A stretch of DNA of 47,990 bases, from assembly GCA_016218705.1 (NCBI GenBank), contig JACRDC010000021.1, positions 1-47,990 on the forward strand, written 5' to 3'. Origin of the DNA: Desulfarculus sp. Its GTDB lineage: Bacteria; Desulfobacterota; Desulfarculia; Desulfarculales; Desulfarculaceae. The position numbers and the translations under genes are program-made. Below the pieces are notes generated by a model, which was not told the DNA's origin, searched no databases, and worked only from the letters and a program-made list of their open reading frames with translations. Within the stretch, counting starts at the first letter, position 1. Each line of letters begins with the position of its first letter. This document shows, one piece after another, positions 1 through 47,990 of this stretch.

Positions 1-139
1 CCGCTTCGTCGAGTCCTACAACCGCTCCTGGCGCCTCGAAAGACTGGGCTACATGAGCCCTCTGGAATACAGGCAGGCCTACTTGACCAGGTTGGCCGCC
101 TGATGACAAACTCGTGTCCAGTGAACCGGGGCCGATTCA
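1..139 (+). mobile_element. Right end of an IS3-family insertion sequence (left part outside window)
   Basis: The first 103 bases encode the C-terminus of an IS3-type OrfB transposase. Ten bases past its stop lies a likely terminal inverted repeat at 113-139. Read on the minus strand it begins TGAATCGGCCCCGG and ends TGGACACG, the form typical of IS3-family ends. The element would then stop at 139, 80 bases before the glucan synthase stop codon. The matching left end and the target duplication are not visible, so the boundary is inferred. Confidence 0.6.
2..103 (+). CDS. IS3-family transposase OrfB, C-terminal fragment (5' end outside window)
   Basis: Frame 2 is open from the window edge to a TGA at 101-103, giving 33 residues. 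They include YNRSWRLERLGYMSPLEY, the conserved tail of the DDE integrase core of IS3-family OrfB proteins (YN..R.H..LGY.SP..F/Y). The catalytic DDE residues lie upstream, outside the window. OrfB is the strand-transfer enzyme of the element. Only the extreme C-terminus is visible, so intactness cannot be judged. The fragment is too short to appear in most ORF lists. Confidence 0.7.
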   Translation, partial: RFVESYNRSWRLERLGYMSPLEYRQAYLTRLAA

Positions 140-218
140 CCAGCAGGATCAAGGCGGCGACGGAGAACAGCGCCCCGGCCAGGTGGGGGAGAGGGCGCTG
201 AAGGAATCTTTCTTGCGG

Positions 219-3200
219 TCAAGCATGGACACTCCCCATGCGGACGCGAATCTTGTGCTTGATTGGCCCGTCTTCAAGTCCAATGGATTCATCCGTTTCC
301 AGCCTGCGGCCATCCAGTTCGATCCAGGCCACCCCATGGCTCACCCGATCACTATTGTCCACCGTGATCTCGTACACCGCCTGGCCCCTTGCCAGGCGTA
401 GCGAGACCGTCTCCCAGGCCGAGGGCAAGACCGGATCAATGGCCAAGCTATCGCCTCGGACCTGCAATCCGAATACCTCCTCAATCAATATGCGGTACAT
501 CCACCCGGCGGCGCCGGTATACCAGGTCCACCCACCCTGTCCCTCCCGCCCCGGCAGGCTGTAGACATCCGCGGCCAACACGTAGGGCTCCACCTTATAG
601 CGAGCGACGTCTACAGGCTCGCGGGCGTGCTCTATGGGATTGAGCAGACGTAAAAGCGCGGCAGCCCCGTCACCGTCACCGCGCCGCAATAGGCCCAGGG
701 CCAGCCAGAGCGCCGCGTGGGTGTATTGCCCGCCGTTCTCCCGCACCCCCGGCGGATAGCTCTTGATATAGCCGGGGTCCAAGTCCGAGGAATCAAAGGG
801 AGGGGTGAAAAGCAGGACCAACTTCTCCTCCGGGCGCACCAGGTATTCCTGGGCAGACTGGAGGGCTTGGGCCGTGCGGCCAGTATTGGCCTGGCCGCAG
901 ATGGCCGCCCACGATTGGGGAAGCGAGTCAATGCGCGCCTCCGCGCTGGCCGCCGAGCCCACGGGGCTACCGTCATCGTCAAAGGCGCGCAGATACCAAG
1001 CGCCGTCCCAGGCCTGATCCTCCACCGTGGCGGCCAGGGCGCGGGCGTCCGCACGAAAGCTCACGGCGTCATCGGCTTGCCCACAAAGATCGGCGCACTC
1101 GCTGAAGGTTGTGAGGACCTCCACCAGGAACCAGGCCAGCCAGACGCTTTCCCCTCTGCCGGCCTGCCCGATGCGGTTCATGCCGTCGTTCCAGTCGCCG
1201 GTGCCCATGAGGGGCAGTCCATGGGCCCCCCGGGTTAGGCCCCGCTGAATGGCCAACCGGCAGTGTTCATAGACCGAGGCGCGCTGGCCGCTCTCGGTGG
1301 GCGAGACGAATATCTCGTGCTCGCTCTCCTCCAGGGGGCGGGCTTCGATGAAGGGGACCTGAGCCTCCAGCAACTCCCGGTCACCCGTGACCCTGATGTA
1401 GTGGCCCACGGCGTAGGGCAGCCAGAGGAGATCATCGGAACAGCGGGTGCGCACGCCCACTCCGCTGGACGGGTGCCACCAGTGCTGGACATCACCTTCT
1501 GGGAACTGCCGTCCGCAGGCCAGCAGGATATGCTCCCGGGCCACTTGCGGCATGCTGTAGAGCAGCGCCAGCACATCCTGGAGCTGATCGCGAAAACCAA
1601 AAGCGCCGCCGGATTGGTAGAGGCCTGAACGGCCCCAAATACGACAGCCCAGGGTCTGATAAAGTAGCCAGCGGTTGACCAGCAGATTCGTCGCCACCTG
1701 GGGGGTTGTCAACTGCACGGTCTGCAAGGTTCGGTCCCACCATGTCCGGGTACGCTCCAGAGCCGCCTCCACGGCGGCGCCTTGGCCGTATTTGGCGATC
1801 AGCTCCCGCGCCTGCTTGACCGAGGTGGCCTGGCCCAGCATGAAGGTAACTTCCTGGGTTTCGCCGGGCTCCAGTTGCAGCTTGATCTGCAAGGCCGCGC
1901 AAGGGTCCAACCTGGTGCCGGTGCGGCCCGAGAGCCAGCCCCTGTGCAGGGCGGCGGGGTCGGCCAGGCTTCCATTGCGCCCCAGAAATTCCAGGCGGTC
2001 GCCACTGCTGGAGTGCGCGGCCGGGGTGAGCGCGGCGAAGGACACCCGATCGGCGCTGTCCGGTTGGTAGCGGTTGTAGGCCAGGATCGCCCGCGCCTGG
2101 CTGTCCCATTGGGTGACAATGTGCATCTGGGTATTCTCCCGGTGCTCGCCTAAGGTCCATTCGGCGTAGAAGGTCACCGCCAGGCGCCGGCGCCGCGACC
2201 CATCGTTGCGCAGCCGCAGCCGCTTGAGGCACAGCGGATCGCCGCCGGCGTCGTCCTGGGGGACGAAGACGGTCATCTCCTGCTCGATGGCGTGGCTGTT
2301 ATGCTCGAAGACCGTGTATCCCGCCCCGTGACGGGCGCGGTAGGCGTCCAACTCACGGATGGGCAGGGGAGTGGGCGACCAGAAACCGCCGCTCTCCTCG
2401 TCGCGGATGTAGACCGCCTCAGATGGGGTGTCGGCCAGGGGATCATTGGCCCAGGCCGTGAGCCGGTTCTGCTGGCTGTTGCCGGCCCAGGTGAAGCCCG
2501 AGCCCGATTCACTCAGCAGGGTGCCGAAGGTGGGGTTGGCCATAACATTCACCCAAGGCGCCGGCGTCCAGGCCTCTGGCCCCAGATAAATGACGTACTC
2601 CCGCCCCTCGGCGGAAAATCCCCCCAGGCCGTTGAAGTATTGGAGCTCCATGAAGGGAAGGGGCGCCGACGGTTCCTGCCCCACGGGGCGCGTCTTCAAC
2701 ACCGGAGGGAACTCCCATGCGGGGTCGGGAATGGCAGCCAGTTGCTGGGACAGCGTTCCCCGGGCGGCCACCAAAACCACGCGCGCCGCGGTCAGGAGCA
2801 GCGTCAGGTCCTCGCCCGGCATCTGGTCCGCCTGGCGCAGGAAAATGCCGCCGGGCACGTCCAGGCCCGTATGCACGGCATAACCCTGAATGAGGCGCCG
2901 CAGCTCCTCTTTCAGGGGTTGCTCGTAGCTGCTGGTTTCCTCGTTCAAAATCACCAGGTCGGACTGGAGCCCCTGGATCCGCCAGTAGGCATGCGCTTGC
3001 AGCACTTGGCGGACCAGACTCATGTCGCGGGTCTCGGCGATGGTCACCACGGCCAAGGGCAGATCGCCGGAAATGCCATGCGGCCACAGCCGAGATTGGC
3101 CTAGCCGGTTGTTTTTGATGCGCTCCGCTGGCGTTCTGTGCTGCCAGCCGGGATAAAGCATCGCTCCCGCCAGTTCCTGGAACCTGCGCGCCTCATCCGG

Positions 3201-6200
3201 TTGAATTCGCAGGCGACGCAGACCCAATTGGGCCTGGTTCCAGGCCATGTCCATCTGGCGCTCGATGGCGCGGGGATCGCTGTATCTGCCGGCCAGACCA
3301 AGCGCTCCATCGCGGGTGCCGGCCGCGCCCAGGATAAGAGAAAACTGGCCGCGCTGGCCCGGCTCCAGGTGGATGGTCCGGCGAAGGCTGAAGATGGGGT
3401 CCAGCACCGCGCCGGCTGTATTCGAAAGCCTTTCGTAAAGCGCCGCGGGGCTGCCAACCGTGCGGCCTCGGCCGATAAAGCGTCCACGGTCCGTTTCGAA
3501 CTGGAGGCCTTCCTGGTCAGCATCCTTGGCGACCAGCAAGTGAACCGCCCAGACCGGAGGTTCGCCCGTCTCCCTCGGGCGGCGCGTGGCCAGCAGGGCG
3601 CCGCCCTTGTCCAGGGCCTCGGTCTCGACAAAGAGCTTGTTGAAGGCGGGGTGCTGGCGGTCGGCGTCGTGCGGCGCCAGGGCCAGTTCAACGTAGCTGG
3701 TGACCTCCAGATCACGCGGGCGTCCCGAGCGGTTGACAAGGGTGATACGGCGAATCTCCACGTCGTCCTCGGGCGCCACGACGATCTCGGTCTCGGTTTC
3801 CATGCCGCCGTCGGTGCGCCGGATTTCCGCCCGGTCTCCCGGGAAGCTGACGGCGTAATTGCCGTAAGCCCCGCCCATGGGCTGGTAGGCGTTGCTCCAG
3901 GCCCGGTTGGTGGCCAAATCCCGCAGGTAGCAATGGGTCCCCCACCTGTCGCTGGTGCCATCGGCGCGCCAACGAGTCAGATCAAAGCCACCCCACCGGC
4001 TGTAGCCGCCACCGGCATTGCTCACCATCAGTGCGTACCTGCCGTTGGACAGGAGCTGGACCTTGGGGGCCGGCGTATGGGGCGTGTGGAAGGTGGAGGC
4101 CGGGGGAGCCGACTCGGCTGCGAGAGAACGCGCGGGGGTGCCTTGCCGCAGAGGGGCCTTGTAAACCGGCGGCGACACCGGTATGCGCTCGTAAAGCAGG
4201 GGCTGGGTGGCCTTGACCCGGGGGTCGGCATGGAAGCGCCGCTGCATGGGCTGGCCGTTGAGCTGGTTATCAATGGCCAGGAGCCCCATGGCCTGGTGGT
4301 GAGCCATGTAGGCATGCACGATCACGCCCGGTTCCCCTGACCGGAGTTCCTGCCTGCTGAAATCTATGGCCTCCAGAAAGCCGTAGTCTCCGTGCAGCCC
4401 CAGCCGTTCCATGGCCCGGAGATTCAAGACAGCCCCCGCCGGGTCCAGGGCCAGGGCCAGCAGCGTGGAATATGGCGACACCACCAGGTCGTTCTCCAGG
4501 CCACGCTTCAGGCCCAGGCCCGGCACACCAAAGGCCTGGTACTGATAGGTCCCGCCGACATCCAGGTCGCTGAAGGCGGCTTCGGATATGCCCCAAGGAA
4601 CTCCACGGCCGCCGGCATACTCTTTTTGCACCAACACCGCTTGGCGGCAGGCGTTTTCCAGGAGGGAATGGGGGAAGCTCCGTTGCAGCAAGTGCGGCAT
4701 CAGGTACTCGAACATAGTGCCGCTCCAACTGAGCAGGACACGCTGTCCGTGCACCGAGCCGAAGGGGCGGGACAAGGACAGCCAATGGTTGTTGGGTACG
4801 TCGCCGCGAGCGATGGCCACGAAGCTGGCCAAACGCGCCTCGCTGGCCAGGAGGTCATAATAGGAGGAGTCCAGCCGCTGCTCCCGCACGCTGTAGCCGA
4901 TGGTGAACAACCGGCGCTCCCGGTTGTACAGAAAGCCCATGCCCATGCCATCACCCAGCCCGCGCACCTCACCCATGACCTCTTCAGCTTGGGCCAGCAT
5001 CTCGCCGGCATGCCACTGGGCCTTGGCGATGGTGTCCGCAAGCGCCGTGGCCTGCCGATCCAGCGACGCTGGAGGATCACCCACGGCTTGCCAGCAGGCC
5101 AACAGCTCGTTGAGCGCGTCCACTTGGCCGGAGGCCAGCGCCCGCAGCGAAGGCGCTATTGCCAGGGCACGCTGGCGCGCCGCCAGCGCCTCGGGGCCGG
5201 CCAGGCCGGCCATCTCGGCGGGCTCCTGGTCCAGCGGCTCGACCCAGGCCAGGTAGCGGTCCATCAGCCTAATCCAGGCCGCGACCTGGTTCTCCACCTG
5301 ACCAGCCCAGTAAACCGCTTCCCCCGGGAGATCTCCCGCTTGCCGGATTTCCTCGGTCATTGGCCGTGCGAGCGCCTCCGCGGAGCGCAGGCGTCGCATG
5401 ATCTCATCCAGGCGCCGGGGCGGATCGAAAAAGAGCTGGGCCAGGCGTTCAAGGGAATCGTGGAACGGCTGGGGGCCATTGGACGCGGGCAGGGCCTTGC
5501 GCAACAGGCGCAGGGTGTCATCCAGGCCCGCCAGGGTTGGCGGTCCCATGAGGGGCTCCGCCAGCATCTCGCCCAGGCCCTGTTCCAGCGTCCATAGGCT
5601 GGCCAGGAGGTTGCCGCTGTCCACCGTGGATACGTAGCGGGGTTCCAGGGGCGCCAGGGTTGCTATGTCGTACCAGTTCAAGAGGTGCCCGTTGTAGCGC
5701 TCCAGCGTGTTGATCGCCGTGAACGCGTTGCGGGTGCGCTCGATCACCTGGTCCACGGTCAGATAGCCCAAATCATGGGCAGCCACGTTGGTCAACAACC
5801 CCAACCCCATATTGGTGGGGCTGGTGCGCAGGGCCAGGCCGGTCCCGGGGAACACCTGGAAATTGTCGGGCGGCAGCCACGAGGTTTCGGGGCCAATGAA
5901 CTCGGCGAAGTAGCGCCAGGTCTGCCGGGCCACCTCCCTGAGCATGGCCACGTCCTTGCTGGGCATGTCCGTACCCGCGGGGCGCGTCCCGGGCTGGCGG
6001 TTCAACCACCACCCGGACAGGGGGCAGAGCATCCAGAGCGCCATGAACGGCGCCGCCGCGGAAAGGCTCCCCGGACGAAGCAGATAGAGCCCCGCGCCCA
6101 GGCCGGCGGTGGCCAGGCTGATGAGCATCAACAAGGCGAACAACGCCCTGGCCCGTCCGGCCGCCTTGGCGGGCGTCACGCGCGCGGAGGCCCACTTGAG

Positions 6201-9200
6201 CAGGTGACGGCCGCTGACCATCTGGCGATGCCCGGCCTTGACGATGGCATCGGTGGCCCGGAAGGCCTGGTAGGGAATCAAGGTCGCCTCCACCATCACG
6301 CGCAAGCCGTCGTGAGCCAGTTCACGCCAGGATAAGGCGCCCGGCCCGGGCAGAGTCGTCATCCAGGTTGCCAACCTGGTCAGCAGCGGGAAGGCCAACA
6401 GAAACCCCACCACAGCGCTGGCCACCAGCCCCATTGCCGGCGCACTAAACCAGGACACCAGGAGAAAGGCCATCAGGCTGGCCGGCACCAGGCTGCGGCG
6501 CAGGTTGTCGAGAATCTTCCAGCGATTCAGGAGGCTCAGCGGGTTATCCACGCGCTTGCCATCGGGGCCCGGGACCCGTGGCAGGCACCAACCAGCTATC
6601 TGCCAATCGCCCCGAATCCACCTGTGCTGCCGGTTGGCGTAGGTGAGGAAGTCAGCCGGGAAGTCGTCCAGAAGTTCGATATCGCTGGCCAGACCCACGC
6701 GGACGTAGGCGCCTTCCAGCAGATCGTGGCTCAGGATGCGCTGCTCCGGGAAGCGGCCGCTCAGAACCCTGTGGAAGGCCCGTGGATCGTAGATGCCCTT
6801 GCCGATGTAGGAGCCCTCGCCGGTGAGGTCCTGGTACACATCGGAAACCGCCTTGGTGTACGGGTCCGTTCCCACGGGATCGGTGAAAAGCCTGCGGAAG
6901 GGGGTGGACATCCCGAAGAGGGGTGTCGTGGTCACCCGTGGTTGGATGATGGTGTAGGCGTCGGGATTGGTTTCCTGGTCCAGGGAGGGGCAATTGAGGG
7001 GGTGCGCCAGGGTTTCAATCAGGCGGCGGGCGGTGCCGTGCAAAAGTTGCGTATCGCTGTCGAGGGTGATTACGAACCTGACCTCCGCCAGTCGCGTGGC
7101 GTCGCCCACGCGCACGATGGACTCCTGGCCGTCCTGTTGCTGGCCGCTGATAAGCCGGTTGAGCATTTCCAGCTTGCCGCGTTTGCGCTCCCACCCGATG
7201 TATGACTGCTCCGACTCGGTCCACACGCGCTCGCGGTGGAACAGATAGAAGCGTTGCTCCCCGTGGCGTTGGTTGAGGGCCTTGATGCCGTCGATGGCGA
7301 CATGCAATAGTTCGTCGCCCGCCGCTTGCAGGGCGTCGGCGTCGGCGTAATCGCTGAAGAGGCTGAAGATGAGGTTGGGGTCCTGGTTGGCCAGGTAACG
7401 TATTTCCAGCTTTTCTATCTCGCGGCGAAGGTTGCCTTCGCTGGCCAGGAGCATGGGAACCACCACCAGGGTACGGAACTGGTCGGGGATGCCCTCCTTG
7501 GCAAAGGACATCTTGGGGAGCAACCGTGGCGGCAACAGGCGGGCCAGCAGGTAGTTGACCAATTGCGCGGCGATTTGGCTGGCGGGCAGCAGGGACAACA
7601 GGGCCACCAGAAGCAGGGTGGTCGGACCTGTCCCCAGGCCAGCGCCCAGGACGAGAACCAGGCCGAGGATGGCCAGGGTCACGCCGCCGAGGGCGCCCAG
7701 GTATAGAGGAGTGTGGCATTGGTAGACCCAAGCGAGGAATCGGCGCCTAGGCTTCTCCCTCGCACCCAGTCGCTGGGCCAGCAGGGGGCGGCCCCGCCCG
7801 ATCAGATGGTAACCCACATGCGCGGGCGGCAGGGCCGCGCCATCCTCCCCGGCCGCCTCGGAGGCCAAGGCCAGCGCCGCCGCTGCCACCTCACCCTCGC
7901 TATGGCCCCCGGCGCGGGATATTTCCTCCACGGCGCTGCGGTATCGGTTGCGCGTTTCAAAATCCATGCGGGTGTAAACGCCGGCCGGGTCCTCGGCTAG
8001 CTTGCGCTCCACCCGGGATTGCTCATCAAAGACCTCGCGCCAATCTAGCAGTATTAGCAACCGGAGGCTCGTCACCGCGTTGCCGATGGAGGCGTTGGCC
8101 TTGGCCTGGGCCGCCTTTTCGGTGAGGACCGCCTCGTCCAAGGTGCTGGCCAGCTTGCGTTCCAACCAGCCCACCACCGGGACCAAGGCCGCGGCCTCGT
8201 CATGGAGATGCCCGGTCAGTTGAAAGGCGAAATGCGGGCTGGGCTCAGGGTGCTGGCGGGCCAGGTCGGCGAGCACGGCGAAAATCAGGTTGGGATCGCC
8301 ACGCGCCGCCACCAGGAGTCGGTTGGCCCAAAAGTCGGCTTCCTGCCGGTCGCAGAGGTCCTGGTGAAGGCCTTGGGCCAGCCCGCGCAGGCGGTCAATC
8401 AAGGCGATTTTGAGCATGAGCGGGAAGGCCCAGAGCTCGCCGATGGTAAGCGGCGTGCGCTCTTGGTACGAATCCAGGAAATCCCCAATCGAGTGGCGGT
8501 CTAGGTAGCCGTCGGTGCTGCCCACATATTCCACCGCCAGGCGGTAGACTCGCGGCACCCGGGGATCGGCGGCGGCCAGCGGAAGCTGGTGGTAGAACTT
8601 CTTCGGCAGGTTCAGCCTGACGTCATTTATCTGGGCCTGCACGACGTGGGCGTTGTCGAGAATCCACTCCGTGGAGGGCGAGATGCGTTGCTCCAGGCGA
8701 GTGGCTTCGGCCAGTTGCCGCTGAATCTCCCCGATTACGCGTTCCGAGTCGTCCAAAAGGCGCAGTATGGGCTCCCCCCCGCCGGAGCGTAGGACCGTTG
8801 AATCCCGGAAATCCGGCGGATGGCGCGCTGGCTGGGCCAGCGGGGAACTGGGCGCGGCTTCACCGGCCAGCGGGCCCCGCGAAGGCAACCCCCCTGGCGC
8901 GGCGTGAAAGGCGAATATCAAGGATTGTGTCTCGCGTCCTCGCCGCAGCACCGTGATCGCCTGGCCCATCAGGGCTGGGGATGCTTGCACGACCACGGCG
9001 GTTTCGCCGGCCACCAGCCTCGGGGAATATTTCTTGATGAGCCGATCGTCAACGCCCAAGCCAAGAAGGCGCGCGCCGCTCCACCCCATGCCGGCCCCGG
9101 CGAGGGTAGCCAGGGCTAGGATGAAAGGCCCGAGCCACCCGGCGAGAACGCCTCCTGGACCCAGCGTCACCAGACCGAGGGCGCTTCCCGCTATAAACCC

Positions 9201-9380
9201 TAGGCCCGCCCCCCAGAGCGCGCCGTGCCGCGGCCTTATGTTTTTGACGCGCACGCCGCCGTCTTGCGCCTTATGCATGAGTGCGGAGCGCCGTATGCCC
9301 TTCTTCCGCAACTGCTTGCGCGCCACGGCGGCGTCTTGCCGGACCAGGTAAAAACTCAGCAGGCTAATGTGATAACTCAT
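219..9380 (-). CDS. Cyclic beta-glucan synthase (NdvB/ChvB-type, GT84-GH94) with an extra DUF1269-like N-terminal domain
   Basis: A 3053-residue inner-membrane enzyme of the family that polymerises glucose from UDP-glucose and cyclises the chain into periplasmic cyclic beta-glucan. Family members are usually about 2,800-2,900 residues. Residues 1 to about 140 are extra and look like a DUF1269 membrane domain: an alpha/beta start, a glycine-rich double membrane hairpin, then LGVDDRLIKKYSPRL. Next come the membrane segments and the GT domain with D774-S-D776 and QHRW (918-921), a glucoamylase-like domain near 1500-1725, two GH94 beta-sandwich modules, and a C-terminal phosphorylase domain whose GDWNDGM motif carries the general-acid Asp2732. 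I chose ATG at 9380 because the DUF1269 match starts there; an in-frame ATG at 9455 adds 25 unconserved residues. No clear Shine-Dalgarno is seen. An IS3 end lies just past the stop. The linkage type (1,2 or other) is not proven. Confidence 0.9.
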   Translation of the reverse strand: MSYHISLLSFYLVRQDAAVARKQLRKKGIRRSALMHKAQDGGVRVKNIRPRHGALWGAGLGFIAGSALGLVTLGPGGVLAGWLGPFILALATLAGAGMGWSGARLLGLGVDDRLIKKYSPRLVAGETAVVVQASPALMGQAITVLRRGRETQSLIFAFHAAPGGLPSRGPLAGEAAPSSPLAQPARHPPDFRDSTVLRSGGGEPILRLLDDSERVIGEIQRQLAEATRLEQRISPSTEWILDNAHVVQAQINDVRLNLPKKFYHQLPLAAADPRVPRVYRLAVEYVGSTDGYLDRHSIGDFLDSYQERTPLTIGELWAFPLMLKIALIDRLRGLAQGLHQDLCDRQEADFWANRLLVAARGDPNLIFAVLADLARQHPEPSPHFAFQLTGHLHDEAAALVPVVGWLERKLASTLDEAVLTEKAAQAKANASIGNAVTSLRLLILLDWREVFDEQSRVERKLAEDPAGVYTRMDFETRNRYRSAVEEISRAGGHSEGEVAAAALALASEAAGEDGAALPPAHVGYHLIGRGRPLLAQRLGAREKPRRRFLAWVYQCHTPLYLGALGGVTLAILGLVLVLGAGLGTGPTTLLLVALLSLLPASQIAAQLVNYLLARLLPPRLLPKMSFAKEGIPDQFRTLVVVPMLLASEGNLRREIEKLEIRYLANQDPNLIFSLFSDYADADALQAAGDELLHVAIDGIKALNQRHGEQRFYLFHRERVWTESEQSYIGWERKRGKLEMLNRLISGQQQDGQESIVRVGDATRLAEVRFVITLDSDTQLLHGTARRLIETLAHPLNCPSLDQETNPDAYTIIQPRVTTTPLFGMSTPFRRLFTDPVGTDPYTKAVSDVYQDLTGEGSYIGKGIYDPRAFHRVLSGRFPEQRILSHDLLEGAYVRVGLASDIELLDDFPADFLTYANRQHRWIRGDWQIAGWCLPRVPGPDGKRVDNPLSLLNRWKILDNLRRSLVPASLMAFLLVSWFSAPAMGLVASAVVGFLLAFPLLTRLATWMTTLPGPGALSWRELAHDGLRVMVEATLIPYQAFRATDAIVKAGHRQMVSGRHLLKWASARVTPAKAAGRARALFALLMLISLATAGLGAGLYLLRPGSLSAAAPFMALWMLCPLSGWWLNRQPGTRPAGTDMPSKDVAMLREVARQTWRYFAEFIGPETSWLPPDNFQVFPGTGLALRTSPTNMGLGLLTNVAAHDLGYLTVDQVIERTRNAFTAINTLERYNGHLLNWYDIATLAPLEPRYVSTVDSGNLLASLWTLEQGLGEMLAEPLMGPPTLAGLDDTLRLLRKALPASNGPQPFHDSLERLAQLFFDPPRRLDEIMRRLRSAEALARPMTEEIRQAGDLPGEAVYWAGQVENQVAAWIRLMDRYLAWVEPLDQEPAEMAGLAGPEALAARQRALAIAPSLRALASGQVDALNELLACWQAVGDPPASLDRQATALADTIAKAQWHAGEMLAQAEEVMGEVRGLGDGMGMGFLYNRERRLFTIGYSVREQRLDSSYYDLLASEARLASFVAIARGDVPNNHWLSLSRPFGSVHGQRVLLSWSGTMFEYLMPHLLQRSFPHSLLENACRQAVLVQKEYAGGRGVPWGISEAAFSDLDVGGTYQYQAFGVPGLGLKRGLENDLVVSPYSTLLALALDPAGAVLNLRAMERLGLHGDYGFLEAIDFSRQELRSGEPGVIVHAYMAHHQAMGLLAIDNQLNGQPMQRRFHADPRVKATQPLLYERIPVSPPVYKAPLRQGTPARSLAAESAPPASTFHTPHTPAPKVQLLSNGRYALMVSNAGGGYSRWGGFDLTRWRADGTSDRWGTHCYLRDLATNRAWSNAYQPMGGAYGNYAVSFPGDRAEIRRTDGGMETETEIVVAPEDDVEIRRITLVNRSGRPRDLEVTSYVELALAPHDADRQHPAFNKLFVETEALDKGGALLATRRPRETGEPPVWAVHLLVAKDADQEGLQFETDRGRFIGRGRTVGSPAALYERLSNTAGAVLDPIFSLRRTIHLEPGQRGQFSLILGAAGTRDGALGLAGRYSDPRAIERQMDMAWNQAQLGLRRLRIQPDEARRFQELAGAMLYPGWQHRTPAERIKNNRLGQSRLWPHGISGDLPLAVVTIAETRDMSLVRQVLQAHAYWRIQGLQSDLVILNEETSSYEQPLKEELRRLIQGYAVHTGLDVPGGIFLRQADQMPGEDLTLLLTAARVVLVAARGTLSQQLAAIPDPAWEFPPVLKTRPVGQEPSAPLPFMELQYFNGLGGFSAEGREYVIYLGPEAWTPAPWVNVMANPTFGTLLSESGSGFTWAGNSQQNRLTAWANDPLADTPSEAVYIRDEESGGFWSPTPLPIRELDAYRARHGAGYTVFEHNSHAIEQEMTVFVPQDDAGGDPLCLKRLRLRNDGSRRRRLAVTFYAEWTLGEHRENTQMHIVTQWDSQARAILAYNRYQPDSADRVSFAALTPAAHSSSGDRLEFLGRNGSLADPAALHRGWLSGRTGTRLDPCAALQIKLQLEPGETQEVTFMLGQATSVKQARELIAKYGQGAAVEAALERTRTWWDRTLQTVQLTTPQVATNLLVNRWLLYQTLGCRIWGRSGLYQSGGAFGFRDQLQDVLALLYSMPQVAREHILLACGRQFPEGDVQHWWHPSSGVGVRTRCSDDLLWLPYAVGHYIRVTGDRELLEAQVPFIEARPLEESEHEIFVSPTESGQRASVYEHCRLAIQRGLTRGAHGLPLMGTGDWNDGMNRIGQAGRGESVWLAWFLVEVLTTFSECADLCGQADDAVSFRADARALAATVEDQAWDGAWYLRAFDDDGSPVGSAASAEARIDSLPQSWAAICGQANTGRTAQALQSAQEYLVRPEEKLVLLFTPPFDSSDLDPGYIKSYPPGVRENGGQYTHAALWLALGLLRRGDGDGAAALLRLLNPIEHAREPVDVARYKVEPYVLAADVYSLPGREGQGGWTWYTGAAGWMYRILIEEVFGLQVRGDSLAIDPVLPSAWETVSLRLARGQAVYEITVDNSDRVSHGVAWIELDGRRLETDESIGLEDGPIKHKIRVRMGSVHA

Positions 9381-9606
9381 TAATGGTAAGCCTGTCGGCC
9401 TTTCTCTTGTTGGCTGGATTGCCACCAATGGCTGATGACCACGCCAGCCATCCACCGCCGGTTTCAGCGCGCGCGGGCAGGGGGCGCTTCACCTGGGCGG
9501 GTTTATCGCCGTCCTTGTCAGCCGCGAAGCCAGCGGCCGGAGCCAGCGGGTTGCCTCAAGCGGTGAGCCCACGCCCTGGCGCCTTGGGGTTGCGGACCCG
9601 GGATGA

Positions 9607-10449
9607 TTATTCCCTTAGCTCGCGGGCTCGGTATTGCAGGTAGAAGTCGCGCATGGCCACGTAGGGGTCCACGGCCCCGGCCGCCAGATCGGCGTACTCG
9701 CCTTCCACGAAGGAATAGCGGTGGAACCATTCATAGCTCTTGATGCCGGATGCCTCCCAAAAGCCCACCGGCAGGTACCAGACGGGGTCCAGATAGGCCC
9801 CGCCGAACCAGCCGACACCATCGCGCAGGCTGGACGGCCCCAGCACCGGCAGCACCAGATAGAACCCGTGGTCCAGGCCCCAGGTGCCCATTACTTGCCC
9901 CAAGTCCTCCTTGGGCGGCGCCGGCAGCTCGAACAGGTCCAGGGCCGCGTCGCCCATACCCAGGATGCCCAGGGTGGTGTTGAGGATAAAGCGGGCGGTC
10001 TCCTGGCAGGCGCGCTCGATCTTGCCTTGCAACACCGAGGAAACCATGCGCAGGGGTGTCATCAGGTTGCTAAAAAAATTCTTGATCCCCTGGCGCACCT
10101 CCGGGGGGACCACCTGCTTGTACCCCCGGGCCGTGGGATCCAGCACATGGATGTATAGGCCATCGTTGAATTGGAAGATGGCCCGGTTCACGGGCTCCAG
10201 GGGATCGGCGACAACCGGTGCCGCCGCTGCCTGGGGATCGTTGGCCAAATCGGCCAGGATGTCCTCCTCCGAGTCCAGGTTGCCGCCGCTGGCCGGAGCC
10301 TGGGCCTGGGCCGGTGGCCCGGCGGATGGCTGCCCCGGCGGAACCGCCGCCGGGGCGTCCGGGGGGGCCTGGACTGGCTGATGGGCGGCGCAGTTGGCCA
10401 GCAGCAGCATCAGCACCATGATCCCCGAAAAAGTTGCCAACCGCTTCAT
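9607..10449 (-). CDS. mlaA: MlaA (VacJ) phospholipid-removing outer-membrane lipoprotein
   Basis: 280 residues. MlaA sits in the outer membrane and removes mislocalised phospholipids from the outer leaflet, passing them to MlaC. There is a lipoprotein signal with lipobox LLANC (Cys20), then a Pro/Ala-rich linker to about residue 75. The MlaA core starts at DPLEPVNRAIFQFND and continues with the family blocks RFILNTTLGILGMGD and YLVLPVLGPSSLRDGVG. A clear GGAGG precedes the ATG. It is the last gene of the mlaEFDCA run, 86 bases after mlaC, so the outer-membrane partner is encoded with the transporter. Confidence 0.95.
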   Translation of the reverse strand: MKRLATFSGIMVLMLLLANCAAHQPVQAPPDAPAAVPPGQPSAGPPAQAQAPASGGNLDSEEDILADLANDPQAAAAPVVADPLEPVNRAIFQFNDGLYIHVLDPTARGYKQVVPPEVRQGIKNFFSNLMTPLRMVSSVLQGKIERACQETARFILNTTLGILGMGDAALDLFELPAPPKEDLGQVMGTWGLDHGFYLVLPVLGPSSLRDGVGWFGGAYLDPVWYLPVGFWEASGIKSYEWFHRYSFVEGEYADLAAGAVDPYVAMRDFYLQYRARELRE

Positions 10450-10535
10450 GTGACCTCCGCCTGGCGCTTGCCAAAATAATCGCGTTCCCTCGCCCCGCGC
10501 CCCCTGCTCCCGCCCCGCCGGGCCATGGCCGAGGC

Positions 10536-11144
10536 TCAGCCCTGTTCCTTGGCCTGCATCTCCTTGACCCGCTGGACCAGGCCCGCCGGCATGCCCTTGA
10601 GCAGGAACTCATTGAACTGGGTGCGGTAGTTCTGGACCAGGCTCACACCCTCCACGGTCACGTCGTAGATTTGCCAGCGGCCGTCGCGCATCCACAGACG
10701 GTAATCCACGGGAATGTCCCCGCCCTGGCGGCTGATGCTGCTCTTGACCAGGGCCTTCTTGCCGTCGTATACCTCCTCGGCCAGGATGCGCACCTGCTGC
10801 TGCCGGTAGTTCTCCTGTATCTTCTTGAGGTAGTTGGTCCGCAGCAGTTGGGCGAACACCTTGCTGAATTCGTCCTTCTCGGCCTGGCTGAATTTGCGCC
10901 AGTTGGCGCCCACCGCCACCACAGCGATGCCCTGGAAGTCGAAGCCGCCCTGGATCACCTGCCACAGGCGCTCGGACTGCTCGGCCTTCTTGGCCTCGCC
11001 GGCATAGGCCGGGTCCTTTAGGACGCTCACGAAATTATCTATGTAGGTCTTGATGACCTCCTGGGGTTCGGCTGCCCGGCCGACCCCGGCGCCCAGCACG
11101 CTGGCCAGGATCAGCAGACACGCGATACGCCTCACCATGGGCAT
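10536..11144 (-). CDS. mlaC: MlaC periplasmic phospholipid-binding protein (Ttg2D/HpnM family)
   Basis: 202 residues with a short Sec signal peptide ending near GAGVGRAAEP. MlaC shuttles phospholipid between MlaA in the outer membrane and the MlaFED complex in the inner membrane. Family features are the helical N-half and the block VDYRLWMRDGRWQIYDVTVEGVSLVQNYRTQF. An AAGGAG lies 8 bases before the chosen ATG. It starts 12 bases after mlaD ends, inside the operon. Length is typical for MlaC. Confidence 0.95.
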   Translation of the reverse strand: MPMVRRIACLLILASVLGAGVGRAAEPQEVIKTYIDNFVSVLKDPAYAGEAKKAEQSERLWQVIQGGFDFQGIAVVAVGANWRKFSQAEKDEFSKVFAQLLRTNYLKKIQENYRQQQVRILAEEVYDGKKALVKSSISRQGGDIPVDYRLWMRDGRWQIYDVTVEGVSLVQNYRTQFNEFLLKGMPAGLVQRVKEMQAKEQG

Positions 11145-11156
11145 GAGCTTTGCTCC

Positions 11157-11663
11157 TTACTTCTTCTCCCCGCTCTTTTCCCCGTCCTTTTCAGGGCCCT
11201 TGCCTCCGCCCTTGGAGTCCACCCCGCCAAAGACATACTTGCCGATCAACTCCTCGATCTCCAGGGGCGACTCGGTGTCGGTGATGGTCTCCCCGGGGGC
11301 CAGGTTGGTCGGCATGCCGCCGGGCGAGAGCTTGACGAACTTGTCGCCGATCAGACCCGAGGTGCGCACCGAGGCGATGGTGTCCACCGTGAGCTTGAGG
11401 CCCTGGCGGATCTTCAGGTCCACCATGGCGGCCATGGTTTCGCTGTCAAGGTGGATGGCCGCCACCTTGCCCACCTCCACCCCGGCCACCTCCACCCGGG
11501 CGTCGGTCTTCAGACCGGAGACCGATTGGAAACGGGCCTTAAGCAAGTAGGTGTTGTCCCCCATTAAGTCCACCTTGCCCAGCTTCACCGCCATGTAGCC
11601 CACGGCCAGCAGGCCGATCAGAACGAAGATGCCCACGCTAAGTTCGATGTTGTCTCGCTTCAC
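11157..11663 (-). CDS. mlaD: MlaD substrate-binding (MCE domain) subunit of the lipid ABC transporter
   Basis: 168 residues. One N-terminal membrane anchor (SVGIFVLIGLLAVGYMAVKLG) is followed by a single MCE domain with VAGVEVGKVAAIHLDSETM and SGLIGDKFVKLSPGG. The tail is Lys/Gly-rich. MlaD hexamers bind lipid on the periplasmic side of MlaFE. I chose the GTG at 11663: it has AAGAGG upstream, and the homology begins with KRDNIELSVG. The longer in-frame extension to 11882 only overlaps mlaF and is not conserved. The stop of mlaF and this start are one base apart, suggesting translational coupling. Confidence 0.93.
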   Translation of the reverse strand: MKRDNIELSVGIFVLIGLLAVGYMAVKLGKVDLMGDNTYLLKARFQSVSGLKTDARVEVAGVEVGKVAAIHLDSETMAAMVDLKIRQGLKLTVDTIASVRTSGLIGDKFVKLSPGGMPTNLAPGETITDTESPLEIEELIGKYVFGGVDSKGGGKGPEKDGEKSGEKK

Positions 11664-11664
11664 G

Positions 11665-12480
11665 CTAACCTCTTGTGCTTGGCTCAAGCTCCGGCCCCGC
11701 CGCCTGCCCGGGCGCGGCGTGCCAGATGGGATTCTTCCATTGGTATTCCACGGTGCGAAAGAACTGGCGCACCCCGGGCAGGGTTTCTTGCGCCAATTGT
11801 TGGGGGCTGCCCTGAAAGATGATGCGCCCCTCGTTAAGGAAAGCCACCCGCTGGCAGATGTAAAGAACATCGGGCACGGCATGGCTAACCAGCACGCCGG
11901 TGAAGCCCAGCTTGCGGTGGTGCTCGGCGATCATCTCCAGCACCGCGGCGCTGCGCATGGGGTCCAGTCCGGTGGTGGGCTCGTCGAAAAGCAGCACCTG
12001 GGGGTCGGTGACCATGGCCCGGGCCAGGGCCACCCGCTTTTGCATGCCACCCGACAACTGGGAGACGTACTTGTCATCCACTTCATGCAAATCCAACAGC
12101 TCGAGCACCTTGTGCACCCGTTCAGCAACCTGGATTCGGCCCAGCCGGCTGCGCTCCACCAAGGGCAGGGCCACGTTCTCGAACACGGTCATGGAATCAA
12201 ACAGGGCCGTGCCCTGGAACAGGTAGCCGAAGCGGCGAAAGACCTCCTTGCGAAAGGCCCCTCCCGAGGCCCACAGGTCCCGGCCCTCCACCAGGATGCG
12301 CCCCGCGTCGGGCCGCAACAGCCCGATGATGTGCTTCAGAAGCACGCTCTTGCCCTCGCCGGACTTGCCCAGGATCGCCGTGATTTCGCCACGGTAAATA
12401 TCCAGGTCCACGCCGTTGAGCACGTTTTTGCCGCCAAAGGCTTTCTGCAGGCCCTGTATTTGGATAAAGGGTTCGGCCAT
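11665..12480 (-). CDS. mlaF: MlaF ABC transporter ATP-binding subunit
   Basis: 271 residues. The cytoplasmic ATPase of the Mla lipid transporter. Walker A is GKSGEGKS (38-45), the ABC signature is SQLSGGMQKRVALARAM, Walker B is VLLFDEPTTGLDP, and the switch histidine lies in VSHAV. All catalytic residues are present. The protein resembles MlaF/Ttg2A/MkL more than import ATPases. The start lies 4 bases beyond the mlaE stop. The roughly 30-residue tail after residue 240 overlaps nothing known and appears unconserved. Confidence 0.95.
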   Translation of the reverse strand: MAEPFIQIQGLQKAFGGKNVLNGVDLDIYRGEITAILGKSGEGKSVLLKHIIGLLRPDAGRILVEGRDLWASGGAFRKEVFRRFGYLFQGTALFDSMTVFENVALPLVERSRLGRIQVAERVHKVLELLDLHEVDDKYVSQLSGGMQKRVALARAMVTDPQVLLFDEPTTGLDPMRSAAVLEMIAEHHRKLGFTGVLVSHAVPDVLYICQRVAFLNEGRIIFQGSPQQLAQETLPGVRQFFRTVEYQWKNPIWHAAPGQAAGPELEPSTRG

Positions 12481-12484
12481 GTGG

Positions 12485-13288
12485 CTACAGCAAGAAGGAG
12501 GTGAGAATGTAGTCGGCGAACAATACCAGGACGCAACTTTGCACCACGGCCCCGGTGGTGGCCAGGGCCACCGCCTTGGAACCGAAGCCGGCCGGACTCA
12601 GATGGGCGAAATAGCCCCGAAAACAGCAGGTGTTGATGGCCACCAAGGCGAAGACCAAGGACTTCAAGAAGCCCCCGCTGACGTCAATCATGCGCACCCC
12701 GCTCTCAACGCTGGAGAAATAGACCCCGGAGCCCAAACCCAGCAGGACCGAGCCGCTGAGGTAGCCGCCCATGATGCCGATGAAGTCGAAGATGGCGGTG
12801 AGCAGGGGAAAGCAGAGCACCGCGGCCACCAGCCGGGGGCTGACCAGAAAGCGGATGGGGTGGATGTCCATGGTGGTCAGGGCGTCTATCTGTTCACTGA
12901 TGCGCATGCTGGCTAGCTCGGCGGCCATGGCCGAGCCGCCCCGGGCGATGACCATGAAGGCGGTAAGCACCGGCCCCAGCTCCCGCACCAGGGACAGAGC
13001 CACCGCGGTGCCCAGGATGCCCTCGGACCCGAAGCGCGCCAGGGTGTAGTAGCCTTGCAAGCCCAGCACCATGCCCGTGAAGGCCCCGGTGAGGCAGACC
13101 ACCAGGAGGGACTTGAAACCGATGAAATGCATCTGGGCCAGTATCTTGCCGAACTGCCATGGCCAGGCGAACACCAACACGAAGCTCTTGCCGAAGAAAA
13201 TGGCCTGACGTCCCATGTCCTGGATGGGAAATATCACCAGCCAGCCCAAGTAGGCCAGGGGATTGCGATGGGATTGGGCCAGCGGCAT
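12485..13288 (-). CDS. mlaE: MlaE permease subunit of the lipid ABC transporter
   Basis: 267 residues with five to six hydrophobic segments. MlaE is the integral membrane subunit that pairs with MlaF and MlaD. Diagnostic blocks of the MlaE (DUF140) family are FTGMVLGLQGYYTLARFGSEG, ELGPVLTAFMVIARGGSAMAAELASM and EQIDALTTMDIHPIRFLVSPR. It is the first gene of the operon, so the promoter should lie just above 13288. No mlaB (STAS) gene is present next to it. Confidence 0.94.
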   Translation of the reverse strand: MPLAQSHRNPLAYLGWLVIFPIQDMGRQAIFFGKSFVLVFAWPWQFGKILAQMHFIGFKSLLVVCLTGAFTGMVLGLQGYYTLARFGSEGILGTAVALSLVRELGPVLTAFMVIARGGSAMAAELASMRISEQIDALTTMDIHPIRFLVSPRLVAAVLCFPLLTAIFDFIGIMGGYLSGSVLLGLGSGVYFSSVESGVRMIDVSGGFLKSLVFALVAINTCCFRGYFAHLSPAGFGSKAVALATTGAVVQSCVLVLFADYILTSFLL

Positions 13289-13298
13289 GGTGTTTGGG

Positions 13299-13347
13299 CC
13301 TTCCCTGGGTAAATAAAGAGATTTGACGTTTGCAGCGCCAGGGAAGG
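13299..13347. terminator. Inverted repeat between mlaE and the BON lipoprotein gene (possible terminator or operator)
   Basis: A perfect 10-base inverted repeat, CCTTCCCTGG at 13299-13308 and its complement at 13338-13347, is separated by a 29-base AT-rich spacer. It sits just past the stop of the upstream lipoprotein gene and just above mlaE. There is no T-run, so it could be a weak terminator for the lipoprotein gene or a regulatory site for the mla operon. Confidence 0.35.
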
Positions 13348-13353
13348 GACCTT

Positions 13354-13797
13354 CTATCTGGCCCCCTTAACCTCCAGGTTATTCCCCACCGATTTCACAT
13401 GCTCGACGCTGCGGGCGATTTCCAGCGCTCTGTCTATGCCTTGCTGGGAATCAACGACGCCGCTCAGGTTCACCACGCCGTCTTTAGTGGTCACGTTGAT
13501 CTGAGTAACCTTTAGCAGTTGGTCACCGAGAATACCGGCCTTAACTTTGGCGGTGATGGCCGAGTCATCCATGTAGTCCCCAGCTTTTACTGCTTTGTCG
13601 CTCAGGGCATCGCCGGCCGCTTCAATTTTTTTTTCCGCTTTATCCACGGCTTGATCCATGGTTTTCTCGGCTTTATCCACCGCTTGATCTAACTTTTTGC
13701 CTGCCTTTTCGGCTGGGCCTTCTTGTTGACAGCCAAGCATCACCACGGCCAATGCCAGCATACATACGGCAACGCAACGCCTGAATGATATATTCAC
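13354..13797 (-). CDS. BON-domain lipoprotein (OsmY-like)
   Basis: 147 residues. The lipobox is VMLGC, acylated at Cys23. A Lys/Ala/Asp-rich helical stretch with near-repeats (LDQAVDKAEKTMDQAVDKAEKK) follows. The C-terminal half is a BON domain (DDSAITAKVKAGILGDQLLKVTQINVTTKDGVVNLSG). BON proteins bind envelope surfaces and are induced by osmotic stress in OsmY-type families. The start is a GTG preceded by GGAG at 7 bases. It has lower GC than the mla genes and belongs to the small-gene stress islet. A role in envelope stress is inferred. Confidence 0.85.
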   Translation of the reverse strand: MNISFRRCVAVCMLALAVVMLGCQQEGPAEKAGKKLDQAVDKAEKTMDQAVDKAEKKIEAAGDALSDKAVKAGDYMDDSAITAKVKAGILGDQLLKVTQINVTTKDGVVNLSGVVDSQQGIDRALEIARSVEHVKSVGNNLEVKGAR

Positions 13798-13816
13798 GTG
13801 AAATCTCCAATCGTGG

Positions 13817-13975
13817 TTAGATTCTGCCCAACAAAAGTAGGATCAATACAATTATCAGCCCTAGGCCCACCAAGCCGCTGGGCCCATAACCCCACGCCCG
13901 GCTATGGGGCCAAGTTGGGATTACTCCTAAAAGCACCAGGATCAAGACTACAAGCAGGATTGTGCCAAGTGACAT
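13817..13975 (-). CDS. DUF3309 small membrane protein
   Basis: 52 residues, too short for most ORF lists. The sequence opens MSLGTILLVVLILVLLG, then PTWPHSRAWGYGPSG, then a second hydrophobic segment ending LLLLGRI. This is the DUF3309 pattern: two membrane segments around a W-P-H-S-x-x-W-G-Y-x-P-S-G turn. An AGGAGC lies upstream of the ATG. Function is unknown. The family commonly sits beside BON and CsbD genes, as here. Confidence 0.85.
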   Translation of the reverse strand: MSLGTILLVVLILVLLGVIPTWPHSRAWGYGPSGLVGLGLIIVLILLLLGRI

Positions 13976-14190
13976 GTTTTTGCTCCTGATTGAGGGTCAC
14001 TCCAGCAGGGCGCTGACAACTCAACATGCTAGCTTTGATAATCTAGCTAGCCTCTTCAACTCAGGCCTGCCTTAGTAAAAATCTGGGTTCTTCAAGTATG
14101 CGCTGCCGGCGGGTGGGTTTTGCCTACAAACAGACGGTATTCAACCGTCCGCAAGGCCATATGCCAAAATTGCATTGGCTATCTGCCAAG

Positions 14191-14508
14191 TTACTTAACA
14201 ATTAGGCTGTTTCGCACAGATCGTACCCCCTTGACAGATCTGGCTATTTCCTCGGCCGTGTAGGCGGCCTGCGCAGAGTTGACAAAGCCGCTCAACTGCA
14301 CAACTCCCTTGAAGGTTTCAACACTTATCTGGCCCACTACCAGTTTAGGATCGTTGTATATCGCCGCCTTTACCGTGGCGGTTATGGTGCTGTCATCAAC
14401 GTATTCACCCGTACTTTCTCGGGTATCGGTGCCAGCGCAACCGGCCATCATAACCGCCAACAACACGGTTACACCCAAGAGCAAATGTATTGTTATTTTG
14501 TTCCTCAT
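14191..14508 (-). CDS. BON-domain lipoprotein (second copy, single domain)
   Basis: 105 residues. I chose the ATG at 14508 because AAGGAGG stands 6 bases before it and the signal peptide begins there (MRNKITIHLLLGVTVLL). The longer frame to 14640 adds 44 unconserved residues. Lipobox is MMAGC. A BON domain fills the rest (DDSTITATVKAAIYNDPKLVVGQ). It is related to the gene at 13354 but lacks the helical linker. Likely an envelope lipoprotein of the stress islet; no specific ligand is known. Confidence 0.85.
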   Translation of the reverse strand: MRNKITIHLLLGVTVLLAVMMAGCAGTDTRESTGEYVDDSTITATVKAAIYNDPKLVVGQISVETFKGVVQLSGFVNSAQAAYTAEEIARSVKGVRSVRNSLIVK

Positions 14509-14678
14509 CTCCTGCCTCCTTACCAAGGGTTTTCTCCCCGCCATGACATCATAAATACCGTTGTGATGTCGCTCTAATGGTCTCTCCAGTATCCTCGGAT
14601 GCCTGGCGCTGAGCGCCATGACCAGGCGCTCAACCACCATCAGCTATGGGTTAATGGACTCGTGGTATGAATGCCAGC

Positions 14679-14879
14679 TCAAACCTGGGCCTTTTCCCAG
14701 GCCTTGACCTGCCTTTCGGCCTCCTCCTGAGCCATCCCGTACTTCTCTTGGATCCGTCCAACAAGGATGTCCCGCTTACCGTCTATTTGCTCAAGTTCAT
14801 CATCGGTTATGTCACCCCATTTTTCCTTAACCGCGCCCTTGAATTGCTTCCAATTGCCTTGGACTTGATTCCAGTTCAT
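14679..14879 (-). CDS. CsbD-family stress protein
   Basis: 66 residues. The opening MNWNQVQGNWKQFKGAVKEK and the following WGDITDDELEQIDGKRD form the classic CsbD signature (E. coli YjbJ, B. subtilis CsbD). These are small hydrophilic cytoplasmic proteins induced in general stress; their biochemical role is unknown. An AGGA precedes the ATG. It lies between a BON lipoprotein and a receiver-only protein, all on the minus strand. Confidence 0.92.
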   Translation of the reverse strand: MNWNQVQGNWKQFKGAVKEKWGDITDDELEQIDGKRDILVGRIQEKYGMAQEEAERQVKAWEKAQV

Positions 14880-15005
14880 ATCGTTATCCTATTGTTAAAA
14901 TGTGTTGATTGGTTACCGCTGAATAGCGGTGCCACATCGCCTCGGTATCCCGCGCTAGTTTCAGTCGATTGGCTGGCCAGTTTTTTAGGCTATGCGGTTG
15001 GCTTT

Positions 15006-15401
15006 TTAATGGCTGCCCTCCCCGGGGTTTTCCGAGGCAAAGGTGAACTTGGTTTCCAGGGCCATGCTGATCTTTTCCTGAAGCTCGGCAGTGTTAAAGG
15101 ATTTGATTACCGTATAATCCGCCCCGAAGGACCTGGGATCGAAATCTGGATTATTATCGGTGGCCCAAATGATCACTGGCAGTTTTTGGTGCTCTGCGCG
15201 GATGGCCTGCAACACGTCCAACCCCTTTAAGGAACAGGGATCTACATCCATGATCAGCAGGTCCGGCTGAACGGACTTAATGCTTTCCACCAGGGCTTTG
15301 CCATTGGTGGTGCTGGCCACCTGGTAGCCTTCTCGCTTTAATTCCTCGGCAAAAAAATTGTAGCCAAAATTGTATTCTTCAGCAAAGAGGATTGTCGCCA
15401 T
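15006..15401 (-). CDS. Stand-alone receiver-domain protein (atypical acidic pocket)
   Basis: 131 residues, a single receiver domain with no output domain. The phosphoacceptor candidate is Asp52 in LLIMDVD, with Thr81 and Lys100 (YTVIKSF) in the expected places. The usual DD pair after strand 1 is Glu8-Glu9 (ILFAEEYN), so magnesium binding may differ. The C-terminal tail is unconserved. It lies in the CsbD/BON islet and may sense or relay stress, but no kinase partner is adjacent. The call as a receiver is strong; activity is uncertain. Confidence 0.8.
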   Translation of the reverse strand: MATILFAEEYNFGYNFFAEELKREGYQVASTTNGKALVESIKSVQPDLLIMDVDPCSLKGLDVLQAIRAEHQKLPVIIWATDNNPDFDPRSFGADYTVIKSFNTAELQEKISMALETKFTFASENPGEGSH

Positions 15402-15704
15402 GGCAATTAACCTTTTCCCTTAATGCTTAGAGGTGGCTTGTCTTTAGATACCCTATCTCTCGGAAAAGATGGCTTAATGTCGCTGCTCCATATTTAATCT
15501 CTCTGGGTGTAATTCCCCGATGCTTGCTTCGGCTATAACTTTATTATTTACCTCTTGATAACTCGTATCCTGCCGCGGGATGGTTCTTTGCCGCATTTGC
15601 GATCATTTCACAACGAATACTCCATGCTTTGCTCCTCCAAGGACATAGCTATTTTCTGACCTGCCGAAGCGGTAGCAAAGGGGTACTGCACCTGATACGT
15701 CGTT
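15402..15704. other. Gene-free stretch in the low-GC islet
   Basis: About 300 bases of visibly AT-richer DNA. Only tiny open frames occur (the best two are 24 and 20 codons), and none resembles a known family. It probably holds the promoter of the receiver gene that starts at 15401. I see no convincing promoter, hairpin or repeat. Confidence 0.4.
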
Positions 15705-15884
15705 CTACTTACCCACGACCTTCTCGATCTCCCCGATCTTTTCCTGTATTTTTCCGGCTCTCTTTTCGTCCTTACCTTCGCCTTCCAGAACGGGATTAAG
15801 GCTGACTATACCCGCGATCTCCTTAACCCTGCCTTTAACCTTGTGATACTTGCCTTGCGCCTGGTCATTAGTGCTGTATTTCAC
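15705..15884 (-). CDS. Small CsbD-like protein
   Basis: 59 residues, too short for most ORF lists. The start is GTG with AAGGAG 7 bases upstream. The N-terminus (MKYSTNDQAQGKYHKVKGRV) matches the CsbD pattern N.d...G....vkG.vKe. The rest is Lys/Glu/Gly-rich (GEGKDEKRAGKIQEKIGEIEKVVGK), as in CsbD relatives. It is hydrophilic with no signal, so cytoplasmic. It is the second CsbD-type gene in 1.2 kb, supporting a stress-response role for the islet. Confidence 0.75.
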   Translation of the reverse strand: MKYSTNDQAQGKYHKVKGRVKEIAGIVSLNPVLEGEGKDEKRAGKIQEKIGEIEKVVGK

Positions 15885-16026
15885 GTTATTACTCCTTGAA
15901 AATACTGGTTGCGTTCAAATTACGGCTGATCAACGGTGATCGCTGCCACCTACATTAATTATAAGTAGCGACTAGGCTAGATGGGCGGTGGTTATCAGGC
16001 AGTTTATCGGCAGGTAAAAGCCACCA

Positions 16027-17175
16027 TCAGGCGAATTCACGCAGGTGCATGGCCAGGCTGGTGTTGGTATCGGTTATGCCAAGCTTGCGGCGTATGTTCC
16101 TGCGGTGGAAGCTCACGGTATCAGGGGACATGTGCAGGCTTTCGGCGATATCCTTGCTGCTCAGGCCTTGATTGATCATGCCGGCAATCTGGAGCTCCCG
16201 GGCTGACAACCCCAGGCTTGGGGAGCCAAGCTTCTTGGCGAAGGACGAGGTGATGCTTTCAAGGTGCGAGAGCGCCGCCTCGATTCCCAAGCGTTGTCCT
16301 GTATCCAATCTTGTGGCCAAAACGTTCTTAAGGCAGGGCAGCAGCAGTTTGTGAACCTGCTGCATGATGTTTTCCTCCATGGACATCCGGTCTTGTTCAC
16401 TGCGCCGGAGCAAGACCCCCACCGCGATGTTGGATTGTTCCAATTCTTCAGTCTTTGATACCAACGCTTCTTTCTGCCGGCCCAACTCCCTGGCCGCCTC
16501 TTCGCGTTGTTTTATCTCCTCTTCCAAGACCTTGTTGGTGGCGATCAACTCGGCCGTGCGAATCTCTACCTCATCCTCCAACCTTTCATTGGCCTGGCGA
16601 AGTTGGCTTTCAGCGGCTTTGAGCCGGCTTATGTCCACGATCACAACCCGAAATCCCCGCGCGGGCGACTCATCGCCGGATAGGGTAGATATAGCCAATT
16701 GCACAGGGAATTTGGCACCGCCACCACTGACCGTTTGGATTTCCAGGTTCAGTTCACTGGCGGTCTCGGCCACGGCCTTGAGGCGCCTCAGCAGGGCCCC
16801 GCGATGCTCCTGCTCCACGAAGCCATAGAGGCTTTGGCCTTCCAGGCGGCCTCGGTCACTGGACAGCATCCTGGCGGCGGTAAGGTTGGCTTGGCGGATT
16901 ATGCCCTTTTCATCCAGGGTCAGGTAGCCCACCGGCGCCCGGTCGTAGAGATCGCGGTACTGGTCGCGAGCCTCCTCCAGGGCCGCCCGGCTCTGGCGCA
17001 GCTCGTGATTCTGTAGCTCCAGCTCGACCTGGTGCACCTGAAGCTCATGTAGCAGCCGCCTGATATCCTCGTCCTTGAGGGCAAGGTTGGCACCCGACGC
17101 CTGGTCCCGTATCAGGTCTTCAGCCCGCCTGCGCAATTCACTTGCACTGTTTTCCTGGCCCGAGCTTTTTATCAT
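16027..17175 (-). CDS. PAS-domain LuxR-type transcriptional regulator
   Basis: 382 residues. A helical leader contains [24 protein letters not shown] domain (about 75-190; [20 protein letters not shown]) follows, then a long coiled coil (200-270). At the C-terminus is a LuxR/GerE helix-turn-helix (about 320-382; [44 protein letters not shown]). It probably binds DNA in response to a small ligand or redox cue sensed by PAS. I chose the ATG at 17175 because it overlaps the creA stop as ATGA; the upstream in-frame ATG at 17217 lies inside creA. The leader resembles that of the PAS protein at 17879, so the two share an ancestral module. Target genes are unknown. Confidence 0.85.
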
Positions 17176-17690
17176 GGCGTGCCCCCCCCGGGTACCCCCG
17201 TATTGGCCGCCGGCCAAGGCATGACCGGCACGGCGCTGATGCTGTTCTTGGGGCTGCCCTCGATTACGCGGTCGCTGTAGGCCACGTAGACCAGCACCTT
17301 GCGCTCGCGGTCGAAGAAACGCACCACCTGGAGCTTCTTGAACACCAGGCTGCGGCGCTCGTCGAAGACGCCCTCGCCGTCCTTCAACTCGCCATTGAAC
17401 TTGATGGGGCCGACCTGGCGGCAGGCGATACTGGCGTCGCTGGTGTCCTCCGCCACGCCCAGCTCGCCCTTCACCCCCCCGGTTTGGGCGCGGCTGATAA
17501 AGCAGGCCACGCCCTGCACCTTGGGATCGTCAAAGGCGTCCACCACGATCTTGTCATTGGGCCCCAGCCAGCGGAATTTGGTGCTGACCGACCCGGTGGT
17601 GCCACGTTCGGGGCGGCTGCCGATCCACCAGCCCACCAGCACGACCAGCAAGAGGAGCCCGCATCCCAGAGCAATCAGTATTTTTTTCAT
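17172..17690 (-). CDS. creA: CreA family protein
   Basis: 172 residues. One N-terminal signal or anchor ([21 protein letters not shown]) precedes the CreA core. Family blocks are [45 protein letters not shown] and [28 protein letters not shown]. CreA is a conserved periplasmic or membrane-anchored protein of unknown function. The stop overlaps the start of the PAS-LuxR gene, so the two are translationally coupled, an unusual pairing. Confidence 0.9.
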
Positions 17691-17878
17691 TGCATGACCA
17701 TTTCAGGGGTAGGCGCACCAGCCACACCTTGCTGCCCAGGGCGGGCAAACGCGGGGTGGCGTGGCTGACGCGCAGAGATGTCTATTTATTAATATTATCG
17801 CAGAGACAAAGGCCTTGCCGCAATGGTCCCTTCGTTGGGGATCACGGCGCCGTACCCTGGCCGCGGCCGGCTTTGGGG

Positions 17879-19033
17879 TTACTCGTCATATCCCGGGTAG
17901 AGCAACTTGACGCAATCCGGGCATATGCCGTGGCTGAAATCAGCCTCGGAGCGCTCGTGAATGTATTTTTCTATCGATTGCCAGCAACCTTTGTCGTCGC
18001 GTATTTTCTTGCAGTTGGCGCAGATGGGCAGCAGGCCGCTCAGGAGCTTTACCTTGGCCAAGGCCTCCCGGTACTGGAGGATAAGCTCCTCGCGCTCCTT
18101 TTCGGCCTGCTTTTGGGCGGTGATGTCGCGGGCAATGGTGGAGGCCCCGACTATCTCGCCTCCACTGTTCCTGGTGGGCGACAAGGTCAGGGATATGGAC
18201 AGCCGGCGGCCATCCTTGGCCATGCGTTCGGTCTCGAAGTGGGTGACCGGCCGTCCCTGGCGTACCTTCCCCAGAAGGAGGTTCATCTCGCCGGACCTCT
18301 CGAGAGGAAGCAGCGAGGACTCCGGGCGGCCCACCATCTCCTCGGCGGTATAGCCGTAAATACTCTGCGCTCCCCGATTCCAACTGGTGATGACGCCCTG
18401 GAGGGTCATGCCCACGATGGCGTCATCCGAGGACTCCACGATGGCGGCGAGCAGTCTTAAGGCCTCCTCGCCCTTCTTGCGATCGGTGATGTCCACCGCC
18501 GCCAGGCGGCAATGCGCCTCTTGTCCCTGGCCCGGGTCCACGGCCACGCCCTCTATATGCACGAATCGCGGCTCGGCTCCTTGCTGGTCGAGGTGCACCT
18601 CGCAGACCTGTTTGGTCCCCCCCGCGCTGACCCTCATGAGGAAGTCATGAAAGGCCTCGCGGGTGCCGCGGGAAATGAAGCCACCGATATTCTTGCCCAG
18701 CAGGTTGGCCCGCTTGCTTCGCAGGAGGTCGGCGCCGGCCAGGTTGACTTCACGGATGATCCATCGCTTATCAACGCTGAAATAGCCCACTGGCGCGAAA
18801 TCGTAGAGGTCGGCGTAACGTTCCCGGCTGGCCTCCAGCCCCAGGCTGGTGCGTCGCAGCTCCTCGTTCTGCAACTCCAACTCGACCTGGTGAACCTGAA
18901 GCTCGTGGACCAGCCGCTGGCTGTCTGCCTCGGTGGCTAATGACGCACCCTGGTCATCCTTGCCCGCCAGGCTCGCTTCCGCCCGTTGGCGCAGATCGGC
19001 GGCGTCTGGCGGTTGGCTCTTCTCTTTTCCCAT
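17879..19033 (-). CDS. Two-PAS signalling protein with a C-terminal cysteine motif, no kinase domain
   Basis: 384 residues. A leader like that of the PAS-LuxR protein ([20 protein letters not shown]) is followed by PAS 1 (about 75-190), PAS 2 (about 200-320; IVESSDDAIVGMTLQGVITSWN) and a coiled coil. The tail is LLPICANCKKIRDDKG through SHGICPDCVKLLYPG. The C-x2-C and C-x2-C pairs suggest a metal site. This tail recurs at the ends of environmental PAS proteins. There is no HisKA, HATPase, GGDEF or DNA-binding domain. It may act as a sensor partner for another protein. AAGG precedes the ATG. Confidence 0.8.
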   Translation of the reverse strand: MGKEKSQPPDAADLRQRAEASLAGKDDQGASLATEADSQRLVHELQVHQVELELQNEELRRTSLGLEASRERYADLYDFAPVGYFSVDKRWIIREVNLAGADLLRSKRANLLGKNIGGFISRGTREAFHDFLMRVSAGGTKQVCEVHLDQQGAEPRFVHIEGVAVDPGQGQEAHCRLAAVDITDRKKGEEALRLLAAIVESSDDAIVGMTLQGVITSWNRGAQSIYGYTAEEMVGRPESSLLPLERSGEMNLLLGKVRQGRPVTHFETERMAKDGRRLSISLTLSPTRNSGGEIVGASTIARDITAQKQAEKEREELILQYREALAKVKLLSGLLPICANCKKIRDDKGCWQSIEKYIHERSEADFSHGICPDCVKLLYPGYDE

Positions 19034-19124
19034 GGCTTGCCTTCGTCAGTATGTTTGGGACGGTCTTCCATCAGCGGGCCCCCCCCACTGGTCTTGTCGG
19101 TCAACCCCGCCAGCGCACGCCCAT

Positions 19125-19388
19125 TTAGCCCTGGTGGTCCAGCACCCGGCGCACCTGGCGGGCCATCTCGGCCGCCGAGGCCGGCTTCAGCAACACCGCG
19201 GCCACGCCGGCCTCCTGGAGGCTCTCGGGGGTGAGCTGGTCACTGAAGCCGGTGGTCAGGATCACCGGCAAACCGGGGCGTTGCTGGTGCAGGCGCCGCG
19301 CCAGTTCCAGGCCGGTGAGCAGGGGCATGGTCTGGTCGCTGAGCACCAGGTCAAAGGCCCGCGGGTCCTGGCTGACCAGGGCCCCCAC
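19125..19388 (-). pseudogene. Receiver-domain remnant (lacks N-terminal third)
   Basis: 87 codons open from a GTG that overlaps the end of the CheB-CheR gene in another frame. The sequence matches the last two thirds of a hybrid-kinase receiver: AFDLVLSDQTMPLLTGLELARRLHQQRPGLPVILTTGFSDQ, ending LLKPASAAEMARQVRRVLD. The phosphoacceptor Asp (SDQTMP) and Lys (LLKPA) are present. Strand 1 and the acidic pair are missing, so it cannot be a working receiver as it stands. The best reading is the tail of a once longer CheB-CheR-PAS-kinase-receiver gene left after an internal deletion. Confidence 0.65.
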
Positions 19389-22050
19389 AGTCAGAACCGG
19401 TTTTCTTGGCCATTAACTTCGACGTCCGGGCCTCCAGCTCTTCATAGGCCAAGCGAAGCTTTGCTTCCAGCTCCTTGGCCACCGTGATATCGGCGAAGGT
19501 CATCACCACCCCGTCAATCACGTTGTCCAGGGTGCGGTAGGGCATTATGCGCGCCTGGAACCAGCGCCCATCCCGGGTGGCCACCTGCTTCTCGCGGAAA
19601 ACCAGGGTGTTCAGCACCTCGGCCACGTCCGAGGCCAACTCGGGGTAGATGAGGTCCGAGGCGATGTCGGTCAAGGGCCGGCCCACGTCTCCGGGGATGA
19701 GCTTGATGAGTTTGGTGACCTGGGTGGTGAAGCGGCGCAGGTTTAGGTTGTGATCCAGGAACACGCAGGCGATGTCGGTGCTGTTGAGCAGGTTCTTCAT
19801 ATCGTTGCTGGCCCACGACAGCTCGTCCACCTTGGACTGAAGCTCGGCGTTGACCGTTTGCAACTCCTCGTTCAGGGACTGCATTTCCTCCTTGGAGGTG
19901 GTCAGCTCCTCGTTGGTGGACTGCAATTCCTCGTTGGTGGATTGCAGCTCCTCGTTGGTGGACTTGAGTTCCTCCTGGGAGGTCTGCATCTCCTCGCGTA
20001 TGACCTGGATCTCCTCGCGGGCCTGCTGGCGCTCTCGCTCCAACTCCGCCAGCCGGGCGCTGGCCACGGAGGCTCGGGGGGCGCGGCCCGCCGCCTTGCC
20101 CTGGGGCGCCTCCCGCTGGTCGCTGAAGACCACCATGAGCATGCCGCGCAGGGCCTCCGGCTGCTCCAGGGCCTGCACGGTGAGGTCCAAGAGCTGCTGG
20201 CCGCCCTCGGTCGTCACCTTGAGGCCGGTTAAGACAACCGGAGCCTTCTGCCTGGTGGCCTGGTGGAGGGCCTGGGTCAGTTCGTAGCGCAGACCCTCCC
20301 GGGCCATGGCGAAGATGTTCAGGTTGGCCTTGCCGGCGGCCGGCTCCAGATACTTGCCCGTGCGCCCGTTGATGAAGAGGATGTTCCCCTCCTTGTCTAC
20401 CAGCACCGCCGGCGGGGTGAAGCACTGGAGAAGGCTTTGCTCGGCCAGGGCTTGCAGGTTGGGGGTGGGCTTTGGCTCCCTAGCCTCCACCTGGGCGCCG
20501 GTTCGGGGCGGGGAGAAGGAGGAAGGAAAATCCACAGGAGCGGCGGGGGCGCTGGACTCCTTGCGGCGATACAGCCGCATCTTGGCATCCAGCGGCCCGA
20601 ACAGGTCGGAAAACCCTCCGATGGTCTCGGCGCTGCCCAGGAAGAGCACCCCGCCGGGGTTCAGGCTGTAGTGGAACAGGGGCAGGAGCTTCTTCTGCAC
20701 CATGGGGTCCAGATAGATGAGCAGGTTGCGGCATATCAGGATATCCAGCTTGGTGAAGGGGGGGTCCATGATGACGTTCTGCGGGGCGAAGGTCACCATC
20801 TCGCGGATATCCTTGCCAACCCGGTAGCCGGTCTCCTCCTTGACAAAGAAGCGGCTCAGACGCTGGGGCGAGACGTCCGCCGCGATGTTGGCGGGAAAGA
20901 ATCCCAGACGCGCCTTGTCTATGGCGTCGCGGTCCAGATCGGTGGCGAAAATCTGTAGAGTGAAGCCCTTGTTGCCCTTGAGCCTATCCACCGCCTCCTT
21001 GAAAGCCATGGCCAGGGAGTAGGCCTCCTCGCCGGTGGAACATCCCGGCGTCCAGGCCCGCAGTTGGGAACCCGCCGGACAGCCCTTCAGGAGCGCCGGC
21101 AGGACCTTGTCCTTGAGTGTTTCCCAGGCCGCCGGGTCGCGGAAAAAGCTGGTGACCCCGATCAGAAGCTCCTTGAAGAGCAGGTCCAACTCTTGAGGGT
21201 TCTCCTGGAGGAAGCGCACGTAATGGGTGATCTTTCCGATCTGGTGTATACCCATGCGCCGCTCGACGCGGCGGTAAAGGGTGGACTTCTTGTACTGGGA
21301 AAAATCATGGCCGGTGTGCGCCCGCAACAGAATGACCGCCTTCTCCAGACCCCCCTGGGTCTTGCTCTCCAGAGTCAGCCCGGTCTTGGCCAATAGCGGG
21401 GCGTGGCGGGCATACTCGATGAGCTTGCCGGCCAGCTCAGGGGCCGGGGCCACGAAGTCGGCCAGCCCCGCCTCGATGGCGCTCTTGGGCATGCCGTCGA
21501 ACTTGGCCGAGGCCGGGTCCTGCACCAGCACCACCCCGGCCGCCTCCTTGATGGCCCTGAGCCCCAGGGAGCCATCGGAGCCCATGCCCGACAGGATCAC
21601 CCCAACGCTCTTTTCGCCTCGGTCGGCCGCCAGGGAACGGAAAAAGAAATCAATGGGTAGGCGCAGCCCACGTGGCGAGACAGGAGGGAAGAGGTGCAGG
21701 CTGCCGCGCAGGATGGACATGTCCTTGTTGGGCGGGATCACGTAGACGCAGTTGGGCTGAACCTTGGTGCGGTCTTTGACCTGCCCCACCTTCATCTTGG
21801 TGCCGCGCTGCAAGAGCTCGGCCATGATGCCCTGGTGGGTGGGGTCCAGGTGCTGCACGATGACAAAGGCCATACCGCTATCCTCGGGCACCCCGCCCAG
21901 AAACTGCTCCAAGGCCTCCAGCCCCCCGGCTGAAGCCCCGACGCCAACTATGGGGAAGTCATCGGTCTTCGTGGGGAGAGCCGCCTTGGAAGGCGGCGGT
22001 GCCTGGGCCCCCTTTTGTTTGCTGGCTGGAGGCATGGCGGTTTTTTTCAT
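19351..22050 (-). CDS. CheB-CheR fusion with coiled coil and PAS domain (kinase end missing)
   Basis: 899 residues. The N-terminal CheB methylesterase domain (about 30-215) has Ser40 in GASAGG, His67 in VQHLDP and Asp159 in SGMGSDG, all catalytic residues. The CheR methyltransferase follows (about 225-500), with the SAM site AWTPGCSTGEEAYSLAM and the block DILICRNLLIYL. A coiled coil at about 665-735 is built on 7-residue STNEELQ-type repeats. A PAS domain then runs to about 870. Related proteins usually continue into HisKA/HATPase and often a receiver. Here the frame ends in an unconserved tail (GSDCGGPGQPG) while a receiver remnant continues in another frame. CheB and CheR activities look intact. 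Such proteins act in atypical chemosensory or stress signalling rather than classical flagellar taxis. Confidence 0.9.
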   Translation of the reverse strand: MKKTAMPPASKQKGAQAPPPSKAALPTKTDDFPIVGVGASAGGLEALEQFLGGVPEDSGMAFVIVQHLDPTHQGIMAELLQRGTKMKVGQVKDRTKVQPNCVYVIPPNKDMSILRGSLHLFPPVSPRGLRLPIDFFFRSLAADRGEKSVGVILSGMGSDGSLGLRAIKEAAGVVLVQDPASAKFDGMPKSAIEAGLADFVAPAPELAGKLIEYARHAPLLAKTGLTLESKTQGGLEKAVILLRAHTGHDFSQYKKSTLYRRVERRMGIHQIGKITHYVRFLQENPQELDLLFKELLIGVTSFFRDPAAWETLKDKVLPALLKGCPAGSQLRAWTPGCSTGEEAYSLAMAFKEAVDRLKGNKGFTLQIFATDLDRDAIDKARLGFFPANIAADVSPQRLSRFFVKEETGYRVGKDIREMVTFAPQNVIMDPPFTKLDILICRNLLIYLDPMVQKKLLPLFHYSLNPGGVLFLGSAETIGGFSDLFGPLDAKMRLYRRKESSAPAAPVDFPSSFSPPRTGAQVEAREPKPTPNLQALAEQSLLQCFTPPAVLVDKEGNILFINGRTGKYLEPAAGKANLNIFAMAREGLRYELTQALHQATRQKAPVVLTGLKVTTEGGQQLLDLTVQALEQPEALRGMLMVVFSDQREAPQGKAAGRAPRASVASARLAELERERQQAREEIQVIREEMQTSQEELKSTNEELQSTNEELQSTNEELTTSKEEMQSLNEELQTVNAELQSKVDELSWASNDMKNLLNSTDIACVFLDHNLNLRRFTTQVTKLIKLIPGDVGRPLTDIASDLIYPELASDVAEVLNTLVFREKQVATRDGRWFQARIMPYRTLDNVIDGVVMTFADITVAKELEAKLRLAYEELEARTSKLMAKKTGSDCGGPGQPGPAGL

Positions 22051-22313
22051 GGGGCATTACCTAAGGCCGAAGCTTCGGGGTTCGGCCGTTCAAGGGTTTG
22101 GAGGGCACATGGTGATTTAGAGATTAGAACCTCAGGCCAAGGCAACCGCGATGTTGCTCAAGCCCGGGCATGCGGAGGCTTAGTTCGCCGCATATTACCG
22201 GACGAAAATCCTAGTTTATGTTTTTTTATTATCCCGCGCGGCTGGATAACATAGCAATGGATATCGCAGGAAATTTTGGCAAGTTTCGAAAGTCGCCTTG
22301 CCCAGGACCACCT

Positions 22314-25300
22314 TCAAGGCTTCGCCGGTCTTCTCCTTTTACCAGTCTCCGCATAGTCTCCATTGCCAACCAAGCGCACTCGCTCCACCGTGAGCGTGGC
22401 CGCGCCGAAGTTCTCCTCCACCAGCCCCTCCAAGATATAAGGGCGTTGCCAGTCCAGGCCCAGGTGAAAACGGCGGAAGGCCTCGGGGAAGAAGGTGGTC
22501 TCCACCAGCCCGGTTTCGTCTTCGAAGGTCAGGAACTGCATGGGCTCTTCGCTCTTGGTCCACACCGTCTTGCCGGTGAGCAGCCAACCAGCCAGCCGCA
22601 CCCGGCGGCCTACGTACTGGGATAGGTCCCGAGCCTTGACCACGCGCTGGCCCTTTAACGCGCTGGCGAAAAGCTCCATGGGATGGCGGTCCGGCAGGAA
22701 GCCCAGCACTGAGTACTGCCGGCGCAACTCGGCCAGATCGTCGGCTGGGGGGAGGCGGGGCGCGTCCGCTGTTCCCCGCTGGAAAAGCGCGCTCTCCCGG
22801 CGGGCCGCCGCTTCCCGTCGCCGTTGCTGGCCGGCCAGCCGCCAGAGCAACCCAGCCCTGCCCTGCCCCGCCGCCAGGCCGTCCAAGGCCCCGGCGGCGA
22901 TCAAGGCCCGGGCCTCGTCTTCGGCCGGCAGGACGCGCCCGCAAAAATCCTCCATGCTCCCGTAGGGTCCAGCTTGGCGCTCGCCCACGATGCGCTCCAT
23001 GGTCTGCCGCCCCAGGCCGCTGACGGCCATGAGCCCTACTCGTAGCTGGCGGCCCTGGCCGCTCCATGCCGTCAGGCTGGCGTTCACATCCGGGGCCAGC
23101 ACGGTGAGCCCCAGACGGCGCGCCTCGGAGACATAAGCAAAGGTGCTGTAGAAGCCGCCCTGGTTGCTGATGACCGCGGCCATGAACTGGGCCGGATGGT
23201 GGGCCTTGAGATAGGCAGCCTGGAAGCTGACCCGGGCGTAGCTGGCGCTGTGCGGCTTGCAGAAGCTGTAGCCCGCGAAGCTCATCATCATCTCCCAAAT
23301 CTCGGCGATGCGAGCCTCGTCCACGCCCCTCTGCCGCGCCCCAGTCACGAAATCATCGCGATAATCCTTGAGCGCCCGCTCCTTGTCCTTCCAGTTCATG
23401 ACCTTGCGCAGCTTATCGGCCCGGGCGTGGGAGAATCCGGCCAGGGCCACCGCCGCCTGGGAAACGTGCTCCTGGTAAACCATGATGCCGTAGCTCTCGG
23501 CCAGAATCGGCTCCAAGAGGGGGTGGATGGGCTCCCAGGGTTGGCCGTGCAATCGCTTCAGGTACTCCTGGATGTAGGGGTTGGCGGCCGGCCGGATGAT
23601 GCTGCTATGGATCACCATGTGCTCGTAGTCGCCCTGGGCCGCCTTTTGCTGCAACAGCCGCGTGGCCGGGCTCTCAATGTAGAAGCAACCCATGGTCTCG
23701 CCGCGAGCCACTGTGGCTTGGGTGGCCGGGTCGTCCTCGGGCTGCCAGGCGGCCTCGTCAAACTCCTGGCCGCTAACGCGTAGGCTGGCCACGGCGTCGC
23801 GGATTACTCCCAGGCTGCGGTTGCCCAAAAGGTCTATCTTCACCAGTCCCGCCTCCTCGGCCCCCTCCTTTTCCCACTGGATGATGGGCACGCCCTTGGG
23901 CGCGGTCTCCAAGGGCGCGTAGCCGTCGAGGGGGCCAGGGGTGATGACCACCCCGCCCACGTGTACCGAGACATGGCGAGGGGCGCGAACCAGTCCCTGG
24001 GACAGGCGCAATATCTCCGGCCAGGGCGCGGAAAAATCAAGCTTGGCCCCGGGTGGCAAGGCCTGGCGCTTGGGATAGAAGCCGGTGTGCCCCTCCACCG
24101 GTCCCCGCAGCCAGGGCAGCCGCCGGGTGAAGTCCTTGATCTCCCGGGCGGGGATGCCGAAGACCTTGGCCACCTCGCGGATGGCTGAGCGCCCCTGGAA
24201 AGGCACGTGGGTGGCCACCATGGCCGCGCGGCCCTGGTACTGCTCCAGCACCGAGGCTATGACCCCGTCCCGCTCATCCCAGGCGAAGTCGATGTCAATG
24301 TCCGGCGGATCAACGCGGTCGGGGTTGATGAAGCGCTCGAAGTAGAGGTTGTATTTGAGTGGGCAGACGTTGGTGATGCCCAGGCTGTAGGCCACCAGAC
24401 TGGCCGCGCCCGAGCCCCGGCCGCAGATGCGGGGGCTGCGGCCCACGATGTCCTCCACCACCAGAAAGTAGGAGGAGAAGTTCTTGCCGGCGATGACGGC
24501 CAGCTCCCGTTCCAGACGCTCCCGCGCCGCCGCCGGCAAAGGCTGGCCATAGCGCCGCGCCGCCCCTGCAAAGGCCCGCTCCCGCAGGACGGCGTCGGCG
24601 CTGCGGCCCTGGGCATCGCGCCAGGGTGGCATGATGGTCCCCGGCGTGGGGACATACTCCAGGCGCTGGGCCAATTCCCGGACGGCCCGGATGGCTAGGG
24701 GCTGGGTCTCGAAGCGGCGGGCGAACTCAAGCGGTGCCACCGGCCAGGCGTCGGGCGGGGCCAGATCCGAGGCTCCCAGACGCGAGAGGGAGGTGTTAAG
24801 GGCGATGGCTCGCAGCACCCGGTGGCACAGGTAGTCCTCCGGTCCCAGGAAGAAGGTCCCAGCCACCGCCACCAGGGGAGCCCCCAGACGGCGGGCCTCC
24901 TGGCGCAGGCGAAAGCTATGGCCATTGATGCCTCGCGGCAGGGCGGCCAGGGCCGGCACCCCGGCTGCCCGCCAGATGGCCAGGAGATGGGCGCTGGTGG
25001 TGAGCACCACCAGGCCGGGGGAGAACTCCGGCAGGGTCTTTGCCAGGGAAAACCCCGGGGCGCGGTGGCGCCGGGAGATGAGGCGGCAGAGGTTGGCGAA
25101 GCCATGGGCGTTCTCCACCAGGCACAGGGCGCGGCGGGGGGCGGCGGGATCGGTGATCTCCGCGCCCACGATAGCCTGCAAGTTGTGCCGCCGGCAGGCC
25201 CGCAAGAATTCCCACAGCCCGTAAAGGTTGTCGGTGTCGGTCATGGCCAGGCCCTCGTAGCCCAGTTCCGACGCCCGGCGGCACAGGTTCTCCGGCGAGG

Positions 25301-25349
25301 TGGTACCCCACAGTAGGGAGTAGTGGGAGCGCACGCCCAGGGCCAGCAT
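22314..25349 (-). CDS. dnaE2: Error-prone DNA polymerase III alpha subunit DnaE2 (ImuC)
   Basis: 1011 residues, the DnaE2/ImuC length and shorter than replicative DnaE (about 1160). An N-terminal PHP domain (RSHYSLLWGTTSPENL; MTDTDNLYG) leads to the polymerase core, with catalytic aspartates in PDIDIDF near 349-354 and helix-hairpin-helix motifs. The C-terminal OB fold contains VRLAGWLLTGKTVWTK and FLTFEDETGLVETTFFPE. DnaE2 carries out translesion synthesis with ImuB during SOS mutagenesis. It starts one base after the imuB-like stop, so the two form a cassette. No LexA box was recognised upstream of the cassette. Confidence 0.93.
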   Translation of the reverse strand: MLALGVRSHYSLLWGTTSPENLCRRASELGYEGLAMTDTDNLYGLWEFLRACRRHNLQAIVGAEITDPAAPRRALCLVENAHGFANLCRLISRRHRAPGFSLAKTLPEFSPGLVVLTTSAHLLAIWRAAGVPALAALPRGINGHSFRLRQEARRLGAPLVAVAGTFFLGPEDYLCHRVLRAIALNTSLSRLGASDLAPPDAWPVAPLEFARRFETQPLAIRAVRELAQRLEYVPTPGTIMPPWRDAQGRSADAVLRERAFAGAARRYGQPLPAAARERLERELAVIAGKNFSSYFLVVEDIVGRSPRICGRGSGAASLVAYSLGITNVCPLKYNLYFERFINPDRVDPPDIDIDFAWDERDGVIASVLEQYQGRAAMVATHVPFQGRSAIREVAKVFGIPAREIKDFTRRLPWLRGPVEGHTGFYPKRQALPPGAKLDFSAPWPEILRLSQGLVRAPRHVSVHVGGVVITPGPLDGYAPLETAPKGVPIIQWEKEGAEEAGLVKIDLLGNRSLGVIRDAVASLRVSGQEFDEAAWQPEDDPATQATVARGETMGCFYIESPATRLLQQKAAQGDYEHMVIHSSIIRPAANPYIQEYLKRLHGQPWEPIHPLLEPILAESYGIMVYQEHVSQAAVALAGFSHARADKLRKVMNWKDKERALKDYRDDFVTGARQRGVDEARIAEIWEMMMSFAGYSFCKPHSASYARVSFQAAYLKAHHPAQFMAAVISNQGGFYSTFAYVSEARRLGLTVLAPDVNASLTAWSGQGRQLRVGLMAVSGLGRQTMERIVGERQAGPYGSMEDFCGRVLPAEDEARALIAAGALDGLAAGQGRAGLLWRLAGQQRRREAAARRESALFQRGTADAPRLPPADDLAELRRQYSVLGFLPDRHPMELFASALKGQRVVKARDLSQYVGRRVRLAGWLLTGKTVWTKSEEPMQFLTFEDETGLVETTFFPEAFRRFHLGLDWQRPYILEGLVEENFGAATLTVERVRLVGNGDYAETGKRRRPAKP

Positions 25350-25350
25350 C

Positions 25351-26529
25351 TCACTGCCCCAGGGCGCGGCCCAGCCGAATCATCTCTGAGCCATGGCGGC
25401 CGCGGATGCGGTCTAGGGCCTGCACCAGGCTCTCTTGCCGGGCTTGGCGCGCCTGGGAGGGGCCTGACAAGAGGGGCAAGTCCATCTGGGCGGGTGGGAA
25501 CGCCAACCGATCGCTGACCAGCCGCAGATGGCTGAGCCGCACCCGCCGGGTCCAGGCAGCGGCCAAGGCCTGGCGCGCCATATCGAAAAGAAGAAAATCG
25601 TTGGCTGTGCCCTGGGCATGGCCGCGCTGACGGGTTGTGCGCATGCCATCGCTGTAGTGGAGGGTAAGGCTTATCCGCCGGGCCACCCGGCCCATCCCCC
25701 TGAGCCGCCGCCCAACGCCCTCGGCCAGGAGAAAGATGGCCCTGTCCACCTGAGCCACGTCGTTGGTGTCACCGGCGAACTGGCGCTCCACCACCACCCG
25801 CTGGGAACCGCTGCCAGCAGCCATCACCGGGCTGTTGTCCACCCCCCGCAGCAGCCGGTGGAAGTGGTCTCCCCGCCTGGCAAAGACCACCTCCAGCTGC
25901 TCGGGTGTCCACAAAGCGGCTTGGCCCACCCGACGCAGGTGGAAGCTTGCCAGGGTGAGAAGGTCTTCCCGCTCCAAGCCGGGCAGCAGATGCAAAGGCA
26001 AGGGGCGCAGAAAGGCTTCCTCCGCCCCAGAGGGGACGACGTGCTCGCCATCGGGCTTGACCACCCGGGTGGCGATTTTGGCCACCAGCTTGTTGACGGC
26101 CAGGCCCCAGATGGGCTGGAGACCCAGGCGGGCCTTGGCCTCCCGGCGGATGCGCCAGGCCACGTCTCGGGCCGGCCCCCACAGCCTGCCGGTGCCGGTG
26201 AGGTCGAGAAAGATATGGCCGCTGTGTTCGTCGCCCTCGACGAGAGGTGAATAAGGCAGAGCCAGGCGGAACATCTCGCTCATGGCCCGTTCATAGAGCT
26301 GGGGCCGGGGCGGCAGCAGCCGGGCCTCCCGGCATAGCTTGCGGGCGCGCTCCAGGATCATGCCCTTGCGTACGCCGGCCCGGTAGGCTTCCTCGCTCAT
26401 GTCATAAACCAAGGACCGTCCGCCGGGCGGGGCCACGATCACGGGCCGGTCGTGCAACCCGGCCTGTTCCTGGCGCTCCACGGCCACGGCGAAGTCTGCC
26501 ACGTTGAGATGCACGATGCTGCGTTCCAT
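25351..26529 (-). CDS. ImuB-like catalytically inactive Y-family polymerase
   Basis: 392 residues, aligned along the DinB/Pol IV fold (palm, thumb HhH region LPLHLLPGLEREDLL, little finger). All three catalytic carboxylates are replaced. The first pair in Pol IV (HVDMDCFF) reads HLNVADF here, and the SLDEAYLD site aligns with HSGHIFLD. A beta-clamp binding motif, QMDLPLL at 348-354, is present. Dead Y-family proteins with a clamp motif beside dnaE2 are ImuB, the hub that brings DnaE2 to the clamp. At 392 residues it is shorter than many ImuB proteins. No imuA gene is next to it. It could be annotated as Pol IV by similarity, but activity is not expected. Confidence 0.85.
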   Translation of the reverse strand: MERSIVHLNVADFAVAVERQEQAGLHDRPVIVAPPGGRSLVYDMSEEAYRAGVRKGMILERARKLCREARLLPPRPQLYERAMSEMFRLALPYSPLVEGDEHSGHIFLDLTGTGRLWGPARDVAWRIRREAKARLGLQPIWGLAVNKLVAKIATRVVKPDGEHVVPSGAEEAFLRPLPLHLLPGLEREDLLTLASFHLRRVGQAALWTPEQLEVVFARRGDHFHRLLRGVDNSPVMAAGSGSQRVVVERQFAGDTNDVAQVDRAIFLLAEGVGRRLRGMGRVARRISLTLHYSDGMRTTRQRGHAQGTANDFLLFDMARQALAAAWTRRVRLSHLRLVSDRLAFPPAQMDLPLLSGPSQARQARQESLVQALDRIRGRHGSEMIRLGRALGQ

Positions 26530-26598
26530 GGGACCCCAAGTGCTTTATGGATACATTTGTTTAGTCATTAGGCCTAGGATACCCCTGCCCGAGGAGGC

Positions 26599-26640
26599 AG
26601 TCAACAACTCCCCGTTCCTGAGGGGCGGGGTGCGGTGACT
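26599..26640. repeat. Nested imperfect palindrome upstream of the tRNA fragment
   Basis: Outer arms AGTCA (26599-26603) and TGACT (26636-26640) enclose inner arms CCCCG (26610-26614) and CGGGG (26626-26630). The 42-base unit could form a two-step hairpin. Such structures occur at IS200/IS605-type ends and at att regions, but no transposase is nearby. Role unknown. Confidence 0.35.
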
Positions 26641-26694
26641 CGCTTCTGTTTCTCTGGGATGGTGTCTACGGTTTTATTGCTGGGCGTTTTAGCC

Positions 26695-26737
26695 GTTAAC
26701 CACCCTGTCGCTGGTTCGAGTCCGGCCAGGTGAGCCA
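26695..26737 (+). pseudogene. 3' fragment of tRNA-Asn (anticodon to CCA)
   Basis: The 43 bases fit tRNA positions 34-76 exactly. The anticodon GTT and AA are followed by a 5-base 3' anticodon strand (CCACC), variable loop CTGTC, a T arm GCTGG-TTCGAGT-CCGGC that pairs with one G-U, the 3' acceptor strand CAGGTGA, discriminator G and encoded CCA. Upstream there is no D arm, no TCACCTG 5' acceptor strand, and the base before the anticodon is C rather than the universal U33. The homology therefore begins at the anticodon, as left at the far end of an element integrated into a tRNA gene. Confidence 0.75.
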
Positions 26738-26748
26738 AATAAAACAAT

Positions 26749-26780
26749 GGCTTAGGTGGAAACGCCTAGGCCCTTTTTCT
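26749..26780 (+). terminator. Rho-independent terminator after the tRNA-Asn fragment
   Basis: Arms GGCTTAGGTG (26749-26758) and CGCCTAGGCC (26763-26772) pair over 10 positions, with wobbles, around a GAAA tetraloop. A CTTTTTCT run follows. It lies 12 bases past the CCA, so it is probably the native terminator of the original tRNA gene. Confidence 0.8.
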
Positions 26781-26863
26781 TTGCTGGGCACCCCGGGCGG
26801 CCAAAGCGGCGCCGGCCTGCGTTGGGCATAGACCCGGCCCGCTCCGGCCCAGGCAGGTTCGGG

Positions 26864-26898
26864 TTGTGTTTTGTTCAACCCAAGGTATAGGCTAAACA
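26864..26898 (+). promoter_or_regulatory. Candidate promoter of the cytochrome oxidase operon
   Basis: Two overlapping sigma-70-like pairs are visible, both with 16-base spacers: TTGTGT (26864) with TATAGG (26886), and TTGTTC (26871) with TAAACA (26893). They lie 50-85 bases above the first start codon. Matches are partial, so this is only a candidate. Confidence 0.25.
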
Positions 26899-26949
26899 AC
26901 AGCAAGCGCTAATTGGGGGCACGCCCCATTCCGCTAGGGGGTCTGCATT

Positions 26950-27258
26950 ATGGGTTTGATGCGCACGCTTATTATGTGCCTGGTATTGGCCCTGGCCTGC
27001 CCGCTGGCCGCTCCGGCGGCCGACGCCAAGGCGCTTTACGCCAGGTGCGCCGGCTGCCATGGCGCCGATGGCGGCAAGACGGCCCTGGGGGTGGGCAAGC
27101 CGCTCAAGGGCATGTCTGCCCAGGAGGTGGCCCGTTATCTGCAGGGCTACAAGGCCAAGGCCATCGGCGGCCCCCAGAAGGCCATCATGGAGGCGCAGGC
27201 CGCCCTCTTGTCCGACCAGGACATCCAGGCCCTGGCCGCCCTCATCTCCCAGTTCTGA
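26950..27258 (+). CDS. Small secreted cytochrome c (class I, c553-like)
   Basis: 102 residues. Sec signal peptide to about residue 24 (CLVLALACPLAAPAAD). A single heme-binding motif CAGCH and a candidate axial methionine in LKGMSAQEVARYL are present. Helices run to the end (LLSDQDIQALAALI). It is a periplasmic electron carrier, probably donating to the caa3 oxidase whose genes follow directly. AGGGGG lies 8 bases before the ATG. The stop overlaps the SCO start (TGATG), so translation is coupled. Confidence 0.92.
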   Translation: MGLMRTLIMCLVLALACPLAAPAADAKALYARCAGCHGADGGKTALGVGKPLKGMSAQEVARYLQGYKAKAIGGPQKAIMEAQAALLSDQDIQALAALISQF

Positions 27259-28079
27259 TGCGCCCCCTGGGGCACTTGGCGCTCCTGCTGGCCTGGCTTT
27301 GTTGCTGGTCCACGGCGACCCTGGCCCATGAAGAGCGCCCCACCGGCGCGGCCCCCAGCGTGGGCGTGGCGGAGCGGCTGGGCCAGTACATACCAGAGGA
27401 CGTGGTGCTGGCCGACGAGGAGGGCCGTCCCCTGAACCTGCGCCAGATACTGACCCTGCCCACCATCCTGGTGCCGGTGTATTACTCCTGCCCAAACGCC
27501 TGCAACCTGCTGCTGGGGCGGCTGGCGCAGGTGTTGCCCCAGGTGGGCCTGCAAGCGGGACGCGATTACCAGGTGGTGACCGTGAGCTTCGATGAGCGCG
27601 AGACACCAGACCTGGCCCGGCGCAAGCACCATGACTTCAGCACGGCCCTGGCCGGCGGCTTCCCGCCCCAGCACTGGCATTTCCTCACCGGCGGCCAAGA
27701 TGCCATCGCCAAGCTGATGGAGGCCATTGGCTTTGGCTTCCAGCGCCAGGGCGACGGCTTCCAGCACCCCATGGTGCTGGTGGCCCTGTCGCCCTCGGGC
27801 AAAATCACGCGCTACCTATACGGTGGCTCGCCGCTGGCCTTTGACATCGCCATGGCCGCCGTGGAGGCCGCCGGCGACCGTCCCGGCCTGTCGGTGACGC
27901 GCGCCCTGGCCTTCTGCTACACCTATGACCCCCAGGGGCAGCGCTACGTCTTCAACCTGATGCGCGTGGCCGGCGCGGCGGTGCTGCTAGGGATACTGCT
28001 CTTCGTGGTCTTCCTGTGGGTTGGGGGCCGCCGGCGCCGGCGGCGCCAGGCCGCCAACCACAAGCGGAGCACCCCATGA
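27258..28079 (+). CDS. SCO1/SenC family copper chaperone with a C-terminal membrane anchor
   Basis: 273 residues. A signal peptide (about 1-23) leads into a thioredoxin-like SCO domain. The copper ligands are the C78-P-N-A-C82 pair and His170 (GFQHPMVLVALSP). A C-terminal hydrophobic segment (AGAAVLLGILLFVVFLWVGG) and an Arg/Lys-rich tail anchor it. Most SCO proteins carry an N-terminal anchor instead. SCO proteins load CuA of cytochrome oxidase subunit II, encoded four genes downstream. I chose the ATG at 27258 because it overlaps the cytochrome stop and starts the signal peptide; the frame is open much further upstream, but only as overlap. Confidence 0.9.
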   Translation: MRPLGHLALLLAWLCCWSTATLAHEERPTGAAPSVGVAERLGQYIPEDVVLADEEGRPLNLRQILTLPTILVPVYYSCPNACNLLLGRLAQVLPQVGLQAGRDYQVVTVSFDERETPDLARRKHHDFSTALAGGFPPQHWHFLTGGQDAIAKLMEAIGFGFQRQGDGFQHPMVLVALSPSGKITRYLYGGSPLAFDIAMAAVEAAGDRPGLSVTRALAFCYTYDPQGQRYVFNLMRVAGAAVLLGILLFVVFLWVGGRRRRRRQAANHKRSTP

Positions 28080-29710
28080 ACCCCGCCGGCCACCCGGACG
28101 CGGCGGACGACCGCGGCTTCCTGGCGCCGCCCGGGGGCAGGCGGGGCTTAGGCTCCTGGGTCTTCAGCACCGACCACAAGCGCATCGGCCTCTTGTACCT
28201 GGGGTGCATCCTGGCCCTGTTTCTGGCCGGGGCGCTATTGGGCCTGGCCATGCGGCTCAAGCTCATGACCCCAGGCAACGAGTTGTTGGCCGCCCAGACC
28301 TACAACGCCGTCTTCACCCTGCACGGGGTGATAATGATCTTCCTGGTGCTCATCCCCAGCATCCCGGCCTCCTTCGGCAACTTCCTGCTGCCCCTGCACA
28401 TCGGGGCCAACGACGTGGCCTTCCCCCGCCTGAACCTCCTGTCCTGGTGGCTCTACCTGGCGGGCGCCCTGGTGGCTTTTGTGTCCATTTTCAGCGGCTC
28501 GGGCGCGCCCGACACCGGCTGGACCTTCTACGTGCCCTTCAGCCAGCGCACCACCACCAACGTCTCGGTGGCCGTGCTGGCGGTCTTCATCCTGGGCTTC
28601 TCCTCCATCCTCACCGGACTCAACTTCGTCACCACCATCCACCAACTGCGCGCCCCGGGCCTGACCTGGCGGCGGCTGTCGCTCTTTGTGTGGTCGCTCT
28701 ACGCCACGGCCTGGATCCAGGTGCTGGCCACGCCCATCCTGGGCATCACCGCGCTACTTATCTTCTCTGAACGCGTGCTGAACCTGGGGCTTTTCGACGC
28801 CAGCCGAGGCGGCGACCCCCTGCTCTACCAGCACCTGTTCTGGATCTACTCCCACCCGGCGGTATACATCATGATCCTGCCGGCCATGGGCGTGGTCTCG
28901 GACATCATCCCGGTCTTCGCCCGCAAGCGCATCTTCGGCTACAAGATGATCGCCTTCTCCAGCCTGGCCATCGCCTCCGTGGGCTCCCTGGTCTGGGCGC
29001 ACCATATGTTCACCAGCGGCATGAGCGACCTGGCGGTGCTGGTCTTCTCCTTCCTGACCTTCATCGTGGCCGTGCCCAGCGCCATCAAGGTCTTCAACTG
29101 GCTCTCCACCCTGTACAAGGGCTCCATCAGCCTGGAGCCGCCCTTGCTCTACACCCTGGGCTTCATCTGGATGTTCTCGGTGGGGGGGCTATCGGGCCTG
29201 GCCCAGGGCGCCGCCGGCGCCAACATCCACGTGCACGACACCTATTTCGTGGTGGCCCATTTCCACTACGTGATCTTCGGCGGCACCGGCCTGGGCCTGT
29301 TCGCGGCCCTGCACTTCTGGCTGCCCAAGATGTTCGGCCGCATGTACAACCGGCGCCGGGCCCTGGCCGCCTTCTGGGTCATCCTGGCCGGCATGAACCT
29401 GCTCTACTTCCCCATGTTCATCCTGGGCCTGATGGGCATGCCCCGGCGCTACTACGACTACCTGCCACAATTCGCCACGGGCCAGTTCATGTCCACCGTG
29501 GGCTCCTGGATACTGGCCCTGGGGCTCTTGCTCATGTTCCATAACCTCTACGCCGGCCTCAGGCGTGGGCCACTGGCCGGCCCCAACCCCTGGGGCGCCG
29601 CCACCCTGGAGTGGACCCTGCCTTCGCCGCCGCCCCGCGAAAACTTCGCCCAGGAGCCGGTGGTGCATAAGGGACCCTACGACTTCCCCCGGCAGGGCGG
29701 CCATGCCTGA
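28076..29710 (+). CDS. ctaD: Cytochrome c oxidase subunit I (A2-type heme-copper oxidase)
   Basis: 544 residues with 12 predicted membrane helices. Heme and copper ligands are all present: His83 and His397 (low-spin heme), His395 (heme a3), and His260, His309 and His310 (CuB). Tyr264 is the CuB-linked tyrosine. Where A1 oxidases have GHPEVY with the proton-carrying Glu, this has Y258-S259-H-P-A-V-Y, the YS motif of A2-type oxidases. K-channel Lys338 (SAIKVF) and D-channel Asp113 (GANDVAFPR) are present. The ATG overlaps the SCO stop as ATGA. It forms the catalytic core of the caa3 complex. Confidence 0.96.
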   Translation: MNPAGHPDAADDRGFLAPPGGRRGLGSWVFSTDHKRIGLLYLGCILALFLAGALLGLAMRLKLMTPGNELLAAQTYNAVFTLHGVIMIFLVLIPSIPASFGNFLLPLHIGANDVAFPRLNLLSWWLYLAGALVAFVSIFSGSGAPDTGWTFYVPFSQRTTTNVSVAVLAVFILGFSSILTGLNFVTTIHQLRAPGLTWRRLSLFVWSLYATAWIQVLATPILGITALLIFSERVLNLGLFDASRGGDPLLYQHLFWIYSHPAVYIMILPAMGVVSDIIPVFARKRIFGYKMIAFSSLAIASVGSLVWAHHMFTSGMSDLAVLVFSFLTFIVAVPSAIKVFNWLSTLYKGSISLEPPLLYTLGFIWMFSVGGLSGLAQGAAGANIHVHDTYFVVAHFHYVIFGGTGLGLFAALHFWLPKMFGRMYNRRRALAAFWVILAGMNLLYFPMFILGLMGMPRRYYDYLPQFATGQFMSTVGSWILALGLLLMFHNLYAGLRRGPLAGPNPWGAATLEWTLPSPPPRENFAQEPVVHKGPYDFPRQGGHA

Positions 29711-30302
29711 GCCCCGCCGGGACCAGGCCGGCGCCAAGCTGGGCATGTGGCTGTTTCTGTACAGCGAGATGGTGCTCTTCGGTGGTTTGTTCCTGCTGTA
29801 TGCCGCCTACCTGCACCGCTATCAACCGGAGTTCCACCGCGCGGCCCAGGGCCTGGACGCCCTGCTGGGCGGCATCAACACCGTCGTCCTCATCACCAGC
29901 AGCCTTTTCATGGCCTTGTCGCTCACCGCCCTGCAAACGGGCCAGCCGGGTCGCTGCCTGGGGATGTTGGCCCTCACCGTGCTCCTGGGTGCAAGCTTTC
30001 TGGTCAACAAGGCCCTGGAGTGGGGCGAGAAATTCCAACACGGCATCTATCCCGGCTCACCGGGCGTGCTGGCCCTGCCCCCGGGCGAGGGCACCTTTTA
30101 CAGCCTGTATTTCGCCCTGACTGGCCTGCACGGCCTGCACGTGCTGGTGGGCGTGGTTCTCCTGGGCGTGGTCATGCTCATGCTGTGGCGCGGCCGCCTG
30201 CGCCAGGACCACCCGGCCCTGTTGGAGAACGCCGGCCTGTACTGGCACCTGGTGGACCTGATCTGGTTATTCTTGTTCCCGCTCTTCTACCTGATAACCT
30301 GA
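29703..30302 (+). CDS. ctaE: Cytochrome c oxidase subunit III
   Basis: 199 residues with five membrane helices, the short bacterial form. Conserved blocks are KLGMWLFLYSEMVLFGGLFLLY, EFHRA, NTVVLITSSLFM, FYSLYFALTGLHGLHVLVG and the closing YWHLVDLIWLFLFPLFYL. It stabilises subunit I and its lipid/oxygen pathway. I chose the ATG at 29703, which overlaps the ctaD stop by 8 bases and starts the homology; the longer upstream frame lies entirely within ctaD. Confidence 0.94.
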   Translation: MPEPRRDQAGAKLGMWLFLYSEMVLFGGLFLLYAAYLHRYQPEFHRAAQGLDALLGGINTVVLITSSLFMALSLTALQTGQPGRCLGMLALTVLLGASFLVNKALEWGEKFQHGIYPGSPGVLALPPGEGTFYSLYFALTGLHGLHVLVGVVLLGVVMLMLWRGRLRQDHPALLENAGLYWHLVDLIWLFLFPLFYLIT

Positions 30303-30323
30303 AGCTCGCCCGGAGGGCCGCGC

Positions 30324-30635
30324 ATGGACCCAGGGGACAACCAGCCCGCCCCCCGTATCCTGAGCAGCCGCCTGCTGACGGCGGTCTGGGCGGCCCTGGC
30401 CTGCCTGACCGGCCTGACCATGCTGCTGGCCAGCATTGACCTGGGTTTCTACAACGTCCTGGCCGCCCTGGCCATCGCCACGGCCAAGGCCCTGCTGGTC
30501 ATCGCCTTCTTCATGCACCTGAAATACGAAGGGCGTCTGCTGAAGGGGCTTTTGTTCCTGGCCTTCGTGCTGCTGGCCATCTTCATCGGCCTGACCTTCC
30601 TGGACCTGGCCTTCCGCGCGCCGGGGCAGTCATGA
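30324..30635 (+). CDS. ctaF: Cytochrome c oxidase subunit IV (prokaryotic type)
   Basis: 103 residues with three hydrophobic segments. The block NVLAALAIATAKALLVIAFFMHLKYEGR is diagnostic for the COX4_pro/CyoD-like family (A.a.K..lV..fFMHl). It is a small accessory membrane subunit of the oxidase. GGAGG lies 8 bases before the ATG, 21 bases after ctaE. Its stop overlaps the ctaC start as ATGA. Confidence 0.9.
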   Translation: MDPGDNQPAPRILSSRLLTAVWAALACLTGLTMLLASIDLGFYNVLAALAIATAKALLVIAFFMHLKYEGRLLKGLLFLAFVLLAIFIGLTFLDLAFRAPGQS

Positions 30636-31543
30636 CCCCCCAGGCGGTAAACGCGGTGGCCAGCGTGGACCGCGCCTTTTTGTTCATCTTCGGGGTCTCG
30701 GCGGCCATGCTGGTGCTCATCACCCTGGCCACCATCTATTTCGTCATCCGCTACAGCCGCCAGCGCCACCCCGTGCCGGCCGACTTTGACCACAACCTGC
30801 TGGCCGAGATCATCTGGACGGTCATCCCCACCCTGCTGGTGCTAGCCATGTTCTACTACGGCTGGCAGAGCTTCAGCGCCCTGCGCGGCATGCCCGAGGG
30901 GGCCATGGAGGTGAAGGTCTTGGCCCGCCAGTGGTCCTGGTCCTTCACCTACCCCAATGGCCGCCAGAGCCCTGAGCTGTACGTGCCCGTGGGCCAGCCG
31001 GTCAGGCTGGCCATAACCTCCACCGATGTGATCCACGGCTTCTACGTGCCGGCCTTCCGGGTCAAGATTGACGCCGTGCCGGGCATGACCACCCAGGCCT
31101 GGCTGCGGGCCGACCAGCCTGGCGACTACGACATATACTGCTCGGTGTACTGCGGCCTGGAGCACGCCAGGATGCTCTCGCGGGTGCGCGCCGTCAGTCC
31201 CCAGGAGTTCGAGCGCTGGCTGGTCCAGGCCCCGGACCAGGATGGAGAGGCCATCGCCCGGCGGGAGGGCTGTCTGGCCTGCCACTCCACGGACGGCAGC
31301 ATCCTGGTGGGTCCCAGCTTCAAGGGCCTCTTCGGACACCAGACCACGGTGCTGGACCAGGGCCGGCCGGTACAGGTCATGGTGGACGCCGAATTCGTCC
31401 GGCAGGTGCTGGCCGACCCTTCCCGCCGCCCCACCCAGGGCTTCCCGCCGGTGATGCCGGCTTATCCCCATATCACCCCGGAGCAGACCGCCGCCCTGGT
31501 GGAATACCTCAAGGCCCTGGGCCAAGAGGAGCACCAACATTGA
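30632..31543 (+). CDS. ctaC: Cytochrome c oxidase subunit II with fused cytochrome c (caa3 type)
   Basis: 303 residues. Two membrane helices (about 15-40 and 55-78) are followed by the CuA cupredoxin domain, with His135, Cys170, Cys174, His178 and Met181 as ligands (C-SVY-C-GLE-H-AR-M). The C-terminal cytochrome c domain has heme motif C214-LA-CH and candidate axial Met275 (PPVMPAYPH). The fused heme domain marks a caa3 oxidase that accepts electrons from a small cytochrome c such as the one encoded at 26950. There is no cleavable signal; the first helix acts as anchor. Confidence 0.96.
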   Translation: MTPQAVNAVASVDRAFLFIFGVSAAMLVLITLATIYFVIRYSRQRHPVPADFDHNLLAEIIWTVIPTLLVLAMFYYGWQSFSALRGMPEGAMEVKVLARQWSWSFTYPNGRQSPELYVPVGQPVRLAITSTDVIHGFYVPAFRVKIDAVPGMTTQAWLRADQPGDYDIYCSVYCGLEHARMLSRVRAVSPQEFERWLVQAPDQDGEAIARREGCLACHSTDGSILVGPSFKGLFGHQTTVLDQGRPVQVMVDAEFVRQVLADPSRRPTQGFPPVMPAYPHITPEQTAALVEYLKALGQEEHQH

Positions 31544-32382
31544 TCGCCGACCTGGCCAGGCTGACGCGGGCGCGGCTGGGGCTCATGGCCGCCGCCGGGG
31601 CCATGGCCGGTTACCTGCTCTGGCGGCCTCGGCCCAGCCTAGGCCTGCTGCTTACGGCGCTGGGGGCCTGGCTGCTGGCCGCGGGCTGCTCGGCCCTCAA
31701 CCAGACGCAGGAGCGCCGCCGGGACGGGGTCATGGCGCGCACCCGCCAACGGCCCCTGCCGGCTGGCCGCCTGGGCCTGGGTCCGGCCCTGGCCCTGGCC
31801 CTGGCCTGCCTGGCCCTGGCCCTGTCCCTGCTCTGGGCCGTGGGCGGGGTAGGGACGTCGCTGCTGGGCCTGGCGGTGGTGGCCCTCTACAATGGCCTTT
31901 ACACCCCCCTCAAGGGCCGTACGCCCTTTGCCCTGCTGCTGGGGGCCGTGGCAGGGGCCTTGCCGCCACTGTTGGGTTGGCTGGCCGCCGGCGGGCCGCT
32001 CCTGGGCCATCGCGCGCTCCTGGTGGCCGGGGTATTCTACTGCTGGCAGGTGCCCCACTTCGCCCTACTGGCCAGACTGCGCGCCGACGACTACCAGGCC
32101 GCCGGCCTGCCCCTGGCGGGCCTGGCGCTAAGCGGGGGCTGGGGACGCTGGCCGCTGTTGGTCTGGCTGATGGCCTACGGCACGGCCCTGGCCCTGGTGC
32201 CGGCCCTGGGCCTGGTGGCCACGCCGGCGGCCAAGATATGCCTGGCCACCCTGGCCCTGGGCCTGGGGCTGGGCGGGGCCTGGGCCTTGCGCCGGGAGCG
32301 GCTGGGGCTGTGCCTGGTCAACACCTCCCTGGCCCTGTTCCTGGCCTGCCTCATGGCCGACGCCCTCTGGCGGGGGATTTGA
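31540..32382 (+). CDS. ctaB: Heme O synthase (protoheme IX farnesyltransferase)
   Basis: 280 residues, about eight membrane helices. The UbiA-family prenyl-diphosphate motif is N-x3-E-x3-D (NQTQERRRDGVMARTRQRPL), typical of CtaB/CyoE. The second signature is YNGLYTPLKGRTPF. It farnesylates heme B to heme O for the a-type oxidase. The start is a TTG that overlaps the ctaC stop (TTGA), with AGAGGAG upstream. It ends the operon. Heme A synthase (ctaA) is not in the window. Confidence 0.93.
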   Translation: MIADLARLTRARLGLMAAAGAMAGYLLWRPRPSLGLLLTALGAWLLAAGCSALNQTQERRRDGVMARTRQRPLPAGRLGLGPALALALACLALALSLLWAVGGVGTSLLGLAVVALYNGLYTPLKGRTPFALLLGAVAGALPPLLGWLAAGGPLLGHRALLVAGVFYCWQVPHFALLARLRADDYQAAGLPLAGLALSGGWGRWPLLVWLMAYGTALALVPALGLVATPAAKICLATLALGLGLGGAWALRRERLGLCLVNTSLALFLACLMADALWRGI

Positions 32383-32417
32383 GGCCAACGGGCCTGGCCG
32401 CGCCTGGGTTCGCGCTC

Positions 32418-33098
32418 CTAGCGGCGGTCGGGGTCGTGGCTGAGCCGGTGCAGGATGAAGGGCCGGGGATGGATGGGCACCCCGTCGGGGGACGGCGGGA
32501 AGATGGGCGTGAGCCGCAGGGTGTTGTCGCCCACGAACTCGTAGCGCATGACGTTGCCGCCAAAGGCCTGGCTCAGGCCGGTGAGGTCGAAGTCCATCTC
32601 GCCCACGAACACGCCATTGACGCTGAAGCCCTCCACAAAGAAGTTGCTGAAGTCAGGATTGCGGGAGGTTTCCAATATTCGCTCGCCGGCCCGCACCGTC
32701 AGGGGGGCCGAATAGCTGCCCGAGTACAGGAACACCACCGTATCGGACCTGGTGCCCCTGGCCCGCTGCCTCTTTATGGTCACGGTTGTGCCCGCCACCG
32801 AGTGTTCCATGGCGTGCAGGCGGGGGTCGCCGGTGGTGCGGAACCCATAGATCATGCTGCCGTGGATACTCAGGCAGTGGCCGCCAATCGGCTCCAACAC
32901 CGAGGTCAGGTAATCGCGCATGCTGTCCATGTCGGCGCGCCATTGCCCGCTGAGCCGGTCGCCCGGCTGCACGGCCCGCGGGCCGTCGGCCCGGGCCTGT
33001 CCCGGCCCGACCAGGACCAAGGCCAGCAACGCCAGCGCCAGCATAACCCTCAGCCACCCCCGGCCCCGTCCGCACAGTCTCAGACATTCGCCCGTCAT
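32418..33098 (-). CDS. Secreted protein of unknown function
   Basis: 226 residues I do not recognise. Signal peptide: an Arg-rich start, hydrophobic VMLALALLALVLVG, and a likely cleavage after ARADG. The mature part has few cysteines and appears to be mostly beta strand (SGSYSAPLTVRAGERILETS; NGVFVGEMDFDLTG). No catalytic motif is obvious. GGAG precedes the ATG. It starts 23 bases after the diguanylate cyclase gene and is co-directional, so the two are likely co-transcribed. A periplasmic effector or sensor linked to c-di-GMP signalling is only a guess. Confidence 0.75.
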   Translation of the reverse strand: MTGECLRLCGRGRGWLRVMLALALLALVLVGPGQARADGPRAVQPGDRLSGQWRADMDSMRDYLTSVLEPIGGHCLSIHGSMIYGFRTTGDPRLHAMEHSVAGTTVTIKRQRARGTRSDTVVFLYSGSYSAPLTVRAGERILETSRNPDFSNFFVEGFSVNGVFVGEMDFDLTGLSQAFGGNVMRYEFVGDNTLRLTPIFPPSPDGVPIHPRPFILHRLSHDPDRR

Positions 33099-33121
33099 GG
33101 TCGTTATCTCCAGTTGGTTGC

Positions 33122-34120
33122 TTAACCCACCGAACCCTTGCCGTGGCGCTTGACGCTGAACATGGCCTGGTCGGCCAGGGCCAAGAGCCCGCGCAGGTCA
33201 GAGGCGTCCTGGGGAAAGGCCGCCACCCCCAGGCTGGCTTGCAAACTCACTTCCAGGCCTCGGTTGACCAGGTAGGCGGTGGCGCACAGGCATTGATTGA
33301 TCTCGCGGGCCTTGTCCAGGGCCTGCTGCCGGCTGGCCCCGGGCAACACCACCACGAACTCGTCGCCGCCATAGCTGACTCCGTAGGCCGGCTCGGCCAG
33401 ACAACCGCGGATGGTCTGGGCCACCTCCTGCAAGACCTGGCTGCCCATGAGGTGGCCGTGGGTGTCCACCACCCGCTTGAAGTCGTCCAGGTCCAGAAAT
33501 ATCAGGGCAAAGGGCCGGCCGGCGGACACCAGCTCCTGCAGGGATTGATACATGTGGCGGGTGTTGTATAGGCCCGTGAGGTCGTCGTGGATGGACAGGT
33601 CGTGGATGCGCTGATAGCGCCTGGCGTTCTCGGCGGCGATGGCCACGAAGTCGGCCACGGTGTTCAGAAGCTCCTTGACCGCCTCGTCCATGCGGTGGGG
33701 ATTGACCACCTCGATGGCCCCCAGGGCCTTGCCCGCGAAGACCAGCGGAGCGCACATGATGGATTGGGTGCGAAAACCCGCCATCTGGTCCACCTGGGGG
33801 AAGAAGCACTGGCAACGGCTCACGTCCTGCACCACCAGGGTCTTCTGTTGCAGCACCGCCTGTCCGGCCACGCCCTGGCCCACCTCCAGGCGAATGTCCT
33901 TGACCAGCTCCCGGTCCAGGCCCACGGTCACCTCGAAGCGCAACTGGTTGGTCTGGTCGTCAAGAAGCAGCAGCGACCAGTTGTCGGCCGGCAAAAGGGC
34001 CGAGACCCTGTCCAAGAGGGCCGCCAACAGGCGCGGCGGCTCCAGTTGGGAGGTGAGTGCCTTGCCCAGCTCCAGGCAGGCCCAAAGCTCTTTTCTTGAC
34101 AACTGCTCCGAGGATGTCAT
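33122..34120 (-). CDS. GAF-GGDEF diguanylate cyclase
   Basis: 332 residues. GAF domain at about 25-165 (AGFRTQSIMCAPLVFAGKALGAIEVVN), then a GGDEF domain (about 178-332). The linker DDLTGLYN, metal Asp210 and the active-site GGDEF (251-255) are intact, so c-di-GMP synthesis is likely. The inhibitory RxxD motif expected five residues before GGDEF is absent (AEPA), so product feedback is not expected. No membrane segment; cytoplasmic. I chose the ATG at 34120 because AAGGAG stands 7 bases before it. The upstream ATG at 34138 has no such site. Confidence 0.92.
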   Translation of the reverse strand: MTSSEQLSRKELWACLELGKALTSQLEPPRLLAALLDRVSALLPADNWSLLLLDDQTNQLRFEVTVGLDRELVKDIRLEVGQGVAGQAVLQQKTLVVQDVSRCQCFFPQVDQMAGFRTQSIMCAPLVFAGKALGAIEVVNPHRMDEAVKELLNTVADFVAIAAENARRYQRIHDLSIHDDLTGLYNTRHMYQSLQELVSAGRPFALIFLDLDDFKRVVDTHGHLMGSQVLQEVAQTIRGCLAEPAYGVSYGGDEFVVVLPGASRQQALDKAREINQCLCATAYLVNRGLEVSLQASLGVAAFPQDASDLRGLLALADQAMFSVKRHGKGSVG

Positions 34121-34153
34121 TGCCCGCTCCTTGCCCAACCTTAATGGGCAAAA

Positions 34154-34238
34154 GGCGGGCGGGGATAAACCCCGCCCCTACGAAAACCGAAACAACAACC
34201 AGCATTTTCTTTGTAGGGGATGGGTTAATCCCCGCCCG
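34154..34238. repeat. Paired palindromic repeat (two inverted copies)
   Basis: Copy 1 (34157-34177) is GGGCGGGG-ATAAA-CCCCGCCC. Copy 2 (34213-34237) is an inverted, slightly diverged version: GTAGGGG..., then an ATCCCCGCCC arm. The two face each other and can form one long hairpin as well as two short ones. A third copy stands at 42993. It lies between the acyl-CoA synthetase-like gene and the diguanylate cyclase. It looks like a REP or MITE-type dispersed element. Confidence 0.7.
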
Positions 34239-34310
34239 TGCATTTCTCAAAATGCGATACGGTTGAAATCCAATCGGTATCAAACATCATCATAGCATGC
34301 TCGCGGAGAA

Positions 34311-36056
34311 TCAAGACGGCTGGGTCACCTCGGAGGTCCAGTCCTCCTGCAAGCTCTCGAAGCCGCCCACGGGCAGGCCCAGCTCGCGGGCCTTGAGCAC
34401 CCGCCGCAGGAGCCGGCGATTGGCGTTGCGCGGCAGCTCGGGCAGGAACTCCACCTCGCTCAAGGGCAGGTCCGGGGATATCTCGGCCCGGGCCAGGGCC
34501 TTGAGCACCTCCTTGAGTTCCCACACGCCCTTGTGCCCCTGGCGCAGCACCACGAAGGCCTTGAACCAGGGCGCGCCCTCGGTGGGGGGCAGGATCACCG
34601 CGCACTCGGCCACTCCGGGGTGGTGGCTAAGGGCGCGCTCCACCTCGTAGGGACCCACCAAGCGGCCACGCACCCGCAGGATGTCGTCCTTGCGGCCATG
34701 CAGGTAGTAATAGCCGTCCTCGTCGGTGGTGGCCAGGTCGCCACTCAGGTACCAGCCCTCGCGGAAGAAGCCCTCCTCGCGGCCGGCCTCGCCCCACAGA
34801 CCCGAGAACATGGCCGGCCAGCCGGGCTGGAAGGCCAACTCACCCAGGGTCAAGAGGGGCTGGCTCTGGCCCTGACCATCCACCACCGCCGCCTGGATGC
34901 CCGGCACCGGCAGCCCGGCCGAGCCCAGCTTGATGTCGGTGCCGGGGAAGTGGGCCAGGGCGATCATGCCCATCTCGGCGCTCCACCAGGTATCGTGGAT
35001 GTGGCGGTTGAAGTTGTTGCGGAACCAGAAGAAGTTCTTGGGCGGCAGGGACCGGCCCACGGTGGCCACGTGCCCCAGGCCGGTGAGATTGTAGCGCTTG
35101 ACCAGGTCGTCGCCGGCCTGCTTGAGCAACTCGATCACTCCGGGGCGGGTGTACCAGGTGGTGGGGCGGTGGCGCTCCAGGGCGCGGTACCAGGCGGCTG
35201 GGCTGAACTCATCGCCGATCAAGAGCACCGCCGAGCCGCAGAGCCAGGGCGCCAGCCCGCCGTAGACCGTGGAGGTAACCCAGCCGGGCAGGCCGTCGGT
35301 CCAGCACAGGCTGCCCGGCCCCAGGTCCAGCACGTAGCGGCCGGTCATCATCAGGCCCACCATGCCGCCGTGCACGTGCACGGCCCCCCTGGGCGGGCCG
35401 TCGCCGCCGGAGGTGAAGACCAGGTACAGGGGATGGCTGGCCCCCACCCAGTGGGTGGCGAACTCCGTGGGCTGGGCCGGCAGCAGCCGGGTGGCCAGAT
35501 CCTCCCGGTGGTGCAGGCCGGGCAACTTGCCCTCGGTGAGTAAGAGTACCGCCTCGTAGGGCAGGGCCTCGCCCGGCAGCCGCCGGGCCAGCCAGGGGGT
35601 GGTCACCAGGACCTTGGGGTCCACCCGGGCCATGAGGCGGTAAAGCTCGTGGGGCGTGAGGTCGGGCGGCAGGGCGCAGAAGACGGCCCCCAGGCGGGCG
35701 GCGGCCAGCACCGCCAGGTGCAGTTCAGGACGCGGAGGCATGAGCACGGCCAGGCGGTCGCCGGCGGTGAGGCCCAGGCCGGCCAGCATGTTGGCCCACT
35801 GGCACGACAGCTCCTTGACCTGCCGGAAGGTGTAGGAGCTGACCTCGCCGTGGCGCTCGTAGATCAGGGCGGTCTGGTCGGGCATCTGGCCGGGTTCGGC
35901 CCAGCGGTCTATGGCCTCCTGCACCAGGTTGTATTGGCCGGTGTGCTGCCAGGTGAACTCCTGGAAGAGCTTCTCCCAGCGAAAATTGATGTAGGCCTCC
36001 TGATAGGAGCCCAGGCGGGAGGTGCGCTCCTCGGCGCGAATGCGGGTGCGTATCAC
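34311..36056 (-). CDS. Acetyl-CoA-synthetase-like AMP-forming protein lacking the catalytic lysine
   Basis: 581 residues of the ANL (AMP-binding) superfamily, closest in style to acetyl-CoA synthetase: DTWWSAEMGM (A5) and GWYLSGDLATTDEDGYYYLHGRKDDIL (A7/A8). Two core motifs are changed. The P-loop motif, normally SGSTGKPKG, is SGGDGPPRG. The A10 motif, normally LPKTRSGK, is LPRNANRR with Arg at about 548 in place of the essential, acetylatable lysine. Adenylation may therefore be weak or lost. I chose the GTG at 36056: it overlaps the deacetylase stop (GTGA) and has GGGAGG 6 bases upstream. An ATG at 36074 is the alternative. It is coupled to an HDAC-family gene. A structural or thioesterification-only role is possible. 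Confidence 0.85.
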   Translation of the reverse strand: MIRTRIRAEERTSRLGSYQEAYINFRWEKLFQEFTWQHTGQYNLVQEAIDRWAEPGQMPDQTALIYERHGEVSSYTFRQVKELSCQWANMLAGLGLTAGDRLAVLMPPRPELHLAVLAAARLGAVFCALPPDLTPHELYRLMARVDPKVLVTTPWLARRLPGEALPYEAVLLLTEGKLPGLHHREDLATRLLPAQPTEFATHWVGASHPLYLVFTSGGDGPPRGAVHVHGGMVGLMMTGRYVLDLGPGSLCWTDGLPGWVTSTVYGGLAPWLCGSAVLLIGDEFSPAAWYRALERHRPTTWYTRPGVIELLKQAGDDLVKRYNLTGLGHVATVGRSLPPKNFFWFRNNFNRHIHDTWWSAEMGMIALAHFPGTDIKLGSAGLPVPGIQAAVVDGQGQSQPLLTLGELAFQPGWPAMFSGLWGEAGREEGFFREGWYLSGDLATTDEDGYYYLHGRKDDILRVRGRLVGPYEVERALSHHPGVAECAVILPPTEGAPWFKAFVVLRQGHKGVWELKEVLKALARAEISPDLPLSEVEFLPELPRNANRRLLRRVLKARELGLPVGGFESLQEDWTSEVTQPS

Positions 36057-37102
36057 ATCATGCCTCCCATCCACACGCCGTAGGGACCGTGGATATGGCG
36101 GGCCTTGTTGGCCAGGGCCCGGCCCCGGAAGCTGTCGGCCTGGGCCAGGATGTCCTCGCCATAACCTGGGTTGAGCAGCGCCAGCAGGCTCTGGCGCACC
36201 GAGGACGTGAGCGCCTCGTGGCTGTAACCGCCCTCCAGGGCCAGCAAGAGCGGTATGCCCTTGGCTGGCCCCAGGCGGCGCACCAGGCTTCCTAAGCCGG
36301 CAAAGGCCCTCTCGGTGAGCTGGGTGTTGCCCAGGGGGTCGTCCTTGTGGGCATCATAGCCGGCGGCCACCATTATCAGTTGCGGATCATAGCCCTCCAC
36401 CACCTGGGGCAGTATCTCGCGGTAGAGGTGCAGCACGTCGTCGTCGCCGGCGTCGCCGGGCAGGCACAGGTTCAGCGTGTAGCCCGCGCCGCCGCCCAGG
36501 CCCACCTCCTCCCAGTCGCCGCTGTGGGGGTAGGCCTGGTAGTAGTGTGAGGAAAGGTAGAAGACCTCCCGCTCGCGGTAGAAGGCCTCCTGAATGCCGT
36601 TGCCGTGGTGCACGTCCCAGTCAATGATGAGGATGCGCTTCAGCCCAAAGGCCCGCCGCGCCCAGCGGGCGGTGATGGCCAGGTTGTTGAAGATGCAGAA
36701 GCCGCCGGCCTGGCCGGAGAGGGCATGGTGCCCGGGCGGGCGCACCAGGGCCAAGCACATGGCGCACTGGCCGGCCATGAGCGCCTCCAGGGCCTTGAGG
36801 CAGCCGCCCGCGGCCAGCCAGGCGGCCTGGCAGGAATGAGCGCTGGAGGGGGTGTCGGAGGTGAGGTTGGTGAAGGCCCGCCGGGCCGTGGAGAGCACCA
36901 ACTGCACATAGGCCGGCGAGTGCACCAGCTCGATCTGCTCCAGGCTGGCGGGCGTGGGCGCCAGGGCCAAGAACCGGCCGCCGAACTCCTGGTCCAGCAT
37001 CTGGTACAGGCTGGTCAGGCGTCCCGGGTCCTCGGGATGGCCCAGGCCGGTCTTGTGCTCCAGATATTCGGGGTCACGCACGATGCCCAGACTTAGGTCC
37101 AT
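36053..37102 (-). CDS. HDAC-family (AcuC-like) zinc deacetylase
   Basis: 349 residues of the arginase/deacetylase fold. Active-site residues are all seen: tandem His125-His126 (RPPGHHA), zinc ligands Asp163 and His165 (DWDVHHGNG), Asp250 (GYDAHKDDP) and Tyr293 (LEGGYS). Family members remove acetyl groups from lysines of acetyl-CoA synthetase (AcuC) or from polyamines and other small molecules. The neighbour's stop/start overlap suggests a shared function. I chose the ATG at 37102, preceded by AGGGGGGG; the extension to 37207 is unconserved. The exact substrate is unknown. Confidence 0.92.
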
Positions 37103-37442
37103 GGCCCCCCCTGCGTTGTGTTGCCCACAGGCGTTACTGTGTGAAGATGGTGGCACAACCCGCCCCAACCTGGCAAGCCCGGTTTGCCATGGTGTTTTGG
37201 TGGCCAAGCCTCGCGGATACTTCGGCGGGCCAGCGCCATGGGGGGGCCGGGTGCCGCCTGGGCTATGGCCCGGGCTAGCCGCCTTTGTTATGATGCTAGG
37301 GAGTCACGGGGCCGGCCCAGGCCCCGGACGTCATCATTTGTCTGTGCCAAAGGGCTTCCACGGGCGCCTGTGGCGCACAAGCCAGAGGGGGACGCCAACC
37401 GACCCGTCAATGCATGTCCGGGCGCCGGGCAAGGAGAGCAAC
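37103..37442. other. Divergent intergenic region between deacetylase and phosphoglucomutase genes
   Basis: About 340 high-GC bases. It must hold both divergent promoters. The only candidate noticed is a TATGAT (37289-37294) that could serve as a -10 for the phosphoglucomutase, but no -35 match accompanies it. Ribosome sites AGGGGGGG (left, minus strand) and AAGGAG (right) end the region. No RNA gene or repeat is seen. Confidence 0.4.
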
Positions 37443-39098
37443 ATGGCAGTTCACGAGCTGGCCGGACAGCCGGCCCCCCCTTCCCTGCTGATCAACGTAC
37501 CCCGCCTGGTGAGCGCCTATTACACACTGAGGCCCGACCCCGGCGACCCGGCCCAGGCGGTGGCCTTCGGCACCAGCGGCCACCGGGGCTCCTCCCTGGA
37601 GGGCAGCTTCAACCAGGACCACATCCTGGCCATCGTGCAGGCGGTCTGTGAGCAGCGCCGCGCCCAGGGCATTGACGGCCCGCTGTTCATGGGCATGGAC
37701 ACCCACGCCCTCTCGGAGCCGGCCCTGTACAGCGCCCTGGAGGTGCTGGCGGCGGGTGGCGCGCTGACCATGATCCAGGCCGGCCGGGGCTACACCCCCA
37801 CGCCGGTGATCTCCCACGCCATTCTCACCTACAACCGGGGCCGGACAGAGCACCTGGCCGACGGGCTGGTCATCACCCCCTCGCACAACCCGCCGGGCGA
37901 CGGCGGCATCAAGTACAACCCGCCCAGCGGCGGCCCGGCCGACACCGCCACCACGTCGGCCATCGAGAAGCGGGCCAATGGGATTCTGCGCGGTGGCTGC
38001 CGAGAGGTCAAGCGCCTGCCCCTGGCCCAGGCCCTCAAGGCGGCCACCACCCGGGAATACGACTTCGTGGGGCCCTATGTGGCCGACCTGGCCAACGTGG
38101 TGGACATGGAGGCCATCGCCCGGGCCGGGCTGAAGATCGGCGTGGACCCCCTGGGCGGCTCGGGCCTGGCCTTGTGGGAACCCATGGCCAGCCGCTACGG
38201 CCTGGACCTGGAGGTGGTCAACAAACGCGTTGATCCCACCTTCTCCTTCATGACCGTGGACAAGGACGGCAAGATCCGCATGGACTGCTCCTCGCCCTAT
38301 GCCATGGCCGGACTCATCGCCCACAAGGACCGCTTTGACATCGCCTTTGGCAACGACCCCGACTACGACCGCCACGGCATCGTCACCCGCCAGGCCGGCC
38401 TGCTCAACCCCAACCACTACTTGGCCGCGGCGGTGTGGTACCTATTCCAGAACCGGCCCGGCTGGGCGCCGGGGGCCAAGGTGGGCAAGACCGTGGTCAG
38501 CAGCTCCATGATAGACCGCGTGGCCGCCCACCTGGGGCGCGAGCTATGCGAGGTGCCCGTGGGCTTCAAGTGGTTCGTGGAGGGCCTCATTGACGGCAGC
38601 TTCGGCTTTGGTGGCGAGGAGAGCGCCGGGGCCTCCTTCCTGCGCACCGACGGCACGGTGTGGACCACCGACAAGGACGGGGTGATAATGGACCTCTTGG
38701 CCGCCGAGATGACCGCCCGCCTGGGCCAGGACCCCTCCCAGGTGTACGCCGGGCTGACCAGCCTCTTCGGCGAGCCCATCTACGAACGCCTGGACGCCCC
38801 GGCCAGCCGCGCCCAGAAGGAGGCCTTCAAGCGGCTGACCCCGGAGATGGTCCAGGCCGATGAGTTGGCCGGCGAGGCCATCACCGCCAAGCTCACCCAC
38901 GCCCCGGGCAACAATGCCTCCATCGGCGGGCTGAAGGTGGTTACGCAGAGCGGCTGGTTCGCGGCCCGGCCCTCGGGCACCGAGGACATCTACAAGATCT
39001 ACGCCGAGAGCTTCCGGGGACGCGAGCATCTAAGCCGCATCCAGGAGGAGGCCCAGGCCATGGTGGGGGAGGCCTTCCGGACAGCGGGCGCCGCCTGA
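37443..39098 (+). CDS. pgm: Phosphoglucomutase (alpha-D-glucose phosphate-specific)
   Basis: 551 residues, the usual length. It interconverts glucose-1-phosphate and glucose-6-phosphate in the cytoplasm. Catalytic Ser147 lies in TPSHNPP, the magnesium site is [10 protein letters not shown], the sugar-binding loop is [10 protein letters not shown] and the phosphate-binding loop is [13 protein letters not shown]-terminal FGTSGHRG is also typical. AAGGAG precedes the ATG; the long upstream open frame is not coding. Glucose-1-phosphate feeds UDP-glucose, the donor for the glucan synthase in this window. Confidence 0.96.
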
Positions 39099-39120
39099 GG
39101 AAAGGAATGGCCCTGGCCTT

Positions 39121-39187
39121 GGGCCTGGCGGCCAGGCCCGGCCAACACCGCGGGCCTGGGCGAAAGTTTTTCCTCCGCCCAGGCCCG
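39121..39187. terminator. Two hairpins between convergent pgm and receiver genes
   Basis: Hairpin 1 is GGGCCTGG-CGG-CCAGGCCC (39121-39139). Hairpin 2 has perfect 12-base arms CGGGCCTGGGCG (39151-39162) and its complement (39176-39187), with a loop containing GTTTTTCC. The position between convergent stops suggests bidirectional termination. A classical downstream T-run is lacking. Confidence 0.6.
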
Positions 39188-39204
39188 GCCGGATCAATTC
39201 TCGT

Positions 39205-39591
39205 CTAGCGAACCAGTTCCTTGATGCGCTTGACCAGGGCCGCGGGGTCCACTGGCTTGTCGAACCACTCGTCGGCCTCCAGGGACTTGATGGCCGCCTG
39301 GGGGGCGTAGCTGGTGTCGGTGGCGTGCTCGGCCACGGCCGTGAGCATGATCACCGGGGTGCCGCCTAAAGTTTCGTCCTTGGCCAATTCCTTGGCCACG
39401 GCAAAGCCGTCCTTGTCCTCCATCATCACGTCCAGGATGATGAGGTCGGGCTTCTGGGAGCGGGCCAACTCCAGGCCCTCCACTCCTCCGTAGGCGGCCA
39501 GGGGTTCCATGCCCTCGCCCTCCAACAGCATACTGACCGCTTCCACCAGATCGGGATCATCATCAATAATGAGGATGCGCTTGCCGGCCAT
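39205..39591 (-). CDS. Stand-alone response regulator receiver
   Basis: 128 residues, one receiver domain. The acidic pair is at 10-12 (LIIDDDPD), phosphoacceptor Asp54 (LIILDVMM), Thr84 (VIMLTAV) and Lys112 (WFDKP). A short insertion before the Lys (TDTSYAPQAAIKSLEADE) is common in this single-domain subfamily. There is no output domain, so it probably acts by protein contact. It is divergent from the histidine kinase at 39869, the likely partner. AGGAGGGGG lies before the ATG. Confidence 0.9.
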   Translation of the reverse strand: MAGKRILIIDDDPDLVEAVSMLLEGEGMEPLAAYGGVEGLELARSQKPDLIILDVMMEDKDGFAVAKELAKDETLGGTPVIMLTAVAEHATDTSYAPQAAIKSLEADEWFDKPVDPAALVKRIKELVR

Positions 39592-39744
39592 GCCAACCCC
39601 CTCCTAGATCAGTGATCGGGTTATGGTGCCTTTGCATTTGAGCATAGCAATCTAATAGGACAACTGTCAATAAAGCTCACCATTGCTGGCCCCGTCATCA
39701 AGAGATATGGCCCCGCGCTCCAACCATCAGCGGCATTGTGAATA

Positions 39745-39762
39745 CTACCAGCGGTATGGTAG
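39745..39762. promoter_or_regulatory. Short dyad in the divergent receiver/kinase intergenic region
   Basis: CTACCA (39745-39750) and TGGTAG (39757-39762) form a perfect 6-base inverted repeat with a 6-base spacer. It sits in the 277-base divergent region, 107 bases above the kinase start, next to a TTGACA-like box at 39767. It could be an operator. Evidence is limited to the symmetry. Confidence 0.3.
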
Positions 39763-39868
39763 GGTGTTGACACGGGGTTCCCCCGCTCGACCGCGCCCGC
39801 GCCCGAGGCCGGCTTTGGCCCGCACTGGTCTTACCTGCATCGCGCCCTGCACTCCAGGGGGATGAGCC

Positions 39869-41497
39869 ATGGACCGGGAACCCGCCAGCAGCACGGAACT
39901 AAAGGCCGAACTGGCCCATCTGCGCCTGCGCCTGGCCGAGACCGAGGCCAGGCTCAAGCAGTGCCAGCAGGGTCAAGGCGCCTTGTCACGCGAGCGCGAT
40001 TTCAGTCAGACCGTGCTGAAAAGCCTGCGCGACGCCATATACGTGGTCTCGCCCAGCGACTTCTCGGTGGTGGACTGCAACCAGGTATTCTTGCAGCAAC
40101 TGGGCCTGACCCGCGAGCAGGTCATTGGCCGGCCCTGCTACCAACTGACCCGCCAACGCGAGTACCCCTGCCACAAGGGCGGCGGCGACTGCCACGCCCT
40201 GTGGACCCTTTACCAGGGCAAACCGGCCCTGTCCGAGCACACCGTCATCAGCTCCGATGGTCAGAAGCGCCACATCGAGTGCACCACCCTGCCCGTGCTG
40301 GACCAGCAGGGCCGGGTGGCCAGCATCGTGCACGTGCACCGCGACATCACCAAGCGCAAGGACGCCCTGCAACGTTACCTGGAAGCCAACCGCGAGCTGA
40401 GCCGTTCCAACGCCTTTTTGCGCAACCTCATCATGAGCTCCCTGGACGCGGTCATCGCCGCCGACATGACCGGCCGCATCCTCATCTTCAACGAGGCCGC
40501 CAGCCGTATCAGCGGCTACAGCGAGCACGAGGCCCTTAACGAGATAGACATACGCAACCTCTATCCCGGCGACGGCGCCCGCCAGATCATGGCCCTTTTG
40601 CGCGGCGAGGCGCACGGCGGCAGGGGCAAGCTCAAGTCCCACGAGGTGCAGCTTCTCTGCAAGGACGGCAGCATGGTGCCCATCAGCCTCTCGGCCTCGT
40701 CGGTGATGGAGGGCGGCATAGAGGTGGGCACCGTGGGATTTTTCTACGACCTGCGCGAAAAAAGGCGCATGGAGCGCGAGCTGGACAAGACCAGGGTGCA
40801 ACTGTTGCAGGCCGAGAAGATGGCCTCCATCGGCAAACTGGCCGCCGGCGTGGCCCACCAGCTCAACAATCCGCTAGCAGGCATCACCCTCTACGCCAAC
40901 ATCCTGGCCGAGGAATACGACCTGCCCGAGCAGGCCCGCCAGGATTTGCAGCGCATCCTGGACAACGCCGAGCGCAGTCGTGACACCATCAAGGAGCTGT
41001 TGCAGTTCGCCCGTCAGACCCGCCAGGAGATACGCCCGGCCAACCTCAACGAGGCCTTGTCGCGCACCCTGTTCCTGCTGCAAAACCAGTCGCTGTTTCA
41101 GAACATAGAAATCCATCGCGGCCTGGACCCCGGGCTGCCCATGCTGCCGGCCGATATCCAGCAGCTGGGCCACGTCTTCATGAACATCATCCTCAACGCC
41201 GCCGAGGCCATGGACGGGCAGGGGCGCATAGAGGTCAGCACGCGCAAATCAGAGGATGGCCGCTGGGCGATCATCGAGATAGCCGACACCGGGCCGGGCA
41301 TCCCGCCAGAAGTGCTGCCCCACATCTTCGAGCCCTTCTACACCACCAAGGACGAGGGCAAGGGCACCGGCCTGGGGCTCAGCGTGGCCTTTGGCATCAT
41401 CGAGAACCACAACGGCAGGATAACGGCCAAAAGCCCGCCCGGCCAAGGGACCCGCTTTACCATCGAGCTCCCCTTGAACAGCTATGCGGAGGCCTAA
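39869..41497 (+). CDS. PAS-PAS sensor histidine kinase
   Basis: 542 residues. A coiled coil (5-35) precedes PAS 1 (about 45-165), which has a cysteine-rich insert ([22 protein letters not shown]). PAS 2 follows (about 180-295), then HisKA with the phosphoacceptor His330 ([10 protein letters not shown]) and HATPase_c with N box [10 protein letters not shown]1 DTGPGIPPE and G2 GTGLGLS. No membrane segment, so a cytoplasmic sensor. The cysteine pattern in PAS 1 could bind a metal or heme, as seen in other anaerobe PAS domains, but this is a guess. It overlaps or abuts the next kinase gene and diverges from a receiver gene. Confidence 0.93.
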
Positions 41498-41501
41498 TAG
41501 C

Positions 41502-42974
41502 GTGGACGCAAGCGTGCAGACGGTTCCGGTGCTGATAATTGACGATGAGCGCGACATCCGCGATGGCTGCGAGCGCATCCTCTCGCGCATGGGCTGCCAG
41601 GTGACCAAGGCCCCCGACGGCCGCCAGGGCCTGGAGGCCCTGGAGCGCGAGCTGGCCGAGGTGGTGCTCCTGGACCTCAAGATGCCGGGCATGGACGGCC
41701 TGGAGGTCTTGAAGCGCATCAAGCAGTCCTGGCCCCAGGTGCTGGTCATCGTCATCACTGGCTTCGCCACCGTGGAGACGGCCATCGAGGCCATGAAGCT
41801 GGGGGCCTACGACTTCATCCCCAAGCCATTCCAGCCCGACCAACTGCGGCTCACGGTGAACCGGGCCATTGAGCGCCTGCGCCTGAGCCAGGAGGCCGAG
41901 CGCACCCTGAGCGACCTGCACACCGAAAAAAGCCGCCTGCGCACCATTATCAGCGCCTTGCCCCAGGGCCTCATGGTCACGCGCACCGACGGCCAGGTGG
42001 TGCTCATCAACCCCGCCTTCTGCCAGATGCTCTCCCTGGCCCCCCAGACCGCCCCTGGCCAGGAGGTCGCCTGCTATTTGCCCGACCCCGCGGCCTGCCA
42101 GATGCTGCGCCGTGTCTCGGCCGGCGAGGGTGGCCCCGAGGAGGAGGCGCCCTCCCTGGAGTTCAGCGCCCCCGGCGAGCGCCACCTGCTGGCCCAGGCC
42201 ACGCGCATCCTGGGCGAGGACGGCCAGGGCCTGGGCGCCGTGCTGGTGTTGGTGGACGTCTCGGCCTTCAAGGTGCTGGACCAGTTGCGCTCGGAGTTCG
42301 TGGCCAAGGTCAGCCACGAGCTGCGCTCGCCCCTGTCCACCATCCTGCTGCAACTGACCCTGCTCTTGGGCGAAGGCGCCGCGCCCCAGGCCGAGGGGCA
42401 GCGCCACCTGTTGGTGCGCGCCCGCGAGCGCACCCAGGGGCTCATCAGCTTCGTGCGCGACCTGCTGGACCTGTCGCGCCTGGAGGCCGGCGCCGGCCGC
42501 CAGGGCCCCCGCGAGGTGCGCCTGGAGGAACTCTTGCGCGTGGTGCTGGACTCCTTCTCCACCCAGGCCGAGACGCGCGGGTTCCAGCTTGTCCTGGACC
42601 TGCCGCCCGAGCCACTGCCCACGCTGGTGGCCGACCCGGTGGGCCTGGAGAGCGTGTTCAACAACCTGGTGGCCAACGCCCTCAACTATTCCGACGACGG
42701 CGGCCGCATCGAGGTCAAGGCCCGCGTGGAGGACGGCAAACTCAAGGTTGAAGTCAGCGACCAGGGTTTTGGCATCGAGGAGGAAAAACAGGCCCTGATC
42801 TTCGACAAGTTCTACCGGGTCAAGAACGAGAAGACCCGCTTCGTCACCGGGACCGGTCTGGGCCTGCCCATAGTCAAAAGCGTGGTGGAATCCCTGGGCG
42901 GCAACATCAGCGTGCGCAGCAAGAAGGGCCAGGGCAGCACCTTCACGGTGGTGCTGCCCTGCGCGCAGGCGTGA
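41502..42974 (+). CDS. Receiver-PAS-histidine kinase (response-regulator-fused kinase)
   Basis: 490 residues. An N-terminal NtrC-like receiver has the phosphoacceptor Asp58 ([13 protein letters not shown]) and Lys in PKPF. A weak PAS domain spans about 145-250. HisKA has His272 (VSHELRSPL), and HATPase has N box [12 protein letters not shown]1 DQGFGIEEE and G2 GTGLGLP. The receiver may accept phosphate from the upstream kinase and tune this kinase. I chose the GTG at 41502 with GGAGG 10 bases upstream; an ATG at 41484 overlapping the previous gene is the alternative. No DNA-binding domain. Confidence 0.9.
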
Positions 42975-42992
42975 TATGGGCCTGAAGGAGAA

Positions 42993-43013
42993 GGGCGGGG
43001 ATGAACCCCGCCC
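42993..43013. repeat. Third copy of the dispersed palindrome
   Basis: GGGCGGGG-ATGAA-CCCCGCCC differs from the copy at 34157 by one loop base. It stands 19 bases past the stop of the second kinase gene and before the convergent metF gene. It could also help terminate transcription, but there is no T-run. Confidence 0.7.
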
Positions 43014-43044
43014 CTCTTATATGTTCAACAGGGCCGCTACGGGA

Positions 43045-43095
43045 GCCCACTTGCTTTGTGGGCAGAGAGCCTCCCCGACTCGTTTATGGGAGTCG
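43045..43095. terminator. Two small hairpins downstream of metF
   Basis: GCCCAC-TTGCTTT-GTGGGC (43045-43063) and CGACTC-8 bases-GAGTCG (43076-43095) are perfect 6-base stems lying just past the metF stop on the minus strand. They may end the hdr-mvhD-met transcript. No strong T-run is seen. Confidence 0.35.
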
Positions 43096-43106
43096 AGGCA
43101 CTCGAC

Positions 43107-44039
43107 TTAATCCACCTTGGGCCGGGGATATAGGCCCGCCTTCTCCACGATCTCCGGCACCTTTTCCTCCCACTCGATGGCCATGATGTGGAAGCCCTTG
43201 ACGCCGGGGAACTCCTTGAGCCGCTGGATGGACTCCACGCAAATCTTGATGCCCTCGTCGGCCTGCTGGTCCTTGGGCACCCCGGAGATGCGCTTGATGA
43301 CCTCATCGGGCACGTCCATGCCCGGCACCCGGTTCTTCATGTATTTGGCCATGCCCGCCGTCTTGAGCGGCGTCAGGCCGGCCAGGATGTAGACCTGGTC
43401 CAAGAGGCCGCGGTCGCCGGCCATGCGCATCCACAGCTCGAACTTGTCCAGGTTGAAGATGCACTGGGTCTGGATGAACTCCACCCCGGCGGCGATTTTC
43501 TTGGCCAGGCGCGGCACCCTGATCTCGAAGGGATCGGCGAAGGGGTTCTCGGCGGCGCCCACGAAAATCTTGGGCGGCCGCTTGATCTCGTCACCGCCCA
43601 GGAACTTGCCCTCGTCGCGCATGTGACGCACCATCTGGATGAGCTGCATTGAGTCCAGGTCGTGCACGTTCTGGCCCTGGGCGCAGTCGCCGAAGCTCTG
43701 GTGGTCGCCGGTGAGGCAGAGCATGTTGTGGATGTCGAAGGAGGCGGCGCCCAGGATGTCGCTCTGCATGGCGATGCGGTTGCGGTCGCGGGTGACCATC
43801 TGCAAGATGGGCTCCACGCCCGCCAGCTTGAGGTGGATGCAACTGGCCAGGGAGCACAGCCGGGTCACCGAGGTCTGGTTGTCGGTGATGTTGATGGCGT
43901 CCACGTGGTTTTTTATCATCTCGGCCTTGTGCAGGATGACCTGGGCGTCGCTGCCCCGGGGCGGTCCGCACTCGGAGGTTACGGCCTGGTGGCCGGCGGC
44001 CAGCACCTTCTCCAGTTTGCTGGGGGTCTTGGTGTTCAT
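43107..44039 (-). CDS. metF: Methylene-tetrahydrofolate reductase MetF
   Basis: 310 residues with the MetF (beta/alpha)8 fold. Catalytic Glu23 lies in TSECGPPRG; other family blocks are AINITDNQT, LQMVTRDRN, MLCLTGDHQ and VEFIQTQCIFNLDKF. It reduces methylene-THF to methyl-THF with FAD. It has no obvious NAD(P)H domain of its own, as in MetF proteins that work with MetV and Hdr/Mvh partners. Its ATG overlaps the metV stop (ATGA). The context suggests electrons arrive through MvhD and HdrA, serving the methyl branch of the Wood-Ljungdahl pathway. Confidence 0.94.
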   Translation of the reverse strand: MNTKTPSKLEKVLAAGHQAVTSECGPPRGSDAQVILHKAEMIKNHVDAINITDNQTSVTRLCSLASCIHLKLAGVEPILQMVTRDRNRIAMQSDILGAASFDIHNMLCLTGDHQSFGDCAQGQNVHDLDSMQLIQMVRHMRDEGKFLGGDEIKRPPKIFVGAAENPFADPFEIRVPRLAKKIAAGVEFIQTQCIFNLDKFELWMRMAGDRGLLDQVYILAGLTPLKTAGMAKYMKNRVPGMDVPDEVIKRISGVPKDQQADEGIKICVESIQRLKEFPGVKGFHIMAIEWEEKVPEIVEKAGLYPRPKVD

Positions 44040-44704
44040 TGGCGCACCTCCTCCTTCACCACCTTGCGCGGGCCGCCCGCCCGGTCGCTGGACCAGTCCT
44101 TGAGGGGTATGATCTGCTCGTAGTCATCCATGCGGCCCAGGGCCTTCAAGCGGTTGACGATGAGCTGCCAGGCGCAATCCACGTCCTTGCTTATCTCGCA
44201 CTTGCCGTTGCTGGAGCCCCCGCAGGGGCCGTTGAGCACACGCTTGGCGCAGCGGGCCACCGGGCAGATGCCGCCGGTGCGGGCCAGCAGGCAGGAGCCG
44301 CAGCCTTGGCAGCGCTCGCTCCACACCCCGCGCTCCAGGGCGCCGCCCATGAACATGGTGTTCACCCCCGGCTGCACCGGCTTGTTGGCGAACTCCTCGG
44401 CCATGAACTGGCAGCCCACCCCGCAGGCCATGGAGATTACCATCTGGTAGGATTCCACCGACTCGCGGGCCTGGATCAGGTACTCGCGGTCGCACTGGCG
44501 TTGCAGGGTTATCTCGCCCACCTGGGTCTTCTTGCCTTGGTTGAGGAAATACAGGCGCAGGGCCGAGGCAAGGATGCCGACCTCCTTGCTGCCGCCGGCC
44601 TCGCAGACCGTGACGCACTCGTTGCAGCCGGCCACCAGGATGCTGTCGCAGTCCTTCACCGCCTCGATGATCTCCTCCAGGGGCTTTCCTTTGGCTACGA
44701 TCAT
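44036..44704 (-). CDS. metV: MetV, methylene-tetrahydrofolate reductase C-terminal-like zinc/iron-sulfur protein
   Basis: 222 residues. N-terminal block DSILVAGCNECVTVCEAGG is followed by a middle alpha/beta domain, then a cysteine-rich C-terminal domain (CQGCGSCLLARTGGICPVARCAKRVLNGPCGG, and CEISKDVDCAW). This is the MetV pattern (MTHFR C-terminal domain family). MetV binds metal or an Fe-S cluster and couples MetF to an electron donor. GGGGAG stands upstream of the ATG. It lies between mvhD and metF, with a 4-base overlap into metF. Confidence 0.92.
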   Translation of the reverse strand: MIVAKGKPLEEIIEAVKDCDSILVAGCNECVTVCEAGGSKEVGILASALRLYFLNQGKKTQVGEITLQRQCDREYLIQARESVESYQMVISMACGVGCQFMAEEFANKPVQPGVNTMFMGGALERGVWSERCQGCGSCLLARTGGICPVARCAKRVLNGPCGGSSNGKCEISKDVDCAWQLIVNRLKALGRMDDYEQIIPLKDWSSDRAGGPRKVVKEEVRQ

Positions 44705-44732
44705 CTTGAGCTACTCCCCTTTAGCTTGAGTA

Positions 44733-45173
44733 CTAGGCCGCCTTGCCCTGGCGGACATCCATGGCCAGCTTGGCCGGGTTGGGGCCGAGCGCCATGATGC
44801 GCTCGCTCATCTCGCGGGCGTACTGGGCGAACAGCGGGGCCTCGCCGGAACTGAGGTTGTACATCTGCACCCTCTGCCCGCCGGTGCCCACGGCCTCCAG
44901 GAGGCGCTGGGCGTGCTCCACCCGCTTGCGCGCCCGGAAATTGCCCTGCTCGTAGAAGCAGCTTCCCTCCATGCAGCCCACCAGATAGACGCCGTCGGCA
45001 CCCTTCTCGAAGGCCCGCAGGATGTGAATGAGGTCCACCTTGCCGGTGCAGGGCACGCGCACCACGCGCACGTGCGCTGGGTAATTGAGGCGCATCGAAC
45101 CTGCCAGGTCCGCTGCCGAGTAGCCTCAGGCGTTGCAGCAAAAAGCCACGATAACCGGTTCGAAGCCTTGCAT
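44733..45173 (-). CDS. mvhD: MvhD-type hydrogenase delta / iron-sulfur electron-transfer subunit, selenoprotein (in-frame UGA)
   Basis: The open frame from 45095 gives only 120 residues and starts mid-domain. Extending upstream gives a 146-codon protein from ATG 45173 with one in-frame TGA at 45126-45128 (codon 16). The upstream part, MQGFEPVIVAFCCNA-U-GYSAADLAG, matches the MvhD start (FCCNWCSYAGADLAG) with the TGA at the conserved cysteine. Further ligands are VPCTGK, GCMEGSC and the FYEQGN block. MvhD carries a [2Fe-2S] cluster between HdrA and a hydrogenase or another oxidoreductase. The ATG overlaps the hdrA stop by one base (TGATG). A hairpin lies just past the UGA. Selenocysteine is inferred from homology and this hairpin; a nonsense mutation is the alternative but fits poorly. 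Confidence 0.85.
45097..45128 (-). promoter_or_regulatory. Candidate bacterial SECIS element of mvhD
   Basis: The UGA (45128-45126) is followed after 14 bases by a stem GGACCT / AGGTTC (45111-45106 and 45102-45097; one G-U pair) with a GGC loop. The distance from UGA to the apical loop is 20 bases, and the loop starts with G, both compatible with bacterial SECIS elements that bind SelB. Pairing was done by eye. Confidence 0.6.
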
Positions 45174-47990
45174 CACATCACCCCCTCTAGCAGGCCGTCC
45201 AATTGGCTCATTATCTGGTCATCCTCGTACCAACTGAGTTGTATGGCCTTGGCCGGGCACTCGGCGGCGCAGATGCCGCAGCCCCGGCACATGGCCTCGT
45301 CTATTTCGCTTACGCCGTCGGCGTTGATGCGCGGCACCCCGTAGGGGCAACTGTAGACGCATATCAGGCATGCGGCGCAAAGCTCCGGGGTGACCCGGGC
45401 GGTCACCGGCGACAAGGCCAGCTCCGACTGGGCCAGCAGGGTGGCGGCCCTCCCGGCGGCGGCGTAGGCCTGGGCTATGCTCTCGGTGACTAGCTTGGGG
45501 CCGTGGGCGGTGCCGCAGACGTAGACCCCGTCGGCGGCCATGTCCACGGGCCGGAGCTTGACGTGGGCCTCCATCAGATAACCGTCGGTGGTGCGAGCCA
45601 GCTTCATGATGGAGGCCAACTCGTCGGTGTCGGCCGGGCGCATGCCGGCGCTCAGGCCCAGGAGGTCGGCCTTGAGGCTCACGGGCCGGCCCAGCACGTG
45701 GTCCTTGAAGGTGATGTTGATGCCCTCGTCTGACGGCTCCACCACTGGCGGTTCGTTTTGATCGTAGCGGAAGAAGAGCACGCCCTTCTGGCGGGCCAGG
45801 GTGTAGTAGTCCTCCAACAGGCCGTAGGTGCGTATGTCGCGGTAAAGCACGCAGACCAGGGCCTCGGGGTTCTGCTCCTTGACGTGCAAGGCGTTCTTTA
45901 CCGCGCTCTGGCAGCAGATGCGCGAGCAGTTGACGAAATCAGCGTTGCGCGAGCCCACGCACTGGATCATGGCCACTGTCTTGAGGTCGCCGGAGCCACG
46001 CTCCTCCAAGCGCCTGCCTAACTCAACCTGGGTGAGTATGCGCGGGTCCTGTTTGTAGTAGTACTCCGTGGGCTGGTACTCGCTGGCCCCCGTGGCCAGG
46101 ATCAGGGCGCCGTGGTTAATCTTGCGCTCGTACATGCCGGGGCCCACTATAAGCTCGGTGGTGAAGTTGCCACGGTAGCCGCTGAACTTGACCACCAGGC
46201 TCTGGGTGAGCACCTGAATCTTGGGATGGTTGCTGGCCCTCTCGATGAGCTGGTCCAGGTGGGCGTTGATGTCGGCGCCCTCGATGGTGTGGGTGAGCTG
46301 ACGGCCGAAGCCGCCCAACTGGGCCTCCTTCTCCACCAGCACCACCTCGTAGCCCTGGTCGGCCACCCCCAAGGCGGCGGTGAGCCCGGCCACGCCGCCG
46401 CCCACCACCAAGGCCCGGGGGTTCACCTTGACCTTGGTCTCCACCAGGGCCTTCAAGGTGCCGGCCCGGGCCACGGCCATGCGCACCAGGTCCTTGGCCT
46501 TGTCCGTGGCCTGCTGGGGCGTCTGGCCGTGCACCCAGGAATCATGGTTGCGGATGTTGGCCATCTCGAAGAGGTACTTGTTCAGCCCGCAGGCCTGCAG
46601 GGTATCCATGAAGATGGCCTCGTGGGTCTTGGGGCTGCACGAGGCCACCACCACGCGGTTGAGGTTGTGCTCCTTGATCTTCTGCTTCATCTGCTCCTGC
46701 ACGTCCTGGGAGCAGACGAATAGGCCGTTGTCGGTGTGCACCACGTGGGGCAGGGTGGCTGCGTACTCCGTGACCGCGGGCACGTCCACCACGCCGGCGA
46801 TGTTGATGCCGCACTTGCAGACAAACACGCCGATGCGCGGCTCCTGCCCGGTCACGTCAATCTGGGGCGGCACCTCCACGCTGCGCGTCTCGGTCCAGCG
46901 GGCCGGGGCCAGTTGGCCGGCGGCGGCGCAGGCGGCGGCGCTAGCCTCGGTCACCGAGCTGGGGATATCCTTGGGTCCCTGGAAGGAACCGCAGACCAGC
47001 ACGCCGGGGCGGGAGGTGGCCACCGGGGTCATGGGCTTGGTGTCGGCGAAACGGTACTTGTTGGTCTCCACGGCCAGACGGCCGCTCAGATCGGCGTTGC
47101 TCTGGGGCACCTCCAGGCCCACCGAGAGCACCACCATGTCGAATATCTCCTCCTTGGCCTGGCCGTCGCCCGTGGCGTACTCGATGCGCAGGCCACCGCT
47201 GGGGTCGTCGTTGATGGTGTGTATGCGCGACTTGACGAAGCGCACGCCCTCCTGGTCGCGCGCCCGCAGGTAGTAGCGCTCGTAGTCCTTGCCAAAGGTG
47301 CGCAGGTCCATGTTGAAGATGGTGCATTCCAGGCCTTGGTGGGAGTGCTCCTTGGCCACCAGGGCCTGCTTGATGGCGTACATGCAGCACACCGAGGAGC
47401 AGTAGCCGTTGCCGCAGCGGTTGGTGTCGCGGGAGCCCACGCATTGCAGCCAGGCTATCTTTTTGGGCTCCTGCTGGTTGGAGGGGCGCAGCAGGTGCCC
47501 CTGGGTGGGGCCGGAGGGGCTTAGGTAACGCTCGAACTCCAGGCTGGTGACCACGTCGGGGCTGAGGTGGTACCGGTAGTAGTCCAGGGGCTGCACCTGG
47601 TAGGGGCGCGCGCCGCTGGCCAGGATGAGCGAACCCACCTGGAGCTCCATCTCGCGGGGCTTCTGGCCGTGGTCCACGGCGCCGGCCAGGCAGGCCTGCA
47701 CGCAGAGCATGCACTCGGCGCAGCCCGCGCAGGCCAGGCAGCGGCTGGCCTCTGCCCGCGCGGCCTCCTCGCTCAAGATGCCCACCACCTCGCCGAAGCC
47801 TTGGGCGCGTTGCACGGGGTCTGCGTGGGGCGGCTTCTGCCGCGGCTCAACCGGCACCGCCACCTTGGGCGGCTCCACGGCCTGCCAGTCCTTGGCGCGG
47901 CCCGCCGCCAGGTCCTGGCCCTTGAGCAGGCGCATGGCCGACTGGGCCGCCTCCTTGCCCTGGGCCACGGCCTGGATCACCGTGGCCGGC
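45173..47990 (-). CDS. hdrA: HdrA-like FAD/Fe-S electron-transfer protein, large fusion (5' end outside window)
   Basis: About 939 residues visible, open to the window edge. The first visible segment (PATVIQAVAQGKEAA) is the tail of a GltD/NfnB-type FAD-NAD(P)H oxidoreductase. An Fe-S domain follows (CLACAGCAECMLCVQAC), then HdrA module 1 (WLQCVGSRDTNRCGNGYCSS). HdrA module 2 contains VFVCKCGINIAGVVDV, CSPKTHEAIF, an FAD motif GGGVAGL and a second IQCVGSRNADFVNCSRICC block. At the C-terminus are two [4Fe-4S] motifs (CAACLICVYSCP and CRGCGICAAECP). HdrA is the flavin electron-bifurcating hub of heterodisulfide-reductase-type complexes. Here it likely takes electrons from NAD(P)H or passes them to MvhD and MetVF. 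hdrB and hdrC are not visible. Confidence 0.92.
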   Translation of the reverse strand, partial: PATVIQAVAQGKEAAQSAMRLLKGQDLAAGRAKDWQAVEPPKVAVPVEPRQKPPHADPVQRAQGFGEVVGILSEEAARAEASRCLACAGCAECMLCVQACLAGAVDHGQKPREMELQVGSLILASGARPYQVQPLDYYRYHLSPDVVTSLEFERYLSPSGPTQGHLLRPSNQQEPKKIAWLQCVGSRDTNRCGNGYCSSVCCMYAIKQALVAKEHSHQGLECTIFNMDLRTFGKDYERYYLRARDQEGVRFVKSRIHTINDDPSGGLRIEYATGDGQAKEEIFDMVVLSVGLEVPQSNADLSGRLAVETNKYRFADTKPMTPVATSRPGVLVCGSFQGPKDIPSSVTEASAAACAAAGQLAPARWTETRSVEVPPQIDVTGQEPRIGVFVCKCGINIAGVVDVPAVTEYAATLPHVVHTDNGLFVCSQDVQEQMKQKIKEHNLNRVVVASCSPKTHEAIFMDTLQACGLNKYLFEMANIRNHDSWVHGQTPQQATDKAKDLVRMAVARAGTLKALVETKVKVNPRALVVGGGVAGLTAALGVADQGYEVVLVEKEAQLGGFGRQLTHTIEGADINAHLDQLIERASNHPKIQVLTQSLVVKFSGYRGNFTTELIVGPGMYERKINHGALILATGASEYQPTEYYYKQDPRILTQVELGRRLEERGSGDLKTVAMIQCVGSRNADFVNCSRICCQSAVKNALHVKEQNPEALVCVLYRDIRTYGLLEDYYTLARQKGVLFFRYDQNEPPVVEPSDEGINITFKDHVLGRPVSLKADLLGLSAGMRPADTDELASIMKLARTTDGYLMEAHVKLRPVDMAADGVYVCGTAHGPKLVTESIAQAYAAAGRAATLLAQSELALSPVTARVTPELCAACLICVYSCPYGVPRINADGVSEIDEAMCRGCGICAAECPAKAIQLSWYEDDQIMSQLDGLLEGVM

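Follow-up and report, generated by a model that had tools for sequence, protein, structure and literature searches.

The stretch of Desulfarculus sp. DNA analysed here (the window, 47,990 nucleotides; its positions carry the prefix W where needed) holds a piece of a tRNA-Asn(GTT) gene between imuB and a cytochrome c oxidase operon (Table 1), and the question arises how a partial tRNA gene came to lie there. A preliminary description, made from the sequence alone, had read the piece as the far end of an element integrated into the tRNA gene, with the island to its left. This reading is largely borne out by G013, the nearest relative compared, in which a tRNA-Asn gene and the right flank of the window share one contig; the DNA to the right of the fragment is core, and that to the left is not. 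We consider it very probable that a composite genomic island occupies the tRNA-Asn(GTT) gene, that the fragment is the attachment-site scar at its right-hand end, and that the intact gene on contig C104 carries a 3′ half supplied by the element. Throughout, G000 is the window's own genome, G001 onward are relatives, and C denotes a contig.

Table 1. Features of the window that bear on the tRNA-Asn fragment
Feature	Position	Strand	Basis
IS transposase gene 3′ end, probable	1..139	+	92% to G013:C115, 91% to G016:C169 over 87 bases; IS reading by eye
Right-hand part of the very probable island, open at the contig end	1..26694		No more than weak or short matches in G013, G014, G015
dnaE2 / imuC, error-prone polymerase	22314..25349	-	Pfam; 88% nucleotide identity to the G017 gene abutting tRNA-Asn
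Period-11 direct repeat AGTCTCCGCATAGTCTCC in the dnaE2 3′ end, integrase arm-type-like site	22344..22361	+	Repeat scan; G017 comparison
imuB (Y-family polymerase-like), right-most gene of the very probable island	25351..26529	-	Pfam IMS, IMS_C
Probably displaced tRNA-Asn(GTT) 3′ half, positions 34-76, attR-type scar	26695..26737	+	Sequence; alignments to intact tRNA-Asn genes
Hairpin and T-run, terminator	26749..26779	+	Fold analysis; 86% G014 tRNA-Asn alignment spans the terminator
Core chromosome right of the very probable island, cytochrome c oxidase operon first	26829..46000		G013 matches; Pfam COX1, COX2

The tRNA-Asn fragment and its terminator

The preliminary description had reported 43 bases of a tRNA-Asn gene, from the anticodon to CCA, followed by a terminator, and this is what the sequence gives: window positions 26695-26737 run from the anticodon GTT through the CCA at the end of the gene, and a hairpin with a T-run follows. 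An intact tRNA in the window can be rejected, as neither ARAGORN nor Rfam finds one. ARAGORN returned no complete tRNA anywhere in the window, and Rfam returned no tRNA match there at the gathering score and none within 26500-26850 even at E values up to 10; we therefore treat 26695-26737 as a fragment.

The fragment aligns with the intact tRNA-Asn gene of its own genome (G000:C104:8228-8303, locus L019) at E=3.8e-8. The match of the fragment region to the intact tRNA-Asn gene and terminator of G014 has E=5.5e-23, with 86% identity over query positions 163-254, and continues through the terminator downstream of the window fragment. The hairpin, at about 26749-26772, is itself of ordinary stability (fold z only -1.3; 19 of 200 shuffles were as good), and similar hairpins lie 3′ of the own tRNA-Ala(GGC) and tRNA-Phe genes and of the G014 tRNA-Asn gene. 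These likenesses suggest that the terminator at 26749-26779 probably belonged to the original tRNA-Asn gene.

No other copy of the fragment with at most three mismatches occurs elsewhere in the own genome. Its anticodon-arm core, allowing one mismatch, is found at three genome sites, namely the intact gene, the window fragment, and a fragment on contig C79. The window fragment has two acceptor-stem changes relative to the genes of the relatives, as might befit a stray tRNA-Asn pseudogene with no tie to integration. However, the gene content shifts between core and variable at the fragment, and the right flank adjoins an intact tRNA-Asn gene in G013; we give the pseudogene reading practically no credence. 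The palindrome at 26599, which had been proposed as part of the element's end, did not hold up: the hairpin there (26610-26630, 9-bp stem) is unexceptional (z -1.6; 11 of 200 shuffles as good), and by this shuffle test we rejected it as a significant element end.

The intact tRNA-Asn gene and its 3′ half

The own genome (4.21 Mb in 126 contigs, 99% complete) gave 40 tRNA matches. The loci of the 30 best were typed by ARAGORN, the ten lower-scoring ones being left out, and a single tRNA-Asn(GTT) was found among them, the gene at C104:8228-8303. The genome thus contains an intact cognate gene that shares the crossover region with the fragment. The first 16 bases of the fragment are identical to the corresponding bases of this gene, and 34 of 43 agree overall.

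A family search with a 371-base query matched 17 of 20 genomes, the own included, although some of these matches were to other tRNAs or unrelated DNA. The 3′ halves of 14 intact tRNA-Asn genes from 13 genomes were compared, the remaining 7 of the 20 genomes being left out. The fragment agrees at 41 of its 43 positions with the genes of G014, G017, and G018 and with both copies in G012, at 40 with that of G002, at 38 with those of G009 and G001, at 36 with those of G004, G005, G006, and G007, and at 34 with those of G000 and G013. Among the 13 genomes compared, the variant 3′ half of the own gene is common only to G013. As the fragment matches the relatives at 41 of 43 positions and its own gene at only 34, it is probably the original 3′ end, now displaced, and the gene in G000 and G013 probably carries a replaced 3′ half. 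An intact gene with an identical 3′ half, as had been expected, is therefore not what the own genome contains; the identity closest to this expectation, 41 of 43, is found in genes of other relatives. A different 3′ sequence had been named as grounds for giving up the integration reading, and formally the own gene has one, but a replaced 3′ half accounts for it. A compensatory change after integration was also considered for the T4-A69 pair and rejected, as T4 is already paired with G69 in G017 and G018.

From the intact gene, C104 continues for 15.3 kb to the contig end, and this DNA is unlike the right flank in G013. It encodes an IS3-type transposase (Pfam rve and HTH_21), HmaA, a SoFic-type Fic protein, HmaB, HmaC (635 of 1110 residues scanned), and a phage terminase GpA. 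The Hma defence genes lie at L062:10234-20000 and on into L063, with the SoFic-type Fic gene between HmaA and HmaB. Two CRISPR-like repeats with one spacer were also seen at L062:8521-8606, about 220 bases downstream of the tRNA-Asn gene.

Flanking DNA in the relatives

The right flank of the fragment is core chromosome. Six long pieces at 90-94% identity connect W26700-46000 to G013 (85% complete), covering 17,954 of 19,301 bases, and the core DNA starts 92 bases after the window fragment. The order on the 12.5-kb G013 contig C151 is lepB, tRNA-Asn (7887-7962), about 1.1 kb of other DNA, and then, from 9064, the right flank, which corresponds to the window from W26829.

The left side behaves differently. 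In the searches of the relatives the best 40 first-look candidates per genome were scored, among which a long 90% match would lead. W9500-26690 has 13 weak matches in G013, the best by E-value being 70% over 378 bases and none exceeding 79% over shorter stretches, and the sole match of W1-9500 there is a 139-base stretch at the contig end. Only weak matches were found in G014 (70% complete) and G015 (54% complete), and G017 (71% complete) has, on another contig, 259 bases at 87% to W19125-19383. The segments W22040-22340 and W26530-26694 had no match at E 1e-3 in the other loci compared. On this same side, the minus strand encodes at 219-9455 a protein of 3078 amino acids with GH94 and glucoamylase domains, presumably of the cyclic beta-glucan synthase kind.

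The own tRNA-Asn gene has the same left-hand gene order as the G013 gene (tblastn). Own contig C104 and G013 are 94.75% identical over 362 bases, which comprise the end of the left flank, the tRNA, and the terminator, and they diverge just past the terminator (L064:8059; C104:8400). The swapped 3′ half and terminator are thus the same in both genomes. Because the G013 gene shares them, G013 is more likely to have lost the island by deletion than to represent a site that was never used; C151 would then be a relative's version of this site that lacks the island, probably as a result of deletion. To the left of the cytochrome operon G016 and G017 have different neighbours again, without a tRNA. 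The preliminary description had held that synteny kept across this point by every relative would speak against an island; the relatives do not show this.

A chromosomal rearrangement might instead have placed native DNA beside a tRNA-Asn remnant, with no island on the left. In the own genome the intact gene and the fragment do lie on different contigs, in orientations that match the G013 order. The G+C content of the left side is mostly that of the rest (0.61-0.70 outside 13-17 kb), its Mla, BON, and PAS genes are of kinds usual in chromosomes, and the 259-base match in G017 shows that some of it occurs elsewhere in a relative. However, searches of the incomplete genomes G013, G014, and G015 recovered none of the left DNA beyond matches of this short or weak kind, and phage, IS, and defence genes come after the intact tRNA. 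We consider a rearrangement improbable and an island in the tRNA-Asn gene the better account of both flanks.

Signs of integration at tRNA genes

Direct repeats of period 11, with at least 7 exact bases and at most 160 bases downstream of the tRNA, follow 12 of 52 tRNA genes; upstream there are 0 of 52, and base shuffles give 0.9%. Repeats of period 10 and 12 have no such enrichment (3 and 2 downstream, 2 and 2 upstream, in the same 52). This sample is non-random, as 32 of the genes come from the own genome and the rest from the fragment search; tRNA-Phe is counted for two genomes, and one downstream stretch is only 51 bases long. By analogy to lambda-type integrases, we take these repeats to be putative tandem arm-type sites of tyrosine recombinases. 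The repeat after the own intact tRNA-Asn gene falls just under the 7-base criterion. It stands in the register of the tRNA-Thr repeat (+104), with 16 of 18 bases alike, a likeness reached in 0 of 5000 base shuffles, and it shares its form with the repeat at +104 after the tRNA-Asn gene of G002.

In two relatives the whole arrangement can be seen. On one contig of G004, 24.5 kb are bounded by an intact tRNA-Asn gene (2590212) and a fragment (2614771), with an integrase domain at 2613498-2613986; in G002 the intact gene (475918-475993) and the fragment (440079) bound 35.8 kb, and integrase-domain pieces lie at 440264-440860. The integrase domain lies within about 0.8 kb of the fragment in both. 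Since intact gene, fragment, and integrase domain occur together in G004 and G002, the sequences indicate that the tRNA-Asn gene serves as a site of integration in further genera of the family.

The preliminary description had also predicted an intact tRNA-Asn(GTT) gene in the genome and a tyrosine recombinase nearby. The gene is there, but no PF00589 integrase was found on C104 or C107; nine hits lie on other contigs of the own genome, and the middle of the island is unassembled. With the integrase of the G004 island as query, C104 and C107 again gave no convincing match. The island would measure at least 15.3 + 26.7 kb, compared with 2-200 kb in the Islander filter.

Fragments of one tRNA beside another tRNA are recurrent in these genomes. 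A second, more decayed tRNA-Asn 3′ fragment lies at G000:C79:27755-27797 on the minus strand (L006), some 190 bases 3′ of tRNA-Phe. It is accompanied by a hairpin resembling a terminator and by an imperfect period-11 repeat, and it agrees with the window fragment at 34 of 43 positions. Its ortholog at G013:C210 is better preserved, and past this point the DNA is different. In turn, a 3′ fragment of tRNA-Phe, together with a terminator and the repeat GCATCCATATGGCATCC, is found at about G000:C1:40372-40416 (L052:1495-1539), some 200 bases downstream of tRNA-Leu(CAA). Pairing of the window fragment with the C79 fragment was rejected, as G013 has the right flank beside tRNA-Asn and the tRNA-Phe copy separately.

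The copies on C79 and C210 do bear on a further reading, by which the window fragment would be an element's own attachment core, of the left-end type, as seems to be the case beside tRNA-Phe; in both, a tRNA-Asn fragment is accompanied by a terminator-like hairpin and a period-11 repeat, the latter imperfect on C79. After the window fragment, however, there is no 7-base period-11 repeat; the G+C-rich DNA there shows only a period-10 repeat of 6 bases, and the start of core DNA is only 92 bases away. We judge this reading very improbable and retain that of a right-hand scar.

The mutasome genes and the end of dnaE2

The gene next to the fragment, imuB, has IMS domains and adjoins a DnaE-type polymerase gene, the arrangement expected of an ImuB-DnaE2 mutasome. 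In G017 a dnaE2 gene (88%) comes directly after tRNA-Asn. G017 and the window have DNA in common from W22337, within the T-run after the G017 tRNA terminator, up to the dnaE2 start; imuB is not adjacent in G017, which speaks against a fixed imuB-dnaE2 module. The window DNA left of W22337 is not tRNA; if an edge once lay here, it has since been rearranged.

In G017, AGTCTCCGCATAGTCTCC is a period-11 repeat 47 bases past the CCA of the intact tRNA-Asn gene; in the whole window it is one of only two period-11 repeats that reach 7 bases, and it encodes the DnaE2 end GDYAETG. An end of this type is absent from the 59 DnaE2 tails shown, which all come from 80 genome-contig loci, a few of the tails being cut at contig ends; 25 short loci of the family, processed in the same way, contributed no tail. 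A 35-base stretch at the dnaE2 end is identical in G000 and G017, as against 88% for the whole gene; of 21 genomes from this order, 2 contain it.

DnaE2 is 89% identical to that of G017, as compared with 81% for COX1; for G016 the values are 72.5% and 82%. As LepB of G017 also reaches 88%, however, the kinship of the mutasome is suggestive only as a sign of transfer. The mutasome of G016 (97% complete), at 73%, lies elsewhere, 9.6 kb right of the cytochrome operon match. Among the best 80 of 103 ImuB loci in genome contigs the top identity was 54%, mostly to Desulfobacterota-type metagenome-assembled genomes and to no close relative; the best named hit, at 54%, hints at a Desulfarculaceae-like lineage. 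ImuB-like matches occur in 367 of 72,556 plasmid records, all below 60% identity; of the eight listed, several bear the annotation DNA polymerase IV.

These observations leave room for a tentative idea, to which we assign less than an even chance: dnaE2-imuB could be a small mobile module of tRNA-Asn elements, with its left edge at an arm-type site absorbed into the dnaE2 coding end (GDYAETG) and its right edge at the tRNA-Asn fragment, 165 bases from imuB. The polymerase gene would then double as an attachment-site arm and move between species at tRNA-Asn.

Proposed history and comparison with known systems

We propose that a tyrosine recombinase would have joined element and chromosome within the anticodon arm of the tRNA-Asn gene. 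The element would have supplied a new 3′ half and so restored a functional tRNA gene, the one at G000:C104:8228-8303. The original 3′ half, together with its terminator, would have been pushed to the far end, where imuB now lies on one side of it and the cytochrome c oxidase operon on the other. The DNA of C104 and C107 would form one continuous island, in which several elements may have accreted, with the mutasome genes as the right-most module.

The finding marks where acquired DNA ends in a lineage about which little is known; no paper on genomic islands in Desulfarculaceae was found in the literature searched. It indicates error-prone polymerase genes as island cargo, and mutability may thus come and go along with mobile elements. 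At the 3′ end of dnaE2, the repeat resembling an arm-type site suggests a way for a cargo gene to weld to an attachment site.

The proposed insertion is a tRNA island of familiar type, and its unusual detail is the repeat at the dnaE2 tail. In the portion of the Islander paper available to us, islands in tRNA genes are mapped by an intact gene at one end and a 3′ fragment at the other, the anticodon loop is among the usual crossover sites, and tandem arrays are known (PMC4383910). The proposed island would be alike in its two ends and in an anticodon-loop crossover. However, Islander, as described there, requires an internal integrase and a single replicon (PMC4383910), whereas here the middle is unassembled and C104 and C107 show no integrase; the two 3′ halves also differ at 9 of 43 positions. 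A difference of three bases is given for the presumed attP versus the attB used by ICEPni2 of Pseudomonas nitroreducens, an element integrated at tRNA-Gly that, in the sections of the report available, carries imuA-imuB-imuC(dnaE2) near one end (PMC7466150). Both would be tRNA-integrated elements with a mutasome cassette close to one end. In contrast to that transferable ICE at tRNA-Gly, the probable island described here uses tRNA-Asn, has imuB and dnaE2 without a recognised imuA, and shows no conjugation genes among the subset of its proteins that was scanned. It is established, according to the available part of a further report, that plasmids carry imuABC cassettes (PMC4151985); those cassettes and the one described here are alike as mobile error-prone polymerase cassettes, the former borne on plasmids and the latter very probably on an island in a tRNA gene.

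Follow-up and report, generated by a model that had tools for sequence, protein, structure and literature searches.

The window analyzed here is a 47,990-nucleotide stretch of DNA from Desulfarculus sp., which makes up one contig (C107) of a 4.2 Mb genome that is 99% complete. Two genes on its minus strand form an overlapping pair. The first (36053..37102), with an ATG at 37102 and a TGA stop codon at 36055-36053, encodes a 349-residue Zn-dependent deacetylase (HDAC) of cluster 1/class II (HdaH/HDAC6-like), the active site of which is intact, as judged by its PF00850 match (283.5 bits), its motifs and a structural model. The second (34311..36056) encodes an AcsA-like protein of ~581 residues, here termed ACS2; it starts with a GTG codon at 36056-36054, with an alternative GTG at 36074, and its stop codon occupies 34313-34311. 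As read from the sequence, the ACS2 start lies on the HDAC stop in a GTGA overlap (36053..36056, minus strand). The original prediction for this DNA, a Zn deacetylase gene overlapping an Acs-like gene by GTGA, is thus borne out by both open reading frames and by the domain matches, which for ACS2 are PF00501 (184.5 bits) and PF13193 (47.3 bits). ACS2 residues are numbered according to the translation P0001 (window:34314-36059, minus strand), in which residue 2 corresponds to the start codon.

The proteins encoded by the pair

The window HDAC contains both an RPPGHH and an EGGY motif. RPPXHH and XGGY are the hallmark of cluster 1 (HdaH/class II) deacetylases, whereas AcuC belongs to cluster 2c and harbors XGGLHH instead (PMC11532494). 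The nearest solved sequences are HDAC6 catalytic domains, the nearest folds to the HDAC model are Kdac1 and HDAC6 (Z of 39), and the arginase-deacetylase fold and an Asp-His-Asp zinc site are both present, all of which place the protein in cluster 1/class II. Assignment to AcuC (cluster 2c) was rejected because RPPGHH stands in place of XGGLHH; the label "AcuC-type" that was first attached to this protein is therefore wrong as a family name, and the enzyme may work like AcuC yet is not an AcuC. The suggestion that the pair acts on another acyl substrate is also unlikely because of the RPP motif, as the RPPGHH/EGGY foot pocket is described as limiting the enzyme to acetyl groups (PMC11532494). 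The window HDAC shares with HdaH, Kdac1 and HDAC6 the fold, both motifs and the catalytic and zinc residues, but differs from the cluster 1 enzymes in being encoded in an operon with an Acs-like predicted pseudoenzyme; the cluster 1b deacetylases that have been studied left AcsA K549ac undeacetylated (PMC11532494).

ACS2 resembles AcsA (PRK04319/NF003313) in fold, length and sequence, with 36% identity to the B. subtilis protein (9g79) over the structurally aligned part. Its AlphaFold model has a mean pLDDT of 82, lowest at the P-loop (residues 217-222) and the termini, and matches 9g79 with a Z of 53.5 and an rmsd of 1.7 over 447 residues; model and domain matches alike reveal the N- and C-terminal domains of the ANL family. 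However, ACS2 scores 501 bits against its best NCBIfam model, NF003313 acetate--CoA ligase (AcsA), under the 729-bit cut-off, whereas AcsA relatives from Desulfobacterota that are not linked to an HDAC gene (unlinked AcsA) clear it with 882 and 905 bits. The C-terminal alignment of ACS2 with 9g79 and S. enterica Acs (1pg3) is ungapped and confirms the Arg that had been noted at the A10 catalytic and acetylatable lysine (K609 of S. enterica Acs, K549 of B. subtilis AcsA): Arg549 (34413..34415, minus strand) occupies this position and Arg548 falls on the Gly that precedes it. A register shift that would bring a nearby lysine into the A10 site was considered and rejected, since the alignment contains no gap and no lysine from nearby falls on the site. 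The broken P-loop was also evident in the alignment with 1pg3 and 9g79, with TSGGDGPPRG (35385..35414, minus strand) against the canonical TSGSTGKPKG, in departure from the AcsA pattern TSG(S/T)TGxPKG.

The Acs positions E388, P389, T416, T418 and S523 are substituted as well in the window protein, while G387, W413, W414, E417, D500, R515 and G524 are retained. Asp441 (34737..34739, minus strand) corresponds to D500 and Arg456 (34692..34694, minus strand) to R515, which from Acs structures we take to be a ribose contact and a nucleotide contact, respectively; W413 and W414 are presumably the tryptophans of the acetate pocket, and G524 lies near the CoA tunnel. Retention of D500 and R515 may reflect structure rather than ligand binding. 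R526 was dropped as a marker of ATP binding because unlinked, intact AcsA proteins vary there too. With the A10 and P-loop lysines both gone and the model score under the cut-off, the window ACS2 is predicted to be a non-ligase pseudoenzyme.

Distribution of the HDAC–ACS2 pair

In Desulfobacterota the two genes are neighbors or share an operon in 39 genomes, which represent 11 families: 29 of 297 genomes in an even draw of the phylum, in which the pair shares an operon, and ten further relatives. MAGs are among the genomes analyzed. For one more ACS2, the fortieth (G020), the contig ends before the upstream side is reached; two same-strand genes separate HDAC from ACS2 in G237, and in G223 and G238 the HDAC gene is cut by the contig end. 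Among relatives with a strong ACS2 match and a contig covering both sides, HDAC adjoins ACS2 in nearly all; G016 and G020 each contain a second, weaker match, which is an ordinary AcsA. Many of the homologous pairs have short junctions, of -8 to +15 nt. Within the same genus, the A10 Arg and the degenerate P-loop recur in G003 (ACS2 96% identical) and G002 (73%). A collection-wide search with ACS2 alone, covering named genomes, returned one close relative, from a Desulfarculus sp. MAG (96% identical); three Bacteroidota AcsA proteins from that search had no HDAC in the flanks examined. In the open-access literature we found no degenerate Acs paired with a deacetylase, although one may be described elsewhere.

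Deacetylases without ACS2 are common: 150 of the 297 genomes contain a cluster-1-like deacetylase match at the threshold used. In the HDAC tree the linked deacetylases group together (SH-aLRT 91), with the same three subgroups as ACS2. RPPGHH is present in 37/37 and LEGGY in 36/37 of them, and all 37 keep the six catalytic/zinc residues. In G003 (L053, G003:C243, 1152-2113), an internal deletion and a frameshift remove the DWDVHH zinc site of the HDAC while ACS2 is intact, which may be an assembly fault of the MAG or a real loss. In one family (f16; L103-L109, e.g. L105 6710-7120), a DUF3303 protein of ~100 residues is encoded between HDAC and ACS2; such a protein also precedes a lysine-bearing, HDAC-free AcsA (L132).

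Catalytic residues and selection in linked ACS2

The A10 lysine is kept in 12/37 linked ACS2 proteins, in 21/21 unlinked AcsA and in 14/14 canonical Acs, and the second P-loop lysine, K272, in 19/39, 21/21 and 14/14, respectively (residue counts treat G020 and G237 as linked and omit G003 as a near duplicate). Both lysines are gone in 15/39 linked proteins, including that of the window, and both are kept in 8/39 (G006, G053, G187, G237, G282, G322, G189 and G020). A single clade (SH-aLRT 97) unites the linked ACS2, 38 in number, and the unlinked AcsA next to it all carry the lysine; the tree requires at least 5 changes at A10 and at least 7 in the P-loop. HDAC linkage and lysine loss are associated (Fisher p of 1e-7, kinship ignored). 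The pairing originated roughly once; the association depends on that origin, and a test of phylogenetically independent pairs on the tree is therefore without power.

The lesions differ between the three ACS2 subgroups. In "clade I" the A10 lysine is lost and the P-loop is largely intact; the second subgroup lacks the P-loop lysine in all members; and the third, to which the family of the window belongs, ranges from intact through doubly lost. In the linked set, D500 is retained in 37/39 proteins, R515 in 39/39, an aromatic residue at W413 in 39/39 and W414 in 38/39. These retained AMP-site and acetate-pocket residues would fit an ACS2 that is still adenylate- or thioester-forming with altered chemistry, for example catalyzing the second half-reaction only (acyl-AMP + CoA) or using another acid, with the A10 lysine and the P-loop dispensable. 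The A10 lysine of Acs serves adenylation, not thioester formation, and the clade I proteins, with the P-loop largely preserved, could be read in the same way. We nevertheless consider such an activity doubtful, as both lysines are absent in the window protein and 14 other linked proteins, G524, near the CoA tunnel, is replaced in 25/39, and the A5 glutamate is replaced in six members of the third subgroup (by Phe or Tyr in four Desulfarculaceae, by Asp in two). Lesions that vary in this manner by lineage fit relaxed constraint better than one new chemistry.

The residue at A10 also bears on whether ACS2 might act as a pseudosubstrate or decoy, its C-terminal loop mimicking the acetylated or deacetylated Acs loop and filling the active site of the deacetylase or of an acetyltransferase. 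Arg, as found in the family of the window, could mimic an unacetylated lysine, and B. subtilis AcsA forms a stable complex with AcuA, into which it inserts the lysine loop of its C-terminal domain (PMC11910552). However, Arg is conserved only within that family and in a few other lineages; T, G, Q, M, A, V and E also occur at this position in the linked set. Since the replacements vary, a fixed lysine mimic is unlikely. Moreover, K549A weakens the AcsA–AcuA complex (PMC11910552), and relaxation relative to unlinked AcsA is strongest in the C-terminal domain of linked ACS2, where the lysine site lies: mean entropy there is 1.69 compared to 0.95, against 1.71 compared to 1.47 for the N-terminal domain, values that are indicative only because the linked set is the more diverse. 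A decoy function hence appears decidedly unlikely. As for the original choice between a pseudoenzyme and a constitutive mimic, the former is favored, as eight different replacements at A10 and the additional loss of the P-loop speak against the latter.

Linked ACS2 evolves with a dN/dS of 0.12-0.37 within Desulfarculaceae, much like HDAC there (0.12-0.34), and of 0.08-0.10 in two further families. Overall, the HDAC values span 0.07-0.34 and lie close to those of ACS2, as do those of canonical Acs in the same species pairs (0.08-0.26); for two unlinked AcsA copies the value is 0.02. No internal stop was present in the aligned ACS2 set, the copies being open through the conserved region. Linked ACS2 is under purifying selection and is not a pseudogene. 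Its dN exceeds that of canonical Acs by a factor of 1.5 to 4 and its motifs have degraded differently by lineage, as might be expected of an ordinary decaying paralog hitch-hiking in an operon. That explanation is nonetheless highly improbable, given the open frames, a dN/dS well under 1, 17 positions newly fixed in linked ACS2 (all in the N-terminal domain) and a pairing kept over 11 families; indeed, the sole clearly broken pair, that of G003, is damaged in HDAC and not in ACS2. Homologous pairs with a normal lysine, which had been proposed as the sign of an isolated decayed gene, do exist (the 12/37 above), but ACS2 is not such a gene, because the losses recur and the gene is under purifying selection. 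At the level of sequence, then, the synteny is conserved, catalytic loss is recurrent only in the HDAC-linked paralog, the HDAC is intact and the paralog is selectively maintained.

Operon context and a possible regulatory role

Canonical Acs with the lysine in place flanks HDAC in 13 loci, and LPKTRSGKIMRR is present in most of them; the one flanking Acs tested scored 992 bits against TIGR02188 (cut-off 725). Five loci contain a GNAT acetyltransferase gene, and in five an acetyl-CoA hydrolase/transferase is encoded as a fusion with a GNAT domain. A system for reversible Acs acetylation would be expected to have these components. The fusion lies in an Acs–HDAC–ACS2 operon in L098-L102 (e.g. 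L100 2459-4396). In the window genome, a 71% identical homolog of the fusion is found on contig C89, and the second, canonical Acs for which a search had been suggested is present on another contig, C76, with the lysine in place and a score of 998 bits; it adjoins genes for a cNMP/CBS/DUF294 protein and an exonuclease-like protein. In five genomes of a sister genus, canonical Acs is located ~27-30 kb from the HDAC–ACS2 pair.

The 13 loci in which canonical Acs shares the operon, together with the eight linked pairs that keep both lysines, might suggest a metabolic coupling in which acetate freed by HDAC is turned back into acetyl-CoA by the synthetase encoded next to it, a function that the window lineage would have lost. 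Some linked ACS2, those with both lysines, may be active enzymes, so that the ancestral pair may have come together for metabolism, for instance to recycle released acetate. As an account of the present pair this coupling is unlikely: lost recycling would not explain why purifying selection preserves a degenerate ACS2 or why its gene stays coupled to that of HDAC, and a second synthetase would be redundant with the canonical Acs already there.

The closest precedent for a non-enzymatic deacetylase partner is AcuB, a nucleotide-binding adaptor whose gene lies upstream of acuC and overlaps it by 4 nt, and which binds and inhibits AcuC in response to Ap4A (PMC13039410); inhibition of AcuC by AcuB in response to AMP has also been described (PMC13121692). 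The Bacillus acuABC-acsA genes resemble the Desulfobacterota loci in bringing together a Zn deacetylase, a GNAT acetyltransferase and Acs/AcsA; the Bacillus AcsA family (PRK04319) is that from which ACS2 descends, and the ATGA overlap of acuB and acuC has its counterpart in the GTGA overlap of HDAC and ACS2. In contrast, the HDAC here is of cluster 1/class II while AcuC is of cluster 2c, the partner gene is a degenerate AcsA paralog with no CBS-ACT AcuB seen at the locus, and the presumed substrate is a canonical Acs of the TIGR02188 type.

Based on this analogy and on the retained AMP-site residues, we infer that ACS2 could be an AcuB-like, nucleotide-responsive binder and modulator of HDAC. 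The window locus would then be a reduced, two-gene form of a Desulfobacterota module for reversible Acs acetylation, the fuller form of which, present in some families, comprises one or more GNAT acetyltransferases, canonical Acs with its regulatory lysine, the class II-type deacetylase and then ACS2. In the family of the window, canonical Acs resides elsewhere in the genome; deacetylase and ACS2 stayed coupled. ACS2, presumably catalytically dead, would no longer make acetyl-CoA, as its adenylation lysine and ATP-phosphate loop are gone, and only the fold and the AMP-site residues are kept; it would bind the deacetylase and tune it through a bound AMP, acetyl-AMP or similar adenylate. Adenylate sensing is a reasonable guess because precisely the AMP-site residues are kept while the ATP-phosphate loop and the catalytic lysine are lost. 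The substrate of the deacetylase would be the acetyl-lysine of canonical Acs, and perhaps of other proteins. That the locus belongs to such a module, in which a degenerate AcsA became a non-enzymatic, probably nucleotide-sensing HDAC partner analogous to AcuB, is the reading that we favor, with even chances of being right.

More tentatively, and with the balance leaning against it, Acs may time and again have turned into a regulatory subunit that senses adenylates for a classical Zn deacetylase, an enzyme-derived analog of AcuB. If so, the acetylation state of Acs, and perhaps of the wider acetylome, would be read by a dead copy of the controlled enzyme. Control of bacterial classical deacetylases is only now emerging, with AcuB the one described case that we found. 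Across the loci, the Acs beside an intact deacetylase grades naturally from intact to fully degenerate, which makes a conversion from enzyme to possible regulator directly testable in a two-gene system. Many "acetate--CoA ligase" annotations in Desulfobacterota probably designate proteins incapable of the reaction.

Several other features of the window were observed. Directly downstream of ACS2 and on its strand, 33122-34138 encodes a GAF + GGDEF-like protein (translation read by eye); such a gene also lies downstream of the pair in G003, and none was seen beside the pair in G002. Just downstream of ACS2 (34150-34245) is the palindromic repeat GGGGATAAACCCCGCCCCTAC(A/G), a REP-like dispersed element: the genome contains 55 exact copies of it, several of which are arranged in inverted pairs ~50 bp apart, and 0 copies of the reversed control. 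Finally, the translations of 30632-32382, read by eye, point to a cytochrome c oxidase subunit II whose C-terminal part is cytochrome c-like; the gene that follows is protohaem IX farnesyltransferase-like. If the organism lives strictly anaerobically, such genes would come as a surprise.
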